DNA of 64,000 nt, taken from assembly GCF_963675165.1 (NCBI RefSeq), contig NC_087379.1:3042201-3106200 (forward strand), read 5' to 3'. Made by a program: the position numbers and the translations under genes. Positions 1 through 64,000 of this stretch are shown piece after piece. How positions within the stretch are numbered: position 1 is the first letter of the stretch; the number at the start of each line of letters is the position of its first letter. Under the pieces are notes generated by a model. It was not told the DNA's origin. It was given only the letters and a program-made list of their open reading frames with translations, and searched no databases. The DNA is from Halichondria panicea. Taxonomy: Eukaryota > Porifera > Demospongiae > Suberitida > Halichondriidae.

Positions 1-1595
1 ATTGCAAGCTCAGCATTCATTGCACTAGAGGAAACACTGGTTGAGGGCGTGGGGAGAGAGAGTGGTGGTGCTGGGGTGGTGGATGTAGGGGACAGTCCCA
101 CTATAGGAGTAGCTGTGAATGGGAGAAATTAAAAAATTTGTAACGGTCATTCTAATCGACGGCTCAAAATGCAGTCACTGACTCACTGGTGTAAGTGAAA
201 TGTATATACATGTATAGGTTACAAATGGCTACATTGGAATGTGTAGGAAGTAAGGTGCTGACTTAGGCACTAGTTAAGTTTGGCCTTAAGAATCTTGTGT
301 GCACATGCTCAAAATTGCTGCTTGTTTATTGTATTTTAACTCACCTTCCTCGCCAAATGTGCAACTGACAGCATCAAATGGGTAGAAATAGTCGTCGTCC
401 TTAAAGCACCCAAAATAATGACACACAAGTGTTGTGTTCTCCTGCAGTACGGCATTGGAAACCAGATGGGTGACATTCCCATATTCGTACATTTTGTAAT
501 TTTTTCCACCAAGAGTGATCCTTTTTAACCTTGTGGAGCGGAGAGTTGTGTAACTCAACTGAAAGACAAGATTGAGTAAGCACATAAAGTGGTGTCAAAA
601 GGTGTAAATGCTTGCTCGTTTGATACATCCATGCATACAAAGACATAATTATACACTCACAACTAAGCGGGTACTAAATTACACATACTGTATGTACTTG
701 ATTAAACGCCCGGGCGTTTATTTCATATCGAAGTCTGTAAAGGGGCGCTTATTCGAAATGGGCGTTTATTGGTCATGTCTACTCCAAACTCTTGCACAGC
801 AGCAGTTATTATGCTCTTTTTGGCTGCTGCCACAGCTCTCAGCTTAAATCTTAAGTCATAGGAGTGGTGTTTCTCCCTCTGTGTTGGTATCTCTCTCAGC
901 CATCATAAAAAAAGTATCTATATATTCTATGCTGCCATGCTTCCACTTACTAGTTCAGCTCCACCCACAGTGCCACGCCCATACATGAGCGAAGATGGGC
1001 GTTTATTGACAAAGACAAAGCTTTTACCATGGGCGTTTAATCAAGTAAATACGGTAATTTATAACTGGTAATATTCTAATAAAATTATACTGAAGGGACT
1101 AGCTGTTGACAAAGCTGCATGCAAGCATAAAGCGGGTTACAACACCATACCCGATGAGTATATATACCTGTGTATCGTTAGAACATTGATAATCAATGAG
1201 GATTTCCCCACTTCCAGAATTAGCCTCAACGGTCCAGTACACATCCGACCGGTTACTATGGCAATCAACTTGCAGCTGCACTTCATCGGAAGAGGGCATC
1301 ACATAATCTGAAGCAATCATAATAAAATTGTGAGGCAGTTGACTCAAGCTATCACAATCAAAATTTAATTTTCTACTATTATATACACTATGCTGCATTG
1401 ATATGATATGATTTTCGAATAGCTCACAAGTGCAGGCTAGCTAAATATTATTTGCACAATCTAGATAGACTAATTATACTGTACTGGCAGCCAGACAATG
1501 CATGACCTACCTCCATCATAAGTGCAAGTAGGTATACCAGTAGTGCCACTCAACAACAGGTGCAGTATCCACAGGCAAACAGTCAACGCTCTCAT
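1..1595 (-). CDS. Secreted/membrane ectodomain protein, 5' part (C-terminus outside window)
   Basis: Four exons are visible on the minus strand: 1511-1595, 1168-1307, 345-558 and 1-112 (open at the window edge), with consistent phases 1, 0, 1. The start was chosen because the first exon encodes a good signal peptide (MRALTVCLWILHLLLSGTTG). The next two exons encode a Cys-containing ectodomain with several N-glycosylation sequons and no family I recognise; cysteines lie in DCHSN, YQCSN, VCHYFGC and VSCTF contexts, compatible with an Ig- or CUB-like disulphide fold. The last visible exon is a Ser/Thr/Pro-rich linker, as often precedes a transmembrane helix. A signal peptide, small disulphide domain and Pro/Thr stalk suggest a cell-surface receptor or adhesion protein, but that is inference. 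A MITE sits in the intron between exons 2 and 3. Confidence 0.7.
686..1056. mobile_element. MITE, family A (TIR TACTGTATGTACTTGATTAA)
   Basis: A 371-bp element with imperfect terminal inverted repeats: TACTGTATGTACTTGATTAA at the left and the complement of TACCGTATTTACTTGATTAA at the right, followed inward by the GGGCGTTTA motif repeated several times. It lies in the intron between exons 2 and 3 of the leftmost gene. A second copy at 41252-42265 is collinear but interrupted by another insertion. There is no coding capacity, so it is a non-autonomous DNA element. Confidence 0.75.
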
Positions 1596-1954
1596 CTTGC
1601 TGCATCTACTTATCAATTGCAAGTAGCTACTTGAGACTATGAGTCATGTACAAATGTAAAAAGCAGTCTAGTCAGTCCAGTCTAGTCCATGTGGGGGTAG
1701 CAGGGGGGTGGAGCTGTTTGATGTTGCCCGGGAATTCACTTGCTAGTAGGAAAGAATCACTTTCTGCATCTTCAGCCACCAGCACAGCTAGGAGGGGAAT
1801 TCTCACCGCCTTTTATATCAACAAATTCAGCCTGGGAGGAGGCTAGATTGTCCGAATCGCATCGTACTATACATGAACCATTGGTATACATTATTTTTAT
1901 GCTACTAAAAATCAAGCTGGTATATCAGAATGGTATAAAAGTTGGTATCATTAC
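1596..1954. other. Intergenic spacer, no feature seen
   Basis: This is the spacer between the start of the leftmost gene and the stop codon of the RNA ligase gene, both on the minus strand. It should hold the promoter of the leftmost gene and the 3' UTR of the ligase. I see no convincing open frame, RNA gene or repeat. Confidence 0.5.
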
Positions 1955-4900
1955 TTAAGTATGGTGTCTCAATTTTGCCTGCCTCCAAGTTCTTCTCCAT
2001 GAGTCGTCAGTTTGCACATGCCCAGCACGTACATATTTGGCAACATGGTTTTCCAGCTGGTCGAAGGGAAAACCGGCAACTGTGCGAATAACAAACCCCT
2101 CAGGAGTGCATGTTCCTGTGCATAGGAGGATCAAGAGCACCTTTAATAGTTGTGACACATGTAGCATAATTTTGAGCATAGTAGGCGCATTTTTATAACA
2201 ATTATGAGAATAATAGTCAGGTTTTACAGAAATACATGTCAGTACAAGACATAGTATATATAAACATTTGGAAGTACTGGTGCATGGTTAACTATTTCCT
2301 TGGCATTCTATATCATAGTTAGCCTCGATTCCAGGCCGCATTAAAATACGTATTTTAATCGGCCTGGAATCGAGGCTACATCATAGTGTATAGATAGAGT
2401 CATGTGGCAATTATTTATAGTTTGATGTTACTTGTGCGACGACATGGGGTCTATATGTTGTGTTGTGCTTTGGAGGAATAATGTGGGAATAATAGGCGAT
2501 TTGAAAAGAATAATAGGCAATTTGAAAAGAATAATAGGCTGTTTACTTGAGCATAAAAGAATGGTATATCTCGAGCATAATCTACCAACCCCTACGAGTG
2601 CCACATTGGATATATTGCCTCAGCAGTGACGTAGGCCCGAGGGCTGCAGCAACGTGCCCACGAGTGAAGCTGCGTTGATTCTTGAGTGGGAAATAGATCT
2701 TGGTGCTACGAGTTTCTTGTTTGTCAGTTCACATTACTTATGTAATGTGAACTATAAAAACATTCCAATGAAAAATTACTCCCTAGTGTTGTGCATGTTA
2801 TTATGCAGACATTTAGGTCTTCTCTTGTACCTAGCTTCCCACGTATAACTAAACTAGACCACCAAAATGAAAGTTGGTAGGATTTTGGCCATGCAGGGAA
2901 ACAATCAACTGCATGGGGGGAGTCCCATGTCAATTCGTCCCAAAGTCATCCACTTTTAATTTTTAACCATGTCACCACGAAATGACTTACAAGTGACACG
3001 TTGCACATGCTTATCTACATTTCCAGACATCGTTTACTTTTTGTTATGCCAATTTAACAATGCAATGACGGTACCGATTGCTTGTTTCCATGCTTTTGGT
3101 GATTCCTTGCATGACAATCCTAGCAAGTTTCACATTGCAACTGTTTTCGTGGTCTCGTACTCTTTGTTTTTGTTTACAGTAGCATACATGAGCAGTAATT
3201 ATTGTTGTAGGCACAACACAGTGACTTACGATGATGAGATATTAAAGAAGGGGTCACAATCACAGCATGCACCAACAAAAAGAGCTGTGGTGTTTGAGGT
3301 ATAAATATGTTAATCTTATCTTTGCTTCACAACACTGTCAGCCACATGGAAGTGGAAGCTTGTAACTGAGGAGCAGTAGCCATGTGGTCTCGTTATTAGG
3401 CAAGTGTGTATTATGCAAGGAGATGGTTTTTCTACTCAGGAGAAGTTGAGCCTGGACATCTAAGCGCTTTGTGACAGTGCTTGCAAATCTGAGAGAGAGC
3501 TTCTGGACTTGCTTGAAAAAATATTCTTTTTGTTACAATTCAAAGAAATGATTCTCAAAAATCTTCCTTAATCTTCCTTACTAACCAACCAATCCACTTA
3601 AGTCACTTAAGTCAGTTCACACGAAATGCACAATATAGTGCATACAAGATTTCAAATGTCTATTAATATCATGTGACATTTTGGCAGTGTGATATATCAC
3701 ACATACATAACTGTAGAATTCAGCTGCGCAAACAGTGAGTTCCTAGATATGGTCTCTCCCTGCAGAAAAATAGCAGTCTAAAACAACTGCTGAACATCTC
3801 GAAACAGGCGCTGCCAATCTTAATTACAACACCTGCTGGTTGTAACAACAAAGAAATATTTTTGGTAGTGCTACCAATGCACAATCAAACATTCCCAGCT
3901 AGACTACTGGCCCATACCATTTATTGCCTACATGCTACTAAGTACACTTCTACTGGCCCATACCATTTATTGCCTACATGCTACTAAGTACACTTAGGTG
4001 CCTCCCTCCTCAATATAGGTATTCGTGCAATGAGAATAATCAAAGTGTAAAGCGATCCTCGCAAGTGTGGGAGTGTGGGAGTGTGTATAGTGGGCAAACA
4101 GTGATGGTTGGAGATATTTAATCAAGGCTCACCACATAGTGACTTGTGGCTCATTTTCTTCGCTATCACAGACTGGGCGACATCCATGGATACCATCTGT
4201 AATCAGTGATGCGTGGAACACAACAACATGTCAAACCAACCAACAAAATATGAAGGGGAGGGAAGGGCAGAAAAATTGCTACCATATTTTCGCGTGTATT
4301 AATTTCTGCTCGCAGATAATTGGAAAATGCAATGAAAACCACTTGCGAGTAATTAGAAACGCTATGATTTCACAACTTGAGCAGAATTTAATACGAGTTA
4401 AACAGTGAAACTGCAGACAATTTAAATCTACCTATGAAAATATAACACCTTAATTAAGGTATATACAAGAGTTCAACTCTTGGTATATAACAATGTAAGG
4501 AAAGGCCAGTACCCATTCTGCAAACAAGTTATATTTTTCCAAGGAAAATAATTTTTTATCTCTATGATACCACTAACCTGTTGTTTGGTCACCATAGGAA
4601 CAGTGGGAACTCCAATCTCATTGGCTAACTCAGTCATGTGATCCCACGACCACCAATCACGACGATTCTCCAGCACACCAAACAGATAGAAAAACGATGT
4701 CAATTGGTCATATTCGATGGAATGTATACCAAACATGTTCTCTCCAAACAGTTGCACATTGTCGGGTATTAGGTAGCTAATTTGTGAGGCCAGCTCTTTG
4801 ATAGGACCGAATGAAGCGTGACTGACCTCATTAGTTACTGTCCTTGCATACACCTGTTTGGAGAAATAAAATGTGTATGACTCTCACAACATTAATTATT

Positions 4901-6503
4901 GATATGCAGCAGCAAGAATAAAGGTTAATTATCCCATGCGGGGAATCAAACCAGGTTAGAACGATGGACCCTAAATACTTGGAAGTGAGACCTCAGCTAG
5001 ACCCTAGCTAGGGCTTTATAGTGGGGGGCAATCACTGTATGCTGTGTGCATACATCACTGTGTAGGCTTACAGTGAAGGTGGACACATTATCTGACTATC
5101 ACATAACATGCCACACACCATTGTATGCTGTGTGCATACATCACTGTGTAGGCTTACAGTGAAGGTGGATACATTAGGCCACTGTTAGTTGAATACTTGT
5201 TTCAGATGAAAATACTAGCTTGGCTCTAATGAGGGAGGGAGACCTTTATTATCTCATTATTTGATGATGTCATATCCTGTTTTTTTATTCGATGACTGCT
5301 ATTACAGAATACACCCGGGAAGGCCGATGAACACCACTGATCCTCTACAGTACAGTGCTCTGTGCTCTGTGTGCGCTATGGTAGCAGACTCTTTTTGGTC
5401 TTATTACGTAAAATTCACTGCACTCATTTTCTTTGTCTATTTTATGTCTCTTGTCAACATTGCAGCAGCACATGGTAAAACAATGCAGTGTCAGCAAAAA
5501 AAGAACTTTGATCTCCAATAATGGCTGACATCAGCAATAATGACTTATTGATGCGGTGAGCAAAAACTGAGGCGGGCGGTTGATCTGAAACAAGTACAGT
5601 AGACTCTCGCTATTCCGGCTCTCTGAAGTACGGTCACCTCGATATACTGGCCATTTGGCTTGGCACGGAATGCTAGCTATATGTTTACTGTACAAAACTC
5701 ACTCTAAAGTACAGCCACTCGCTATTCCGTTTACCGGCCAGTGCTGGCTGTTCCCAAACAAGGTTTTCAATGTAATTTTATACGTGTATTACGGCCGGAT
5801 ATGATGTTTTGGGTGTGGTTTAGCAAACAAAATTGGATTACACTTAAATAGAGAACAAAATGATTCATTATCCTTCATTATCCTCGAGACAAGAACCGCA
5901 AAATTAGTCATTAGATTCGAGGTAAGGTCGTTTTTAAGCCGCGGCTATTTCCTGAGATACAGCCACGTCACTATTTCGGCCAAGCTGCATGGTCCCAAGG
6001 GTGACCGGATTAACGAGAGTCTACTGTATGCAACTAACAGTGGCCTTATCTGACAATCACATAACATGCATGCCACATCAGAGGAGGTACGACAGGCGCG
6101 GTGCAGCTCAGGCAATTAGCTTTTGATTGAACAATAATTATCCGCCCACGTCGTATGTTTTTGCTGAGAGTAATCAGAGGCTAATTGCTTGAGCTGCACC
6201 GCGCCTCTCGGACCTCCTCTGATGCCACATACACCCTCGTATGCTGTATGCATACGTCACTGTGTAGGCTTACAGTGAAGGTGGATACATTATCTGACAA
6301 TCACAAAACATGCCACACACCTTTCCGTTATAGATCGAACAGTTTCCTCCATCTAGTTTCTCGGTTAGAACAGTCTCTTGAGACAGAATAGGTAGAGCCG
6401 TATCTTTGGAGGATACTAGCACTATGTCATCAGCTGAAACACCAGGACTGAATGGTAGATGAGGGGTCCTGGGGTACTTTTGTTGAGCTAAAGACATTGC
6501 CAT
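1955..6503 (-). CDS. ATP-dependent RNA ligase, Rnl2/PF09414-like
   Basis: Four exons on the minus strand (6321-6503, 4578-4853, 4133-4196, 1955-2115; phases 0, 0, 1) give a 227-residue protein. The nucleotidyltransferase motifs are visible in order: motif I TEKLDGGN with the adenylated lysine at about residue 49; motif Ia YARTVTN plus SHASF (62-76); motif III FGENMFGIHSI (97-107); motif IIIa FYLFGV; motif IV PEGFVIR (179-185); motif V VAKYVR (lysine about 201). The order and spacing fit the compact catalytic core of Rnl2/REL-type ligases, which seal 3'-OH/5'-PO4 RNA ends through an enzyme-AMP intermediate. There is no C-terminal extension and no targeting signal. Introns 1 and 3 are swollen by repeats. 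It shares a 365-bp divergent upstream region with the RFX gene. It does not resemble RLIG1 (C12orf29) and could have been acquired from a microbe or virus and later intronised (inference). Confidence 0.85.
2161..2594. mobile_element. Degenerate copy of the 17-kb hAT-like MITE
   Basis: This stretch is collinear with the intact element at 17028-17387, sharing TAATTTTGAGCATA, AAACATTTGGAAGTACTG and the right end CCAACCCCTA at 2585-2594. The left terminal repeat is not recognisable. It lies in the third intron of the RNA ligase gene, starting just before the last exon. The copy is itself interrupted by a palindromic element at 2320-2378. Confidence 0.6.
2320..2378. mobile_element. Palindromic foldback element nested in another repeat
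   Basis: A nearly perfect 59-bp palindrome whose arms begin TAGCCTCGATTCCAGGCCG. Its flanks repeat ATCATAG on both sides, and the related repeat at 17 kb lacks it at the matching place, so it is an insertion with a target duplication of about 7-8 bp. The same arm sequence ends the 580-bp foldback element at 35792-36371. Confidence 0.65.
3904..3995. repeat. Tandem duplication, 2 x 46 bp
   Basis: Two adjacent, apparently identical 46-bp copies (3904-3949 and 3950-3995), each starting CTACTGGCCCATACC. It is within the third intron of the RNA ligase gene. A recent slippage or duplication event is the simplest reading. Confidence 0.85.
5036..5175. repeat. 86-bp repeat unit, 1.6 copies, in RNA ligase intron 1
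   Basis: The unit starts TGTATGCTGTGTGCATACAT and recurs at 5122. A third copy at about 6238-6320 runs up to the splice donor of ligase exon 1, and a fragment lies at 6045-6078. The copy next to the exon contains the donor region, so the unit appears to derive from the 5' end of the intron. Confidence 0.8.
5597..6026. mobile_element. pogo/Tigger-like non-autonomous element
   Basis: A 430-bp element with inverted ends CAGTAGACTCTCGCTATTCC and the complement of CAGTAGACTCTCGTTAATCC, flanked by TA on each side, as expected for Tc1/mariner-pogo TA target duplications. A second copy is at 53350-53711. It lies in intron 1 of the RNA ligase gene. There is no transposase frame. Confidence 0.75.
6079..6221. 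mobile_element. MITE, family B (TIR CAGAGGAGGT), copy 1
   Basis: A 143-bp element with long terminal inverted repeats of about 40 bp starting CAGAGGAGGTACGACAGGCG. The direct repeat ATGCCACAT flanks both ends, consistent with an 8-9 bp target duplication. The CAGAG ends fit the hAT-type terminal consensus YARNG. It is inserted into a fragment of the 86-bp repeat, in intron 1 of the RNA ligase gene. Confidence 0.85.
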
Positions 6504-6868
6504 GATATCGAGTTTTAGAAAGTCATGTTTGGTAAAGATGGTTAAGCTAAGAGCTAAGTCTTAGCCTAAACACATTTGCTAATTTCTAAGACGATTCGTT
6601 ACAATTTATTACTGATTATAGTTCACATTCCATAAGTTTTACTGTAGTTGCTGTGTTACCGTCCCTTTGAATGGCTTTTGCCGTAATGGAAAGCGGTTAT
6701 ATAGTGTTCTAGAGCAGCTATAAAGAGCCAAAGACATTTGCTAAACCCTCAACGACTCGCCTAAGGCTAGCTGGAACTAGCTTCCTGGAATCAGACAGCC
6801 TTATGTGATACACTTGTCTTGAAGACTTGTCTACTGCCTTTAGAGTGAATTGTACATACCAGACACTG
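6504..6868. promoter_or_regulatory. Divergent intergenic region, RNA ligase / RFX
   Basis: 365 bp separate the RNA ligase start (minus) from the chosen RFX start (plus). The two genes are head to head, so this interval probably holds both promoters. I see no clear TATA box or X-box palindrome. If the RFX first exon is wrong, the true promoter lies elsewhere. Confidence 0.4.
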
Positions 6869-9800
6869 ATGGCTTGCTACCCAGGGCAACCGACCCTAGC
6901 CCTACAAGTGCCCAGTGTGATGGCTGAGGGACAGTTGGAGCCAGGTGAGTCAAGTGTACGTACATACAGTTGAGTTGTGTCGGGTGATGTACATGTGTAC
7001 TGGTCGAACATTGAAATTGTGTTAGGGCTTTATACAATTATGCCTGTGGGTATCGATCGCATCTTCTAGTGCTAAGGATGTGTCCAATATAAATCGTATA
7101 ATGCATGCTATGATTATGCCGTCATAAGAACTAAAAAACCTAAAACTCTATTTAAACAGGAGAGCCTTGGCTGGTAGCATGGAATTACAAGAGACGGTGG
7201 TGTACAGTAGTTCAACTACATGTATTAAATAGCCTTCCAAAGGGGCACACTGGAAATGATTCCTTCCACAGTTTTTGTTCTCCATATAATTAACCTCTCC
7301 TTTTGTTGGAAGTTTTCTTACATGTACACATGTACATGTGCATGTACATGTGCATGTAAATGTGGTTTAAGGAAAGCAATAAATAAATTAGTTTGGTAGT
7401 GAATGAATGGCTTTGATGATCGATAGCTGTGCACCTGTCCAGTGATGACACTGTTACTGCCCAAAAACATGCAGCAGTATAGCGGTGTATTGGATGTCAG
7501 TATTTTGATAGTGTACGACTGTACAGATGTAAACAGTGCAATTGAGCGTGCATCGATAACACCCATTTCAACAGTAGAGTAAAGTATTGATTATACACAT
7601 GCATCACTCACACACACACACGCACACACACACACACACACACGCACGCACGCACGCACGCACACACACAGAGCACCTTGAGGAGTACACATTCAACTCC
7701 AACTTGCGACCTCAGTCCACTCAGTCCATAGCAAAGTGGTGAGTGAGAGTACATAATAGAACAGACCAGTGTGGTACTACATCATACATGTACAGTACGT
7801 ACATCATGTCTATATTAATCTCCACAGACCACCCTAGCTGTGTAAACATTGAGTAAACTTTCTATTTGAGGACCGGAGTTCAAGCGTACATACATTTGAT
7901 TAGTAGACGGTATGCGTGTGCACTTTTCTATGAAGGGTAGCCATTCAATTCGTGATGAAAAAAATTGATGTACATGCACATGTGACTTTTGTCTCTAAAG
8001 AGTACATCTTTACAAGAGAGCATGTGATAGCTCACCATCTGTATATGTATGTGCGATCGTCGTAACAACCTGTCCCCCGTGTAGGTTGGATGACAACTAC
8101 CATTACGAGGATGGTATTTGTTTGCCCCGCTCCACCATCTACGATCACTACGTGGACCACTGTACGAGGGACAAGTTACAACCTGTCAATGCAGCAAGTT
8201 TTGGCAAGATCATCCGGCAGCAGTACCCCAGCCTCACCACCCGGAGATTGGGCACTAGGGGACAATCAAAGTGAGTGAATATAATATATCACTAACCTGC
8301 CCAATTTGGTCAGTACAACTAGCCCTAACCTTCACCAGGTAAATATACTAATTTAATTGCATTTCACTGCTTTGAAGAGAGAAAATGTAGTAGTGTACTA
8401 GATATTGGTATATTCCTTAAAACGCCTGACCATACATGTGTATTATTAGTTTTACTTTCGCAATAGTATATGTGTATGTCAACCCAATACTAGAGCAACA
8501 GGTCGTGTGTTTATAGCCTACTGTCATGCATTTTCACTGCCATGAAGTATTTACTTCTAAAACGTGCTCCAAAATTGTTCTGAGAACGCAATTAAGATAC
8601 GTACTGTACCAACATTTTGAACCTATCAGATAGCTCAGCTTATGACCCATTACGACCGCCTAAATCCACCTGTTCCAGGCTAAGAGGAAAGGGGTTCTTG
8701 ATGTAGGTGCACTACGTGTACTTGTATTGTGTATCTAGAAAGTAAAAGCTACTAACAGAATGCAGTGATGTCATTGTAATGATGTTGTGTAGGTTGAAGA
8801 GTGCCTGTTTATCATGTTGAAGTGTTTTAGAGAGCTAGCCTTTTGCAGATTGTATACCTAGCGCGTGCAGTTGTCAGTATCTTACAGTAAGCTTTCAGAG
8901 GTCACAACATAATGTAATTCGTTACAACGGTTGCTGTGGTAATTGATTGATGTAATGTATACAGAACTCTTGTAGTCTTAACATTACAGTATACAGAAGT
9001 CTTAACATTTTCAGTCCATAGAAGGCTTTAATTGATCTATCAGGCAATAACGTGCATAAAATTCTTAGAGGCAGGGTAGTGAAAATTACTTTCATAATCC
9101 ACCATGTGATGTGGTGGACTAAAAGTCCCTTGTGGCTCAAATGTCATCCTACATGTATGTTCTTGGGATAAAGTATTATTAGTGCTACCGTAATAATTAC
9201 ACCAATCAAAATAGTTCAGTAGAATCGGACCTTTGTGGTAATCGTGGAAGCTGGTGTAGTGTGCTCAGCGTCACTTGTCTGGTTTACGGACGGAAGGAAG
9301 GAAGATATGAATACGTTTGAAGTACATGTACATGTAACCTGAATTTTATTGTCGTCCACCTTTGTGTGGGATGGTGATCACTGATGTACACAGCCTTTGT
9401 GTGAAGTGAAATGGATCGGAAATGACGTACTTATATGAAGCGGTTCTGCAAGCATTGTCAATGTAGCGTTAAATGTCCAGACTATCCCCACACCCACCTA
9501 TGTTCTCAGATCCCCTAGCAATTACCACTGCTAGCGCTAATTGCATCACAAAGAAACCTGATGGTCAGTATCTATGCAACAAGTGTTCTACAAAGCACAC
9601 ACACACCAGCCACAACCCACCACAATCACTTTAACCTCATTACCACCCATTCACACTTTCCCACACTCCGGTTTTCCCTGTTGCACTTTGAGGCTTTTGT
9701 GGGTATATCTGCCACATGTGCAAATATGCCAGACAGTTGTCATGGATATAGTATTGTGTCTATTTTTAGCTGATCCTGATCAAAGGTCACAACATAATGA

Positions 9801-12800
9801 CATAATTTGATCAAGTGTTCTAAGCGTTGCTGTGGAGACGTAATGTATACTTGTAGTCTTAACATGTCCGTACAAGGCCTTACACGATTAAGGTAAGGTG
9901 TGTGGTTCTGTGCAGGCAACCACTCAAAAGCTGTGCCAGAAACAACTGTTACCAAGTGCGTAGTTCCAAAACCATTGTTTAACAGCTCTCATAATCAATT
10001 TTCCTTGGCTCTTTTTGAATGCTCACAACTAAAGCCTATACAAAAATGTAATAACAATTCTTATGAATAATTGATGTCTCGATGCATACACTACAGATAT
10101 CATTACTTTGGACTGGGCATCAAACCGACGTCCCGCTACTATACTGCAGACTATCTGGAGAAACAGCACGGACAGGGGTGAGTGCATCGCCTTTGAGAGG
10201 TCATAATTATAAGACCAGTACTCTTTAATGTGGTGATATAGTGTACTGAGTAACTCCACTCAGAGGAGGTCTGACCTGCGTGCACAAATCACTACAAGTG
10301 CTAGTGTATTCCCTGAACGTTATCATGTGACCGCAATGACATCAATACACACTGAACTTGTAGTGCTTCGTGCATGCATGTCGGACCTCCTCTGAACTCA
10401 ACTCATACACTAACAAAATGGTACAATTACCATCGTTTTGTTGGTTAAAATTATGGGAGGCTCCTGTCATTAGTAGATTGTATTCTCTACACCTGTGTAA
10501 ATATGCCCCCCGTGCTAGAGCCCCTTGTTTTGGTGGCGTGTCTATTCTGCTAAATACACTGTACATGTATGTCTACATTCCACTGCAGTACATGTAGATC
10601 ACCCCACTCGTTATTAGGCTCAATTACATGTGTACGTATGACTATGTACACCATGATAATAGGAATCACGTTGAACGTTGTCCCACGAATTATAATACAC
10701 TGTGGTAAGGAAATGTCATAACTCATCACTCATCATCATAATTAGTAGTTGCTTGCTGCTCATTCGTGTGTGTCCTTTTACTAATTTCCTGTCGTCATTT
10801 CTCCCTCCACTAGGACCACACGGAAAGAAACAGAAGGCAAAAAGGTATCTAATGCATTGTACACGTATTGTATTTCTTTAACCCTGACTAGTATGAAGTA
10901 TATCAGTGCCTCAATGAATGTTATAACTATCTAGTCCTCTTTAGAGAGGCTCTCAATCATGAATTTACGCTGCCCACCCCACACCCCTCCCACACACACA
11001 CACACAGACGCATGCGTACTATGCAACTAAAGAGAAGCCAAGTGCTGTCCTGCCATCCTTCCCCAATGTTAACAGAATGGAGCTCCCCGCCTCCCTCTCC
11101 AGAGATAAATTGCATACCTTCATGGTCATGTACCGTGCTCATTGTCAGAGGATACTGGACAGTGTGGTCAGAGCCACCTTTAATGAGGTGAGTTGCTCTG
11201 GTCATTCATTCTGTGGAGGTCAGAAATTTGGTTCCTAAGGTTGGCACAGTTATTTAAAAACTTGGCTTTGACATAATTATTGAATACTCTATACTCAGGT
11301 TATGGTCCCTCAAAGTTAGCTACAGTACACATGTTGTACATGTACTGTTGATAACTTTGAGCCTGTGTGATGGTAACCCAAGTAGCAGTGGTGACCATAA
11401 ATATGTAATATTAGTATATATATGCACACACTGAGTTGAGCCTGTGTGATGGTACAGTAGCAACCCAAGTAGCAGTGGTGACCATAATATTGTAATATAT
11501 ATTATGCACATACTGAGTACAGTACACATGTACATGCAGCTTACGTGCCTGGTAATCACAACCGAATGATCTCACTGCACAGGTTGTAACATGAGTTACC
11601 CACTGTGCAGTGACTCATGCTGACCACCTACTCAATAGCACTGAATACCCCTACCATTCCTTAGCAACAGGCAATCCCGCCCACTCTGTTTGGGTTACTC
11701 CTGTACCACCATGCATCAACTGTACCACGTAGATACCACATTACATACAGTTGTAGAAGACATACAGTATCCCTAACCGCCTGATCGGGTCAATAAGTGA
11801 AGGAAGACAATAAAACACTTACCTTTGCTACTCTCTCTTATATATCGTACATGGGATAGTCCTTGCCTATACTGTATTTATAAATTACTTACGTGTATGT
11901 ACATACATGTATATGTCAGCATACTGACCTTATCTCACACACATACAACACACACAGGTCCAGAACTTCCTGTACCACTTTTGGCAGGGCATGCCCTCTC
12001 ATCTACACCCCATCCTGGCCACGGACATCGTCACTGACCTCATTGCAGTCTGTGACACCATTCTCTACAAGGCCATCTCTAATGTCTACATCACAACACC
12101 ACTGCAGTCCATCCCGGAAAAGTATGTGTCAATCAAATGATAGTGTACGCTGTAACTTTGTGTAACTTTGTGCACCCTCTGACAGTACAATGGTCCTTTC
12201 ATTTGTTGAGTCCAGATTAACTACTTTCATGTAATTATAGAGTACACTGTAGTCATGACAACCTTGTAATTCTTTAAGTACTTTTAGTAGGCACATATTT
12301 TAGTCATAATTATGAGTAACGAAGACTAAAATGCTAAATGGTCATCTGGTACTACTCCTCACTCCTGTAGTGTTGCTCAGGAGGTCCACCATTTTTCGGG
12401 TAACCTGAGGGAATCACTGGAGGCCGCACTCAAAGGGCTACCAGACTCACTCAAGGAAGTCAAGTATCAGAGTGAGTCAGTCCACCAGCTCTCTGTTTTG
12501 ATAGGATACAGTGTAGCTGTATTTGATAGAATAGCTATATTTGATACATGTAGAATAGCTGTATCTTTGTTTTAATTCTCTCTCTTTCCCGATACTCGTT
12601 GTAATACTGCTCGTACACCCTTTAGCACACACTCTTATTTGCATGGTGTTCATGATTATTATTGACTGCACTTTATGGACATGTACATGTACCCATGTAG
12701 TTGTACATTACGTCTATGTATTATCTGGCTACTGCTGTTAACGGGTGCATTGTTCTCCCTCAGTTGCTGCAGTGTTCAAGAAGAGCCTACAGAGACAGCA

Positions 12801-15800
12801 CTCTCTAATGCACCTGGCAGATGTGAGTTTTGTGATATTATATACGAGTGAAGAGTGAGGTTGTGGCTTTATTTTTGCAGTGATTAGATAATTGGGTCAA
12901 AGGGATTAAAATGCCCAGACCTACTGTTAATACACACCTGTGTAAACATTACTGCGTGCAGTGCTAGGGTTGCCATAGACCCCATGCTGCAGTTTTATGT
13001 ATGTGACTAAACAGAGAGGCTAGACACGCGTCATCAATGATCACGTTAACCCACTTAAAATTGCCTAGCAATGCGTACTGTCAGCGAAATATAACTCCAG
13101 GCTGTTATTTGGCTGTATATTTTAATGCAGTACAGGTTTGTGGGAATCAATCATCTCTATGTTTGTGTTGTCTCAGGCCACCCGTAATGCTCTCCATGGT
13201 GATGACCCCCTGGACCAGTTGGCCGAGGACTTTGCTGCTTTAGACATTGAGAACATTCTGACTCAAACTCTCTTTGCAGTACAGCCTCTCAGTCTGTCTG
13301 ATCGATGTGCCCTCATGGTGCCTGAGTGTGAGTGTGTCTGTGTCTGTGTGTGTGGTGGGGTATGATGTGAGCATTTCATACATTGGTGCTTGAGAGCGTT
13401 AGTGTTCAGTGACTGTGTGTGGTGGATACATTACATTGTATAGGATTTGGATGACAATTAGAGATAATGGTGCTGGCACAAGTATAAAATTATACATGTA
13501 TAGATCCATGTACATGTATATGTGTACGTAGGTGAATGTATTCCCTAAGACCTTGTGTTCTGGAAGAATACAGTTATATCAATGTGTGTCTACGTTTGTG
13601 TATTCCCAGTGATCTGCTAATACCATACTTATGTTCCCCTCCCAGTTCTGGAAGAGTTCAGTGGTGTGCTGTCAGAACAGAAGACCAGTGTGGAGGACTT
13701 TATTGTCTGGGTGGAGAAGGTGGTCGACCATTGCATCAGCAAAGTGAGCAATAATTATAATTGCTGTTTAAAGCATACTTACACTAATAGTCAATTGTCG
13801 TAGTTAATGGTGCAACAAGTTGGGGCGAGTTTCAATCCCTAGCTGTACGTAGTATCATTATTTTCATACCTCTGATGCGTTGTACAAATGTACTGTTATC
13901 CCCTTCCCACGTACACACACAGGAAGAGAGTGCTGCGAGACGGAGGGAGCTCAGTCGAACGTTTCTCTTCACCTGGAAGTTCTTCACCTCCAAGATAGTT
14001 AGGGAGCTCACACTGATGAGTGCACCCAGCTTTGGTAAGTTGAGTGTGTCAAATTCTAACTGCAAGTATCAAGTATAGTGTGCTTGATGTCTGAGGGGAT
14101 GTCTGAGGGTTTCTCATTTATATTTATGTGTTGACGTTCCTTCTTTTTAACATTGTACTACAAAAATATATCATACGTACATTATGTAATTACAGCAACC
14201 ATACACTGTGCATATAATTATAGTGCCTATAGTACCACACAAGTATACTCTGTATACACATGTACATGTATGACGTTATGTACACCTCATGTTTACTCAG
14301 TTCCCTCTATATAGGGACGTTTCATCTGATCCACACGCTGATAGAGGACTATATAGTACACACACTGGAGTCACTCATGGAAGCAGAAAAGGAGAACGAG
14401 TTCACTCAAAGGATACAAATGCTACAGTTAGGTACGTATTACTTTGGTAAAGATCACTTTGTAAAAAAATGCATTTTACATGTACCGTAGTTAACTGTCA
14501 AACTGCCCGCCTTACTTTTACCTCCTGTAGAGGCCTAGATCGCAATTGTAGAAGCGCCTACTGTTGCGCATGCGTACAATTGGGTCAAAGGTCACTGTGC
14601 AGCTATTAAATAGCTAGCTACATGTAGCTCACAAACAAGACTTAATAGTACTCCTGCGTTTCATAGAAAGTACCAGCATAACTCTCTTGGATGGGTGCTT
14701 GCACGGTTCAGTAGCCACATAATCAAATATTTGCCCACCCCTTGTTTATATTAGTCAATCAAAACCGGTGGGCGGTTCGACGGTTAAGTACGGTACATGT
14801 AAGTATACCCCATAGTGCATCCTCAGCTGTGTTTTGTTTTTACCCATTCCCCCCACTACAGATACTCCCGCGCCTGAGGTGAGTGGGAACAATACAAAGA
14901 GCACCTCCCTCCAGCCATCTTCGAGCTCAGACATCCCCCTCATAGCTGAACCACCTTCACCCTTCAACTTCACTCCCAATCTAACTTCGCATTCAAGAAG
15001 AAGCAGTGTGGATATCACTACCACCCCTGAGCAATCGTTTGTCAACATTCTCTCACCGACTCTCGAGCCTATGCAGACTGAAAGCATTCTACAACGATCT
15101 TCCAACACGTCTTTGTCTAGTTTACAACAAACGGGGAGAGGGGATGCACAGGCTGAGACTAACACACTTCAGGGGCTGATAACCTCTCATGGAATTGGTG
15201 CTTATAGTATGCCTACTTCACAAGGAGGCTTGATTCAAAGACGATTGCATCAGGGTATGTCTAACAACTCAACCACTGCGGCTAGCTCTGCTGTGCAGAT
15301 TCAAGAAATTCACTCGACTACTTCAATGGGATTCACTAGAAACCAAGATCATTCGCTACCACTGAATTTTGTACAGTCACATGGCCACCCGGCAAACATT
15401 GGTACTTTTACTTTACCTCCACTCACACTCCCACCGCACCTACAGACAGAGCACTCCCTCGCATTTGACTCTGCACCACATAGTATGAATGGCTTGCTTG
15501 GTGAATCTTCAAATCAACTAAGAAATCTCCACGTGCTAAATGCTTCCCAAAAAAATTCGGTATCGTCCTCCCACAGTGAACCAAGAACTTCCAACCACCC
15601 TGGAGTTGTACCACCAATGCCAGTATCTCTAGCACACATGGCTGCCTCTGGAAACCTACCTGGTGGGATACCGAATCCATCAAGTTTACCACTCTTTCCA
15701 GGGATGCCCAGTATGTACCCTTATCCGTATCCAACGTCCCTGCCGTCACTTCCGTCGCACATACCTAGCAGTAATATGCCCCCCTTTCCCCCTCAAGGCC

Positions 15801-15880
15801 TGGTGTCGAGGTATCCAGCTCCATACGTCACGCCGCCACTCTATGGGAACTCACAACCGCCAATCATGAATAGAAGATGA
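6869..15880 (+). CDS. RFX-family winged-helix transcription factor
   Basis: Fourteen exons: 6869-6944, 7160-7199, 8085-8270, 10097-10177, 10814-10844, 11008-11187, 11958-12121, 12371-12471, 12764-12822, 13177-13327, 13646-13743, 13923-14034, 14315-14431, 14862-15880. All phases agree, giving 804 residues. The RFX DNA-binding winged helix spans about residues 39-110 ([49 protein letters not shown]) and binds X-box promoters. It is followed by the conserved extended B/C/D dimerisation region ([62 protein letters not shown]), then a Ser/Pro/Asn-rich tail of about 340 residues in one large exon. The DBD and dimerisation region fit the RFX1-3/4/6/8 group with ciliary or other targets. The N-terminus is short and its first two exons are the least certain part; an activation domain could lie in an unseen upstream exon. 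Confidence 0.93.
7608..7672. repeat. (CA)n/(GCAC)n microsatellite
   Basis: An interrupted CA repeat of about 65 bp with an internal CGCA tetramer run, in the second intron of the RFX gene. Confidence 0.9.
10261..10394. mobile_element. MITE, family B, copy 2
   Basis: A 134-bp element starting CAGAGGAGGTCTGACCTGCG and ending with the complement of CAGAGGAGGTCCGACATGCA. It is flanked by AACTCCACT and AACTCAACT, a probable 9-bp target duplication with one change. It is in intron 4 of the RFX gene. Confidence 0.8.
11359..11518. repeat. Tandem duplication, about 2 x 79 bp
   Basis: Two adjacent copies beginning GAGCCTGTGTGATGGTA (11359 and 11438), diverged by small indels, in intron 6 of the RFX gene. 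Confidence 0.8.
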
Positions 15881-16198
15881 GAACGATGATGATGTTTCAA
15901 TTTTTTTTTGTATTTTTCCAAATTTGAATAGCTTGTTTTCTTATACTATTACTAGTTCACATGCACAGACTATTGAGCTATATAACGTGGCAAAATGTTG
16001 ATCATTTGCTTTGAGTTGTTCAAAAACATTCTGATTCCAAAAAATTGTTGGGAATAACAGTGTAAAATAATATATATTCGTGAATACTCACAGCTAGATA
16101 ATGTCATCACTGTAATGTTAGCTATCAAGTACAAGTCTTGAAGAATAAATAGATACACTACAGTAGGCTATAGTTATAAATAATTATTATAGTCTAGA
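15881..16198. other. Convergent 3' region of RFX and death-domain gene
   Basis: This is the tail-to-tail spacer between the RFX stop (plus) and the death-domain gene stop (minus), so it must hold both 3' UTRs. An AATAAA occurs on the plus strand near 16145 and could serve RFX polyadenylation. No other feature is seen. Confidence 0.5.
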
Positions 16199-18891
16199 TC
16201 AGGATTCGTCCTTATAGTTACTGCCAAAGTTAGTGGTGATCTTTAGGATTAATGGTTCCTCTCCAACTTTCTTCAGTGTCCTCACCAGCTTTTCTAAACA
16301 CGGGACACCAGCTCTCTTGGACCACAGTCTGAAGAGATACGTGTAAATCAGTACAATATTATAATTATATAATAGTCGATCGAAATAATTATGACATGCA
16401 GTTAGTCATAATGGGAAATCGAAATCTTCAAAATAATACTAAGATGCCCAAAACAGCTATAGTCCAATGTTTTGGTTGTTACTGTATAGTAGTGCTAGAA
16501 ATAATTACATATAATTTAATTATATATAATTATAATTATGCAAGCATAAAACTACGTATTTTCGCCAAAGACTACAAAAACTGTATGAGATATTAAATTA
16601 TTATACTCCCTCAATTAAACGCCGGGATTTCGATTGTATATATACAAGCCTCAAATAAATAATTGTGTGATACAAAAGAATGCGATATGATAGCCACTTG
16701 CATAAATAGCATTAGTTAGTATCACGCCAGTTGGGCGGAGCTCAATCCTGGACGCCCACGTAGTGTTGTTGGGATCACTGCCACGTCAGGGCAGACATTT
16801 TGCAGCCCAATCAGATTGCAGCGTTCAAGCTAACGCTGAAACTCAGAATAAGCCAGTAAAGTGTAATTCTCTCAGTCAATCAAAAGCTTAAGCCAGGAAC
16901 ACGCCAAGTCAAGTACAGCCATAATTAACGTATTCTGAAAGCTTAGAGAGACCTTTCAAATAATGTGTTTAATTAGTTAACATTGACTCTTGCAGTAATA
17001 TTATATTCTAATAGCTAGCGTTGCGGGTAGGGGTTGGTATATAGCTAGCATAATTTTGAGCATAACTGATAGGTACAACTTTTGGGAATTATGCTGGCAT
17101 AATATGCACAAAAATAATAGGCAAGTTTTACAGAAATGCAGGTCAGTACGAGACATAGTATAAACATTTGGAAGTACTGCATGGTTAATTATCTCCTTGG
17201 CAATCCATATCGTGTATAGTTATAGTCATGTGGAAATTATGATGTTATACTTGTGGACGACATGGGGGTCTATGTTGTGCTTTAGGTACAATGTGGGAAT
17301 AATAGAAAGGCAATTTGTAGGCTTTTTACTTGAGCATAAAAGAATAGCATAATAGGTAATATCTCGAACATAATATACCAACCCCTAGTTGCGGGATACC
17401 GCCCACTTATGATTATAATCATATTCATAACTACACCCTATAAGTACTGGTGGCACAAATCCTACATGGCAGTGGTTCCCAACCGTATACGTGAGCGTCT
17501 AGGGTTGAGCTCCGGCCATTTCGTATCACGCACTAATTTCTAGCACTTTGGTATAATTTTATAGCTACAATTATTATACCTCAGGATATGTTCTATCCTG
17601 TTTTCTCCGTTAACCTCATCATCAGATACTCCCAGCTCTAGTGCAAATGACTGCCAGTCAGCAATTGTGCTCAAGTCACCTGCAAAACTGGCTGGGTCCT
17701 CGAGTTTAGTGCACACCAATTTGCCTACATAATCAGATTATACATGCATGGGATAGTACTGATAAAATATATGTACCATATTGATAGTACAGTGGAACCT
17801 CCTAACGACCACCTCCGAAGAGCAACCACATGCTATAAAACGGCCAAGAGCTCAGCTCTGGTAAAGCAACCTCTCAGAAACGGCCATCTCTCTACTCTAT
17901 ATAACGAGCAGCTTTTTCTAATCCCCAATCAGTTAGCAATGGAAAAATACAGAACGGACAGCCACACCGCACAATCGTGAAAACCTAGCTGTAGCTTGTC
18001 TACAGCCTTTCAAAACTTGTATGAACTAGAGAAGCAGTTAGCATAAGCTCCATGATTAATTTACAGCAGGAATTGACTCATAGAGCATACATGTGGCTGG
18101 CAATCGAAACCTCACAACGAAGACCACCTCTCTATAACGGCCAAAAGGCTGTTCCCCAGTTCATAGAAAATTGAATAATTATGCATGGAACAAGTAATTA
18201 AAGGGCTAATATTAAACTATAATTATAGCGAGTGCACACTCCGAGTCTCAGCCAAATACTGACGTACCAGTGAATATTTCTGGAGGCAGGATAAAGAAAA
18301 AGAGGGCCCAAAACAGTAGTGAGGTACCAGCTACTCCAAGCACACAAGGCATCAGTCCTTTCAACACCCCAGGTTCAGGTTTTTCCCTCTTCCCTTCATC
18401 TTCTCTGTTCTCACCACCTGCATGGACATATAATCATATTAAGTAATCGTTACGAACATCTCCACAAGCACTCTCTCAATTGCGGCACATGTTGATCTAG
18501 GTTTCACCCCAGACTAACAAACTTACTTTTGCTAAATTTTGTCTTTCTTTTGTGAGCTTCTGCATAGAAAATGAGTGCGTTTATTAAGTCATATGACTGC
18601 CCATAGTGGATCTAGTTAGCTGGTATTGTAGCACATTTATAGTCTAGCTACAAAATCTTAGCTAGATCTACACTTGAAAAACAGAGTGCTGAATGTTTGT
18701 ACATATTGATGAAATAATTTTATCTCTCAATGGAAAGGGTTGTACAGAAGGCCGAAGGCACATGTGGCCAGTTGTACTCCTCCCCAACAAATGAGACAAA
18801 CAACAAGAACAACAAATAACCACAACAATACATAGAGTGAGACCTTACCTGAAGATGCCATTCCTATTCCCAGTGTGCAGGTTGAAGACAT
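16199..18891 (-). CDS. Single-pass membrane protein with C-terminal death domain
   Basis: Five exons on the minus strand (18849-18891, 18527-18559, 18268-18417, 17580-17724, 16199-16328; phases 1, 1, 1, 2) give 166 residues. A Lys/Arg/Glu-rich N-terminal stretch (about 15-42) precedes one hydrophobic helix (about 46-70, around VLGVAGTSLLFWALFFFILP). The rest reads as a death domain: ADWQSFALELGVSDDEVNGE, IEHILRLWSKRAG, CLEKLVRTLKKVGEEPLILKI. The tryptophan-led helix and the LxxW..K.G....L...L pattern are typical of death domains in UNC5, NF-kB and TNF-receptor adaptors. No signal peptide is present. The basic N-terminus predicts N-in topology, which would put the death domain on the non-cytosolic side. 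Either the topology rule fails here or an upstream ectodomain exon is missing. It probably recruits death-fold adaptors at a membrane (inference). It is head to head with the annexin gene. Confidence 0.75.
17028..17387. mobile_element. hAT-like MITE with 8-bp target duplication
   Basis: A 360-bp element with perfect 15-bp inverted ends TAGGGGTTGGTATAT, flanked by the exact 8-bp duplication GTTGCGGG at 17020-17027 and 17388-17395. The end sequence fits the hAT consensus YARNG and an 8-bp duplication is a hAT hallmark. It has no transposase frame. It lies in the last intron of the death-domain gene. Confidence 0.88.
17791..18160. repeat. Repeat with CAGTGGAACCTCCTAACG end
   Basis: A region beginning ACAGTGGAACCTCCTAACGA and containing repeated GACCACCTC and ATAACGGCC motifs, resembling pogo-related non-autonomous elements. 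I could not identify a matching inverted right end, so boundaries are approximate. It lies in the intron between exons 3 and 4 of the death-domain gene. Confidence 0.4.
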
Positions 18892-19074
18892 GGAAAATTA
18901 ATCATGGATATGGGGTGGTAAAAAGCCTGCAAACAAAAGGGGGGTGGACCTCTGGGGGTGGATCTTGTACACCGCGGCTCTGTATCGAGGTGGTTCCCGA
19001 GAACAAGGTGTGGCTGTATAATTACCAAGGACACTGGCTGTACAGAGACATAGCTGCTAGAGAGCGAGCTTGTG
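18892..19074. promoter_or_regulatory. Candidate bidirectional promoter, death-domain gene / annexin
   Basis: Only 183 bp separate the assigned starts of the divergent death-domain (minus) and annexin (plus) genes. If both starts are right, the two genes share a compact promoter. No TATA box is obvious. Confidence 0.4.
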
Positions 19075-22000
19075 ATGTCCTACCCTGGCTATCCCCCAGC
19101 CCCAGGTGGATACCCACCCCAGCCTGGCTACCCACCACAGGGAGGCAGTCCTTACCCCCCTGGACCTCCTGCTGGTCCTGGGAAGGTAGGTTTTTTGTAT
19201 GTTTTTATAGCAAGGTGAGATACATCTGAGAATAAAATTGAGAGGGCACTGGGTTGTCTATGGCTATTGGTTATCAGTTACTACTAAATGGAGGTAAAAA
19301 TGTAGCCACCTAGCCCCAATTCCAACCTGAAACGTACTTTTTAAGTGGCCTAGAATTAAGACTAGTGGAGTAACCTCGAGCGACCTTCAGTTATTTAAGG
19401 TGAAGTAAAAGGTGTGACGTCGTATGACGTCACATGCTCCTTTACAGTAAAAGCAAACCTCCTTGGTTTCGTAATTACTACATTAAATACAGTATCCTCT
19501 CCCGTGCAGCCATGGGTACCAGGTGGTCCTTCCCCTGGTCAGAGTAGTGGTGGTATCGGATTTAACATGCCCTCCCACCAGAGTGCCCTCTCTACTGGCT
19601 ACCCCCCCACACCGCAAGGTACATGCACACCTAGCAAGAGAAAACTTTTAATTTTTAGACTTCCTTCAGGATCAGATCGTGTGTGTATGGCTGTTTTGCA
19701 AACAAATTAATGTCTATTTAAATATTCAGTTCCAGTAATAATTTAATTATACATTCAGCAATATTAAGTCATGCCAAAATAGGTGGATTTTCAGGATCAT
19801 ACCACCCCCCTGGCCCCCCACAACCATCGTACCCCCCTGTTGCTGGTCGACCTGGGTACCCCCCCGGACCTCCTGCCTCAACTGGGTACCCCCCCGGACC
19901 CCCCGCCTCAACTGGATACCCCCCCGGACCTCCCGCCTCAACTGGGTACCCTCCCGGACCCCCTGCCTCAACTGGGTACCCCCCCGGACCTCCTGCCTCA
20001 ACCGGGTACCCCTCTGGACCTCCAACCTCTACCAATTATCCCCCAGGTCCCCCAGGCTCATCGTACCCCCCTGGTCCACCGTCCTATCCCCCTGGAGGTG
20101 GGTATACCCCCCAATACGGGACTGGACCCACCCCCTTACAACAGACACCTCGAGGCTACTCAGTGAGTATACAGGCATATACATTTTTTGTACTAAACAG
20201 TGCATACGTGTACATAGTTTGCACTAGTCTACACATGCGTGTAATTATATAGCAGTGTGGATTTACTAATTAAATTTAGTGTGTGTACAAGTTCACTGTA
20301 TACTTTATAATGTGTAACAGAAGCTCAAATCTTTTATGCTCTGTCATTTATGCTCTTAGAAACGACAGTACGTTGGATATAATAATTACGAAACAACAAC
20401 CATTATTATGTACACCTGCATGTATTGAATATCATAGTCTTTGTCCCCCTCCCCTGCAGACTGCTCCCCCGCCAGTGCCCAGTGCCCACACCCACCGTGG
20501 CCCCACACGGCCAACTCCTCCCTCTGTGGCCAGTACCACACAAGCCATGGCTGCCATTAGTGTGAAGGTGTGTGTTCACACTTAATAGAGCATGTATTAG
20601 CTTTCCTTTCTGTTCAGTTGCCACCAGAAGTTTTTAGTAACGCTTTTTTGCCTGCTTCAGTGATGTGCTGTAGAATAACTGATAATTAATAAAGTATAGT
20701 GCTAGCTGTTAATTTATTTTGCAGGAGCCCAAGACTGAGGGTACAGTGAAGCCACATCGCTCCTTCGATGCAGAGAATGATGCTAGTGTTCTCAGGAAGG
20801 CAATGAAAGGGCTAGGTGTGTACACGACTATAATTATATGTGGTGTTTTAGTTTGTGAGTTCTATTTCTGTCCAAGTTTGATAATGAAAAGACTTTTGAG
20901 AAGACCGTTGAGTAATTGTGTAAGTGAACTTACCAACTACATTGCATAATTATTACTATGGGGACAATGATTCTTTGATCCACTTCATATGTACTTCCTG
21001 TAGCTAGCAATCCACTTATTATCTGTGTCCCTCCATTTGCAGGTACTGACGAGAAGGCCATTATCAGTGTGCTGGCCCACCGCTCAAACACTCAGCGTAT
21101 GGAGATTATAACAAAATTCAAATCCATGTATGGCAAAGTGAGTTGATTATAATTACATGTACGTATGCGTGTAGCTTAATTACTTCGGTACTTAAACCCA
21201 AAGTACGCTGGAGCAATTTTTAACCTCCATTTTTAGGTTGTTCTTTTCGGTACTTTTGCACTGTCCTTTGTATAAAAGAGAGGTAATCAATACAGTGCAA
21301 GGTACTTCATTGAAGATTCCACTATACATGTAGGTGCTTGTACACTCTAAATCATAACTGAGCTGTATCTATTAAAGTCGAGGTCATCGTTGTATTGCTC
21401 ATGGATGTTCTGTGTGTAGGATTTGGTCAGAGAACTGAAAAGTGAGCTCAGTGGGAATTTCGAGGACGCTGTTGTGGCACTATTGAAGACACCGTCCGAG
21501 TACGATGCCTTTGTGGTCAGGGAGGCTATCAAGGTAAGGATATTCTAAACTGCCAAGAGATTGCTTTCCCTTCCGTATTCTAGCATTTCATGATGGTTTC
21601 AAGCTATATATTAACTCATTGCTGGAAGATCATAGTGATGGGTGTGTGTGTTTATCAAAATGGTAGCCGTCACTGCCTGTAAGGGGTTGAATCAGAGGAG
21701 GTACGACACGCGTGCCTCAATTAGACAATTAGCCTCTGCAATAACATTGAGCGTGGGCGGATAATCGAGGCATAATTCTGCCCACGCTCAACGTTATTGC
21801 AGTGGCCGTCGTACCTCCTCTGGGATTAAATGGATTTTGGCCCGTCAGATCCAATGTGTAAAATGTACTGTGTACCTACTGTACATATAAGAGCTGCATG
21901 ATTTTCATTAACTAACCGATTAGGGAGTTGGGACCGATGAACATGCTCTTGTTGAGATCCTGTGCACACGAACAAATGAGCAGATACTTGCCGTGAAGGA

Positions 22001-23577
22001 ACAATACAAGAAAGGTAATTATGTGTTGTTCCCTTCTATTCCTAGGATTTGAGTAGGGTTGGTACCATACACTTGTGTATGCATTGATCACACAGTTAAG
22101 CTAGAATCGAATCCACTGTGCACTCATACAGACTACGGCAGGGACTTGGAAAGAGACGTTGTGTCTGATACTTCGGGCAATTTCAAACGACTTCTGGTTT
22201 CCATGCTTACGGTAATTGTTTGCTATTTTACAGTAGACCTTAGTTAACTCATTAGCGATATAGCTTTTTACATGTATGTTGATTACCACCTGCCATGTCG
22301 TTTAATTCTTTCATACTGAACCCTGCTTAACCGTGCCTGTGTACAATTAGGGTGCCAGAGATGCTTACGGTGTTGTTGACAAGGAGAGAGCCAGGGCAGA
22401 CGCTCAGGTCAGAAACAAATTCAGTATCACATGTTAACTTTTTAATTGCTTTGTTATAAATGTGCAGGCACTGTACCAGGCTGGAGAAGCACGCTGGGGA
22501 ACAGATGAATCAAAGTTAGTGAAATACTGCCATGCATGTGTATAGGCATTCATGCACTCCTGGTATAGAATATTATCATAATCAATTGATTACTATTTGT
22601 GCAGGTTCAATCACATCTTGGCTTCAAGGAGCTTCTCACATTTGAGAATGGTGTTTGATCAATACTCTAAGGTGATCGATATTTTATTATATTACCTGTA
22701 GCACAACTACTATTATAGATCAATTGTGACTTATGTACAGTAATAATTATTATTTTGCAGATCTGCAAGTATGATATAGAGCAGTCCATCTCCCGAGAGA
22801 TGTCGGGAGACCTGAAAGAGGGAATGCTGGCCATAGGTAGGTCCGCTACCAAAATAGTAATTGAATTTAACTTATTTTTCAGTGAAGTGTGTGCGTGATC
22901 GATCTGGATATTTTGCTGAAGCGTTGTACAAGTCAATGAAGGTAAGTAAGCTGTGCCACTAGTTTATTAATTTTTGCGTCTGCACAGTGAACATAAATAC
23001 GTATTATATACATGTACAATACCTTATAAGACATTAGTATGTCTTCTGTATTCAGTTTAGCTCGTACCTACATGTACATACTTTAAGCATACGTAACATA
23101 ACATAACAACCTCCCCCCCCCCCCCCCCCCCCCCCCCCATTATTTCGTATTACATGTAGGAACTCAAGTGTATCTCTACTTTCAGGGTCTGGGCACTGAT
23201 GACCGGACGTTGGTGAGGGTAGTGGTCACACGCTGTGAGGTGGACATGGTACAGATCAAGCATAAGTTCCAGTCCAAATACCACAAGACTCTTGGCTCGT
23301 TCATCAAGGTACAATGTATAGACCTGCTATAAAACACATTGTACGGTTACTGTTTCTTGTCCACACATAATTATATTATGCTGTAGAGAGACAATCTTTC
23401 CATGCATTTTATCATCATACCTCTGTCTTTATAGACATCAAGTTATATAATTATACATTCTTACCGTTTGGAGCCTCTCAGTCTACAATTTTCTCTCTCT
23501 TACACCCACTCCTGTAGGGTGATACATCTGGAGACTACCGAAGGATTCTCATGGCACTAGCCGGGGAAGACCACTAG
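19075..23577 (+). CDS. Annexin with long Gly/Tyr/Pro-rich N-terminal domain (A7/A11-like)
   Basis: Sixteen exons: 19075-19185, 19510-19618, 19783-20162, 20460-20567, 20725-20815, 21043-21137, 21420-21533, 21924-22014, 22132-22211, 22351-22407, 22468-22514, 22605-22671, 22761-22836, 22883-22941, 23186-23308, 23518-23577; 555 residues, all phases consistent. Residues 1 to about 240 are rich in Gly, Tyr and Pro and include five exact [10 protein letters not shown] units plus variants, like the low-complexity domains of annexins A7 and A11. Four annexin repeats follow, each with a type II Ca2+ loop: [40 protein letters not shown]. The core binds acidic phospholipid in a Ca2+-dependent way; tails of this kind drive self-association and partner binding. 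The 3' end is complete, ending AGEDH. Intron 14 contains a long C tract. Confidence 0.95.
19849..20035 (+). repeat. 30-bp coding tandem repeat in the annexin tail
   Basis: Six consecutive 30-bp units encode the decapeptide [10 protein letters not shown] (five exact, one [10 protein letters not shown]). The DNA copies are very similar, including synonymous sites, so unit number is probably length-polymorphic. The antisense strand is also open here because of composition, and is not a gene. Confidence 0.9.
21693..21822. mobile_element. MITE, family B, copy 3
   Basis: A 130-bp element from CAGAGGAGGTACGACACGCG to the complement of CAGAGGAGGTACGACGGCCA, with a second inner inverted repeat (GCAATAACATTGAGCGTGGG against CCCACGCTCAACGTTATTGC). 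It lies in annexin intron 7. Flanks are only weakly similar, so its target duplication has decayed. Confidence 0.8.
23113..23138. repeat. Poly(C) tract, about 26 bp
   Basis: An uninterrupted C run in intron 14 of the annexin gene. On the opposite strand it is a G run able to form a quadruplex. Its length may be unreliable in assembly. Confidence 0.85.
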
Positions 23578-23792
23578 ACTAAGCATTGACGCTGATTTCA
23601 CATCATTCCTACTGACTATATATAATAGCTAAACATATTTTTAACTTTAGCTTAGCATTGTGACATAGTTTGAACATAATTAAATCCATTCTAGTTTTAA
23701 ATAGCTGGTAGATACACGACTGTATACTACTGTACATTCACAATAATTATATTAACAGAAATTGTGGGGGAAAATTGCCTGGATTCGCACTC

Positions 23793-24022
23793 AATAATAA
23801 CACCAACTGCAGGGGGAGTTACTGTAGCACTCAATAATAACACCAACTGCAGGGGGGGGGGGGGGTTACTGTAGCACTCAATAATAACACCAACTGCAGG
23901 GGGGGGGGGGGTTACTGTAGCACTCAATAATAACACCAACTGCAGGGGGGGGGGGGTTACTGTAGCACTCAATAATAACACCAACTGCAGGGGGGGGGGG
24001 GTTACTGTAGCACTCAATAATA
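23793..24022. repeat. Minisatellite with variable G tracts
   Basis: About five units of 45-55 bp built on CACTCAATAATAACACCAAC, then TGCAG, a G run of 5-14 bases, and TTACTGTAG. The units differ mainly in G-run length. It lies just downstream of the annexin gene. Spacer sequences are identical rather than unique, so this is not a CRISPR array. Confidence 0.88.
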
Positions 24023-24124
24023 ACAATATTAAATGTGTACACAATAATTGGGCACATTAAAAACCTAGAGACAACAATGAGAATTAACCTAGCACAGTTG
24101 TTTGTGAATGTACATCAATGCAGT

Positions 24125-25350
24125 CTAGTCGTTGGCGGATCGAGCTTGCAATACAGATTGTACCGTTTTGCTAGTACATGTACGAGGAAGATTTTTAATC
24201 AATGATTCTTTAAACACTCCTTCTGTTATTAAGCTAGCGATGAATCCATTTTGTTGTATAGATTCAGGTTCTGTTATGATAATCTTCTGCCGAATCATCC
24301 AATACCCAAGCAGCCACCCATCCGAGTTGGGAAAAATCGGTTTTCTTGCCATTAACAAGTAACTCGGTAGTCGAGTACATACAGCTTTCTCTGATCATAC
24401 TGATTTCATATTCATCTCCGTCCGTTTTAGAGGACATATCAAAATCAATCAGAATTGGATTGAAGCCAGAGTCAAAACATTCGTCTTAAGGAGGGGGATG
24501 AAGAAATTAGCTATAGACACTCCCAAGTACACACTGGTGGAAATTGCTAAACATCTTGGAGTAAAAGCCGCACCTAAATGTACAGCGAGCAAGTTGCTAC
24601 TATGTGTGTCAAAAAGGTGTGTTCAAAATTGAAGTTGTCGGTTGAAACTCGAACTGCTCAAGCAATACCCAATCTGAGTCATATAGCAGACTACCATGCA
24701 GCCAAATGTGGTAGTATACACCCCCCAAATGAAGAAGTTAGTTGTCGTTATTGAAGTGCAGCCCTCACCGATGTCAGAAACCGAGAAGAAGGCGATACTG
24801 GGGGCAGTAGCGTATGCTACACTGCAAAAACAAATCTCAGTCAAAAATCTCCGTATTTTGCTTTCCGAAATTGCTGGTTAAACAATGCATCATCAAAATT
24901 GAAGTTAAATGGGAAAATTACAAGTTTGAACCACGCCTATGGCGCTACAGAACTATCGAATACGGGATTAGTGCGCTTCAACTTGTATTGCAAGAACAGT
25001 ACAGTCTTCCAAAAAACCCCGATAAATGCACATTGATGCCGTTGACCCTAACGGAGTGTAGATATTTTTGTGGTAGTACAATCCAACTTCGATCATCCAC
25101 CCATTTAATTGTAATGAACAGAGCCAAGGTTTTCAAAGTTCTTTATGACACAGACGAAATTAGAAACATTGAAAAAGCCATCATAAAGTTCACTCAAACA
25201 AAGCCGAAATTTTCTATTTTTTATACCGTATTACTAAAATGTTTTGCGAGCATCAAACATTTGCGAACTTTGCGATGGGGATCAATTCGCAACAATAAAA
25301 TCCGAATTATTACTAGTAAATACACACGATCCTTGCCAGAACGCAATAGT
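24125..25350. pseudogene. Decayed coding remnants, unrecognised
   Basis: Several short frames here look protein-like but are broken. On the minus strand, 24266-24486 reads a continuous 73-codon segment with motifs such as NPILIDFDMSSKTDGDEYEI and QLGWVAAWVLDDSAEDYHN. On the plus strand, 24498-24632 reads MKKLAIDTPKYTLVEIAKHL and resembles a SAP-type helix-loop-helix. Further plus-strand fragments follow to about 25350 in different frames. No splice pattern joins them, and no family is recognised. A relic of a mobile or viral-type element is possible, but that is only inference. Confidence 0.35.
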
Positions 25351-25665
25351 TAGATCGCAAAGGATCAAATTTTCTGCTTATTTGGCTCATTTGCAGGTTT
25401 TTCACTCTCAAAATATTCGAGTAATCAATACGGTCAAGAGTAGATAAGAGTACTCTTATCTACTCTTGATACGGTATATTCATACTCAGCAAAATTCCTA
25501 GCTATTTTAGCCTAGTAAGTTAGGTATAATGTAATTATGTATATAGAATGTTTTGCGAGCATCAAACATAATTATGTGAACACTTTGCGAGGGTTAATCA
25601 ATTCGCAACAATAAAAATCGCAAAACCTACATGTAAATCACTGTTATCAGTGCTGATAGATATAC
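25241..25665. repeat. Diverged direct repeat flanking a perfect 36-bp palindrome
   Basis: A block at about 25241-25355 (TGTTTTGCGAGCATCAAACA and following) recurs diverged at about 25548-25690. Between them is a perfect 36-bp palindrome at 25434-25469 with half-site TCAAGAGTAGATAAGAGT. No gene is associated. Confidence 0.65.
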
Positions 25666-25690
25666 TGGTAAATGCACACAGTCCTATGCA

Positions 25691-26047
25691 ATAGTTACAT
25701 CAAAAATGCTGATTTGTGTAGGATATACCACACCTTAGAGGAGGATATGGGGTGCATAATCCTCCGAGTATAGGTGACAGCAGTAGTATAAGGACCTCCC
25801 CCTAGCAACAGTTCATGCAGACTGCAAAAAGAGCAAGACTATACCGGAATTTGCAGACGTCAAAGAGTTAGTTTAGCAACACATTGACTCCTACAGATAC
25901 TCAAGAGCTTCCTTGGTCCAAGCGTTGGCCATTCGACTTCCTCTGAGTTTACACTGTAAATTACAAATAGTTGGGCGGAGTCCAACCCTCCCCTATTTTT
26001 AATTTTGGGGATGAGCACGCCCATCTAGATAGATATCTAGATGTGAT
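25691..26047. other. Intergenic spacer upstream of the metalloprotease gene
   Basis: No open frame or repeat is recognised here. It probably contains the promoter of the tandem metalloprotease gene if the first exon at 26048 is right. Confidence 0.4.
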
Positions 26048-29000
26048 ATGGATGTGACAGCGTTGGCAGTGAGGAGAGAAGGGTCCAGTCAGCAAGACCT
26101 GCTGGCTGATGGTTGCAGGGTGGAGGAGACATATCAAGTCCTAGTCCAGGTGTGGAATGAAATGAAATGAGTGAATACATATCGTATAAATTTGTAAACC
26201 TGTGCAGAAGACGATATTTTAGTAAGCTACTTATCAAATCAAAGAGTTGTTCTGTGCGTGAAGAATGTCACTCAACATTACAAATAAAATGCTCACGTTC
26301 CCCCGCCCACGTGCTTATTTTTTACCGCACAACATTGTACCAGCCTCTATTACAAACGCATCTATGGCGGCTTATAATCAAGGCTAAACTGTTTGCCACC
26401 CATGCATTACGTAATTTGTTGTTTGTTCTAATTGCATTCCCAACACTTTGTGATAAGTACGTTAATACCAGTTCCTTTCCGAAGGCAAAAAAAGGGAGTG
26501 GTCTCCAGAAAATTATATCTAACATGTGACAAAATGATTATTATTGGCCGTTTAAAAATTGTATAATTAATGTGTAGATTCTAGATCTAATACTGTATGT
26601 ATGTACGTGTAGATTCTACATCTAATGCTCGCGAGACTAGACTTATTCTTACTGCTCTAAGGGGTCTACCGTATGATTGCAGTATGATAAACTCCCTCTC
26701 TCCACTTTAAAAACTCCTCAGTATTCTTTTCTGGTTTGAGAAACAATTTTTTTGCACATGGCTAGTGCATGGCTAGTGGGGGCACTGGGGGGACACTGTC
26801 TCCAAGTGAACTATTCACTCCGACAATGGCACTTACAATTTTGTACATGTACAGGCATTTCCCATGTGTGGCAGTGTTCCTGGCGAGGGTGATAAAGGCT
26901 TGCAAGAAGATAGCTGCCCCGGGGCAGCCGATACTTTCATCCCTAGGGAGAAAATATGGAAAGGGGAAAATGTGCTGAAAGTGTGTTTTTTAAATGCGGA
27001 CTTTATTGACGAATGGAATTGGAAAAGCAAGGGACAGCCTATGAATGTCAACACGATCATTGCCTGGGCCAACGCTTGGCAGCCATGGAAGGGGACGGGG
27101 ATTCCTCGTTTTGAGACAACAGTGTTTGCAAAAAAAGCTGATATAAGAGTCAAATTCACAAGTCAGTTATCAGTGTACTATTTGGTGTATGTGTAAACTG
27201 CAATGAATATCTGAGTAATGGGTGGAATTATGCAAGATGTAAACACACAATCAGTTTTACCATATACCTCTGCGGCTACCTGTAGCATAATGAAATAGAA
27301 ACTTAATTGGCTGTGATTATCGTATTACTACAATCATGTTTTGCAAGTGAAAAACCTTTGCGAATGAGCCAAAATCCAGCAGAAATGTTGACACTTTGGC
27401 AATTAAGATTGTGATGTCATACAAGTACTGCATGGTATTTACTATTACAGTTTTTGCTATCTTATTTGTGAAACTGTTAGCACTAGCTCGCAAAGTATGA
27501 CTGTGTAATTTGCATCTGTACCAAAATTCGTCTTCAGCTCATAATTCTGTCTTGCTTCAGATGGTAACAAATGCTGGTCAACGGTTGGTAAAGAAAGTCT
27601 AAACGTCAAAGAGCTTGAAAAACCAACCATGGTGCTGAGTTTAAATGGCCATACCCATTACATTCAGGAAAGTCTGGTCATCCATGAGTTTGGACATGCC
27701 TTGGGGCTCGAGCATGAACACCAGCGCTCCGACTTCTGGGATATTCTTGGTAAATTCTTGGATACTGATGAGATGATGAAGTCGCCTCGTGTCAGTGGCT
27801 CAGAAGCAAGTCAGGAAAACGGTGGAGTTAATAACTCCCAGTGGTTTCGTAAGAATATTGCTGATGGCAATGTGGCTCTGTCAGAGTATGACCCACAGAG
27901 TATCATGCACTATCAGTGAGTGAGTCACAATATAAGCACCTTTTTGGTATCCAATGATTACTTTATAGCGGGTATAATTATTTCGAGGGTATAAAACTTT
28001 CGCGGAAAAACCGTTAGAAAGGACTTTGAGGATTTAATTTTCGTGGTACTTGGCATCTTTTAGCGCATGCATGTTAATATTCGTGGGTATAAATGTTTGT
28101 GGTACGTGCTTAAATGCAAAAGTTTATCTTCGAAATACCGTATAGCGTGTAATTTTCGTGGGGCAAAATATTCGTGGTTTTCGTGGTTGGAGGTCTGACC
28201 ACGAATATTTTACCCACGAATGAAGCGACCTTGCCTACCTTTACCTGCAGTGCAAGCAGCAACCACGAAAATATTACCCACGAAATGTCTCAATATTGCT
28301 GAACCACGAATATTTTGTCCCCCAAAAATTACCCGCTATACGGTATACCTGCTATAATTATTATACTGTATCCCCCGGGTATACCACGTACAGTACTAGC
28401 TACTCTTATTAATTCACAAGCTGTTAAGGAATTGTGATTATACACTGTACATGTATGTCTTAGTCAGCTGTCTGCGATTACAGATATTGTGTGTTATTGT
28501 AAAAGAATTGATCATGAGTGGGCTACCATTGCGAACAAATACCATGCAGGTTTGAATTAAGCTGGCTCAAATGTGAGGATTACAGGACGTACAAGAACAT
28601 CGACTTGGATTCGTCCCTAACCCCAAAGGAAAAGAAGTACTTGAAGGGCATTCACACGCGATGTGAACAAGAGGAGCTACCCAGGCAACCCTCCAGATTA
28701 GACATCCTGGAAGTCATGAGAGCTTATGGTAAGACCACATACGCAATTGTACAGTAGAACCCCTAAATGTGGACTCCCTGAAATTAGAACACTTTTTATA
28801 ATCAGGTCACCAAACAGTAAAACCTTGATTATCCAGACACCTTGGTTCCAGAGGCAGGCCGGATAACTGGATAATCGAATAGATAAACCATGCCTTGGTC
28901 CACCCACTGATTTGTGACAAATTTAGTGGGTGCCTACATAGAGGGTATACATGCCTGCGTCCATAGTAACAGCTGTTAATTGCGCATGTACGCATCAAGG

Positions 29001-31580
29001 GACACACCCATTTTTAGAGAAAATTACCAAGCCGGACAATGAGAACTGGATAATCGAGGTTATAATAATAATTATTGTCCGATTTTATATGGGTTCCATG
29101 CATACTGTATTGCAATAATTAGGACAGTTCATCTCGCCTACATACTGTCATAGCCTTTGTATGTTGGGCCCTTGTGTTTGTCATAAGGTATATACTGATC
29201 ACATGTATATAGGTGCTGAAAATGTCATGACTAAACAACACATTGACAAGATATGGAAGGACGAAGACGTGTTGAAGGTGTATTTTATAAATGATAAGCT
29301 GATCAAGAACGATTGGAAGTATCGTGGTCAGCCTATTAGTATCAAGACTATCATGGAATGGGCCCATACTTGGAATTTGAAACCGATTCCCTACTTTGAG
29401 GTCACTGAGAAGAGGAGTGAGGCTCATGTACGTGTGGAGTTCACAGGTGAGATTGTACATTATTGTTAATCAGTGCAAGTATTAGCAAGTATACACGGTA
29501 TTTTATGTTGACTACTAAGAAGATTTCACTAGCTGGTTCAGATACTATTTCTGTATAATTATTTCCATGTACATGTATTTAGCTCAGTTACTGGTCTAAG
29601 TTTGATCTACATGTAAATCTAGCTCAAGGGATCTTGTAATACACCGTACATTTTAATTTATCCGACAGCAAAAAACACGTATTTTGGAAATTGTTTGGGT
29701 ATGTTGTAACAGACATTTATCATTACAGCGCACGTGAGACGTTCGGAATAATTAAAACCATGCAGCTGCATGCCTGCTAGTTATGTTTAATAGTACACGT
29801 GTAATAGGTATTCAGTGTGCGACTGAACAGTTGGTAAGCCTCGAGCTATCTATAACCACAGAACTTTTGCTATATATATATATATATATAGCAATAAAGC
29901 TACGTTGCTTGGAAGGCCATACCGCGGCCAGCGGGTATAGAGTTGTTTGGTTTGTCTGTTTGTAATATTTGAGTCTACTTACCTGGATGCCGTAGCACAG
30001 CATGGATAGCCTTCACACAACAAGTTAGTTTTAATAGTGGCAGATTTTCCTGTTAAAGCCTTGTTGTAGAATAAAAAAGCGGTTGTCGAATAAAAGCGAG
30101 CAAAAACTAAGAAGTTGTAGTTCTACACGTGACACATTTATTCGAGGATCTACATCATTATTTGCAGCTAAAGTGATCCTTGACCGGTTCTATTAAAAGT
30201 AGAATTGTAGTTTGTTGCTTTTTAAACGCTCGATCTTCTAGTTTTTGTATTTATTCATGTCAACAGCTGAGAGTTAGCATTTCAGTGCTCTATATAGAGT
30301 TATTTACTTTTCAAGGGATTGTCCGCTGTATTAGAATAACGAAAATATTGCCGAGAAAAGTGTCCGGGATAATTAGAAGTGTCGATAAATTATAACATGC
30401 ACTGTAATAATTATTAACATTGTACATGCATGTGCACATGTTGTTACTGCCACACTCTTGTTACGTAGAGACTGAAGGCTGCTGGTCTATGGTCGGAACA
30501 GATGCAATAAAAATTGAGGCTGACAAACCGACAATGGTGTTGAACTTTAAACACTTCACACCAGTGCAGCAAGTCAGCATTGTAGTGCACCAGTTCGGAC
30601 ACGCCTTGGGGCTAGAACACGAACATCAACGTCCAGAATTCTGGAATGCTGTCGAGAACCATTTGGACATTGAGAGAATACGGAGGGATCTAAAAGCGGT
30701 TGGCTATAAAGCAAAAGGTGGGGACCCTCCGTTTGAGGCGGACTGGTATAAGAGAAACCATCTGGGGGTGAGCGTGAACAGCTTGTCTGATTATGACCCC
30801 AAGAGTATAATGCACTACAGGTGATTAGTAATCATTTCTTTTGTTATAATAATATATCTTGATTCATGTAATTCACGTAAATAAACCCGTTTATACTGTA
30901 AATTGAATCCACATTGCGTGTCTAATTGCATGCATGCATGCTAATTAAATAGTGCTTGTGGGTTATAATATATACGTATTATACCATGGCGACCCTCCAA
31001 ATATGTGACACCCTCCATCTTAGGCAATTTTTTGACCTCTAAAAAGTATAGCGACTGCTGCGTTGACAATTTTTTTATGTTGCGTCCTAAATAGAGGTCA
31101 AACCTCGATTCCAGGCCACTAGAAACAATGTAATTTTAAGCGGCCTGTAATCAAGGATAGTTGAGTAATTATATAAGCCTCAACCTACCTCTAATTAGAT
31201 GCGACACCAGGACTTCATTGAAGTGTCCTGGTGTAAGTTCTGATGTCGTATATTTAGAGGGCAATAATTAAGTTGAAGTCTTCAACATAATTTTTCAACC
31301 TTTGAAAGTGTCACCTTAAATGGAATAAGTACGGTATCTTGATTTCAGTTCATTTGTTTGTGCCACTTTATAATTGTACTGCAGTTTTGACACCAAGTGG
31401 CTCAAAGAAGAACGGCTCCAATCGTGTGAGAATATCAACAGTGACAACAACATGACTGCCAAAGAGAAGATGTATCTCAAAGGGATTCATGAAAGTCAGC
31501 AAATGACCAAGCGTCCTTCCGAGAAGGACCTTGAAAGGCTGAAAACTGCTTATGAGTGTGCATGTGAACACCTAAGATAG
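26048..31580 (+). CDS. Tandem astacin-type metalloprotease: active-type plus HQxxH pseudo-domain
   Basis: Seven exons (26048-26149, 26855-27161, 27561-27915, 28550-28728, 29213-29446, 30469-30820, 31385-31580; phases 0, 1, 2, 1, 1, 2) give 574 residues. Two homologous zinc-protease units follow one another, each spread over three exons. Unit 1 has HEFGHALGLEH at about 178-188, followed by EHQRSDFW, and the Met-turn YDPQSIMHY, which are astacin (M12A) signatures. Unit 2 has HQFGHALGLEH at about 433-443: the catalytic glutamate codon is CAG (30591-30593), while all three zinc histidines and the Met-turn YDPKSIMHY remain. Each unit ends with an alpha-helical LTPKEKKYLKGIH / MTAKEKMYLKGIH module. 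There is no signal peptide, so the protein may be cytosolic, unusual for astacins. The first exon is the weakest part; the ATG at 26864 is an alternative start. It converges on the APAF1 gene with 150 bp between stops. Confidence 0.82.
28136..28345. mobile_element. MITE, family D (TIR TACCGTATAGCG)
   Basis: A 210-bp element with inverted ends TACCGTATAGCGTGTAATTT and the complement of TACCGTATAGCGGGTAATTT, full of TTCGTGG/CCACGAA motifs. An older, diverged copy lies immediately left (about 27965-28135). More copies lie at the right end of the window. It is in intron 3 of the metalloprotease gene. Confidence 0.75.
28815..29065. mobile_element. pogo/Tigger-like non-autonomous element, diverged
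   Basis: About 250 bp between AACCTTGATTATCCAG and its complement-type partner CTGGATAATCGAGGTT, with internal GGCCGGATAA and CCGGACAA motifs. It occupies most of intron 4 of the metalloprotease gene, between the two protease units. Confidence 0.6.
30982..31336. mobile_element. MITE, family C, copy 1
   Basis: Collinear with 32365-32701: both carry GCGACCCTCCAAATATG near the left end and AATAAGTACGGTA at the right, with a shared GCCTCGATTCCAGGCC core. It lies in the last intron of the metalloprotease gene. The left end is eroded, and an internal palindrome (CACCAGGACTTC...) adds length. Confidence 0.7.
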
Positions 31581-31730
31581 TACTAGTTATTTTTGTGCTC
31601 ATTTGCAAATATGTCGATCATTGCACAGTCATGAAAATTGGTACTAATACTATATAAATGACACAAACATATAAAATTATGAAGAAATGCAATGACTAAT
31701 ATAATCTTGTACTATATACTTTTAGTTAAT

Positions 31731-34700
31731 TTATATTGTAGTAAGCACATAGAGTTGACCCATATTGTCAATAGTTACAAATGTCTTAAAGTTAGGAGAG
31801 TAGCGAACGAACTTGCCAAAGCCTCCATTTAGTATCACCCTGCTCTTCAGACTGCCATCTAGATCAAGCCACTGTGATGTGTGTGCGTGTGTGTGTGTGA
31901 TGTAACTATTACTCAAAAGCTGTCTATCCTTACAAGAATTGAGTCCTTTGAGAAATCAACATGAACGAGTGATGCAAGCTGCGCTGTGCTAATGCCACTC
32001 GCATGTTTTGCTTAGCTCAAGGTATTAGAGTGTTACGTATACATTATATAGAAGAGGCACGTATTACTTTGTTATTACCTTAATGTTACTATTATAGACG
32101 GGTAGCGTTTTCAGATTTTTATTTTTCTCTGTTTTTAGGGTACTAATAAATTATTTTGGCGGATTTGTAATGAAATTCATTAGCATAATTTATTTGTCAA
32201 AAGATGTACAAGTATGGTTGGAAAGTTTGGAGTCAGATAGATGAAGCTTGTTTAGCATGCTCTCAAAAGTACATTAGAAAAAAGAAAGAATTAATTTTTT
32301 TATCATTTAAATGTGTTTTATTATTAGCGCGTACTTCATTTAATTACAAATTTACTAAAATTAGTACCGTACTTATTCGATTTAAAGCGACCCTCCAAAT
32401 ATGCGACACCCTCGATCTTTTCCAATTTTCTTACCTCTAAAAGTAGCGACTGCTGCATTGACAATTATTTTTTTATGTCACGTCCTAAATAGAGGTCAAA
32501 CCACAGCCTCGATTCCAGGCCGCAAGAAACAATGTAATTTAAGCGGCCTATAATTGAGGATAGTAGAGTAACATCCAATTAGATGCGACCCTCTAAATAT
32601 GCGACACCAGGACTTTAACATAATTTTTCAACCTCCAAAAAAAACGACCTCTGGCTTCATAATTATTTAAAAGTGTCGCCTTTAATCGAATAAGTACGGT
32701 ACCCGCTTATAATAACAATAAGGTATAATTATTGTTGTTTGCAATTATTGACTATTAATGAACCTACAAAATCATTATAGAAGGAGCAACGGAAACAAAG
32801 TCTATCTGATGGCTTGATGAATGATCTCAAGGATAGAAGCGTGTTAGTTTGCAAATCCACGAATCAGAAAACGTGGCTAGAAGCCTATAGAAGCTGTTAG
32901 TTTTCGTCGCATTACAATTGTTGAGCAGTTACAGCTGGAACACGCACACGCACACAGTCAGCTTTACCGTATTCCTCGTGCAGCAACGCCTCGAGGCATA
33001 ATTAGAGGTTGGGTTAAGGTACAATCGACTGGAGATATAATTTTAATTTTAATATTATCATGGTAAAAATTATGTCTACACTCCTAATTACACCATAGCT
33101 GACCGTAATGCTTTCACAGAGAGCCACTATGGTAGTTCCATCGGGAGAGAAGGCCAGGTCGATCATCCAGTGGTGTGACTGAGTGTAGTATGCCTTCACC
33201 AGCTTCCCTTCCACATTCCATATCTACGTATGTGTATATAAAGTCAAGCATAAGATCGAATCAATCGGAGTAAATCATTATTAATAGCACATATAAACGG
33301 TGGTGTGTCAAGTTAAATAAAAATTAGAAATCGTCCCAAAAAGGGCGTGGGAAATCTCAGAGTACAGTTTGTTGAAACGGTTTCTGGATTGTTTACCTTC
33401 AGAGATCCATTGTCAAATCCTGCTACTACTAGCGAGCCATCGGGTGAAAGGGCACAACATCGGGTAGACGAGGAAGAATTATTTTTAAAGAGCAGGGAGC
33501 CATCTTCAACATCCCACACCTGTGTATATCCATTGACAACTCAAAGTAATTAATTGTTGAGTACGTACATGACGTATGTATGCACTATGCACTGGGTGCC
33601 TGTGTACGCGTACAGAGCATGCACCCCTTTCATAATTTTGGTTCGGTCAAAACTGGCAAGATACAGCGTACATCTAATAAGGCTTACATGCCTGGGAGTA
33701 GCACTGAACACATTACATACAATGTACGCTCACCATGACTAGTCCTTCAGTATTTGAGATGGCTATTCTTGTATTATCAACAGAAAGGCTTATACACGAA
33801 ATGAAACCATCTTTAGTTGATGTAGCAAATGTTTTCAGTGTGATTCCAGTATCAGCATCCCATACCTGTACGCATGCATAATAATCATACACAAGCAAGC
33901 AAGTGTTTTTACTAGGAGTGCATGAATATGTATACATGTATGTATTTTTAAATCAGTGCCAATTCGACGTGCCATCAATTCATACCACTTACATGTAGTA
34001 CATGTACTTACCAGAACCTCATTGTCGGCTGCCGAGGCCACTCGGACATTGTCACTGAAAAACACACAGGGACGAACTCCCAGACCACGCCCACTGCTAC
34101 TGCTTATCTCATGACCATCCTTGACATTCCATGCCTGTGGGAAAGTGTATGTGATATGCATGTACAATGTAATATGCATGTCATTGTGTGAGAGCAAATG
34201 ATACCCGCTATAATAGAGTCTTGCACGATTGCAATGCTTTCTGGGTGAAACAGGCTTATATACTATATACTCTCAGGAGTGTAAGTAGCTCGGCACACCC
34301 ACTCTATTGTATGCATTGCACACATTACTGCTCCTGATACAGTACCTATCCTATATCGCAAACATGTAACTTCACTGGTTTTGGAGTGTGCTATCAGCAA
34401 CTTTGATTGTTGTACCTTGTGGCCAGCACTGGAGCAAGAGATGAGCTTTTCATCACTAGGAGAGAAGTAAATCTTGAAAGGAGGTTTTTCGTGGGCTTGT
34501 TTCCTCCTCCACACCTCACTGACACTCCACTCGCAACCAGAGCCTGCATCTGCATCTGCCTTGCTCAGTGACAGCAGCTGAGGGAAGATTTTTTGACTGC
34601 ATTTCCCTTGTTGGACGACATACAATGTTTTAGGCTCTAGCAATTTTCAAGTATAATTATGAAGCACATCTTATCTATAGCCTCCTACACACCCCTCTTT

Positions 34701-37700
34701 ATAGAAAAAGAAATACATGTAGGAAGTATAGAAATCGGTTAAGACAGGAAATGGGTGTGGGGAAAAATACTAATCTCTTACGCTCATTACTATACTATGG
34801 TTTGCTTCATATACGTATAAGAATTTGAACTGCTAAATCAGTTTAACCCATGGAAAAAACTAAAATTTTGATCCGAGTACCATAGCTAAGGATTACAGAT
34901 TGTGATATCTTTACAGTATTGCATGTCTTATACATGCATGTAGAACTTCAAGTTCTGGTGAGAATTGTGAGACTGACAGACCTATTAAAGAACTATACAG
35001 GATGCACAGTCACGTGCATGTAGCACAAACTTTCTTAAGGCAAAGAGTGTCCTGTAGGGAGGCCAACATAAAAATGCATGCATCTCTGAATGACTTCATA
35101 TAGAGTGACTCACTGTGACAAAAACCATTCGTACATTTACATTTAATATATACTTGGGCTGTTACATGCAGTATAAGGGGAACATATATTATTATATATA
35201 CCTGAATAGTGCCACTCTTATAACCCACGGCTATTAGTAAGCCTTTATTAGAGATGACCCAGCATCGAGGGTTATCTTCAGGTACAAGTGGCAGACTAGA
35301 GACAACTATCTCAGCTTTCGTACCATATAACACCTGCAGAACACATGCATAGAACTCACACACACATGCAAATGGATCTACTCCTGATGGAACACATCAG
35401 CAATAAAATTATTATGCATGTCTCTGCATGTACATGCACATGTAGCCTCGTTCCCAGGCCGATTTTTTCTAAGAACAGAAGGGAGAAAAATAGGCCTGGT
35501 ATTGATTTATCTAGGCATAGTTGGGAACCGGAAACAAAAGCAGATTTTTCAGAACAACACTATTGTCGACAAGGGCAGCGTTGGTCCTGTAGTCCATCAC
35601 AAAGGGCAGCAATTGATAGCAAAGAGACTTACCATACCCAGTTATAAACTAGACAAATACCGTATATATGCTTGATCAAAGGCCGCGGCTACTAAATGTT
35701 TCATTTTGCTGGCAGAGGAGGCTACAATTTGAGAGAGGCCATTGTTTAATACCTTCTATCAAAAGGCCTGGGAATAAGGCTAGTACTTATGTAGCCTCGA
35801 TTCAAGGCCGATTAAAATACGGCCTGGTACCTATTGCAGGGGTGATAGTGCGCATGCGCTTCAAATTACCCAGAATATGGGTAATCGTACTACGAACGTA
35901 AAACATCAGTAAATTATACCGGAAATTAGTCCCTTTACTAAGAATATGTTTCGTAATACTTTATCTCGAGTTCTGTGAAGCTGTGGCTTATGCTGTCTTA
36001 GAAGGCTTGAACACTAGTTTTAAGACAGAAGAGGCTCTCATCTACGTCTAGGATGGTCCTATAGCCAGATTGTCTTAGCAAGTAGCAGTTTGAGGCACCA
36101 TACACTTCCCATAGCCTGTACAGATCCAAGGTAAGACATCCTGACCATACAACCACCATAGAGGTGTAGATGAGAGCCTCTTCTGGCGTCAGACTAGTGT
36201 GAAAGCCTTCTGGAACAATACAATAGAGAGCTAAGCTGATGTACAAAGATAGAAAATAGATGAGAGAAAGAAAAAAGGGGATTCCCCAGATTCTGGTGAA
36301 ACTAACGCATGCGCACTAACACCATGCAATAGGTACCAGGCCGTATTTTAATCAGCCTGGAATCGAGGCTAGTACTTATGTAGCCTTAATTCCTGCATGC
36401 ATGCATGTGTTTCCCTTACAACTATACAATTACATCAGTTTCTGTAATTTGGATTGTAATAAAACAGGGTAAGCATCTATTAAACATTTCTGGTACTTAG
36501 GGATTTACATGTATATATGGGGTGACTGCAAAAGTGGATTACACACAGAAAGTTTAATTTCTAAGGCCAATAACGGAAACACTTGTGTAGTACGTACTTG
36601 CATTTTCTTCTCTTTAGTGACGTAGCAAACAATCAATGGTTCAAATGTTGATGCTGAGATCTCGATGAAACTGGCAGAGAATCTTCGATGGTAGATGGTG
36701 TTAGAATGAGAATCTGTTTCTTCCTTACTTCCACTCTCATCGGTTTCGTCCAAGCACATGATCTACTCAGACAAGAAATATTGGTTATGTGACTGACCCT
36801 ATAATTATAGCTGGCTATAAACCCTTATTCATTGTATTGACAATAAATTATACTTAGGCTATTGCTACTGCCAATGTATAGCAACCCAAGCATGCCTACG
36901 GCCGTACAACACAACTGCAGAGCATAAATCTCCACAAAATATCTCTAGACTAAGAGTATCTGTACGAGTACCATCACCTTAATCACTCCGTTATCAGCAG
37001 CAGACAGAATGGACTTCATAGTTGGTGAGTAAAGGACACAGTTGACGTAGTCAGAGTGTGCTGGGTAAACACGAAGCAGCCTACCTTCCGGGAGTGACCA
37101 CATCTTTACGGAACCCTCGAAATCTCCCGTCAAAAGTTGAGAGTCGCCCAGTAGGAAATTGCATGAAAATACAGCCGTATCATTACGTATGATGGTATCA
37201 CAATTACAATCTTCCACAGTCCATACCTAAAAATCATAAATGAAACTTGAGTTGATGGTTGACAGGTTACCATGCATGCATGCAGCAAGGTCTATGCTTT
37301 CTCTTCTTTTAGAACTATAATTAATAATGCTTAGCCTTAGCCATACAATTTATAGCTAACGTACTCGAGCAGTGTGGTCCAGAGAAGCAGTAGCTAAGAG
37401 TTTTCCGTCTTGGGAGAATACACAGCTTCTGATATGTGAGGTGTGGCCGGTAAAGGTTGACTGTAGCTCACCCGCCAGGTTCCATATCTGTATGCATCAG
37501 GAAAACAGAATAGCTTAAACAACTACTTTCAAATTGCATGAACTTAATACGTATACAGCCACTCATTATTGACACGCTCACAAAGTACAAAAACAGATCA
37601 TTGTGTTGAAGCGTGCTCACTTCCATGCAGGCTACATTTTCTTTAAAAATCAACATGGTTATGAGGCTAAATTGTACTTTTGCTGAAAGAACACAACACA

Positions 37701-40700
37701 GTGCAAACTGTTTTGTAGCATTGTGAGCCATAATAATACACAATACAGCCTATCTCAAAAGTCTCACTCTGACTATCCCGTTCATAGAGCCGGTAGCGAT
37801 TGTCTCTCCACTTGGAGAGAAGGCACATGCCATAACTGCCTCTCCTACTGCCTGACTGTCACTGCGGGACAAACTATGGATGGGGAGATAAGTTGGAGAC
37901 TCGGTAGGAGTGTTCGCTGGTGACAAAGCTCCAGTATGCCATCCACAACGAATCCGACCAGTCTGGGCATACCATAACTGCATACAGGGTTTTGTGCGAT
38001 TTTGTAATATCACAAAGATTCAGCTTTAAAAATCAGCTTTGGAATGCATTTATTTGTATTGTGGAATTTTACAGTTTTAGCAATTCAGTTCATAATCCCA
38101 TACTGTGACTCACCATGACAACACAGTCAACGTCAGCTGATACGACAAGAGTTTCAGTTTCATCAGGGGAAAAAGCACAGCACGTGACTCCATACTCGTG
38201 ACCTTTGAAATCTTGTACTACAGTCTTCTTGCGCACATCCCAAACCTTAACATGTGCATAACTAAATTAAATATATAAAGTGTACACAAGAGCATTTGAC
38301 TATTATAGTACATTTATACTAACGCAATACTCCTATGCACAAAGATACTAAGGCACCTTTTGTATATATATACTAAGCATATTATACCATCATGCATGCC
38401 AGCCTCACCTTAACAGTGTTGTCCTCTGATGAGGATACAGCCAATTTGCCAGAACGCAAGAGATCACAGCAGGTCACCTGATCTGTGTGACCTCTGAAGT
38501 CTGCTAACACTATACCATTAGTAGAGTGCCACAACTGTGAAGGTAGACATTACTATAGTCATTTATGATACGTACCGGTACATGTTAGATCAAGAAAGTG
38601 AGAAAAAGATGGATTGATTATTATTGGCTACCTTGACTTCATTCCCTCCACAAGAGAGAATGTTTTTTTGGTCCTGAGAGTAGCAGCACTCGCTCACCCC
38701 CTCCTTGTGGATTTTGAGCTTGAGTGTGTTGTTTTCGTTGGTGCCTGACCACTCAGTACTGCAGGGGATGAGAGTTGAATACATGATAGTTCATGCATGC
38801 ATGTGCATGGGAGACTAATCAACCACATTGAATCCCTCCTGTGTAGTCAGTCCAGTTGCCTTCTTGACTCATTGCCCCACACCACTGACATCACCATTAT
38901 TGTCGACATTAATTTTACTTATAAAACTTTGATTGCTGGGAAATATAATTATTTTAACCCTACATAATGTCATGTACACATACATGGATGCGTATGGTGT
39001 ATACACATAAGTATGCAGGACATTGATTCTGTTCATACACAACGTGCGTACAACACATTCTAAGACCATACCACGAAACTAGCTGAGTGTTTGCCCCTGT
39101 AAAGATGCCATTTTACTTACTTCTGTTGAAAGAATGAATTTTTCCTTGGTTTTTCAAGGCCCAAGGCTTGCTTGCGAATGATATTATTGTGTGGGAGGAG
39201 GATAGCTTGCTGAATGACATCGTGTGAAGAGGGACGATGGGCCAGCATGAACATGTACTCAGACAGGAACCGTTCAAACTGGCAATAACTTGTCATGAAC
39301 TATGTGAGTGTGTGTATACGTATATACAAAAGTTAGCCCAGTTTGTGTGTTAGCGCTAGCAATTTATCATCAATGCTGCATTTTACTTTTGTTGGAATCT
39401 TGCTCCTGTATCTATCGTAGGCGGAGAGATAGGTGTTAGCACCTCCATGCTGGGCCACAGCAAGGAGCCACTTGAGCTGTGTCATGAGGTTGCCAAGCAA
39501 CTCATTGCTTTCAGCTGCAGCGACATGGGATAGGAGGTTCTGGAATATGTAGTTATCGTCCTCTAGTTCAGCAAATTCTCCATGACACTTCTTATGGTAT
39601 CGCTCGACTACCCTTGCATGGATCTTCATCTATTACAATGTATATAGTTTGAGGGTGGTGTTGGTGAGAGGATGACAGGAAATAGATGTGGTATGCTTGA
39701 CAGATTGAATTGTAGATGCGATTACCAATCGACTCACAGTATGCGCATGATAATGACAGACCAAGGATCCCCTAAACAAGTTATCCATACATGCAGGCAT
39801 TGTAGGTACTATAATTTGGATTGGCCTGTTAAACAATTAACTTGTACAGAAACCGGTCTTCATGCAAATTATTTGTCGCACATCATATACCCATTGTATT
39901 GATCGCCTTATAGTAAGTATATTATATAGTGTACCCACTTGTTGCTCTTCAGTTATCAAGTGCTTGAGATAATCAAGGAAAAGGTCGTGGATCTGATAAA
40001 GCAGAGCATCTTGGTTCTCCTCTCCCGGGTTGGCCAGCTGTGCCATAGAGTACTCAACCAGCTCTGGGGGGGGGGGGGGGAGGGGGCATGAACTACAAAA
40101 TAAACACTTGCTAGTATGTATACAGTCAAGCAGAATGACAATTTCTGAGCCACTATAATTATTAATGGTCGCTTAACAGATTTGAATTTTAAATTACGAG
40201 TTGTACGTACATGTAAATACATGCACAGCAATCTGAAATATACAGAGCTAGACTTCACATTGTCTATATCAAGCAGCTAGCTTATTTCGTACTTTCCATG
40301 ATGTCCTCTGTCTCGAAGATGTCCTCATTATCCCACATAGTGCTCAGGGCCTGTCCTGTGATCACAGTGCCATAGTCCAGCACCACAAACATCTCAAAGT
40401 ATGACTTCAAATCAGGAGGCAAGTAATTGACACTGTACGTGTATACAAGTGTTTCATGGAATACTACACTGTATAAGTGGGGGTAATGAAACTGCCAATG
40501 ATAACAACACGCAAGAGTAGATAAAAGTAAGAGTGTTGAACTCCTGTAGTAAACGTGAAACAGCTTAAATTGCGACAATACACAATTTCCATAATTTATG
40601 TCATAATTATAATGATACCTGAGCTCTATGGAACCGTTGAGAGTACATTTTTTATTCTCTTTAGTGCTAGCACGAAGTACAAGGGCCTTCGTCGCCAGTT

Positions 40701-43700
40701 GTGCAGCAATTTCTTTCCATCGAGTTTCAGTATTTTTACGCTTCAAAATGGGGCAGATAAGTCCTATGGCCATGGGAGACCCACGGCAGTACTTAACGAT
40801 TTCGCCGACGTAGGTGGAGAGGGAAGAGGGGTCGGCATTCAGCCAGCTGCCCATTAAGACACGAGATTCCGTATCAGTAAGATCTAGGTTATAAATAAAC
40901 ATTTATTATCCATGCAATTTCAACACATTCTGAGCAACTTTGGCAACAGAAATTGCATATGACTGCGTTGTTGTGAATGCAGGTGCATGTAGTGATCATG
41001 ACAGCTTAATCATAATTATAGGTACTGTTAGATATTATAGAAAGACTCCTAGCTTATACCACATTGACGCCACAACACTTCATTGGTCATTCATTTCTAT
41101 GTTCATATAGTGATACATACTACTGATTTTAACATCATTCGTACAACACTCCGGTTGTGAGACGTAAAACTAGCCGAGGGTTTGGCACTAGTTTTTATGC
41201 ATGGTCATGTAGCATACATGTAAATAAGATATACCACAACTATAATAATTATACTGTATTTACTTGATTAAACGCCCGGGCGTTTATTTCATATCAAAGT
41301 CTGTAAAGGGGGCATTTAAACGAGATGGCCACTTATTCGAAATGGGTGTTTATTGGTCATGTCTACTCCAAACTCTTGCACAGCAGCAGTTATTATGCGC
41401 TTTTTGGCTGCTGCCACAGCTCTCAGCTTAAGGTTACGGTATACTAATTGCTCATGAATAATTCATAAGATATTTATTTTCTTTATTTCTTATCACTACA
41501 TTATTTTTGTAACTAGCAATGATTATCAATGAAAAGAGAACATGAAACAATGCTAGCTATTATTGTAGCTAAAAGTATCTATGTCTTATAATCCAATGAA
41601 GTGGTCTGAGGTCAGCTGGAAAAAACTGAAAATTTTAGCGTAAAGTTTTATTGACTGCATAGCTTCCAGGTTGTCTTTCTGACCAGTATTCGATGCCTAA
41701 AGACTTACTGGAGGGCGACTCGAAGAGATCTTGTTCATAGAGACCTTACAGCAAAAAATATATCCTTGTTACTACTCTACAGTCGCCATATTAGCCTACA
41801 AAAACAGCTAGAAATGGCCGTAACTTTGTTTCAACTTACTCTCTTGGGAAAAACTCTTCGAGTCGCCCTGCCCCTTTATTCGTATAATAAGAAACAGCAG
41901 ACTATACGGTAAGGAGGGGTTTCTTGATGCTTAGAATTGACGCCAAGTGACCATTGCCAGATGAGAGCCATTTTACTAGTGTACTGCATTGAACACCCAC
42001 GCAAATTTGAGCGTGGGTGGAACAGTGTACCGTAACCTTAACTTAAGTCATAGGAGTGGTGTTTCTCCCTCTGTGTTGGTATCTCTCTCTCTCTCTGCCA
42101 TCATAAAAATCTATGCTGCCATGCTTGCAACGTGCTAGTTTAGCTCCACCCACAGTGCCACGCTCATACATGAGCGATTATTTAAGATGGGCGTTTATTG
42201 ACAAGGATAGAACTTTTACCATGGGCGTTTAAACAAGATGGGCGTTTAATCAAGTAAATACGGTACTCAAAAGATATAATTATTCTCTTTGTAGGTGTGG
42301 TGCACGTTAGTTTGCCTAACCATACCTATAGGATACAGCCTAGAAAGGGTAATTATGTGGAGAAAAAAATTGTTATATTCCAGCCAACCCTCACCTTCAG
42401 ATACTGAAATATTATGGACAATTCGAGTCTGGACTTCGCTAGCAATGGCGGCATTTCGTGAGGTGATGATCACATTGCGACAGGCAGAGAAGGCCTTAGC
42501 TACTTCAGGACTCCACACATCCTCCAAGATTAACAGGGATTTTTGGCTCTTGCTCATCACCTAGTAACAGCAAATTTTAATGAGATATATCAGGGCGGCA
42601 TACCCTCGCCGCTAAAATTTGCATTCAGGTACTAGTTGTATGTCTGAGTACATGTATGTGCAAAGGCAACCCTAAAACCCACCTAATTAACAACAATTTT
42701 CCAGGTGTATGTATGACCCTGGGTTTCCATAGCCGCCGATGTTACATACTAACAGGCAAGGTTTCATCTAGGATTAGAAGTTTAGGAGGAAACATTTCGA
42801 GAAATATTTGGCCATGCCCACTTGACCACACCCCCTATTACATGCTAATGCATCACAGTAGTTACACATATCATATAGACAGTAGATTCTACCTTATGAT
42901 TGGTGGTTACATGTAGTTGAATGTGATGATATCGATGTCATTATTCTACAACATTTGGGGGGGGGGGGAAGAGAGGTTAACCCCTACCCCACTAGATGAA
43001 ACCCTGACAGTTGAAATAACAATTTAATTACCTTATTTTATTAAATTTTTCTGGGGACAGTTAGACCCTCCCTTTCAAAGCGTGGCCCTTATTTCTGTAT
43101 GACACCTGTACTGTATATTGCTGGGGTTAATTGCACACTTTCCTGCCCTCAGGCTTACCACATACAACTCAAACAACAAAATGTGCTGTGGCTAGGCCTG
43201 TGCCAAATATTCAAATTTTTTCACCTATTATTCATTCACATTTGATCAGCCTATTATTCAACTTCATCACCCTATTATTCAAATTGATGTCACCTATTAT
43301 TCACATACATCACAGCGAAACAAAACACCTATAAAATATATAGCACCAAAAAATGGATCAGGTTCTGCCATGTAAAATGTGGGTGTGTTCTGAGCTACTG
43401 CGCATGTGCAACTCAATGAATATCATTAAACTGTTTTCACAGTGCCTATTATTCAAATTGTAAAAAGACTGCCTATTATTCAAAAAATTATTCCGGAATA
43501 TTTGGCACAGGCCTAGCTGTGGCTGACATAAAAATCTCTCCCATTTCCCTGAATTGGTTTGAAAGAGGCTTAGGTTGTTTGATATTATGTAACTGTTACA
43601 TTAGAGGCAAGAACAAGTGTACTCGTTATACTGCTTCCCTATTTGTTCTATATATTTATTATAATTATACATGCAATTGTATAAACACACACACATTTTG

Positions 43701-45132
43701 CAGGTAATCAGCGGCAGCCTCCACGGTGTGACGTGGTATATGTACATCATGTACATTTTCATCCAGTCTCAAAATGAGAGTCACTAGGTTATCGAGCAAC
43801 TTGGCTTTGTCCAAGTGATGATCAGCCATGTGACCCACTTCGAACCAGTTGACCCCACCGGGGAACACTGTCCGTAGCAAATCAGCATCCCTCACTGCCT
43901 CAGCTGTTAGCACCGTCTTTCCAGTGCCACCCATGCCATGGACCACCAGCCACCTGAAAGGAAGCGGTTGAAATAATAAAATTAGGGTGCAAAGGGTACG
44001 TATGTAATTTTAGGAACCATTTTTAGATGTGAAAAGAAAGGCCATGCAAGTAGCTAGCTTGGTAGCACACGTAATGCACATACGGCAATTGAGCACCCTG
44101 CATGCCATGCAAAATCTATGACGGAAACTAGCCGAGGGGTGGTCTATCTGCACAGCCGCACTCCACCTATTGCCCATCGCGATCTCTCTGCCAATTATAT
44201 GTAAACTGTACCAACAATATTAAATCTCAAAATTGTAGTCACACATTCTTACGTGTCTCCGTTAGCCATTTTTCTGAGTTCGTTGCGGATTTTCTCAATG
44301 AGGCCTTTCCTCTCCAGGTAGACCTTGGGCTGGAGTGGCACGCGCCCTTTCTCTGTCACCTTCTTCACTGCATGAGCACAGAAAGAGTGGCTCAATAAAT
44401 TGTACAGCTCCATAGCAAAAGGAAGGCAGTTTTATGTATACATGCACACCTTTGATAAGCCTGACTTCTTTAATGCCAAGTTGATTGAAAATATACCTGG
44501 GCCAGGGAAATTTTGGACAGATTTTTCTTTATCCAACTCAGAAGTATAATTGAACGAGTGTGCTTAGTTTACCTACCATATTTCTCGTCATCCATAACTC
44601 CAGACTCCTTGGAGAGCAGCTGTCCTATTTCTTTGCATTTCTCAGAGGAGCTCAACAGTACACGTACAAAACGAGTGAAATCTGAGGAGTCCCTCTCCTC
44701 CAAAAGATATAAGAGATGTTTCGCCTGGTTCTCAACTGTATCTTTCCCTCTGTGTGTGTGGAAAGGGCGGAGATTGCAGTGTGGTAGTGAGTGTGTAGTG
44801 TAGCATTTAGAAATTACTGTTTGTGCCGTGAAAAAGGAACAATCTTTTATGGCGATTTTGTCCAGCACGTAGCAATCTAGTCTAGTATAGTGCTGGTACA
44901 AAAGCGTCATGAGATTATGATTAATTATGATTGTGTAAATTCCAGCAACAAATTGGACTCACTCAGCATCATGTTTCTGCATGTCCTGTGTATTGATAAC
45001 TCCATTTGCCACAAGTTTGGGCAGTATCTCTACTAGACAGCCACCACTCAGTGAGCTCACTATTGCCTCCCGATGAGCACGCAGCGTGGCATGGTGGCCC
45101 CCCTTCAACACTCCTTCACCGTAGCTAAACAT
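31731..45132 (-). CDS. APAF1: APAF1 orthologue: CARD + NB-ARC + WD40
   Basis: Twenty-four exons on the minus strand give 1,304 residues, near the 1,248 of vertebrate APAF1. Exons: 44963-45132, 44577-44749, 44253-44367, 43695-43953, 42395-42560, 40619-40883, 40293-40468, 39939-40063, 39387-39629, 39121-39278, 38632-38758, 38409-38534, 38114-38245, 37768-37977, 37365-37487, 36978-37226, 36598-36762, 35202-35333, 34416-34577, 34012-34134, 33734-33865, 33397-33519, 33104-33223, 31731-31871. The start is an in-frame ATG just before the CARD (1-110, LRAHREAIVSSL). NB-ARC: Walker A HGMGGTGKT (158-166), Walker B LLILEDVW (248-255), sensor VIITSRNA, GSPMAIGLI, then winged-helix and helical domains. 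WD40 blades fill about 617-1304, ending VTIDNMGQLYVL like vertebrate APAF1. It should assemble an apoptosome and recruit a CARD caspase. Walker B has ED rather than DD. An acceptor at 40064-40080 follows a poly-C tract. Confidence 0.95.
32365..32701. mobile_element. MITE, family C, copy 2 (TIR TACCGTACTTATTCGA)
   Basis: A 337-bp element with inverted ends TACCGTACTTATTCGATTTA and the complement of TACCGTACTTATTCGATTAA, followed inward by GCGACCCTCCAAATATGCGA. It lies in the last intron of the APAF1 gene, opposite the other copy in the converging protease gene. Confidence 0.8.
35792..36371. mobile_element. Foldback element, 580 bp, 9-bp target duplication
   Basis: Long imperfect inverted arms (TAGCCTCGATTCAAGGCCGA... 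with GGTACCTATTGCA and GCGCATGCG on both sides). GTACTTATG flanks it exactly at 35783-35791 and 36372-36380. It lies in APAF1 intron 17. The arms match the palindrome at 2320-2378. No coding frame is convincing. Confidence 0.8.
41252..42265. mobile_element. MITE, family A, copy 2, split by a nested insertion
   Basis: Ends match copy 1 at 686-1056 (TACTGTATTTACTTGATTAA and its complement-type partner). The body is interrupted at a TTAA by the 606-bp insertion at 41432-42037. It lies in APAF1 intron 5. Confidence 0.85.
41432..42037. mobile_element. TTAA-targeting (piggyBac-type) non-autonomous element, nested
   Basis: 606 bp with inverted ends GGTTACGGTATAC / GTGTACCGTAACC, flanked by TTAA at 41428-41431 and 42038-42041. 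The uninterrupted relative at 686-1056 has one TTAA at the same position, so the empty site is known. TTAA duplication is a piggyBac hallmark. Internal arms (GGGCGACTCGAAGAG against CTCTTCGAGTCGCCC) form a second inverted repeat. Confidence 0.88.
43193..43515. mobile_element. MITE with 8-bp target duplication GCTGTGGC
   Basis: A 323-bp element with perfect 20-bp inverted ends TAGGCCTGTGCCAAATATTC and several internal CCTATTATTCA repeats. GCTGTGGC flanks it exactly (43185-43192, 43516-43523). An 8-bp duplication fits hAT-type mobilisation. It lies in APAF1 intron 4. Confidence 0.88.
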
Positions 45133-47668
45133 GTACTGTAGTCTGTATTTATAGCTAGCTAGACTGGTACAAATATTGGTCGTAGATCTACTATTATAAA
45201 ATGCAGGTGTTTTCGAGGCACTGTTGATATGCGCTATGCATGGGGCTTCCCCTCATTTGGGGCCCCCCCCCCCCCCGGGTGTTAATAGGGGGCGGGCTAT
45301 TGCCCAGGATCAACCGACATAGGCTAGGCCGGCCCCCATAGTGATTTAGAGAAGTCTTCAGTGCATCCAGTCTAGAGAGTAAAATACCATAATAATAGCC
45401 TAATAGGGGTGTGAGTAGTGGCACTCCTGGTTGTACTTATTATTAAAATGTATCTCAAGATTGGAACATTTCTAAAAAATTGTACCATTGGCCAGCTAAT
45501 CAATTACAATAGGCTACAAAAAAGTTTTAGTGGGAAATCATTTTAATGAAAATGGGGGTGATCGTATAAAAAATATGTGTAACATCAAATATCTCTGGAA
45601 CTAAAGTATTTCTGGACAATTTTTTTGTATCAAAAGTTAGACAATTTATTTAACAATTCATGTGTACACCTTAGCCGACAAGTTGCTTGAGTTCCATCGC
45701 TAAGCAAAAAGGTACCCAAAAAAACCCTGATAATTGAGAGTAGTCGCTATGCGTACTTATGTAAACTATACGAAATCATGTTAGCTAAACTATTCAGGAA
45801 TGTTGTGCCAGAGTTTCAGACCTTAGCCGACAACGATTGGTTTTTTCCATCGCTAAGCGATTGTCCACTATTGTTGTTTATTTTATAAGCCACCACATAC
45901 CTACCACCTTTGAGATATTTTATATGTAGATCTTGATCTAAGCTTCCAATACAGACAATAAAAAAAAAATACTGTGCACCTAAGCCCTTGGTCTGAGGAT
46001 AAAAATATATTGGAAAATCATTGTCCACAAATTGATCAGCAATTGTGCGAAGGAGGCTACAGAATCCTCATGCAAATGTTCAGGTGCCTCTACCGAGGAA
46101 TCAGCACCTGTGCCGGGCCGGTGCTTTTATTCAATCATCATCAGGTCACATTGAGAGTTTGGTGGACATCCCCCGACACATTTAAACTAGTGGCTCTAGT
46201 TGCTGTAAACTAAGTTAGAGTACATGTTAGGGATTGTACTAAGGACACTTCAGCTCAGCTCAGAAGATAATGGACGATTCGTGAAATTTCGATCAATATA
46301 ATACGGTACCTATTATTGTTACACATTACCCTTCAACACCCCCCAAAATATGGGATGAACATTGTGTAGCGAGGTTGCACTCCAGTGCACTAGTTAATTG
46401 GTAGAAGATTTTGAAAGAGCGATTGTAGTGTAGGTCTCTTATAAATCCCAGTGCATGGCGGTCTTGATAGAAACGACTCGGGAAGTATCAGCAAAAGCTA
46501 AAACTCCATCACTTAAAGCAGTTGTCATCCAACTCACTGAAATACAACATGCTGTTAGAACATGATAAAACAAGAAAAGTGTTGTTGAATAAACATGGGG
46601 TGTTTATGTTGCCACTTGTCATGTACTGTGTTTTTTTGTAGACTAGCTATAATTATGTTGTCTGATTATAATACTTACCGGTACTTGCTATCTAGAAACG
46701 TTGCGAGAAAAAAGATGGCAAAATTTTCATTGTGCGTTATACGATTAACTTACCGGTATACTTCCTCGATTACAGCTAGAATGCACTAGGTTAGTAGTGC
46801 TTGCAACGGACGTACACTTTTATACAACTCATTACGCTGGAAGTACTGTACAGCAATAACATGAATGACGGAAACTCTCCGTTTTTCAATCCTCCTGCCA
46901 TACTCAGACAAGGTTATAGTAGCATGAAGACTGGAGAGTGTTTAGAGGGAGCCAAAAGATCATGTGATCACATTGCGTATAGATCTACTGCAGAGGAGGT
47001 ACGACACGCATCTCGTGATCTCTCTTCAAACTTTTGACATGCTTTTTTGTGTTCCCCACAATTACTGTGACTAAGGCTTTCAGGTATAGAATAGTATACA
47101 TGTATAGTTAGACCTTGTTTCCATCATTGAACCCCAGTGAACCCCTATTCAGTTACGAGATATGTTTGCTATACGTGTTTAAAAATGAGTGCTCTATAGT
47201 TATATAGCTATGAAATGTAACATTCCACATAATACGTCAAAGCTAGCTATATAGTCTTATAGCAAGTTCAAGCTTCTTAGTTCGCCTGCATTTATTCGAC
47301 AACAAAGCTGTTTTGTGAGAAAAATCCGGTGTTGAGGCTATCGATGCTGTAAGTACACTATATACGTAGGCATCCACGAACACCGACCGACCGACTACTA
47401 TAACCCGTGGCGCCATGCACAGCCTACCTCGGGTTAATTATAGTGTGAGCAGATTTATATGCATGATTGTCTTGTAGAAATCATATCAACAAATCAATGT
47501 ATATTATAATTATTATACTGACAAGGATAATGCACGATAGACATGCAAAGTAAGACCTCCCTCTATGAATCATGCAGACCTGCTGTGTGCACTTTAATTT
47601 TGGGTTCTCAACTGAGCCCCCCCCCCCCCTCCCCTGAAAAGTGGTGATTCACTTGACATAATACACAA
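45133..47668. other. Intergenic region upstream of APAF1
   Basis: About 2.5 kb between the APAF1 start and the stop of the first oxidase gene. It should include the APAF1 promoter. I see a poly-C/G tract near 45265, low-complexity AT sequence, and a single-ended family B MITE fragment at 46991-47010 (CAGAGGAGGTACGACACGCA). Small frames here show no domain or splice support. Confidence 0.5.
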
Positions 47669-50432
47669 TTAAAGTTTGGCTACAGTTAGTTTTTCTTTCA
47701 TTGTAAATCTACTTAACCTGAGAGTTGATATGTCAAATGACAGTGGTCTGTCGAGAACCATTTCAGTTAGTACTTGACCAATGGCTGGAGCCAACTTGAA
47801 TCCAATACCTGCAAATCGATGTGTGTACGTAGTATGTTATGAAGAAGTCTGCTTGTACAGTAATTACATTTATATGTTCAAGCACTCAGTAAGACATTTA
47901 AAAAGGCAGGTACATATACCTGAGAACCCTGCAGCAAACAGCAGGTTAGAGTGACCTGGCACTTCATCCACAATTGGCAAAATGTCAGGAGTCAGCTAGA
48001 GGTGTGTGAATGAGAACACACAATATAGATACAAACTATAACCAGAGAAGGGCATGCTAATTTTGCACAGTTTGTGGCTGGGGTTAGGAGTTCAATTTTT
48101 CTTATCAACTAACTGAGTAGACACATGGCTCAAAGATGGCTGGTGTTGTAGCGACTCCTCTGAGGTAAGTTTTGATGAACTGGACCACCTTCTCCACTGA
48201 CTCTGGTCCAGCCCCTCCCTCATCACGATCATCAACCTCTATGTCACGAGCTGTTCGGTAATACACCTGCATGGAGAAAATGAAGCCTTATACTGCGGGC
48301 ACACATACATTCCATCGACATATTTACTGTCCCAATTTCTAGAAGCTGGTAATGAGAAGTAAATTTACGTACTTGGTCACCGGGAAAGCTCAGCCAATTC
48401 TTACCTTGATAAGTCCAGGGTATTCATATTGTGGGAAAGCATAAAACTTGTCCATCTTCAGCACCTCATTCTCATAGACTAGGATGGGGAATTTGTCGAG
48501 GGAGAATTTATCAGGACAGTCCACTTTAAAGTACAATACCTCTGCCCTCTGTACCTGAGGGGGCGGGGGTCAAATACATACCTACATGTATCATGACAGT
48601 ACATTACTGCTGTGACAAAGCATGGTGAGGACAACTCGGAAAAGAGGTATTGAGTACGAATGACATAATTATGAATGTTGCACAAATACTGGTAAAAATG
48701 GCTTAGAATGAGTGCATCACTTCAATTTAGGAGCCATAGATCTAAACTAGTCACATGCAGTATACCATTCGCTGGAAACTTTAAATGTTGGTTAAAGTAT
48801 CTTAGTTAGATACCTTGATAGGCAATTGCACCCCGAGCTTGCTGATGAGTTTGGGGGCCCAGGCTCCTGCAGTGATGACTACCTTCCGTGAGCTGAAGTC
48901 TCCCTTGTTAGTTCTCACAATCACCCTGTCTCCAGGAACAATGTCCATCACACAGTGGTTGTCAAGCAGCACACCACCTCCGCGCACAAACAAGTCCTGT
49001 AGATGAAGTTACACGTCATGTGCACTTCTCAGGGTTTTAACTTATGAGAGTGTGCGTGTGGGATTGCAGATATAGCTTTCAATATCTGAATAGTGGAATA
49101 TGTCTTATTACACCATTGTTTTCACTACGTACTTCTAGCACCATACTGTTTGAAATGCGACTTTGCATAACTTATTCGGTTAATAGACACACTTCGAGGT
49201 TACAGTAACATACGTACTTGAAAGGTTGCTACTATGAGTGAAGGTGCTAGCAGTTTAGTGGAAGGTCTGTTGTCCCAGACACAGCTGAAGTCGTCAGGCA
49301 TACTGATCTGGTCTGGAAACCTGCTGTTCATCTGGGGATTAGCAAACATAGGTAAAGAGGTGACGAAAGAGCAAAATACATATTGACCTACGTACACTAT
49401 ACACTGCACTGAACATGTTATGCCATCTCTGTATTGTAAACAACTATAAGATTGAGCCACCAATATTTGTCAACAGTAAAAACAGAATGAGAAAATGGAC
49501 TCATCCAATATTTGAGAGCTCTCCAGCATTATTAAGATCATTCAGTTCACATTAAACCAAGGGATTAGAATAACCAGAGGGAGTGAGAATGAGCTTCTAA
49601 AATATAGTAAATATAGTCAACAGGGAGGGTATACGTCATCCCGGAGATTGCATAAAAAATTGCCTATGATGTTAGTGACACAGAACCACTTATACCTCTC
49701 TGGCAGAGATGAGGGGCTGCTCCACACTGTCCTCCCTCACTGCATCAATTGTACGCTGTATGTAGGGACAGTCCTTGCGACCAAAGGACACAACACTCAC
49801 TGGTCTGTACATGCATAAATTAATTATTGTGTGAAAGCGCCTCAGTAGAAATATTCTAACACCATAGGCTGGTGCAGCGAAATCGTGGTAACTATTGAAA
49901 GCTATGTGTGGGGGATGAAGAAAATAGGGGCAGAAATTAGGGAAAGAGTGGTGGGTGGAGAAGAAAAGGAAAAGAGTAAGGGGTAGCGAGAAGAAAGCAG
50001 CTCTCTCCTTTTCTTTCCCACATCAGCTTACGTGCAGAGCTTTTTGCCACATTTATCACTGAGCTCCTGGTATACTTTAGCTGACTCAGCAAACATATGG
50101 TTGACAGCGTCCGGCTGAGTAGAAAACTTCCTCGTAAACCTTGACCCCCCGTGAGAGCTGCCTCGGGTGTGGAGGGCATGAAACTGCATTTACAGAACAT
50201 GTATGGTACAGTGACTAAACATTTGTACACACAATAACATGCTATAAAGACAGTTCTGTACATTACAGAAATAATTTTTAATTTGGCAGCACATGCAGCT
50301 TAATTAAGTGTTCTGCACCCTCTTGCTTACCTGCTCCAGAAGCAGCACTCTCCTGACTCCATTCTTGATGAGCTGGTATGCAGTAGAGCTTCCCTCCACC
50401 CCTGCTCCCACTACTATCACATCATAGTCCAT
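47669..50432 (-). CDS. Peroxisomal sarcosine/pipecolate oxidase-like, copy 1
   Basis: Nine exons on the minus strand (50331-50432, 50032-50183, 49696-49804, 49218-49331, 48814-48996, 48405-48554, 48114-48266, 47920-47995, 47669-47808) give 392 residues, close to the 390 of PIPOX. Phases agree throughout. An N-terminal Rossmann FAD motif, [15 protein letters not shown], is followed by [11 protein letters not shown], the flavin-contact motif of the MSOX/PIPOX family. EPCVYSLTPD contains Cys318, the expected covalent FAD attachment site. [14 protein letters not shown] is the conserved C-terminal motif. The protein ends AKL, a canonical peroxisomal PTS1. It should oxidise N-methyl or cyclic imino acids (sarcosine, L-pipecolate) with O2, releasing H2O2 inside peroxisomes. 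A tandem paralogue starts 289 bp upstream. Confidence 0.93.
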
Positions 50433-50720
50433 TTCTCATTTTCCCAATATTTTATCGAGGGCGGCAATTAACATAAAGAATTGTGTACATGTTGTGACTT
50501 TTGAGATTGTACATGTAGAATCTATTTTTTTACAATACTCTTCAATCTATGTTCAACCTTCCCTATAGGTTTAGCTGCGTATGTTTAATTATTACGATTC
50601 TAGTGAACAAGCAAACAGCTTAGATATAAATTATTATAGGCCAGGGATCACAATCAGAACATGAGCACACGAGGTGTGTATGAATGAATGTTAGAAAACA
50701 AAACACAAAACGCACAAAAT
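50433..50720. promoter_or_regulatory. Spacer between tandem oxidase genes
   Basis: The 288 bp between copy 2's stop and copy 1's start must contain copy 2's 3' UTR and the promoter of copy 1. No specific motif is recognised. Confidence 0.35.
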
Positions 50721-53700
50721 TTAAAGCTTTGGTTTAAAAAACCTGGCTACTCTAAACGCTGTGAGATCAAAGGACAACGATTTGTCAAGTGTCATTTCAG
50801 TGAGCAATAGTCCAACTGTGGGAGAAATCATAGCCCCTCTGCCTGCAGGGATGATTGTCAGAACGCTCTATTGAAGGGTTACAAAATCAGTTATTTGGTG
50901 AAATGAGCAGTCACCATTTCATAATTACAATGCAGAGATGATGTTTAGAGGCATGAAACTCACCTGACATGCCAGCAGCAAACACGATGTTGGGGTGTGC
51001 AGGAACTTGGTCAATGATGGGCAGCCTATCGTCGGTCATCTGAACCAAGCAAATCATAGTTTTCATGTAAAGCAGCTTTATACATACACCTATATACAAT
51101 GGGAGAATGTGGCTAAGCTGACGTAAAAGGATAAAAGTACGTACAAGAGGCTCTGAGAGTGTCTTCAAAGATGATAAAGCAGCAAGCATTCTACTAGTTT
51201 TATCAACCAATGAAAGATTGCAGTAAACTAGGCCTAAGGGGTACGTGTTAGTAAATGACCACTGTGGGTATATATCCCTTGTACTTTATTACACAGGTAC
51301 ATGTATATGTATTACTTAACTAGGCAGATTTGCACTTTACAGAGTAACATTACTGCGACAATCTTACGGAGTAGACACAAGGCTCAAAGATGGCTGGTGT
51401 AGTAGCGACTCCTCTGAGGTAAGTTCTGATGAACCGGACCACCTTCTCCACCGACTCTGGTCCAGCCCCTCCCTCATCACGATCATCAACCTCTATGTCA
51501 CGATACGTGCGATGGTATACCTGGCAATTTAGAGCAATAGAAATATTATTAACTAACTAATGTCACGATAATGCCACGGTATACCTGGGGAATTCGGGCA
51601 ATGTTTTTGCTAATACATAGGCTAGGGGCAAAACTACAAATCCGTAGAAAATTAAGTGCTATTTACTGCAACCAAACTCACCTTAATCATGCCAGGGTAT
51701 TCAAACTCAGGGAAAACAAAGCAGTGCTCCTTGCCTCTCTCGTATATCACCCACGGAAACACCTCAGGTTTGAAATCATCTGGATTATCCACCTTCCAAT
51801 AAAGTACCTCAGCTCTTAATATCTGCACATCCACAAAGAAACAAATTGAGTCAGTGCATTTGTGTAGTGCACACATGAAGTTACTTGATGGAGGTTGATT
51901 GAGTAACAATGGTAACTAAATGCTGTAGCTAAAGATTTTAGAAAAAAACTGTGAGCACCTTGATAGGCAACTGCACCCCGAGCTTGCTGATGAGTTTGGG
52001 GGCCCAGGCTCCTGCAGTGATGACCACCTTCCGTGAGATGAAGTCACCCTTGTTAGTTCTCACAATCACCCTGTCTCCAGGAACAATGTCCGTCACACAG
52101 TGGTTGTCAAGCAGCACACCACCTCCGCGCACAAACAAGTCCTGTCAAGGAACATGGTAAATAATATCAATGCGGCGGTTATTGCTACTTGCAGGCCTAA
52201 TTCAGAGTGAGCTAAAGAAACGGCAGACAGAGTTCTGTGAAATACTCCACTATGTTATACAACCATTCACTGCAGGTACCTGGAAGAGACACAATATTGC
52301 TGTCATGTTTAGGAGCTTCATGTCTGGCTCAATGAGACCAATGTAGTCCTCAGGCACACACAGTCGTGAGGAGTAGCGCTGATTGATCTGGAATAATTAA
52401 ACTTAGCTACTGGAGTTTGCAGAATCTTTGCAACACACCAGTAAAAGTGTAGAGCGTTACGCGTTCCTTATATGGATTTTGTGTACACACTGTGGTCTGT
52501 TTTACTAGGAGCATTTCCCATATAAGGAACCACAGTGCTACACACTTCTATTCATGTGTTGCAAAGATTCTGCAATCTCCAGTATAATATAGTAGTTAGA
52601 ATAACTACCTAGTTATATATTCATAGCTCCTACAGTGCAAATCAATCATACCCTCATGATAAAGTAAGAGAGCGAGTCCATTTTGAAACCAAATTAGCGG
52701 GCCCTAAGTGCTACCTTAGAAAAATATGTCAATCTAATTCTACAATTACACAGCTGCACACATAGCTGCACCTCCTTTGCTGAAATGACTGTGCTAGGTA
52801 TACCATCTTTCTTGAGGCGGCTAATAGTCTGGTTTAGCACAGGGTCACTGCCTGAGTTGAAACTGAGCACATCTATTGGACTAATGATGTGTGTCATGGG
52901 AACGATCTTGAGACAATGCATACGCATACCAAACGTAAGACACATGAATCATGTGAATGTAATTACATAATTACAAATATGACACAGACTGCACGAAAAC
53001 AAAAATTAAGTCAGCCCCACATTTACCAATAAAGCTGCTTCCCATTCTCTCTCTGTAACTCAGCAAACATGTCAATAGAGAGGGTGACCATTCTAGAGAA
53101 TTCCCTCAGATGACTGGTCACTGCTTGCCTAGTACACCTGGACCCACCGTGAGAGCTTCCTCTGGTGTGCCGCGCATGAAACTGTATGAATTAAATCGAT
53201 TGAAGTAATGTACGTTAGCCATGTGGGTTGAAAAATACGGCAGTGATAGGTAGCTCCTCACCCTAATAGAAGCACCAAGATCAAAAATAGGTGCCCAGTA
53301 AATTCTAGATAAAAATTATAACGCGGCTTTTAATCAAAGCTAAAATATACAGTAGATTCTCGTTAATCCAGGACAGTGCAGCTTGGCCGGACCGAGAGAT
53401 GCCGTATTTCAGAAAATAGCCGCAGCTAAAAAGCGGTCCCTATAATCTAATGACTCGAGGATAATGAATCATTAATTTAACGAATTTGATCTGCCAAACC
53501 ACACTCAAAACGTCATATCTGCCCGTGATAAATGTATAAAAAACCTATACTTTGAGGCAGCCATTACTGGCCGGTATACGGAATAGCGAGTGGCCACATT
53601 TCAGGGTGAAGTTTGTGCAGTAAACATCTAGCTAGCAATCCGTGCCAAACCAAATGGCCGGTATATCGAGGTGGCTGTACTTCAGAGAGCCGGAATAGCG

Positions 53701-54013
53701 AGAGTCTACTGTACATACAAAAATAATTATCCACTTATACAGCCTCATGGAACAGTTATTAGACCTACTATATAGTAACGCTATTAAAGCACCACTCCAA
53801 CACAAGTATTAATCTAGAGTTCTATTTGTGTAATTTTTGAGGTGCTGTAAATAGAAAGACGGTATAAAGTTACTACTATGTGACGAGAACATCTAAGGCT
53901 GTAAACTTTACCTGCTCCAGAAGTAGCACTCTCCTGACTCCATTCTTGATGAGCTGGTATGCAGTAGAGCTTCCCTCCACCCCTGCTCCCACTACTATCA
54001 CATCATACTGCAT
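50721..54013 (-). CDS. Sarcosine/pipecolate oxidase-like, copy 2 (diverged; one doubtful junction)
   Basis: Exons on the minus strand: 53912-54013, 53027-53181, 52772-52906, 52280-52387, 51959-52141, 51682-51822, 51368-51520, 50964-51039, 50721-50842. The FAD motif [26 protein letters not shown] and the flavin-linking EPCVYS are kept. The usual GFSG-GFKLAP motif has become [11 protein letters not shown], losing the conserved lysine. It ends PKL, a non-canonical PTS1. Exon 2 ends in phase 2, but the only AG before the next coding block gives an immediate stop. A 22-nt micro-exon inside that 120-bp gap (about 52967-52988, donor GTAATT) would restore frame to 398 residues; otherwise the gene is frameshifted. 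Exons 1, 5 and 7 are nearly identical to copy 1 while exons 2, 3, 4 and 6 are strongly diverged. It may have a new substrate or be decaying. Confidence 0.75.
52408..52584. mobile_element. Short foldback MITE
   Basis: A 177-bp element with inverted arms of about 45 bp starting TACTGGAGTTTGCAGAATCT (right arm complement TACTGGAGATTGCAGAATCT), plus inner arms around CCTTATATGG/CCATATAAGG. It lies in the intron between coding blocks 3 and 4 of oxidase copy 2. Confidence 0.75.
53350..53711. mobile_element. pogo/Tigger-like non-autonomous element, copy 2
   Basis: 362 bp with ends CAGTAGATTCTCGTTAATCC and the complement of CAGTAGACTCTCGCTATTCC, flanked by TA. It is the inverted counterpart of 5597-6026, with shared internal blocks (GGCCGGTATA, GCTAGCAATCCGTGCC). 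It lies in the first intron of oxidase copy 2. Confidence 0.78.
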
Positions 54014-54072
54014 AATAATGATAGCCGGATAGGTAAAGATCATCAATAACAATGTACATTCTACTGTACTGC

Positions 54073-54134
54073 TAGACTGGCGGCGACAGCCCCTCGTCGC
54101 GCTACACGCTCGGGCGGCTGTCACCGCCAGTCTA
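54073..54134. repeat. GC-rich hairpin
   Basis: 19-bp arms TAGACTGGCGGCGACAGCC and GGCTGTCACCGCCAGTCTA (one mismatch) around a 24-base loop. CTACTGTACTGC occurs directly on both sides, a possible target duplication. It lies just upstream of the second oxidase gene. Confidence 0.65.
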
Positions 54135-54298
54135 CTGTACTGCATGGACAACACTGCATGGACACAGCCTAGCCACTGCTGAAGCAACTCAAGCCCCAGT
54201 ACAGTGTGCATAAGTTTTAGGCCTGGGAGCCTGGGAGACATACTATACAGAGAGAGACAATTGGGTATGTAAAAACCACCAGACTAGATGATCTCTAA

Positions 54299-54341
54299 AA
54301 TTCATAGATTGAAGAGCTATAAACTCTTCAATCTATGAATT
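54299..54341. repeat. Perfect 18-bp inverted repeat (hairpin)
   Basis: Arms AATTCATAGATTGAAGAG and its exact complement with a 7-base loop. No T-tract or RNA gene accompanies it. Confidence 0.8.
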
Positions 54342-54548
54342 GATTAAATCATTGATTTTATAGTTCACCTTTCTCATAGAGTTAGAATTAGAATTCTAAA
54401 CTGTTTTGATGCTTTTGTATCTAAAGTGATCAAACAGCTGTATCATCAACACACACTGCACTATGCACACATGTGACCAGGGATAAAGTCCCTATGTGAC
54501 AGCATGCTAAATACCGTGCACAATTAGTCCCTCCATAAAAGGTAACTA

Positions 54549-55288
54549 TAATTGTATGAGAGGTGAATAGTGCCAAAAAAAAAACGAATTTGCTGTGTTA
54601 GGAGGCGGCGGTGTTTACTTGGTGGCGGCGGCTTAACCTCGAGGGTGGCGGCAGTGTCAGTTGTTGGCGGCGCTTAACCTCCAGGGTGGCGGCAAGTGTC
54701 AGTTGGTGACGGCAATGTGGTTGGTGGCGGCGGCTTAGCCTCGAAAATGTAAAGGCCAGCCGTGAATATAGAACCACTTGACCTTAGCTAATAGAGAAAC
54801 AGAGGGTTGCTCCAGCTAGCCTCGAGACCATGAGCAGTCTGATATCAGGTCAGCGCTAGAGCAACTGTCTGGACTGGTCTTGACCACTCCACAATCCCTC
54901 CCAGACACTAAAAACAAGCTTGAGAAGTAGTCTGCCAAGATAACTTTAATTAGTTAAAGGTCAAGTGGTCCAACATTATCTTATTATTCACATCCACATT
55001 AATATATTCGAGGCTAAGCCGCCTCCACCAAGTAAACACCCGACGTAACCTCGAGGTTAAGCCGCCGCCACCGTAGATAGAGTCTCTACACTCTCATGCC
55101 GCCACCAAAAAACACCAGCCGCCACCATAGATAGAAGAAGGAAACAGCCTCCGCCACATTCGAGGTTAAGCCGCCGCCACCTAGTAAATACCCGCCGCCA
55201 CCTTCGAGGTTAAGCCGCCGCCACCAAACAAACACCCCCCCCTCCTAAAAACATCCTCCTTTTGGCACTACTCACCCCTCATATAATT
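54549..55288. mobile_element. Large GGC-rich foldback element, about 740 bp
   Basis: Outer inverted ends resemble each other: AATTGTATGAGAGGTGAATA with AGTGCCAAAA on the left, and complement-type AATTATATGAGGGGTGAGTA with AGTGCCAAAA on the right. Each arm carries a minisatellite of GGTGGCGGCGGCTTAACCTC units, opposed in orientation (54596-54745 and about 55005-55245), around a central unique segment. It ends 83 bp before the first receptor-like gene. No long open frame supports a protein. Confidence 0.75.
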
Positions 55289-55371
55289 GTACTTGGTTAC
55301 AATCTAGTTACAGTAATGCATCTGCTAGTGTAAACATAAGCTAGCCACTGATCTGTAGTTTCACAAAAAAG

Positions 55372-58300
55372 ATGGTTTCCTTGCTAGCAGTTATTCTAGC
55401 TTTACAACTAGTGCAGGGCTCTTACAGCATTGATGAATATGAAACTGTGATTGCTGTAACGAGTTCCACACATTCTGAGCTAAATCCTGACTGTCTCAAT
55501 GGATCTCACTTCCAATACAGTATCGATGAGTTACCTTCCAACATATCGAATGGAACTTTATTGAGATTTTGCTCCAACTCTATAGTGCTAAAAAGAAACA
55601 TGGCACTTTCTGATGCTAACCGAATAGCTTTCGTGGGCTTTGAATTTACTAAACTGACTTGTATTGATGAGAGTGGTGTGGGAATAGAATTGAGCAACAT
55701 TCAAGATTTGGAAATAAACAACATCGCTATTGAAGCCTGCGGGAGAGTTGCCAGCATAGACACATATCCTTATCGAAACGTCAAGGCCAGTCTCATCATT
55801 CAGAATTCTGTTAACATTAATCTGAGGAATGTGACGATCACTAGTAGCCCTGGGACTGGACTGGCCTTATTCTACAACAGCGGATCAATCGAAATCATTG
55901 ACTCTATTTTCGAGAGAAGTGGACTTGATGGTCAAACAGGTGGCAATGGAGTATATGTAGAAACTGGACCCTCCACCTATATAGTTAGTGATTCACCAGC
56001 AAATTATGATATTAGGAACTGCTCCTTTCTAAACAACAGCGCTGTTACTGGGAAAGATAGTACTATCAAAGGTTTTAGTCGTTTTGACAAAGGTGGCGGG
56101 TTGTGTATGTATGTTCGAGGCAGTGAAAATGTCGAAATTGATATCACAGACTCCCTGTTTATTGGAAATCAAGCTCAAAAGCATGGAGGTGGTCTCTTTG
56201 TTGCTTACAATGGAAAATGCACAAACAACACTGTAATAGTTTCGAAAACTGAATTTCGTACCAATACAGCAAAATACGGTGGTGCAGTGTACTCGGGATA
56301 TCTACACAGTCGGTACCCTAACTTTGTGACCCCTCAAAATAGCTCATTGAGGTTCGTCTTCGTAAACTTCATTGATAACAGAGCTGAGTATGGTGGAGGT
56401 TTTAGCTTATTCTCTACCAAGACCCCTAACCAAGACTCCAATGACAAAGTTAGACTTGAAAACTGTTATTTGACTGAAAACAGCGGCCAGTATGGGGCAG
56501 CTGTAGCTCTTCTCCCCAATGCTTGGAACATTAACACACCAGGTTACTTACCCACTCCAGTTTTTGTGAACTGCTCCTTCACAAAAAATGTCGTTATGAG
56601 GAAACAATTATCAAACATTGGTCAGTATTACAACGAGTACTCCAAGGGCTCTGGAGCGTTTAACTGTTTCAATCACCGAGTCCATTTTGAAGAAAATACA
56701 ATTTTTGAAAACAATATCGGAACTGCAATGTTTCTCGACTCATGTGTGAGCATATTCAAAACGAACTCTTTTACACGTTTCGAGAATAACACTGGTTACC
56801 AAGGAGGTGCTGTGTATGAGCTGTCTTCAGTGATATTTATTAGTGACGGGTCCACCTTACGTTTCAATGGCAACACGGCTGATGATAAAGGCGGGGCTAT
56901 ATACGAACACACATCGTCGATGCTCATTTACCACTATTCAAAAACATGTTTCATTGATTACAACGAAGACAGAACAGAGGTCGCAGATAGAAACATTACA
57001 GTATCTTTCAGGGACAATTACGCTGGTCGATACGGCCATTCGATTTACGCATCCTCTTTGAGTCCCTGCTACAATCGTTTTTCTTTCACCGCTTCCGATT
57101 TATCTATGGACATTTTCAATCAAGTCGGTAACTTTACTTACTCACCCGCTGGAAGAATCAAAGAGCTAGCCACCGCAGCTAACCACTCAAACGTAACTGA
57201 TGAGAACTGGTCGGGCCATCTTTCGTTCATTCCTGGAAATGAGATGGAGCTTCCTATTGTTGATATCGATGATTTTGGGCAGGATGTACAAATGAGTTAC
57301 TTGGTAACGATTGAAAACCATGGTGATGCCAATGTTTCAAGCAATCACTACAACTCAGAGATTTCAAGCCACAAAATTTTATTGTTTGGAAAAGAAAACG
57401 ACAAAGCCACTGTTACATTGTCTGACACATCCCCTCGTCAAAATGCTGTTTCGTTCCAAATTACGATGCTACCTTGCCCTCCTGGGTTTATTCTAGATCG
57501 AGTGTCAATGGAATGCATCTGCTCATTCAATACGGATGAAACTTACGTTGGAATCGATAATTGCAACCTCACACTTCACAGAGCGTACAGCAAAAAAGGA
57601 TACTGGTTTGGCTATAAAAACAACCAAACTGAGAATGAAGACTCTCTCATTTCTGGGTATTGCCCTTCTGGTTTTTGCTCAACAGGGGGTGAGAGACGCC
57701 TTCTTCCCGGGACAGCTAATCGAGAAGAACTAAATGAAATCATGTGCTCCTATTCACGAAGTGGGACCCTCTGTGGCCGCTGTACAGACACCTCTTCAGT
57801 ATATTACCACAGCATGCAGTTTAAGTGTGAGTCAGACTCGTTATGTCACCTGGGCTGGTTGTTTTACATACTCAGCGAATTAATACCTGTTACTATAGTT
57901 TTCCTCCTGATTATGTTTTTGAACATTACCTTCACTTCGGGCCTAGTTAATGGGTTTATTTTCTATAGCCAAGTAATCGAGGTAGTGCGTCTTCTATCAA
58001 GCGATTTGATTCGCTCTTCACCGACAATCAAATTTATTAATAACATATATTCGCTGATTTATTCGAGCTTTTCTCTGGATTTTTTCTTCCATGACAATCT
58101 GTCGTACTGTCTCTGGAAAACTAGTAAAGCAATCGACATGGTAGCATTTAAATATGTAACGCTGCTGTATGCCTTCTGCCTTGTAATTTTTATCACGGTT
58201 ATCATAAAGAAATGCACAATGAAGTGTTGCTACAGTTATAAGCTTTCTCGCTACTTCTCCTGGCTCACAAAGTACTTCAGTTTTCATGGCAACATTATTC

Positions 58301-59118
58301 ACGCTCTTTCTGCATTTTTGATTCTTTGCTATGCTCAATGTGCTCAATCGTCCGTACTCTTATTGACAAGTGTAACGGTCTATAATAAGGGCTCGAATTT
58401 GTACAAAACATTGGTGTACTATGATGGAGAGATTGAATGGTTTAGTGTTGAACATTTGCCATATGCCTTGCCCGCTATTTTTCTGTCAATATTTGTCCTT
58501 ATCCTACCACCAATTCTCCTGATCATCTATCCACTACACAACAAAGTACTCTCACTCTTGAGAATATCCGAAACAAAGTGTGTACAGTTTCTATTCCGAC
58601 CTCTCGATAAACTAAAGCCATTCTTCGACTCATTCCAAGGCTGCTTTAAGGATGAATTTCGGTTTTTCTCCGGTCTTTACTTTATTTATCGTTTCTTCAT
58701 CATGTTCAATGTTCTTTACAACTACTTGCAAGACAGCTTCTTTTTTATCGAAATCCAGCTACTGCTCATGTTGGTCGTCCATGCTGTATGTCAGCCATAC
58801 AAGAAGCGATTACACAATATAATCGATACCCTCCTGTTCGGAAACCTTGCTGTCATCATTGCTATCACGTACTACAATCTAACCTATTCTAACACCCTAT
58901 CCGCTACGAATATCGATGTTACTGGATTATCAGTTGTGTCATGCATACTCATTATCCTACCAATTGTTGTGGCTGTCTGTATTTTGGTTTACGCTTTCTG
59001 TGTGAAAAAGTGCTGGATGAAAGTACGTGCACAGCGAAAGGAAGGTATTGATATGATTGAAATCGACAATGATGAATTCCCCGACAGAGGTGTTTATGAA
59101 TCCTTTGAAAAGTTCTAG
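55372..59118 (+). CDS. Intronless beta-helix multi-pass membrane protein 1
   Basis: A single uninterrupted 1,248-codon frame. A signal peptide (residues 1-16, MVSLLAVILALQLVQG) leads a long ectodomain (about 20-690) rich in Asn, Gly and N-glycosylation sequons. It carries repeating GGGL/GGAV/GGAI turns each followed by short beta strands and FxxN-type motifs, the pattern of parallel right-handed beta-helix (PMP-like) repeats. A Cys-rich stalk follows (about 702-826, CPPGF, CICSF, LCGRC). Then come about 8-10 hydrophobic segments (about 827-1215), beginning GWLFYILSELIPVTIVFLLI, with the conserved loop LKPFFDSFQGCFKDEFRFFS. The tail is short and acidic, with NDEFPDRGVYESF. The next gene is a close paralogue. 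I do not recognise a characterised family; the architecture suggests a surface receptor, adhesion protein or transporter, which is inference. A near-upstream foldback element leaves only about 80 bp of unique 5' flank. Confidence 0.88.
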   Translation: MVSLLAVILALQLVQGSYSIDEYETVIAVTSSTHSELNPDCLNGSHFQYSIDELPSNISNGTLLRFCSNSIVLKRNMALSDANRIAFVGFEFTKLTCIDESGVGIELSNIQDLEINNIAIEACGRVASIDTYPYRNVKASLIIQNSVNINLRNVTITSSPGTGLALFYNSGSIEIIDSIFERSGLDGQTGGNGVYVETGPSTYIVSDSPANYDIRNCSFLNNSAVTGKDSTIKGFSRFDKGGGLCMYVRGSENVEIDITDSLFIGNQAQKHGGGLFVAYNGKCTNNTVIVSKTEFRTNTAKYGGAVYSGYLHSRYPNFVTPQNSSLRFVFVNFIDNRAEYGGGFSLFSTKTPNQDSNDKVRLENCYLTENSGQYGAAVALLPNAWNINTPGYLPTPVFVNCSFTKNVVMRKQLSNIGQYYNEYSKGSGAFNCFNHRVHFEENTIFENNIGTAMFLDSCVSIFKTNSFTRFENNTGYQGGAVYELSSVIFISDGSTLRFNGNTADDKGGAIYEHTSSMLIYHYSKTCFIDYNEDRTEVADRNITVSFRDNYAGRYGHSIYASSLSPCYNRFSFTASDLSMDIFNQVGNFTYSPAGRIKELATAANHSNVTDENWSGHLSFIPGNEMELPIVDIDDFGQDVQMSYLVTIENHGDANVSSNHYNSEISSHKILLFGKENDKATVTLSDTSPRQNAVSFQITMLPCPPGFILDRVSMECICSFNTDETYVGIDNCNLTLHRAYSKKGYWFGYKNNQTENEDSLISGYCPSGFCSTGGERRLLPGTANREELNEIMCSYSRSGTLCGRCTDTSSVYYHSMQFKCESDSLCHLGWLFYILSELIPVTIVFLLIMFLNITFTSGLVNGFIFYSQVIEVVRLLSSDLIRSSPTIKFINNIYSLIYSSFSLDFFFHDNLSYCLWKTSKAIDMVAFKYVTLLYAFCLVIFITVIIKKCTMKCCYSYKLSRYFSWLTKYFSFHGNIIHALSAFLILCYAQCAQSSVLLLTSVTVYNKGSNLYKTLVYYDGEIEWFSVEHLPYALPAIFLSIFVLILPPILLIIYPLHNKVLSLLRISETKCVQFLFRPLDKLKPFFDSFQGCFKDEFRFFSGLYFIYRFFIMFNVLYNYLQDSFFFIEIQLLLMLVVHAVCQPYKKRLHNIIDTLLFGNLAVIIAITYYNLTYSNTLSATNIDVTGLSVVSCILIILPIVVAVCILVYAFCVKKCWMKVRAQRKEGIDMIEIDNDEFPDRGVYESFEKF

Positions 59119-59608
59119 CCTGAGTGTGTAAACAACTGAAATTATTTATATCCTTAAATTAATGTATTGTTTAATTATAACGCTGTTGATAATGTATTAT
59201 TCTTATAAGTTTGTTTTGCATTCATGAATTGATCTATAATTATTGTGAACACTCCACCATGGCAAAACAACATGCATTAGATCTACTATGACTTGTACAC
59301 GTAGATTCTATAATTATGGACACACCATTGTATGTGCAGCAGGTGTAGATCTAGTGGATTAGGGAGTGTGACAATACTGTGTGTGCATGCTCTAATTAAT
59401 GGCATTACTGAATTATCTACATTGTACACTAGATATAATTGTACCATAGTGTTATCAAATCTACATTGTGCTGAGAGTGCACGATTGTGCCATAGAAGAT
59501 TGTACAACCAACCACAATGGTCTCAACAGATGGTTAAATTATGACCTATTGCACTCTTATCTGATGTTCCCACAGAATGATGTATCAGATGCATCACAAC
59601 AAGACAAG
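59119..59608. other. Spacer between the two intronless genes
   Basis: 490 bp of AT-rich sequence that should include the 3' UTR of gene 1 and the promoter of gene 2. The frame of gene 2 stays open upstream to 59468, but the conserved start is at 59609. TTCCCACAG at 59567-59575 resembles a splice acceptor and could mark a 5' UTR intron. Confidence 0.45.
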
Positions 59609-62600
59609 ATGCATATGCTACTTCTAGCCACGTTACTGGCTGCTTTGGCTCTACACCCAGCTAATGCATACCAGGAGTATCCAACTGTTATTGCAGTGTA
59701 CAATGCTACTGGTGAGTCTGCTATTGTGAATTGTAGTAGTGGCGCAAACTACCGCTACGAAATCAATGACCTACCACTTGGTAATATCACCAGCGGGACA
59801 TTATTGAGACTGTGCTCCAAGTCCTTTGTACTAACGAAAAATGTGTCGCTCTCCAATCTTGAAAACATTGCCTTAGTTGGCTACAAATTTCCAACAGTGA
59901 GGTGTGAGAAGGAAACAAATCTAGGTATTGTCCTAGGATCCATTCGCAATCTTGAGCTACACAACTTCACAGTTGATGGTTGTGGAGTGATGACGACTAT
60001 TAATCCGAAAGCCGACCACAACATTAAGTCTGGTGTTATCATTCAGTATACCACTAATATCACTGTGAATGGTATCAACGTTACGAAAAGTCCTGGGAGT
60101 GGTTTGGCCCTATTTTACAACAATGGATCAATTCGAGTTGAAAATTCAGTGTTCGGAAAAAATGGGGTGGATGGGCACACAGGTGGGAATGGGGTCTACA
60201 TGGAAACTGGGCCTTCAACATCTATTGTCAGCGGCTTAGTAGCAGAATACACATTTACACAATGTGATTTTCTTTTTAATACTGCCGTAACAGGCAAAGA
60301 CAGTATCATCAAAGGCTTCAGTAGATTCGACAAAGGAGGTGGCCTATGTGTGTATATCCTTGCCAGTGAAAAGCATAAAGTAACCATTTCAAATAGTCGT
60401 TTTATAGGAAATCGAGCTGAACATTATGGAGGTGGACTATTTGTTAGCTATATTGGTAAAGCAAGGGACAATAATGTTAGAGTTTCAAATTGTAACTTTT
60501 CGATGAACACTGCAACATTTGGAGGTGGAACGTATGCAGGATACCTCCATACACGTTTGCCAGTTTTAGAAACACCACTAAATTGTTCTCACATTTACGA
60601 ATATCTGAATTTCACGGAAAACAGTGCGAAATTTGGAGGAGGTTCTAGTGTTTTTGCTTCAAAGACTGCAAATAATGATTTCAGTGCAATTGTTAACTTT
60701 GTGAACTGTACTTGGACAAAGAACATAGGTCAGTACGGTGCAGCAGTAACTATTCTCCCTAACGCCTGGAACTTGTACACAGAAGGTTATTTACCAACTC
60801 CAAGATTCATAGGCTGTACTATATCCAATAATCGAGTGAGAGACAGCAACATTTTCAAGAAAGGAGTCTATGCTGAGTATTCCAAGGGCTCGGGAGCATT
60901 TTATTGTTATGGTCATAACATTTCGTTTCAAGGACTAACGCTCATAGAAAACAACCAAGGCTCAGCAATGTACTTGGGCTCATGCTTAGCCATTTTTCAT
61001 AAGAGTTCTATCACATATTTTGTAAATAACACAGGCTACCAAGGAGGAGCTATATACGAACTATCTTCTGTAGTGTACGTTCAAGATGATTCTACTCTCT
61101 ATTTCTCAGCAAACACAGCTGAAGACAAAGGCGGAGCCATTTATGAGCATACATTTTTCATGCATATATATGATTACTCCAAGACATGCTTCATTGACTA
61201 CGTCGATAATATCGAAGAAGTGGCCGAACGTAACATCTCAGTTACATTTATTGATAACTTCGCCGGTAGGTATGGCCACTCAATATATGCCTCTTCTTTA
61301 CAACCTTGTTACAATCGCTTTTCTTTTTCTGCCGCAAACCTATCTGTTGACATATTCGACCAAGTCGGTAATTTCACCTACTTCCCTGAAAACAGACATA
61401 TGGAAATCGCGACTGCCATCAATCACTCAAATATTACTGCAGAAGAGTGGTCAGAGAATCTTCTATTCATCCCTGGAAAGAACATGAGATTACCTTTTGT
61501 TGACTTAGACGATTTGAACCAGGAAGTTCGAACAAGCTACTTAGTAACTATTCAAAATGGCTCTAATGTGACCGTTAATCGAGATTATACCGATATTTCA
61601 AGTAACATTCTACTTTTGTATGGAAAAGATAATACCACTGTTACATTATCCGACACATCTTCCCGACAAATAGCACTCACTTTTAATATAACGATGCAGG
61701 CCTGTCCTCCAGGTTTCATACATGATGATGGCTCTCAAGGCTGTGTATGCTCCGCTGGTTCAAATGAGAGTTATGCTGGAATTGAACATTGCAAAGTAAG
61801 TCTCATGAGAGCTTATAGTAAATATGGGTATTGGATTGGCTATATGGAGAACAAAACTGAAAATGAAGACTCATTGATTTCTGCATATTATAATCCCACT
61901 GAAAATTTCTCTGATCCCACTGGGAACGGCCGTCTACTTCCCGAAACTGCTGACAGAAAAGAGCTGAATGCCATTATGTGCGATGAGACACGGACAGGAT
62001 TTCTCTGCAGTCAGTGCATGGAGAATATGACAGTGCACTATCATAGCCGGGAATTTGCATGTAAGTCCAACAAGTATTGTACCTTTGGCTGGTTGTTTTA
62101 CATTCTTAGTGAAATAGTTCCTGTCACCATAATCTTTCTTTTCATTATCTATTTTAACATTCCTTTCACTTCTGGGCTTGTAAATGGCTTTATATTTTAT
62201 TGCCAAATGGTTGAAGTGATTCAAATAGTTTCCAGCGGCCTCATCTCTTTGTCAGAAACCGCTCAGATTATAAATAAAGTTCATACTTTCATATACTTGA
62301 GCACCACCTTAAATTTTTTCGTTGTTGATGACCTTTCATTTTGCCTATGGGACAATGCAAGTGCAATGTCAATTGCGGCTTTCAGTAATGTTACTCTTCT
62401 CTATGCACTCGTTCTTGTGGTACTTGTTACCCTTGTGTTCAGAAGCTGCTCCTTTAGGTGTACATGTAGACATAACTCTTCAGGGTACTTTCCACTTGTA
62501 CCAAACCCGAAATTTCAAGGCAGCATCATTCACGGCTTAGCTGCATTCCTGATTCTTTGTTATGCACATTGTGGTCATTCCTCATTGCCGTTGCTCCTGT

Positions 62601-63346
62601 CTGTGAGTGTATACAGCAAAGGACCAACTGCTTACCAGAAAATGGTGAATGTTCAACCAGATATTGAGTGGCTTAGTGGTCAGCATTTACCTTATGCAAT
62701 ACTGTCTCTTCTACTGGTGTTCTTCATGCTTTTCTTACCTCCAATTCTTCTGGTTGTGTACCCACTGCATTACAAAGTCCTAGCTTTCTTAAGAATTGCC
62801 GAATTTCGATGCGTCCAAATTGTATTTAGCCCTCTGGATAAATTGAAACCCTTCTTTGATTCATTTCAAAGCTGCTTCAAGGACAAATTTCGTTTTTTCT
62901 CTGGACTCTATTTCATTTATAGACTTAGTATGATTGTGACTGTTTTTAACCACAGTGCCCAAGTAAGCTTTTTCTTTATCGAAGTTCAATTGGTGGTTAT
63001 GCTTACTCTTCACGCTTTATGCCAGCCATACAAAGAACATTTCCACAATGTGATTGACACTCTCTTATTTTGTAATCTTGCTGTCATCAATGCTATCACA
63101 TACTACAACGTCTCTGCTTCTATGGCAAACGTGACGGATCTAAACCTCTCGGCAACTACCTGGTTACAAACGATACTGATCATTTTGCCTTTACCATTTG
63201 TGTTGGTGTTTTTAGTTGCACAAACATCTTGTGTACGTGCTTGTTGCAGAAATTCAAGCTTAAAAAGTGTTTCTTCTGAGGAAGATGACTTGCCAGACAG
63301 AATGCAAGTCAACTATCACACACAGGACAATCAAAACAGTAGCTAG
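59609..63346 (+). CDS. Intronless beta-helix multi-pass membrane protein 2
   Basis: A single 1,245-residue frame, collinear with gene 1 along its whole length. The start was placed at the methionine giving a signal peptide (MHMLLLATLLAALALHPANA) and matching the paralogue's N-terminus; the frame is open 47 codons further upstream. The beta-helix ectodomain keeps the conserved blocks NGVYMETGPSTSIVSG, DSIIKGFSRFDKGGGLCVYI and GGAIYELSSVVYV. The Cys-rich stalk (ACPPGF, CVCSAG, FLCSQC) begins near 697, and the membrane region GWLFYILSEIVPVTIIFLFI near 826. The loop reads LKPFFDSFQSCFKDKFRFFS, and the tail keeps an acidic DDLPDR motif. Both genes lack introns while every multi-exon neighbour has many, so the pair probably arose by tandem duplication of an ancestral intronless (perhaps retroposed) gene. 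No characterised function is known to me. Confidence 0.88.
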   Translation: MHMLLLATLLAALALHPANAYQEYPTVIAVYNATGESAIVNCSSGANYRYEINDLPLGNITSGTLLRLCSKSFVLTKNVSLSNLENIALVGYKFPTVRCEKETNLGIVLGSIRNLELHNFTVDGCGVMTTINPKADHNIKSGVIIQYTTNITVNGINVTKSPGSGLALFYNNGSIRVENSVFGKNGVDGHTGGNGVYMETGPSTSIVSGLVAEYTFTQCDFLFNTAVTGKDSIIKGFSRFDKGGGLCVYILASEKHKVTISNSRFIGNRAEHYGGGLFVSYIGKARDNNVRVSNCNFSMNTATFGGGTYAGYLHTRLPVLETPLNCSHIYEYLNFTENSAKFGGGSSVFASKTANNDFSAIVNFVNCTWTKNIGQYGAAVTILPNAWNLYTEGYLPTPRFIGCTISNNRVRDSNIFKKGVYAEYSKGSGAFYCYGHNISFQGLTLIENNQGSAMYLGSCLAIFHKSSITYFVNNTGYQGGAIYELSSVVYVQDDSTLYFSANTAEDKGGAIYEHTFFMHIYDYSKTCFIDYVDNIEEVAERNISVTFIDNFAGRYGHSIYASSLQPCYNRFSFSAANLSVDIFDQVGNFTYFPENRHMEIATAINHSNITAEEWSENLLFIPGKNMRLPFVDLDDLNQEVRTSYLVTIQNGSNVTVNRDYTDISSNILLLYGKDNTTVTLSDTSSRQIALTFNITMQACPPGFIHDDGSQGCVCSAGSNESYAGIEHCKVSLMRAYSKYGYWIGYMENKTENEDSLISAYYNPTENFSDPTGNGRLLPETADRKELNAIMCDETRTGFLCSQCMENMTVHYHSREFACKSNKYCTFGWLFYILSEIVPVTIIFLFIIYFNIPFTSGLVNGFIFYCQMVEVIQIVSSGLISLSETAQIINKVHTFIYLSTTLNFFVVDDLSFCLWDNASAMSIAAFSNVTLLYALVLVVLVTLVFRSCSFRCTCRHNSSGYFPLVPNPKFQGSIIHGLAAFLILCYAHCGHSSLPLLLSVSVYSKGPTAYQKMVNVQPDIEWLSGQHLPYAILSLLLVFFMLFLPPILLVVYPLHYKVLAFLRIAEFRCVQIVFSPLDKLKPFFDSFQSCFKDKFRFFSGLYFIYRLSMIVTVFNHSAQVSFFFIEVQLVVMLTLHALCQPYKEHFHNVIDTLLFCNLAVINAITYYNVSASMANVTDLNLSATTWLQTILIILPLPFVLVFLVAQTSCVRACCRNSSLKSVSSEEDDLPDRMQVNYHTQDNQNSS

Positions 63347-64000
63347 GTAACTGTGATTGTGACGCTCATACCTATATATAGCTATATACTCTCTGGTGTA
63401 GTCCATATCCATACTCTTGTTTGTTTCCCACCAATTTCATGGTATTATGCTAGTACATTGTGACATTAAGTTAAAATGTTTGCAATGCGTGTGTATTGAT
63501 TTTTTGAATTGGTTATTATTCTTACATCATTAATTTTGAGATCTACCATTCATACGAACTCAAGGCTTCTTTTCCAATTTGCATTCGTCGTCTCCCAGGT
63601 ATACAGAGGGAAAAGGTATCGTACTGATTAATGGACTGCCGTGACAAATAATTACTATACCTTACATAATTGACATGGTTTTATAGTCAGTAACACGGAT
63701 ACCGTATAGCAGATAATTCAAACTATCCATATAAAAGAGAGTTGACTTGACACACTTTTGCGTTTTCGCATTTTTCACGGCTTCGCTACCTCAAAAATTA
63801 CCTGCTATACATGTATATACAATATCCTACCGTATAGTTCGCTGTAAAAATGTACACGTGATCATGCATCTGGATTCCCAATATATTGGTCAATTCAAAC
63901 TATCTATCGTATAGTGGGGATAATTTTCGTAGGGTAAAAATTCGTTATTTTCATGGGCAAGCTGACCTCAACGAACATTTTACCACGAAAACTTAGGCGT
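63347..64000. other. 3' flank with family D MITE copies
   Basis: After the stop of the second intronless gene there is AT-rich sequence, then a short family D element at about 63700-63815 (TACCGTATAGCAGATAATTC to the complement of TACATGTATAGCAGGTAATT). A further partial copy runs from about 63828 to the window edge (ATAATTTTCGTAGGGTAAAA). No gene is seen. Confidence 0.6.

Follow-up and report, generated by a model that had tools for sequence, protein, structure and literature searches.

A tandem gene pair of the sponge Halichondria panicea, from a large family of predicted cell-surface proteins with a beta-helix ectodomain and a nine-pass membrane domain

Fungal TRP proteins of the Flc/Pkd2 type belong to PF06011, a channel family whose known members come mostly from fungi and giant viruses. 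Polycystins also bear large ectodomains, and large gene families are commoner among receptors than among transporters. Most fungal PF06011 members have an ML-like N-terminal domain, and one PF06011 protein, Flc1, is described as a regulator of calcium homeostasis and flavin transport (PMC9600462). Here, we describe two neighboring genes in a 64,000-nucleotide stretch of the Halichondria panicea genome (the window), whose products, p1 and p2, are predicted to join a parallel beta-helix to a multi-pass membrane domain. Searching the open-licence PMC literature, we found no description of a p1-type protein family or of a beta-helix-gated TRP-like receptor class in animals.

The original prediction had proposed two collinear intronless frames of this size, and both were confirmed (Table 1). 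They share one strand with a spacing of 445 bp, and because no other stop-to-stop frame in the window exceeds 354 aa, frames of this length are not due to chance. Aligned over 1,223 columns, p1 and p2 share 54% identity. The true start of p2 is probably at 59609, 15 codons downstream of the first ATG, which would give a protein of 1,245 aa; this start is suggested by the nearest paralogue (L014), which is homologous from 5 bases before that ATG, and by an acceptor-like site in the sequence upstream of it. The proposed architecture of beta-helix, Cys-rich stalk, and multi-pass membrane domain also stood, with nine membrane helices now predicted.

Table 1. Features of the gene pair, in window coordinates
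Feature	Position	Strand	Basis or remark
Gene 1 (p1)	55372..59118	+	single open frame, 1,248 aa; own-genome match G000:C3:3097572-3101315
p1 signal peptide-like start (MVSLLAVILALQLVQGSYSI)	55372..55431	+	hydropathy
p1 parallel beta-helix, about residues 49-530	55516..56961	+	
p1 second beta-rich extracellular part, about residues 531-694	56962..57453	+	predicted secondary structure
p1 Cys-rich stalk, residues 695-825	57454..57846	+	25-member comparison
p1 nine-pass membrane domain, residues 826-1216, predicted N-out/C-in	57847..59019	+	AlphaFold, loop K+R, fold match
p1 conserved TM5-TM6 loop and start of TM6, LDKLKPFFDSFQGCFKDEFRFFSGLYFIYR (residues 1078-1107)	58603..58692	+	
p1 predicted cytosolic C-tail, variable	59020..59115	+	19% identity to p2
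Gene 2 (p2)	59564..63346	+	single open frame, 1,260 aa from first ATG
p2 parallel beta-helix	59756..61201	+	alignment to p1; POMP_repeat E 1.6e-7
p2 Cys-rich stalk	61682..62080	+	alignment to p1
p2 nine-pass membrane domain	62081..63250	+	alignment to p1
p2 conserved TM5-TM6 loop, LDKLKPFFDSFQSCFKDKFRFFSGLYFIYR	62834..62923	+	alignment to p1

Upstream of the pair, a MITE-like element at 54544-55294 ends about 80 bp before the gene 1 start codon. Its terminal inverted repeats have 35-nt arms (86% complementary) and an outer span of about 750 bp, its inner arms are 55 nt long (91%), and its interior contains GGTGGCGGCGG repeats; it could carry or disrupt the gene 1 promoter. FAD-dependent oxidase-like exons (sarcosine/pipecolate-oxidase type by eye) occupy 48805-54283 on the minus strand and include two nearly identical exon-like frames (48805-49008 and 51941-52144), so a tandem duplication is probable there. 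An APAF1-like gene, recognized by eye at about 36948-44009 on the minus strand, has a frame with an NB-ARC-type P-loop (GMGGTGKT) and WD40-like frames over many short frames, as would be expected of an animal genome and of intron-rich neighbors. Annexin-like frames, again by eye, lie on the plus strand at 19722-23329, behind a proline-rich repeat frame.

The helix is predicted to be a right-handed parallel beta-helix of the pectin-lyase-like kind. The PMP repeat profile (PF02415) scored 30.1 bits in p1 against a cut-off of 20.6, and 13 bits, below the cut-off, in p2; it was detected at E 0.1 or better in 17 of 23 family members, and POMP_repeat exceeded its cut-off in both proteins. A near-full AlphaFold model (23 family rows) reached a pLDDT of 80.0 with a pTM of 0.56, a value that leaves domain placement unsure. 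The top fold matches of the helix were lyases and epimerases, which act on polysaccharides, as would be expected if the proteins were active membrane-bound polysaccharide lyases or hydrolases. However, no invariant or nearly invariant helix column contained D, E, H, K, or R among 23 members (8 of them cut N-terminally); this comparison concerns shared residues, and individual members may still be active, but we consider the enzyme explanation very improbable. The same observations bear on a transporter, whether for lipid, flavin, or sugar, of the kind suggested for fungal Flc, in which the helix would capture a substrate and the membrane part would move it. The resemblance to polysaccharide-acting enzymes and the roles described for Flc1 in calcium homeostasis and flavin transport (PMC9600462) would suit such a function, whereas the lack of conserved charged substrate-site residues and a family size more typical of receptors speak against it, and we regard it as unlikely.

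Below the ectodomain, stalk residues C702, C715, C717, C731, W745, G747, C792, C801, C804, and C819 are identical in all 25 members compared. DUF7630 (PF24633) was listed weakly, late in the stalk, in other members (3 of 27, best E 7.9e-4); two members scored 11.1 and 11.3 bits, short of the curated cut-off of 27 bits. The stalk and membrane part together gave an AlphaFold model (27 family rows) with a pLDDT of 83.6 and a pTM of 0.81, from which we read the predicted p1 helices TM1-TM5 (825-850, 857-876, 920-952, 971-998, and 1029-1062) and TM6-TM9 (1099-1116, 1119-1140, 1146-1175, and 1184-1221), with an extra short helix (884-901) ahead of TM3. Invariant Pro and Gln residues lie inside membrane helices across the family. 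Mean K+R counts (27 members) were 0.1 (TM1-2), 5.0 (TM3-4), 7.6 (TM5-6), 1.9 (TM7-8), and 4.1 (tail) for segments placed inside, and 4.0 (before TM1), 3.5 (TM2-3), 2.3 (TM4-5), 0.1 (TM6-7), and 0.4 (TM8-9) for those placed outside. On balance, the modeled domain fits an N-out, C-in topology, which would make the conserved TM5-TM6 loop cytosolic; sequons in the short TM1-2 loop, placed inside, are present in 19 of 27 members and argue mildly against this topology.

When we searched with the membrane domain in Foldseek, the first-ranked BFVD match was A0A5J6VHI1, a Megaviridae "TRP ion channel" that we take to carry PF06011; the match had an E of 3.5e-4, a prob of 1.00, a TM-score (by target) of 0.53, and an rmsd of 9.1. 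PF06011 was absent from the 15 families listed for 27 members by hmmscan (E up to 10, with very weak matches possibly filtered), and by this HMM test the sponge family does not belong to it; nor was an ML-like domain profile (PF14558 or PF02221) listed in the sponge proteins. The membrane part had no profile match to a characterized family in Pfam, NCBIfam, or PDB sequence searches, and no solved channel fold was matched. No Pfam model reached its cut-off in the membrane part of the members scanned, and routine annotation would therefore miss the family. The original assumption that no profile of a characterized family would match held for the membrane part in these searches. The fold match to a viral TRP channel raises the likelihood of a receptor-channel above that of an unspecified module. 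The fold of the helix is a familiar one, and that of the membrane part has a named relative in at least one case.

Two other assignments were considered and rejected. Membership of the animal TRP/polycystin group conflicts with the nine predicted helices, and PF00520 was not listed; the same helix number argues against GPCRs, for which no 7tm profile was listed in 27 members. NCD3G, the Cys domain of family 3 GPCRs, was found in 1 of 27 members at E 6.5, and GPCR rows in the structure matches were at background level.

We tentatively favor, at somewhat less than an even chance for the whole chain, that p1 and p2 are surface receptor-channels from a large family of intron-free genes, in which a non-catalytic helix binds ligand, the stalk couples, and a TRP-like domain conducts or signals. 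In the receptor role we infer, a beta-helix without catalysis would bind glycans outside the cell or other repetitive surfaces, be they microbial, part of the matrix, or self/non-self, and the stalk would pass ligand binding on to the membrane domain. The latter may be a divergent relative of the TRP-like domain in giant viruses and in fungal TRP proteins of the Flc/Pkd2 type (PF06011), and would open a cation path, probably for Ca2+, or signal via the conserved TM5-TM6 loop.

To place the pair within its own genome (131 Mb, 39 contigs), we used p1 in a tblastn search, and the 49 matches, merged by joining those in one frame, gave at least 37 gene places on 13 contigs (C2, C3, C4, C5, C7, C8, C10, C11, C12, C13, C14, C16, and C17), a lower bound, as 37 of 586 first-look candidates were scored. 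At 31 of the 37 there is one uninterrupted open frame of 1,059-1,489 aa; the other six comprise one with a TGA inside, one with a TGA and a TAA, and four with shorter frames of 551-731 aa. Single-frame proteins of >1,000 aa, some cut N-terminally by the locus end, came from 25 of 30 fetched loci. Seven places cluster in 3.90-4.22 Mb of C7 and five in 5.82-5.88 Mb of C4, with others elsewhere; the 99 kb downstream of the window contained no additional copy. Two short members, L034 (541 aa) and L035 (639 aa), are stalk-plus-membrane forms lacking the beta-helix, and they constitute one clade (SH-aLRT 100), as would follow from a single loss of the ectodomain. We conclude that p1 and p2 belong to a large, actively maintained family of predicted cell-surface proteins.

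We compared conservation across domains in 13 full-length members, near-duplicates excluded. Mean pairwise identity was 30.0% for the helix against 31.0% for the membrane part, which was the higher in 44 of 78 pairs. The majority share without gaps was 0.69 for the loop, 0.50 for the membrane part, 0.49 for the stalk, 0.44-0.47 for the helix, 0.41 for the second beta-rich part, and 0.36 for the tail. Between p1 and p2, divergence is equal across domains except for the TM5-TM6 loop, which is 80.5% identical. For p2 and L014 (the L013/L014 pair), dN/dS was 0.28 in the helix, 0.24 in the stalk, 0.17 in the membrane part, and 0.014 in the 41-codon loop; the C-tail was looser (0.51, and near 1 in L012/L013 and L022/L025). 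Stalk values rose to 0.67 in some very close pairs, where changes are few. Helix, stalk, and membrane part all have dN/dS below 1. The helix exceeded the membrane part in five of six pairs, three of which are C7 pairs with members in common and hence not independent; the bootstrap interval of the difference was clear of zero in four and included zero in L027/L028, whereas L036/L038 ran in the opposite direction. The loop had been expected to be the most constrained element, and it is. The accompanying idea of a variable ectodomain on a fixed membrane module fared unevenly: it is not visible in p1 and p2 outside the loop, is only weakly so in the family-wide comparison, and is supported in recent divergence by the C7 cluster (below) and by the five dN/dS pairs, with L036/L038 against it. 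At depth, the contrast holds for the loop, not for whole domains.

This loop conservation would also suit an adhesion-type receptor without a pore, whose helix binds matrix or neighboring cells and whose nine-pass domain anchors the protein and signals through the loop. The missing match to a solved channel fold fits as well, as do L034 and L035, in which the membrane part can stand alone. Because nine helices with invariant Pro and Gln exceed the needs of an anchor and the fold match is to a named channel, we consider adhesion possible but doubtful.

We followed fourfold-degenerate divergence along the gene in ten pairs, with 5,000 permutations each. It fell from 0.34 to 0.06 at about residue 773 in L022/L030, from 0.33 to 0.10 at about residue 847 in L022/L026, from 0.30 to 0.01 at about residue 976 in L026/L030, and from 0.33 to 0.06 at about residue 773 in L023/L030; no permutation matched any of these breaks, though the pairs are not independent. 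L026/L032 had an early break at about residue 175 (4/5,000 permutations as strong), and no clear break was seen in L022/L023 (207/5,000), L023/L025 (1,143/5,000), L027/L028 (639/5,000), L013/L014 (2,832/5,000), or L036/L038 (999/5,000). Genes of the C7 cluster have exchanged their 3' halves (stalk and membrane part) while their ectodomains stayed different, and since synonymous sites are affected, exchange rather than protein constraint explains the pattern. In L022-L025, the helices are almost identical and the membrane halves have diverged slightly more, so the direction of exchange may not always be the same.

Duplication is also evident on C14, where the copy of p2 (L014) is 90% identical in DNA and the stretch just upstream (L014:938-1196) is what remains of the C-terminal part of gene 1, decayed and interrupted by in-frame stops; the pair was therefore duplicated as DNA, and one member died. 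That p1 and p2 are recent retrocopies or non-functional open frames is the least credible explanation: their frames are intron-free and the long L013/L014 homology begins at the ATG, but dN/dS is below 1, long frames are kept in deeply diverged members, and the kept gene order on C14 means that duplication carried flanking DNA.

Such gene birth and death, together with the homogenized membrane halves and diverged ectodomains of C7 and a pN of 0.26 against a pS of 0.30 at residues 381-510 of L022/L026, would fit an allorecognition or immune receptor repertoire, compatible with a channel, in which ectodomain diversity is the function and gene conversion maintains the other half. Against this, whole-helix dN/dS is at most 0.46 in all six pairs, with positive selection not seen in them, and across the family ectodomain and membrane part are conserved to about the same degree; this reading, too, is rather unlikely.

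Returning to the receptor-channel, the mosaic C7 cluster is a natural experiment in which a uniform signaling half is kept while the outer half differs. Should the membrane half prove to be a TRP-like pore, a fungal and giant-virus channel family would be linked to an animal surface-receptor repertoire, giving a testable candidate for glycan, microbe, or neighbor sensing in animals without neurons or adaptive immunity. The broadest version, which we put forward as a long shot, is that an early-branching animal has a large repertoire of beta-helix-gated TRP-like receptor-channels for microbe or self/non-self recognition, a sugar-enzyme scaffold having turned sensor and gene conversion in tandem clusters keeping a common pore under different sensors.

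Among known systems, chlamydial Pmp proteins (PF02415, TIGR01376) resemble p1 and p2 in the GGA[ILV]- and FxxN-like repeats that build the beta-helix. Unlike them, the sponge proteins have a eukaryotic signal peptide-like start and, in place of the autotransporter barrel, nine predicted membrane helices; no C-terminal autotransporter beta-barrel profile was among the Pfam matches. The two appear to have the repeat in common, which does not imply kinship. Compared with pectin-lyase-like lyases and epimerases (RbmB, AlgE4, and PL6) and phage tailspikes, the sponge helix lacks conserved charged residues and is membrane-anchored. Animal TRP channels and polycystins (PF00520) share the proposed channel function, but the sponge family has nine predicted helices, not six. 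The PF06011 TRP/Flc proteins (fungal Flc1, Pkd2, and TrpR) likewise place an N-terminal domain before a multi-pass domain, and the viral A0A5J6VHI1, going by the Foldseek match, may be alike in membrane-domain fold; the sponge proteins differ in having a beta-helix and Cys-rich stalk at the N terminus rather than the ML-like domain usual among fungal members, and in belonging to a large gene family of an animal-type genome.
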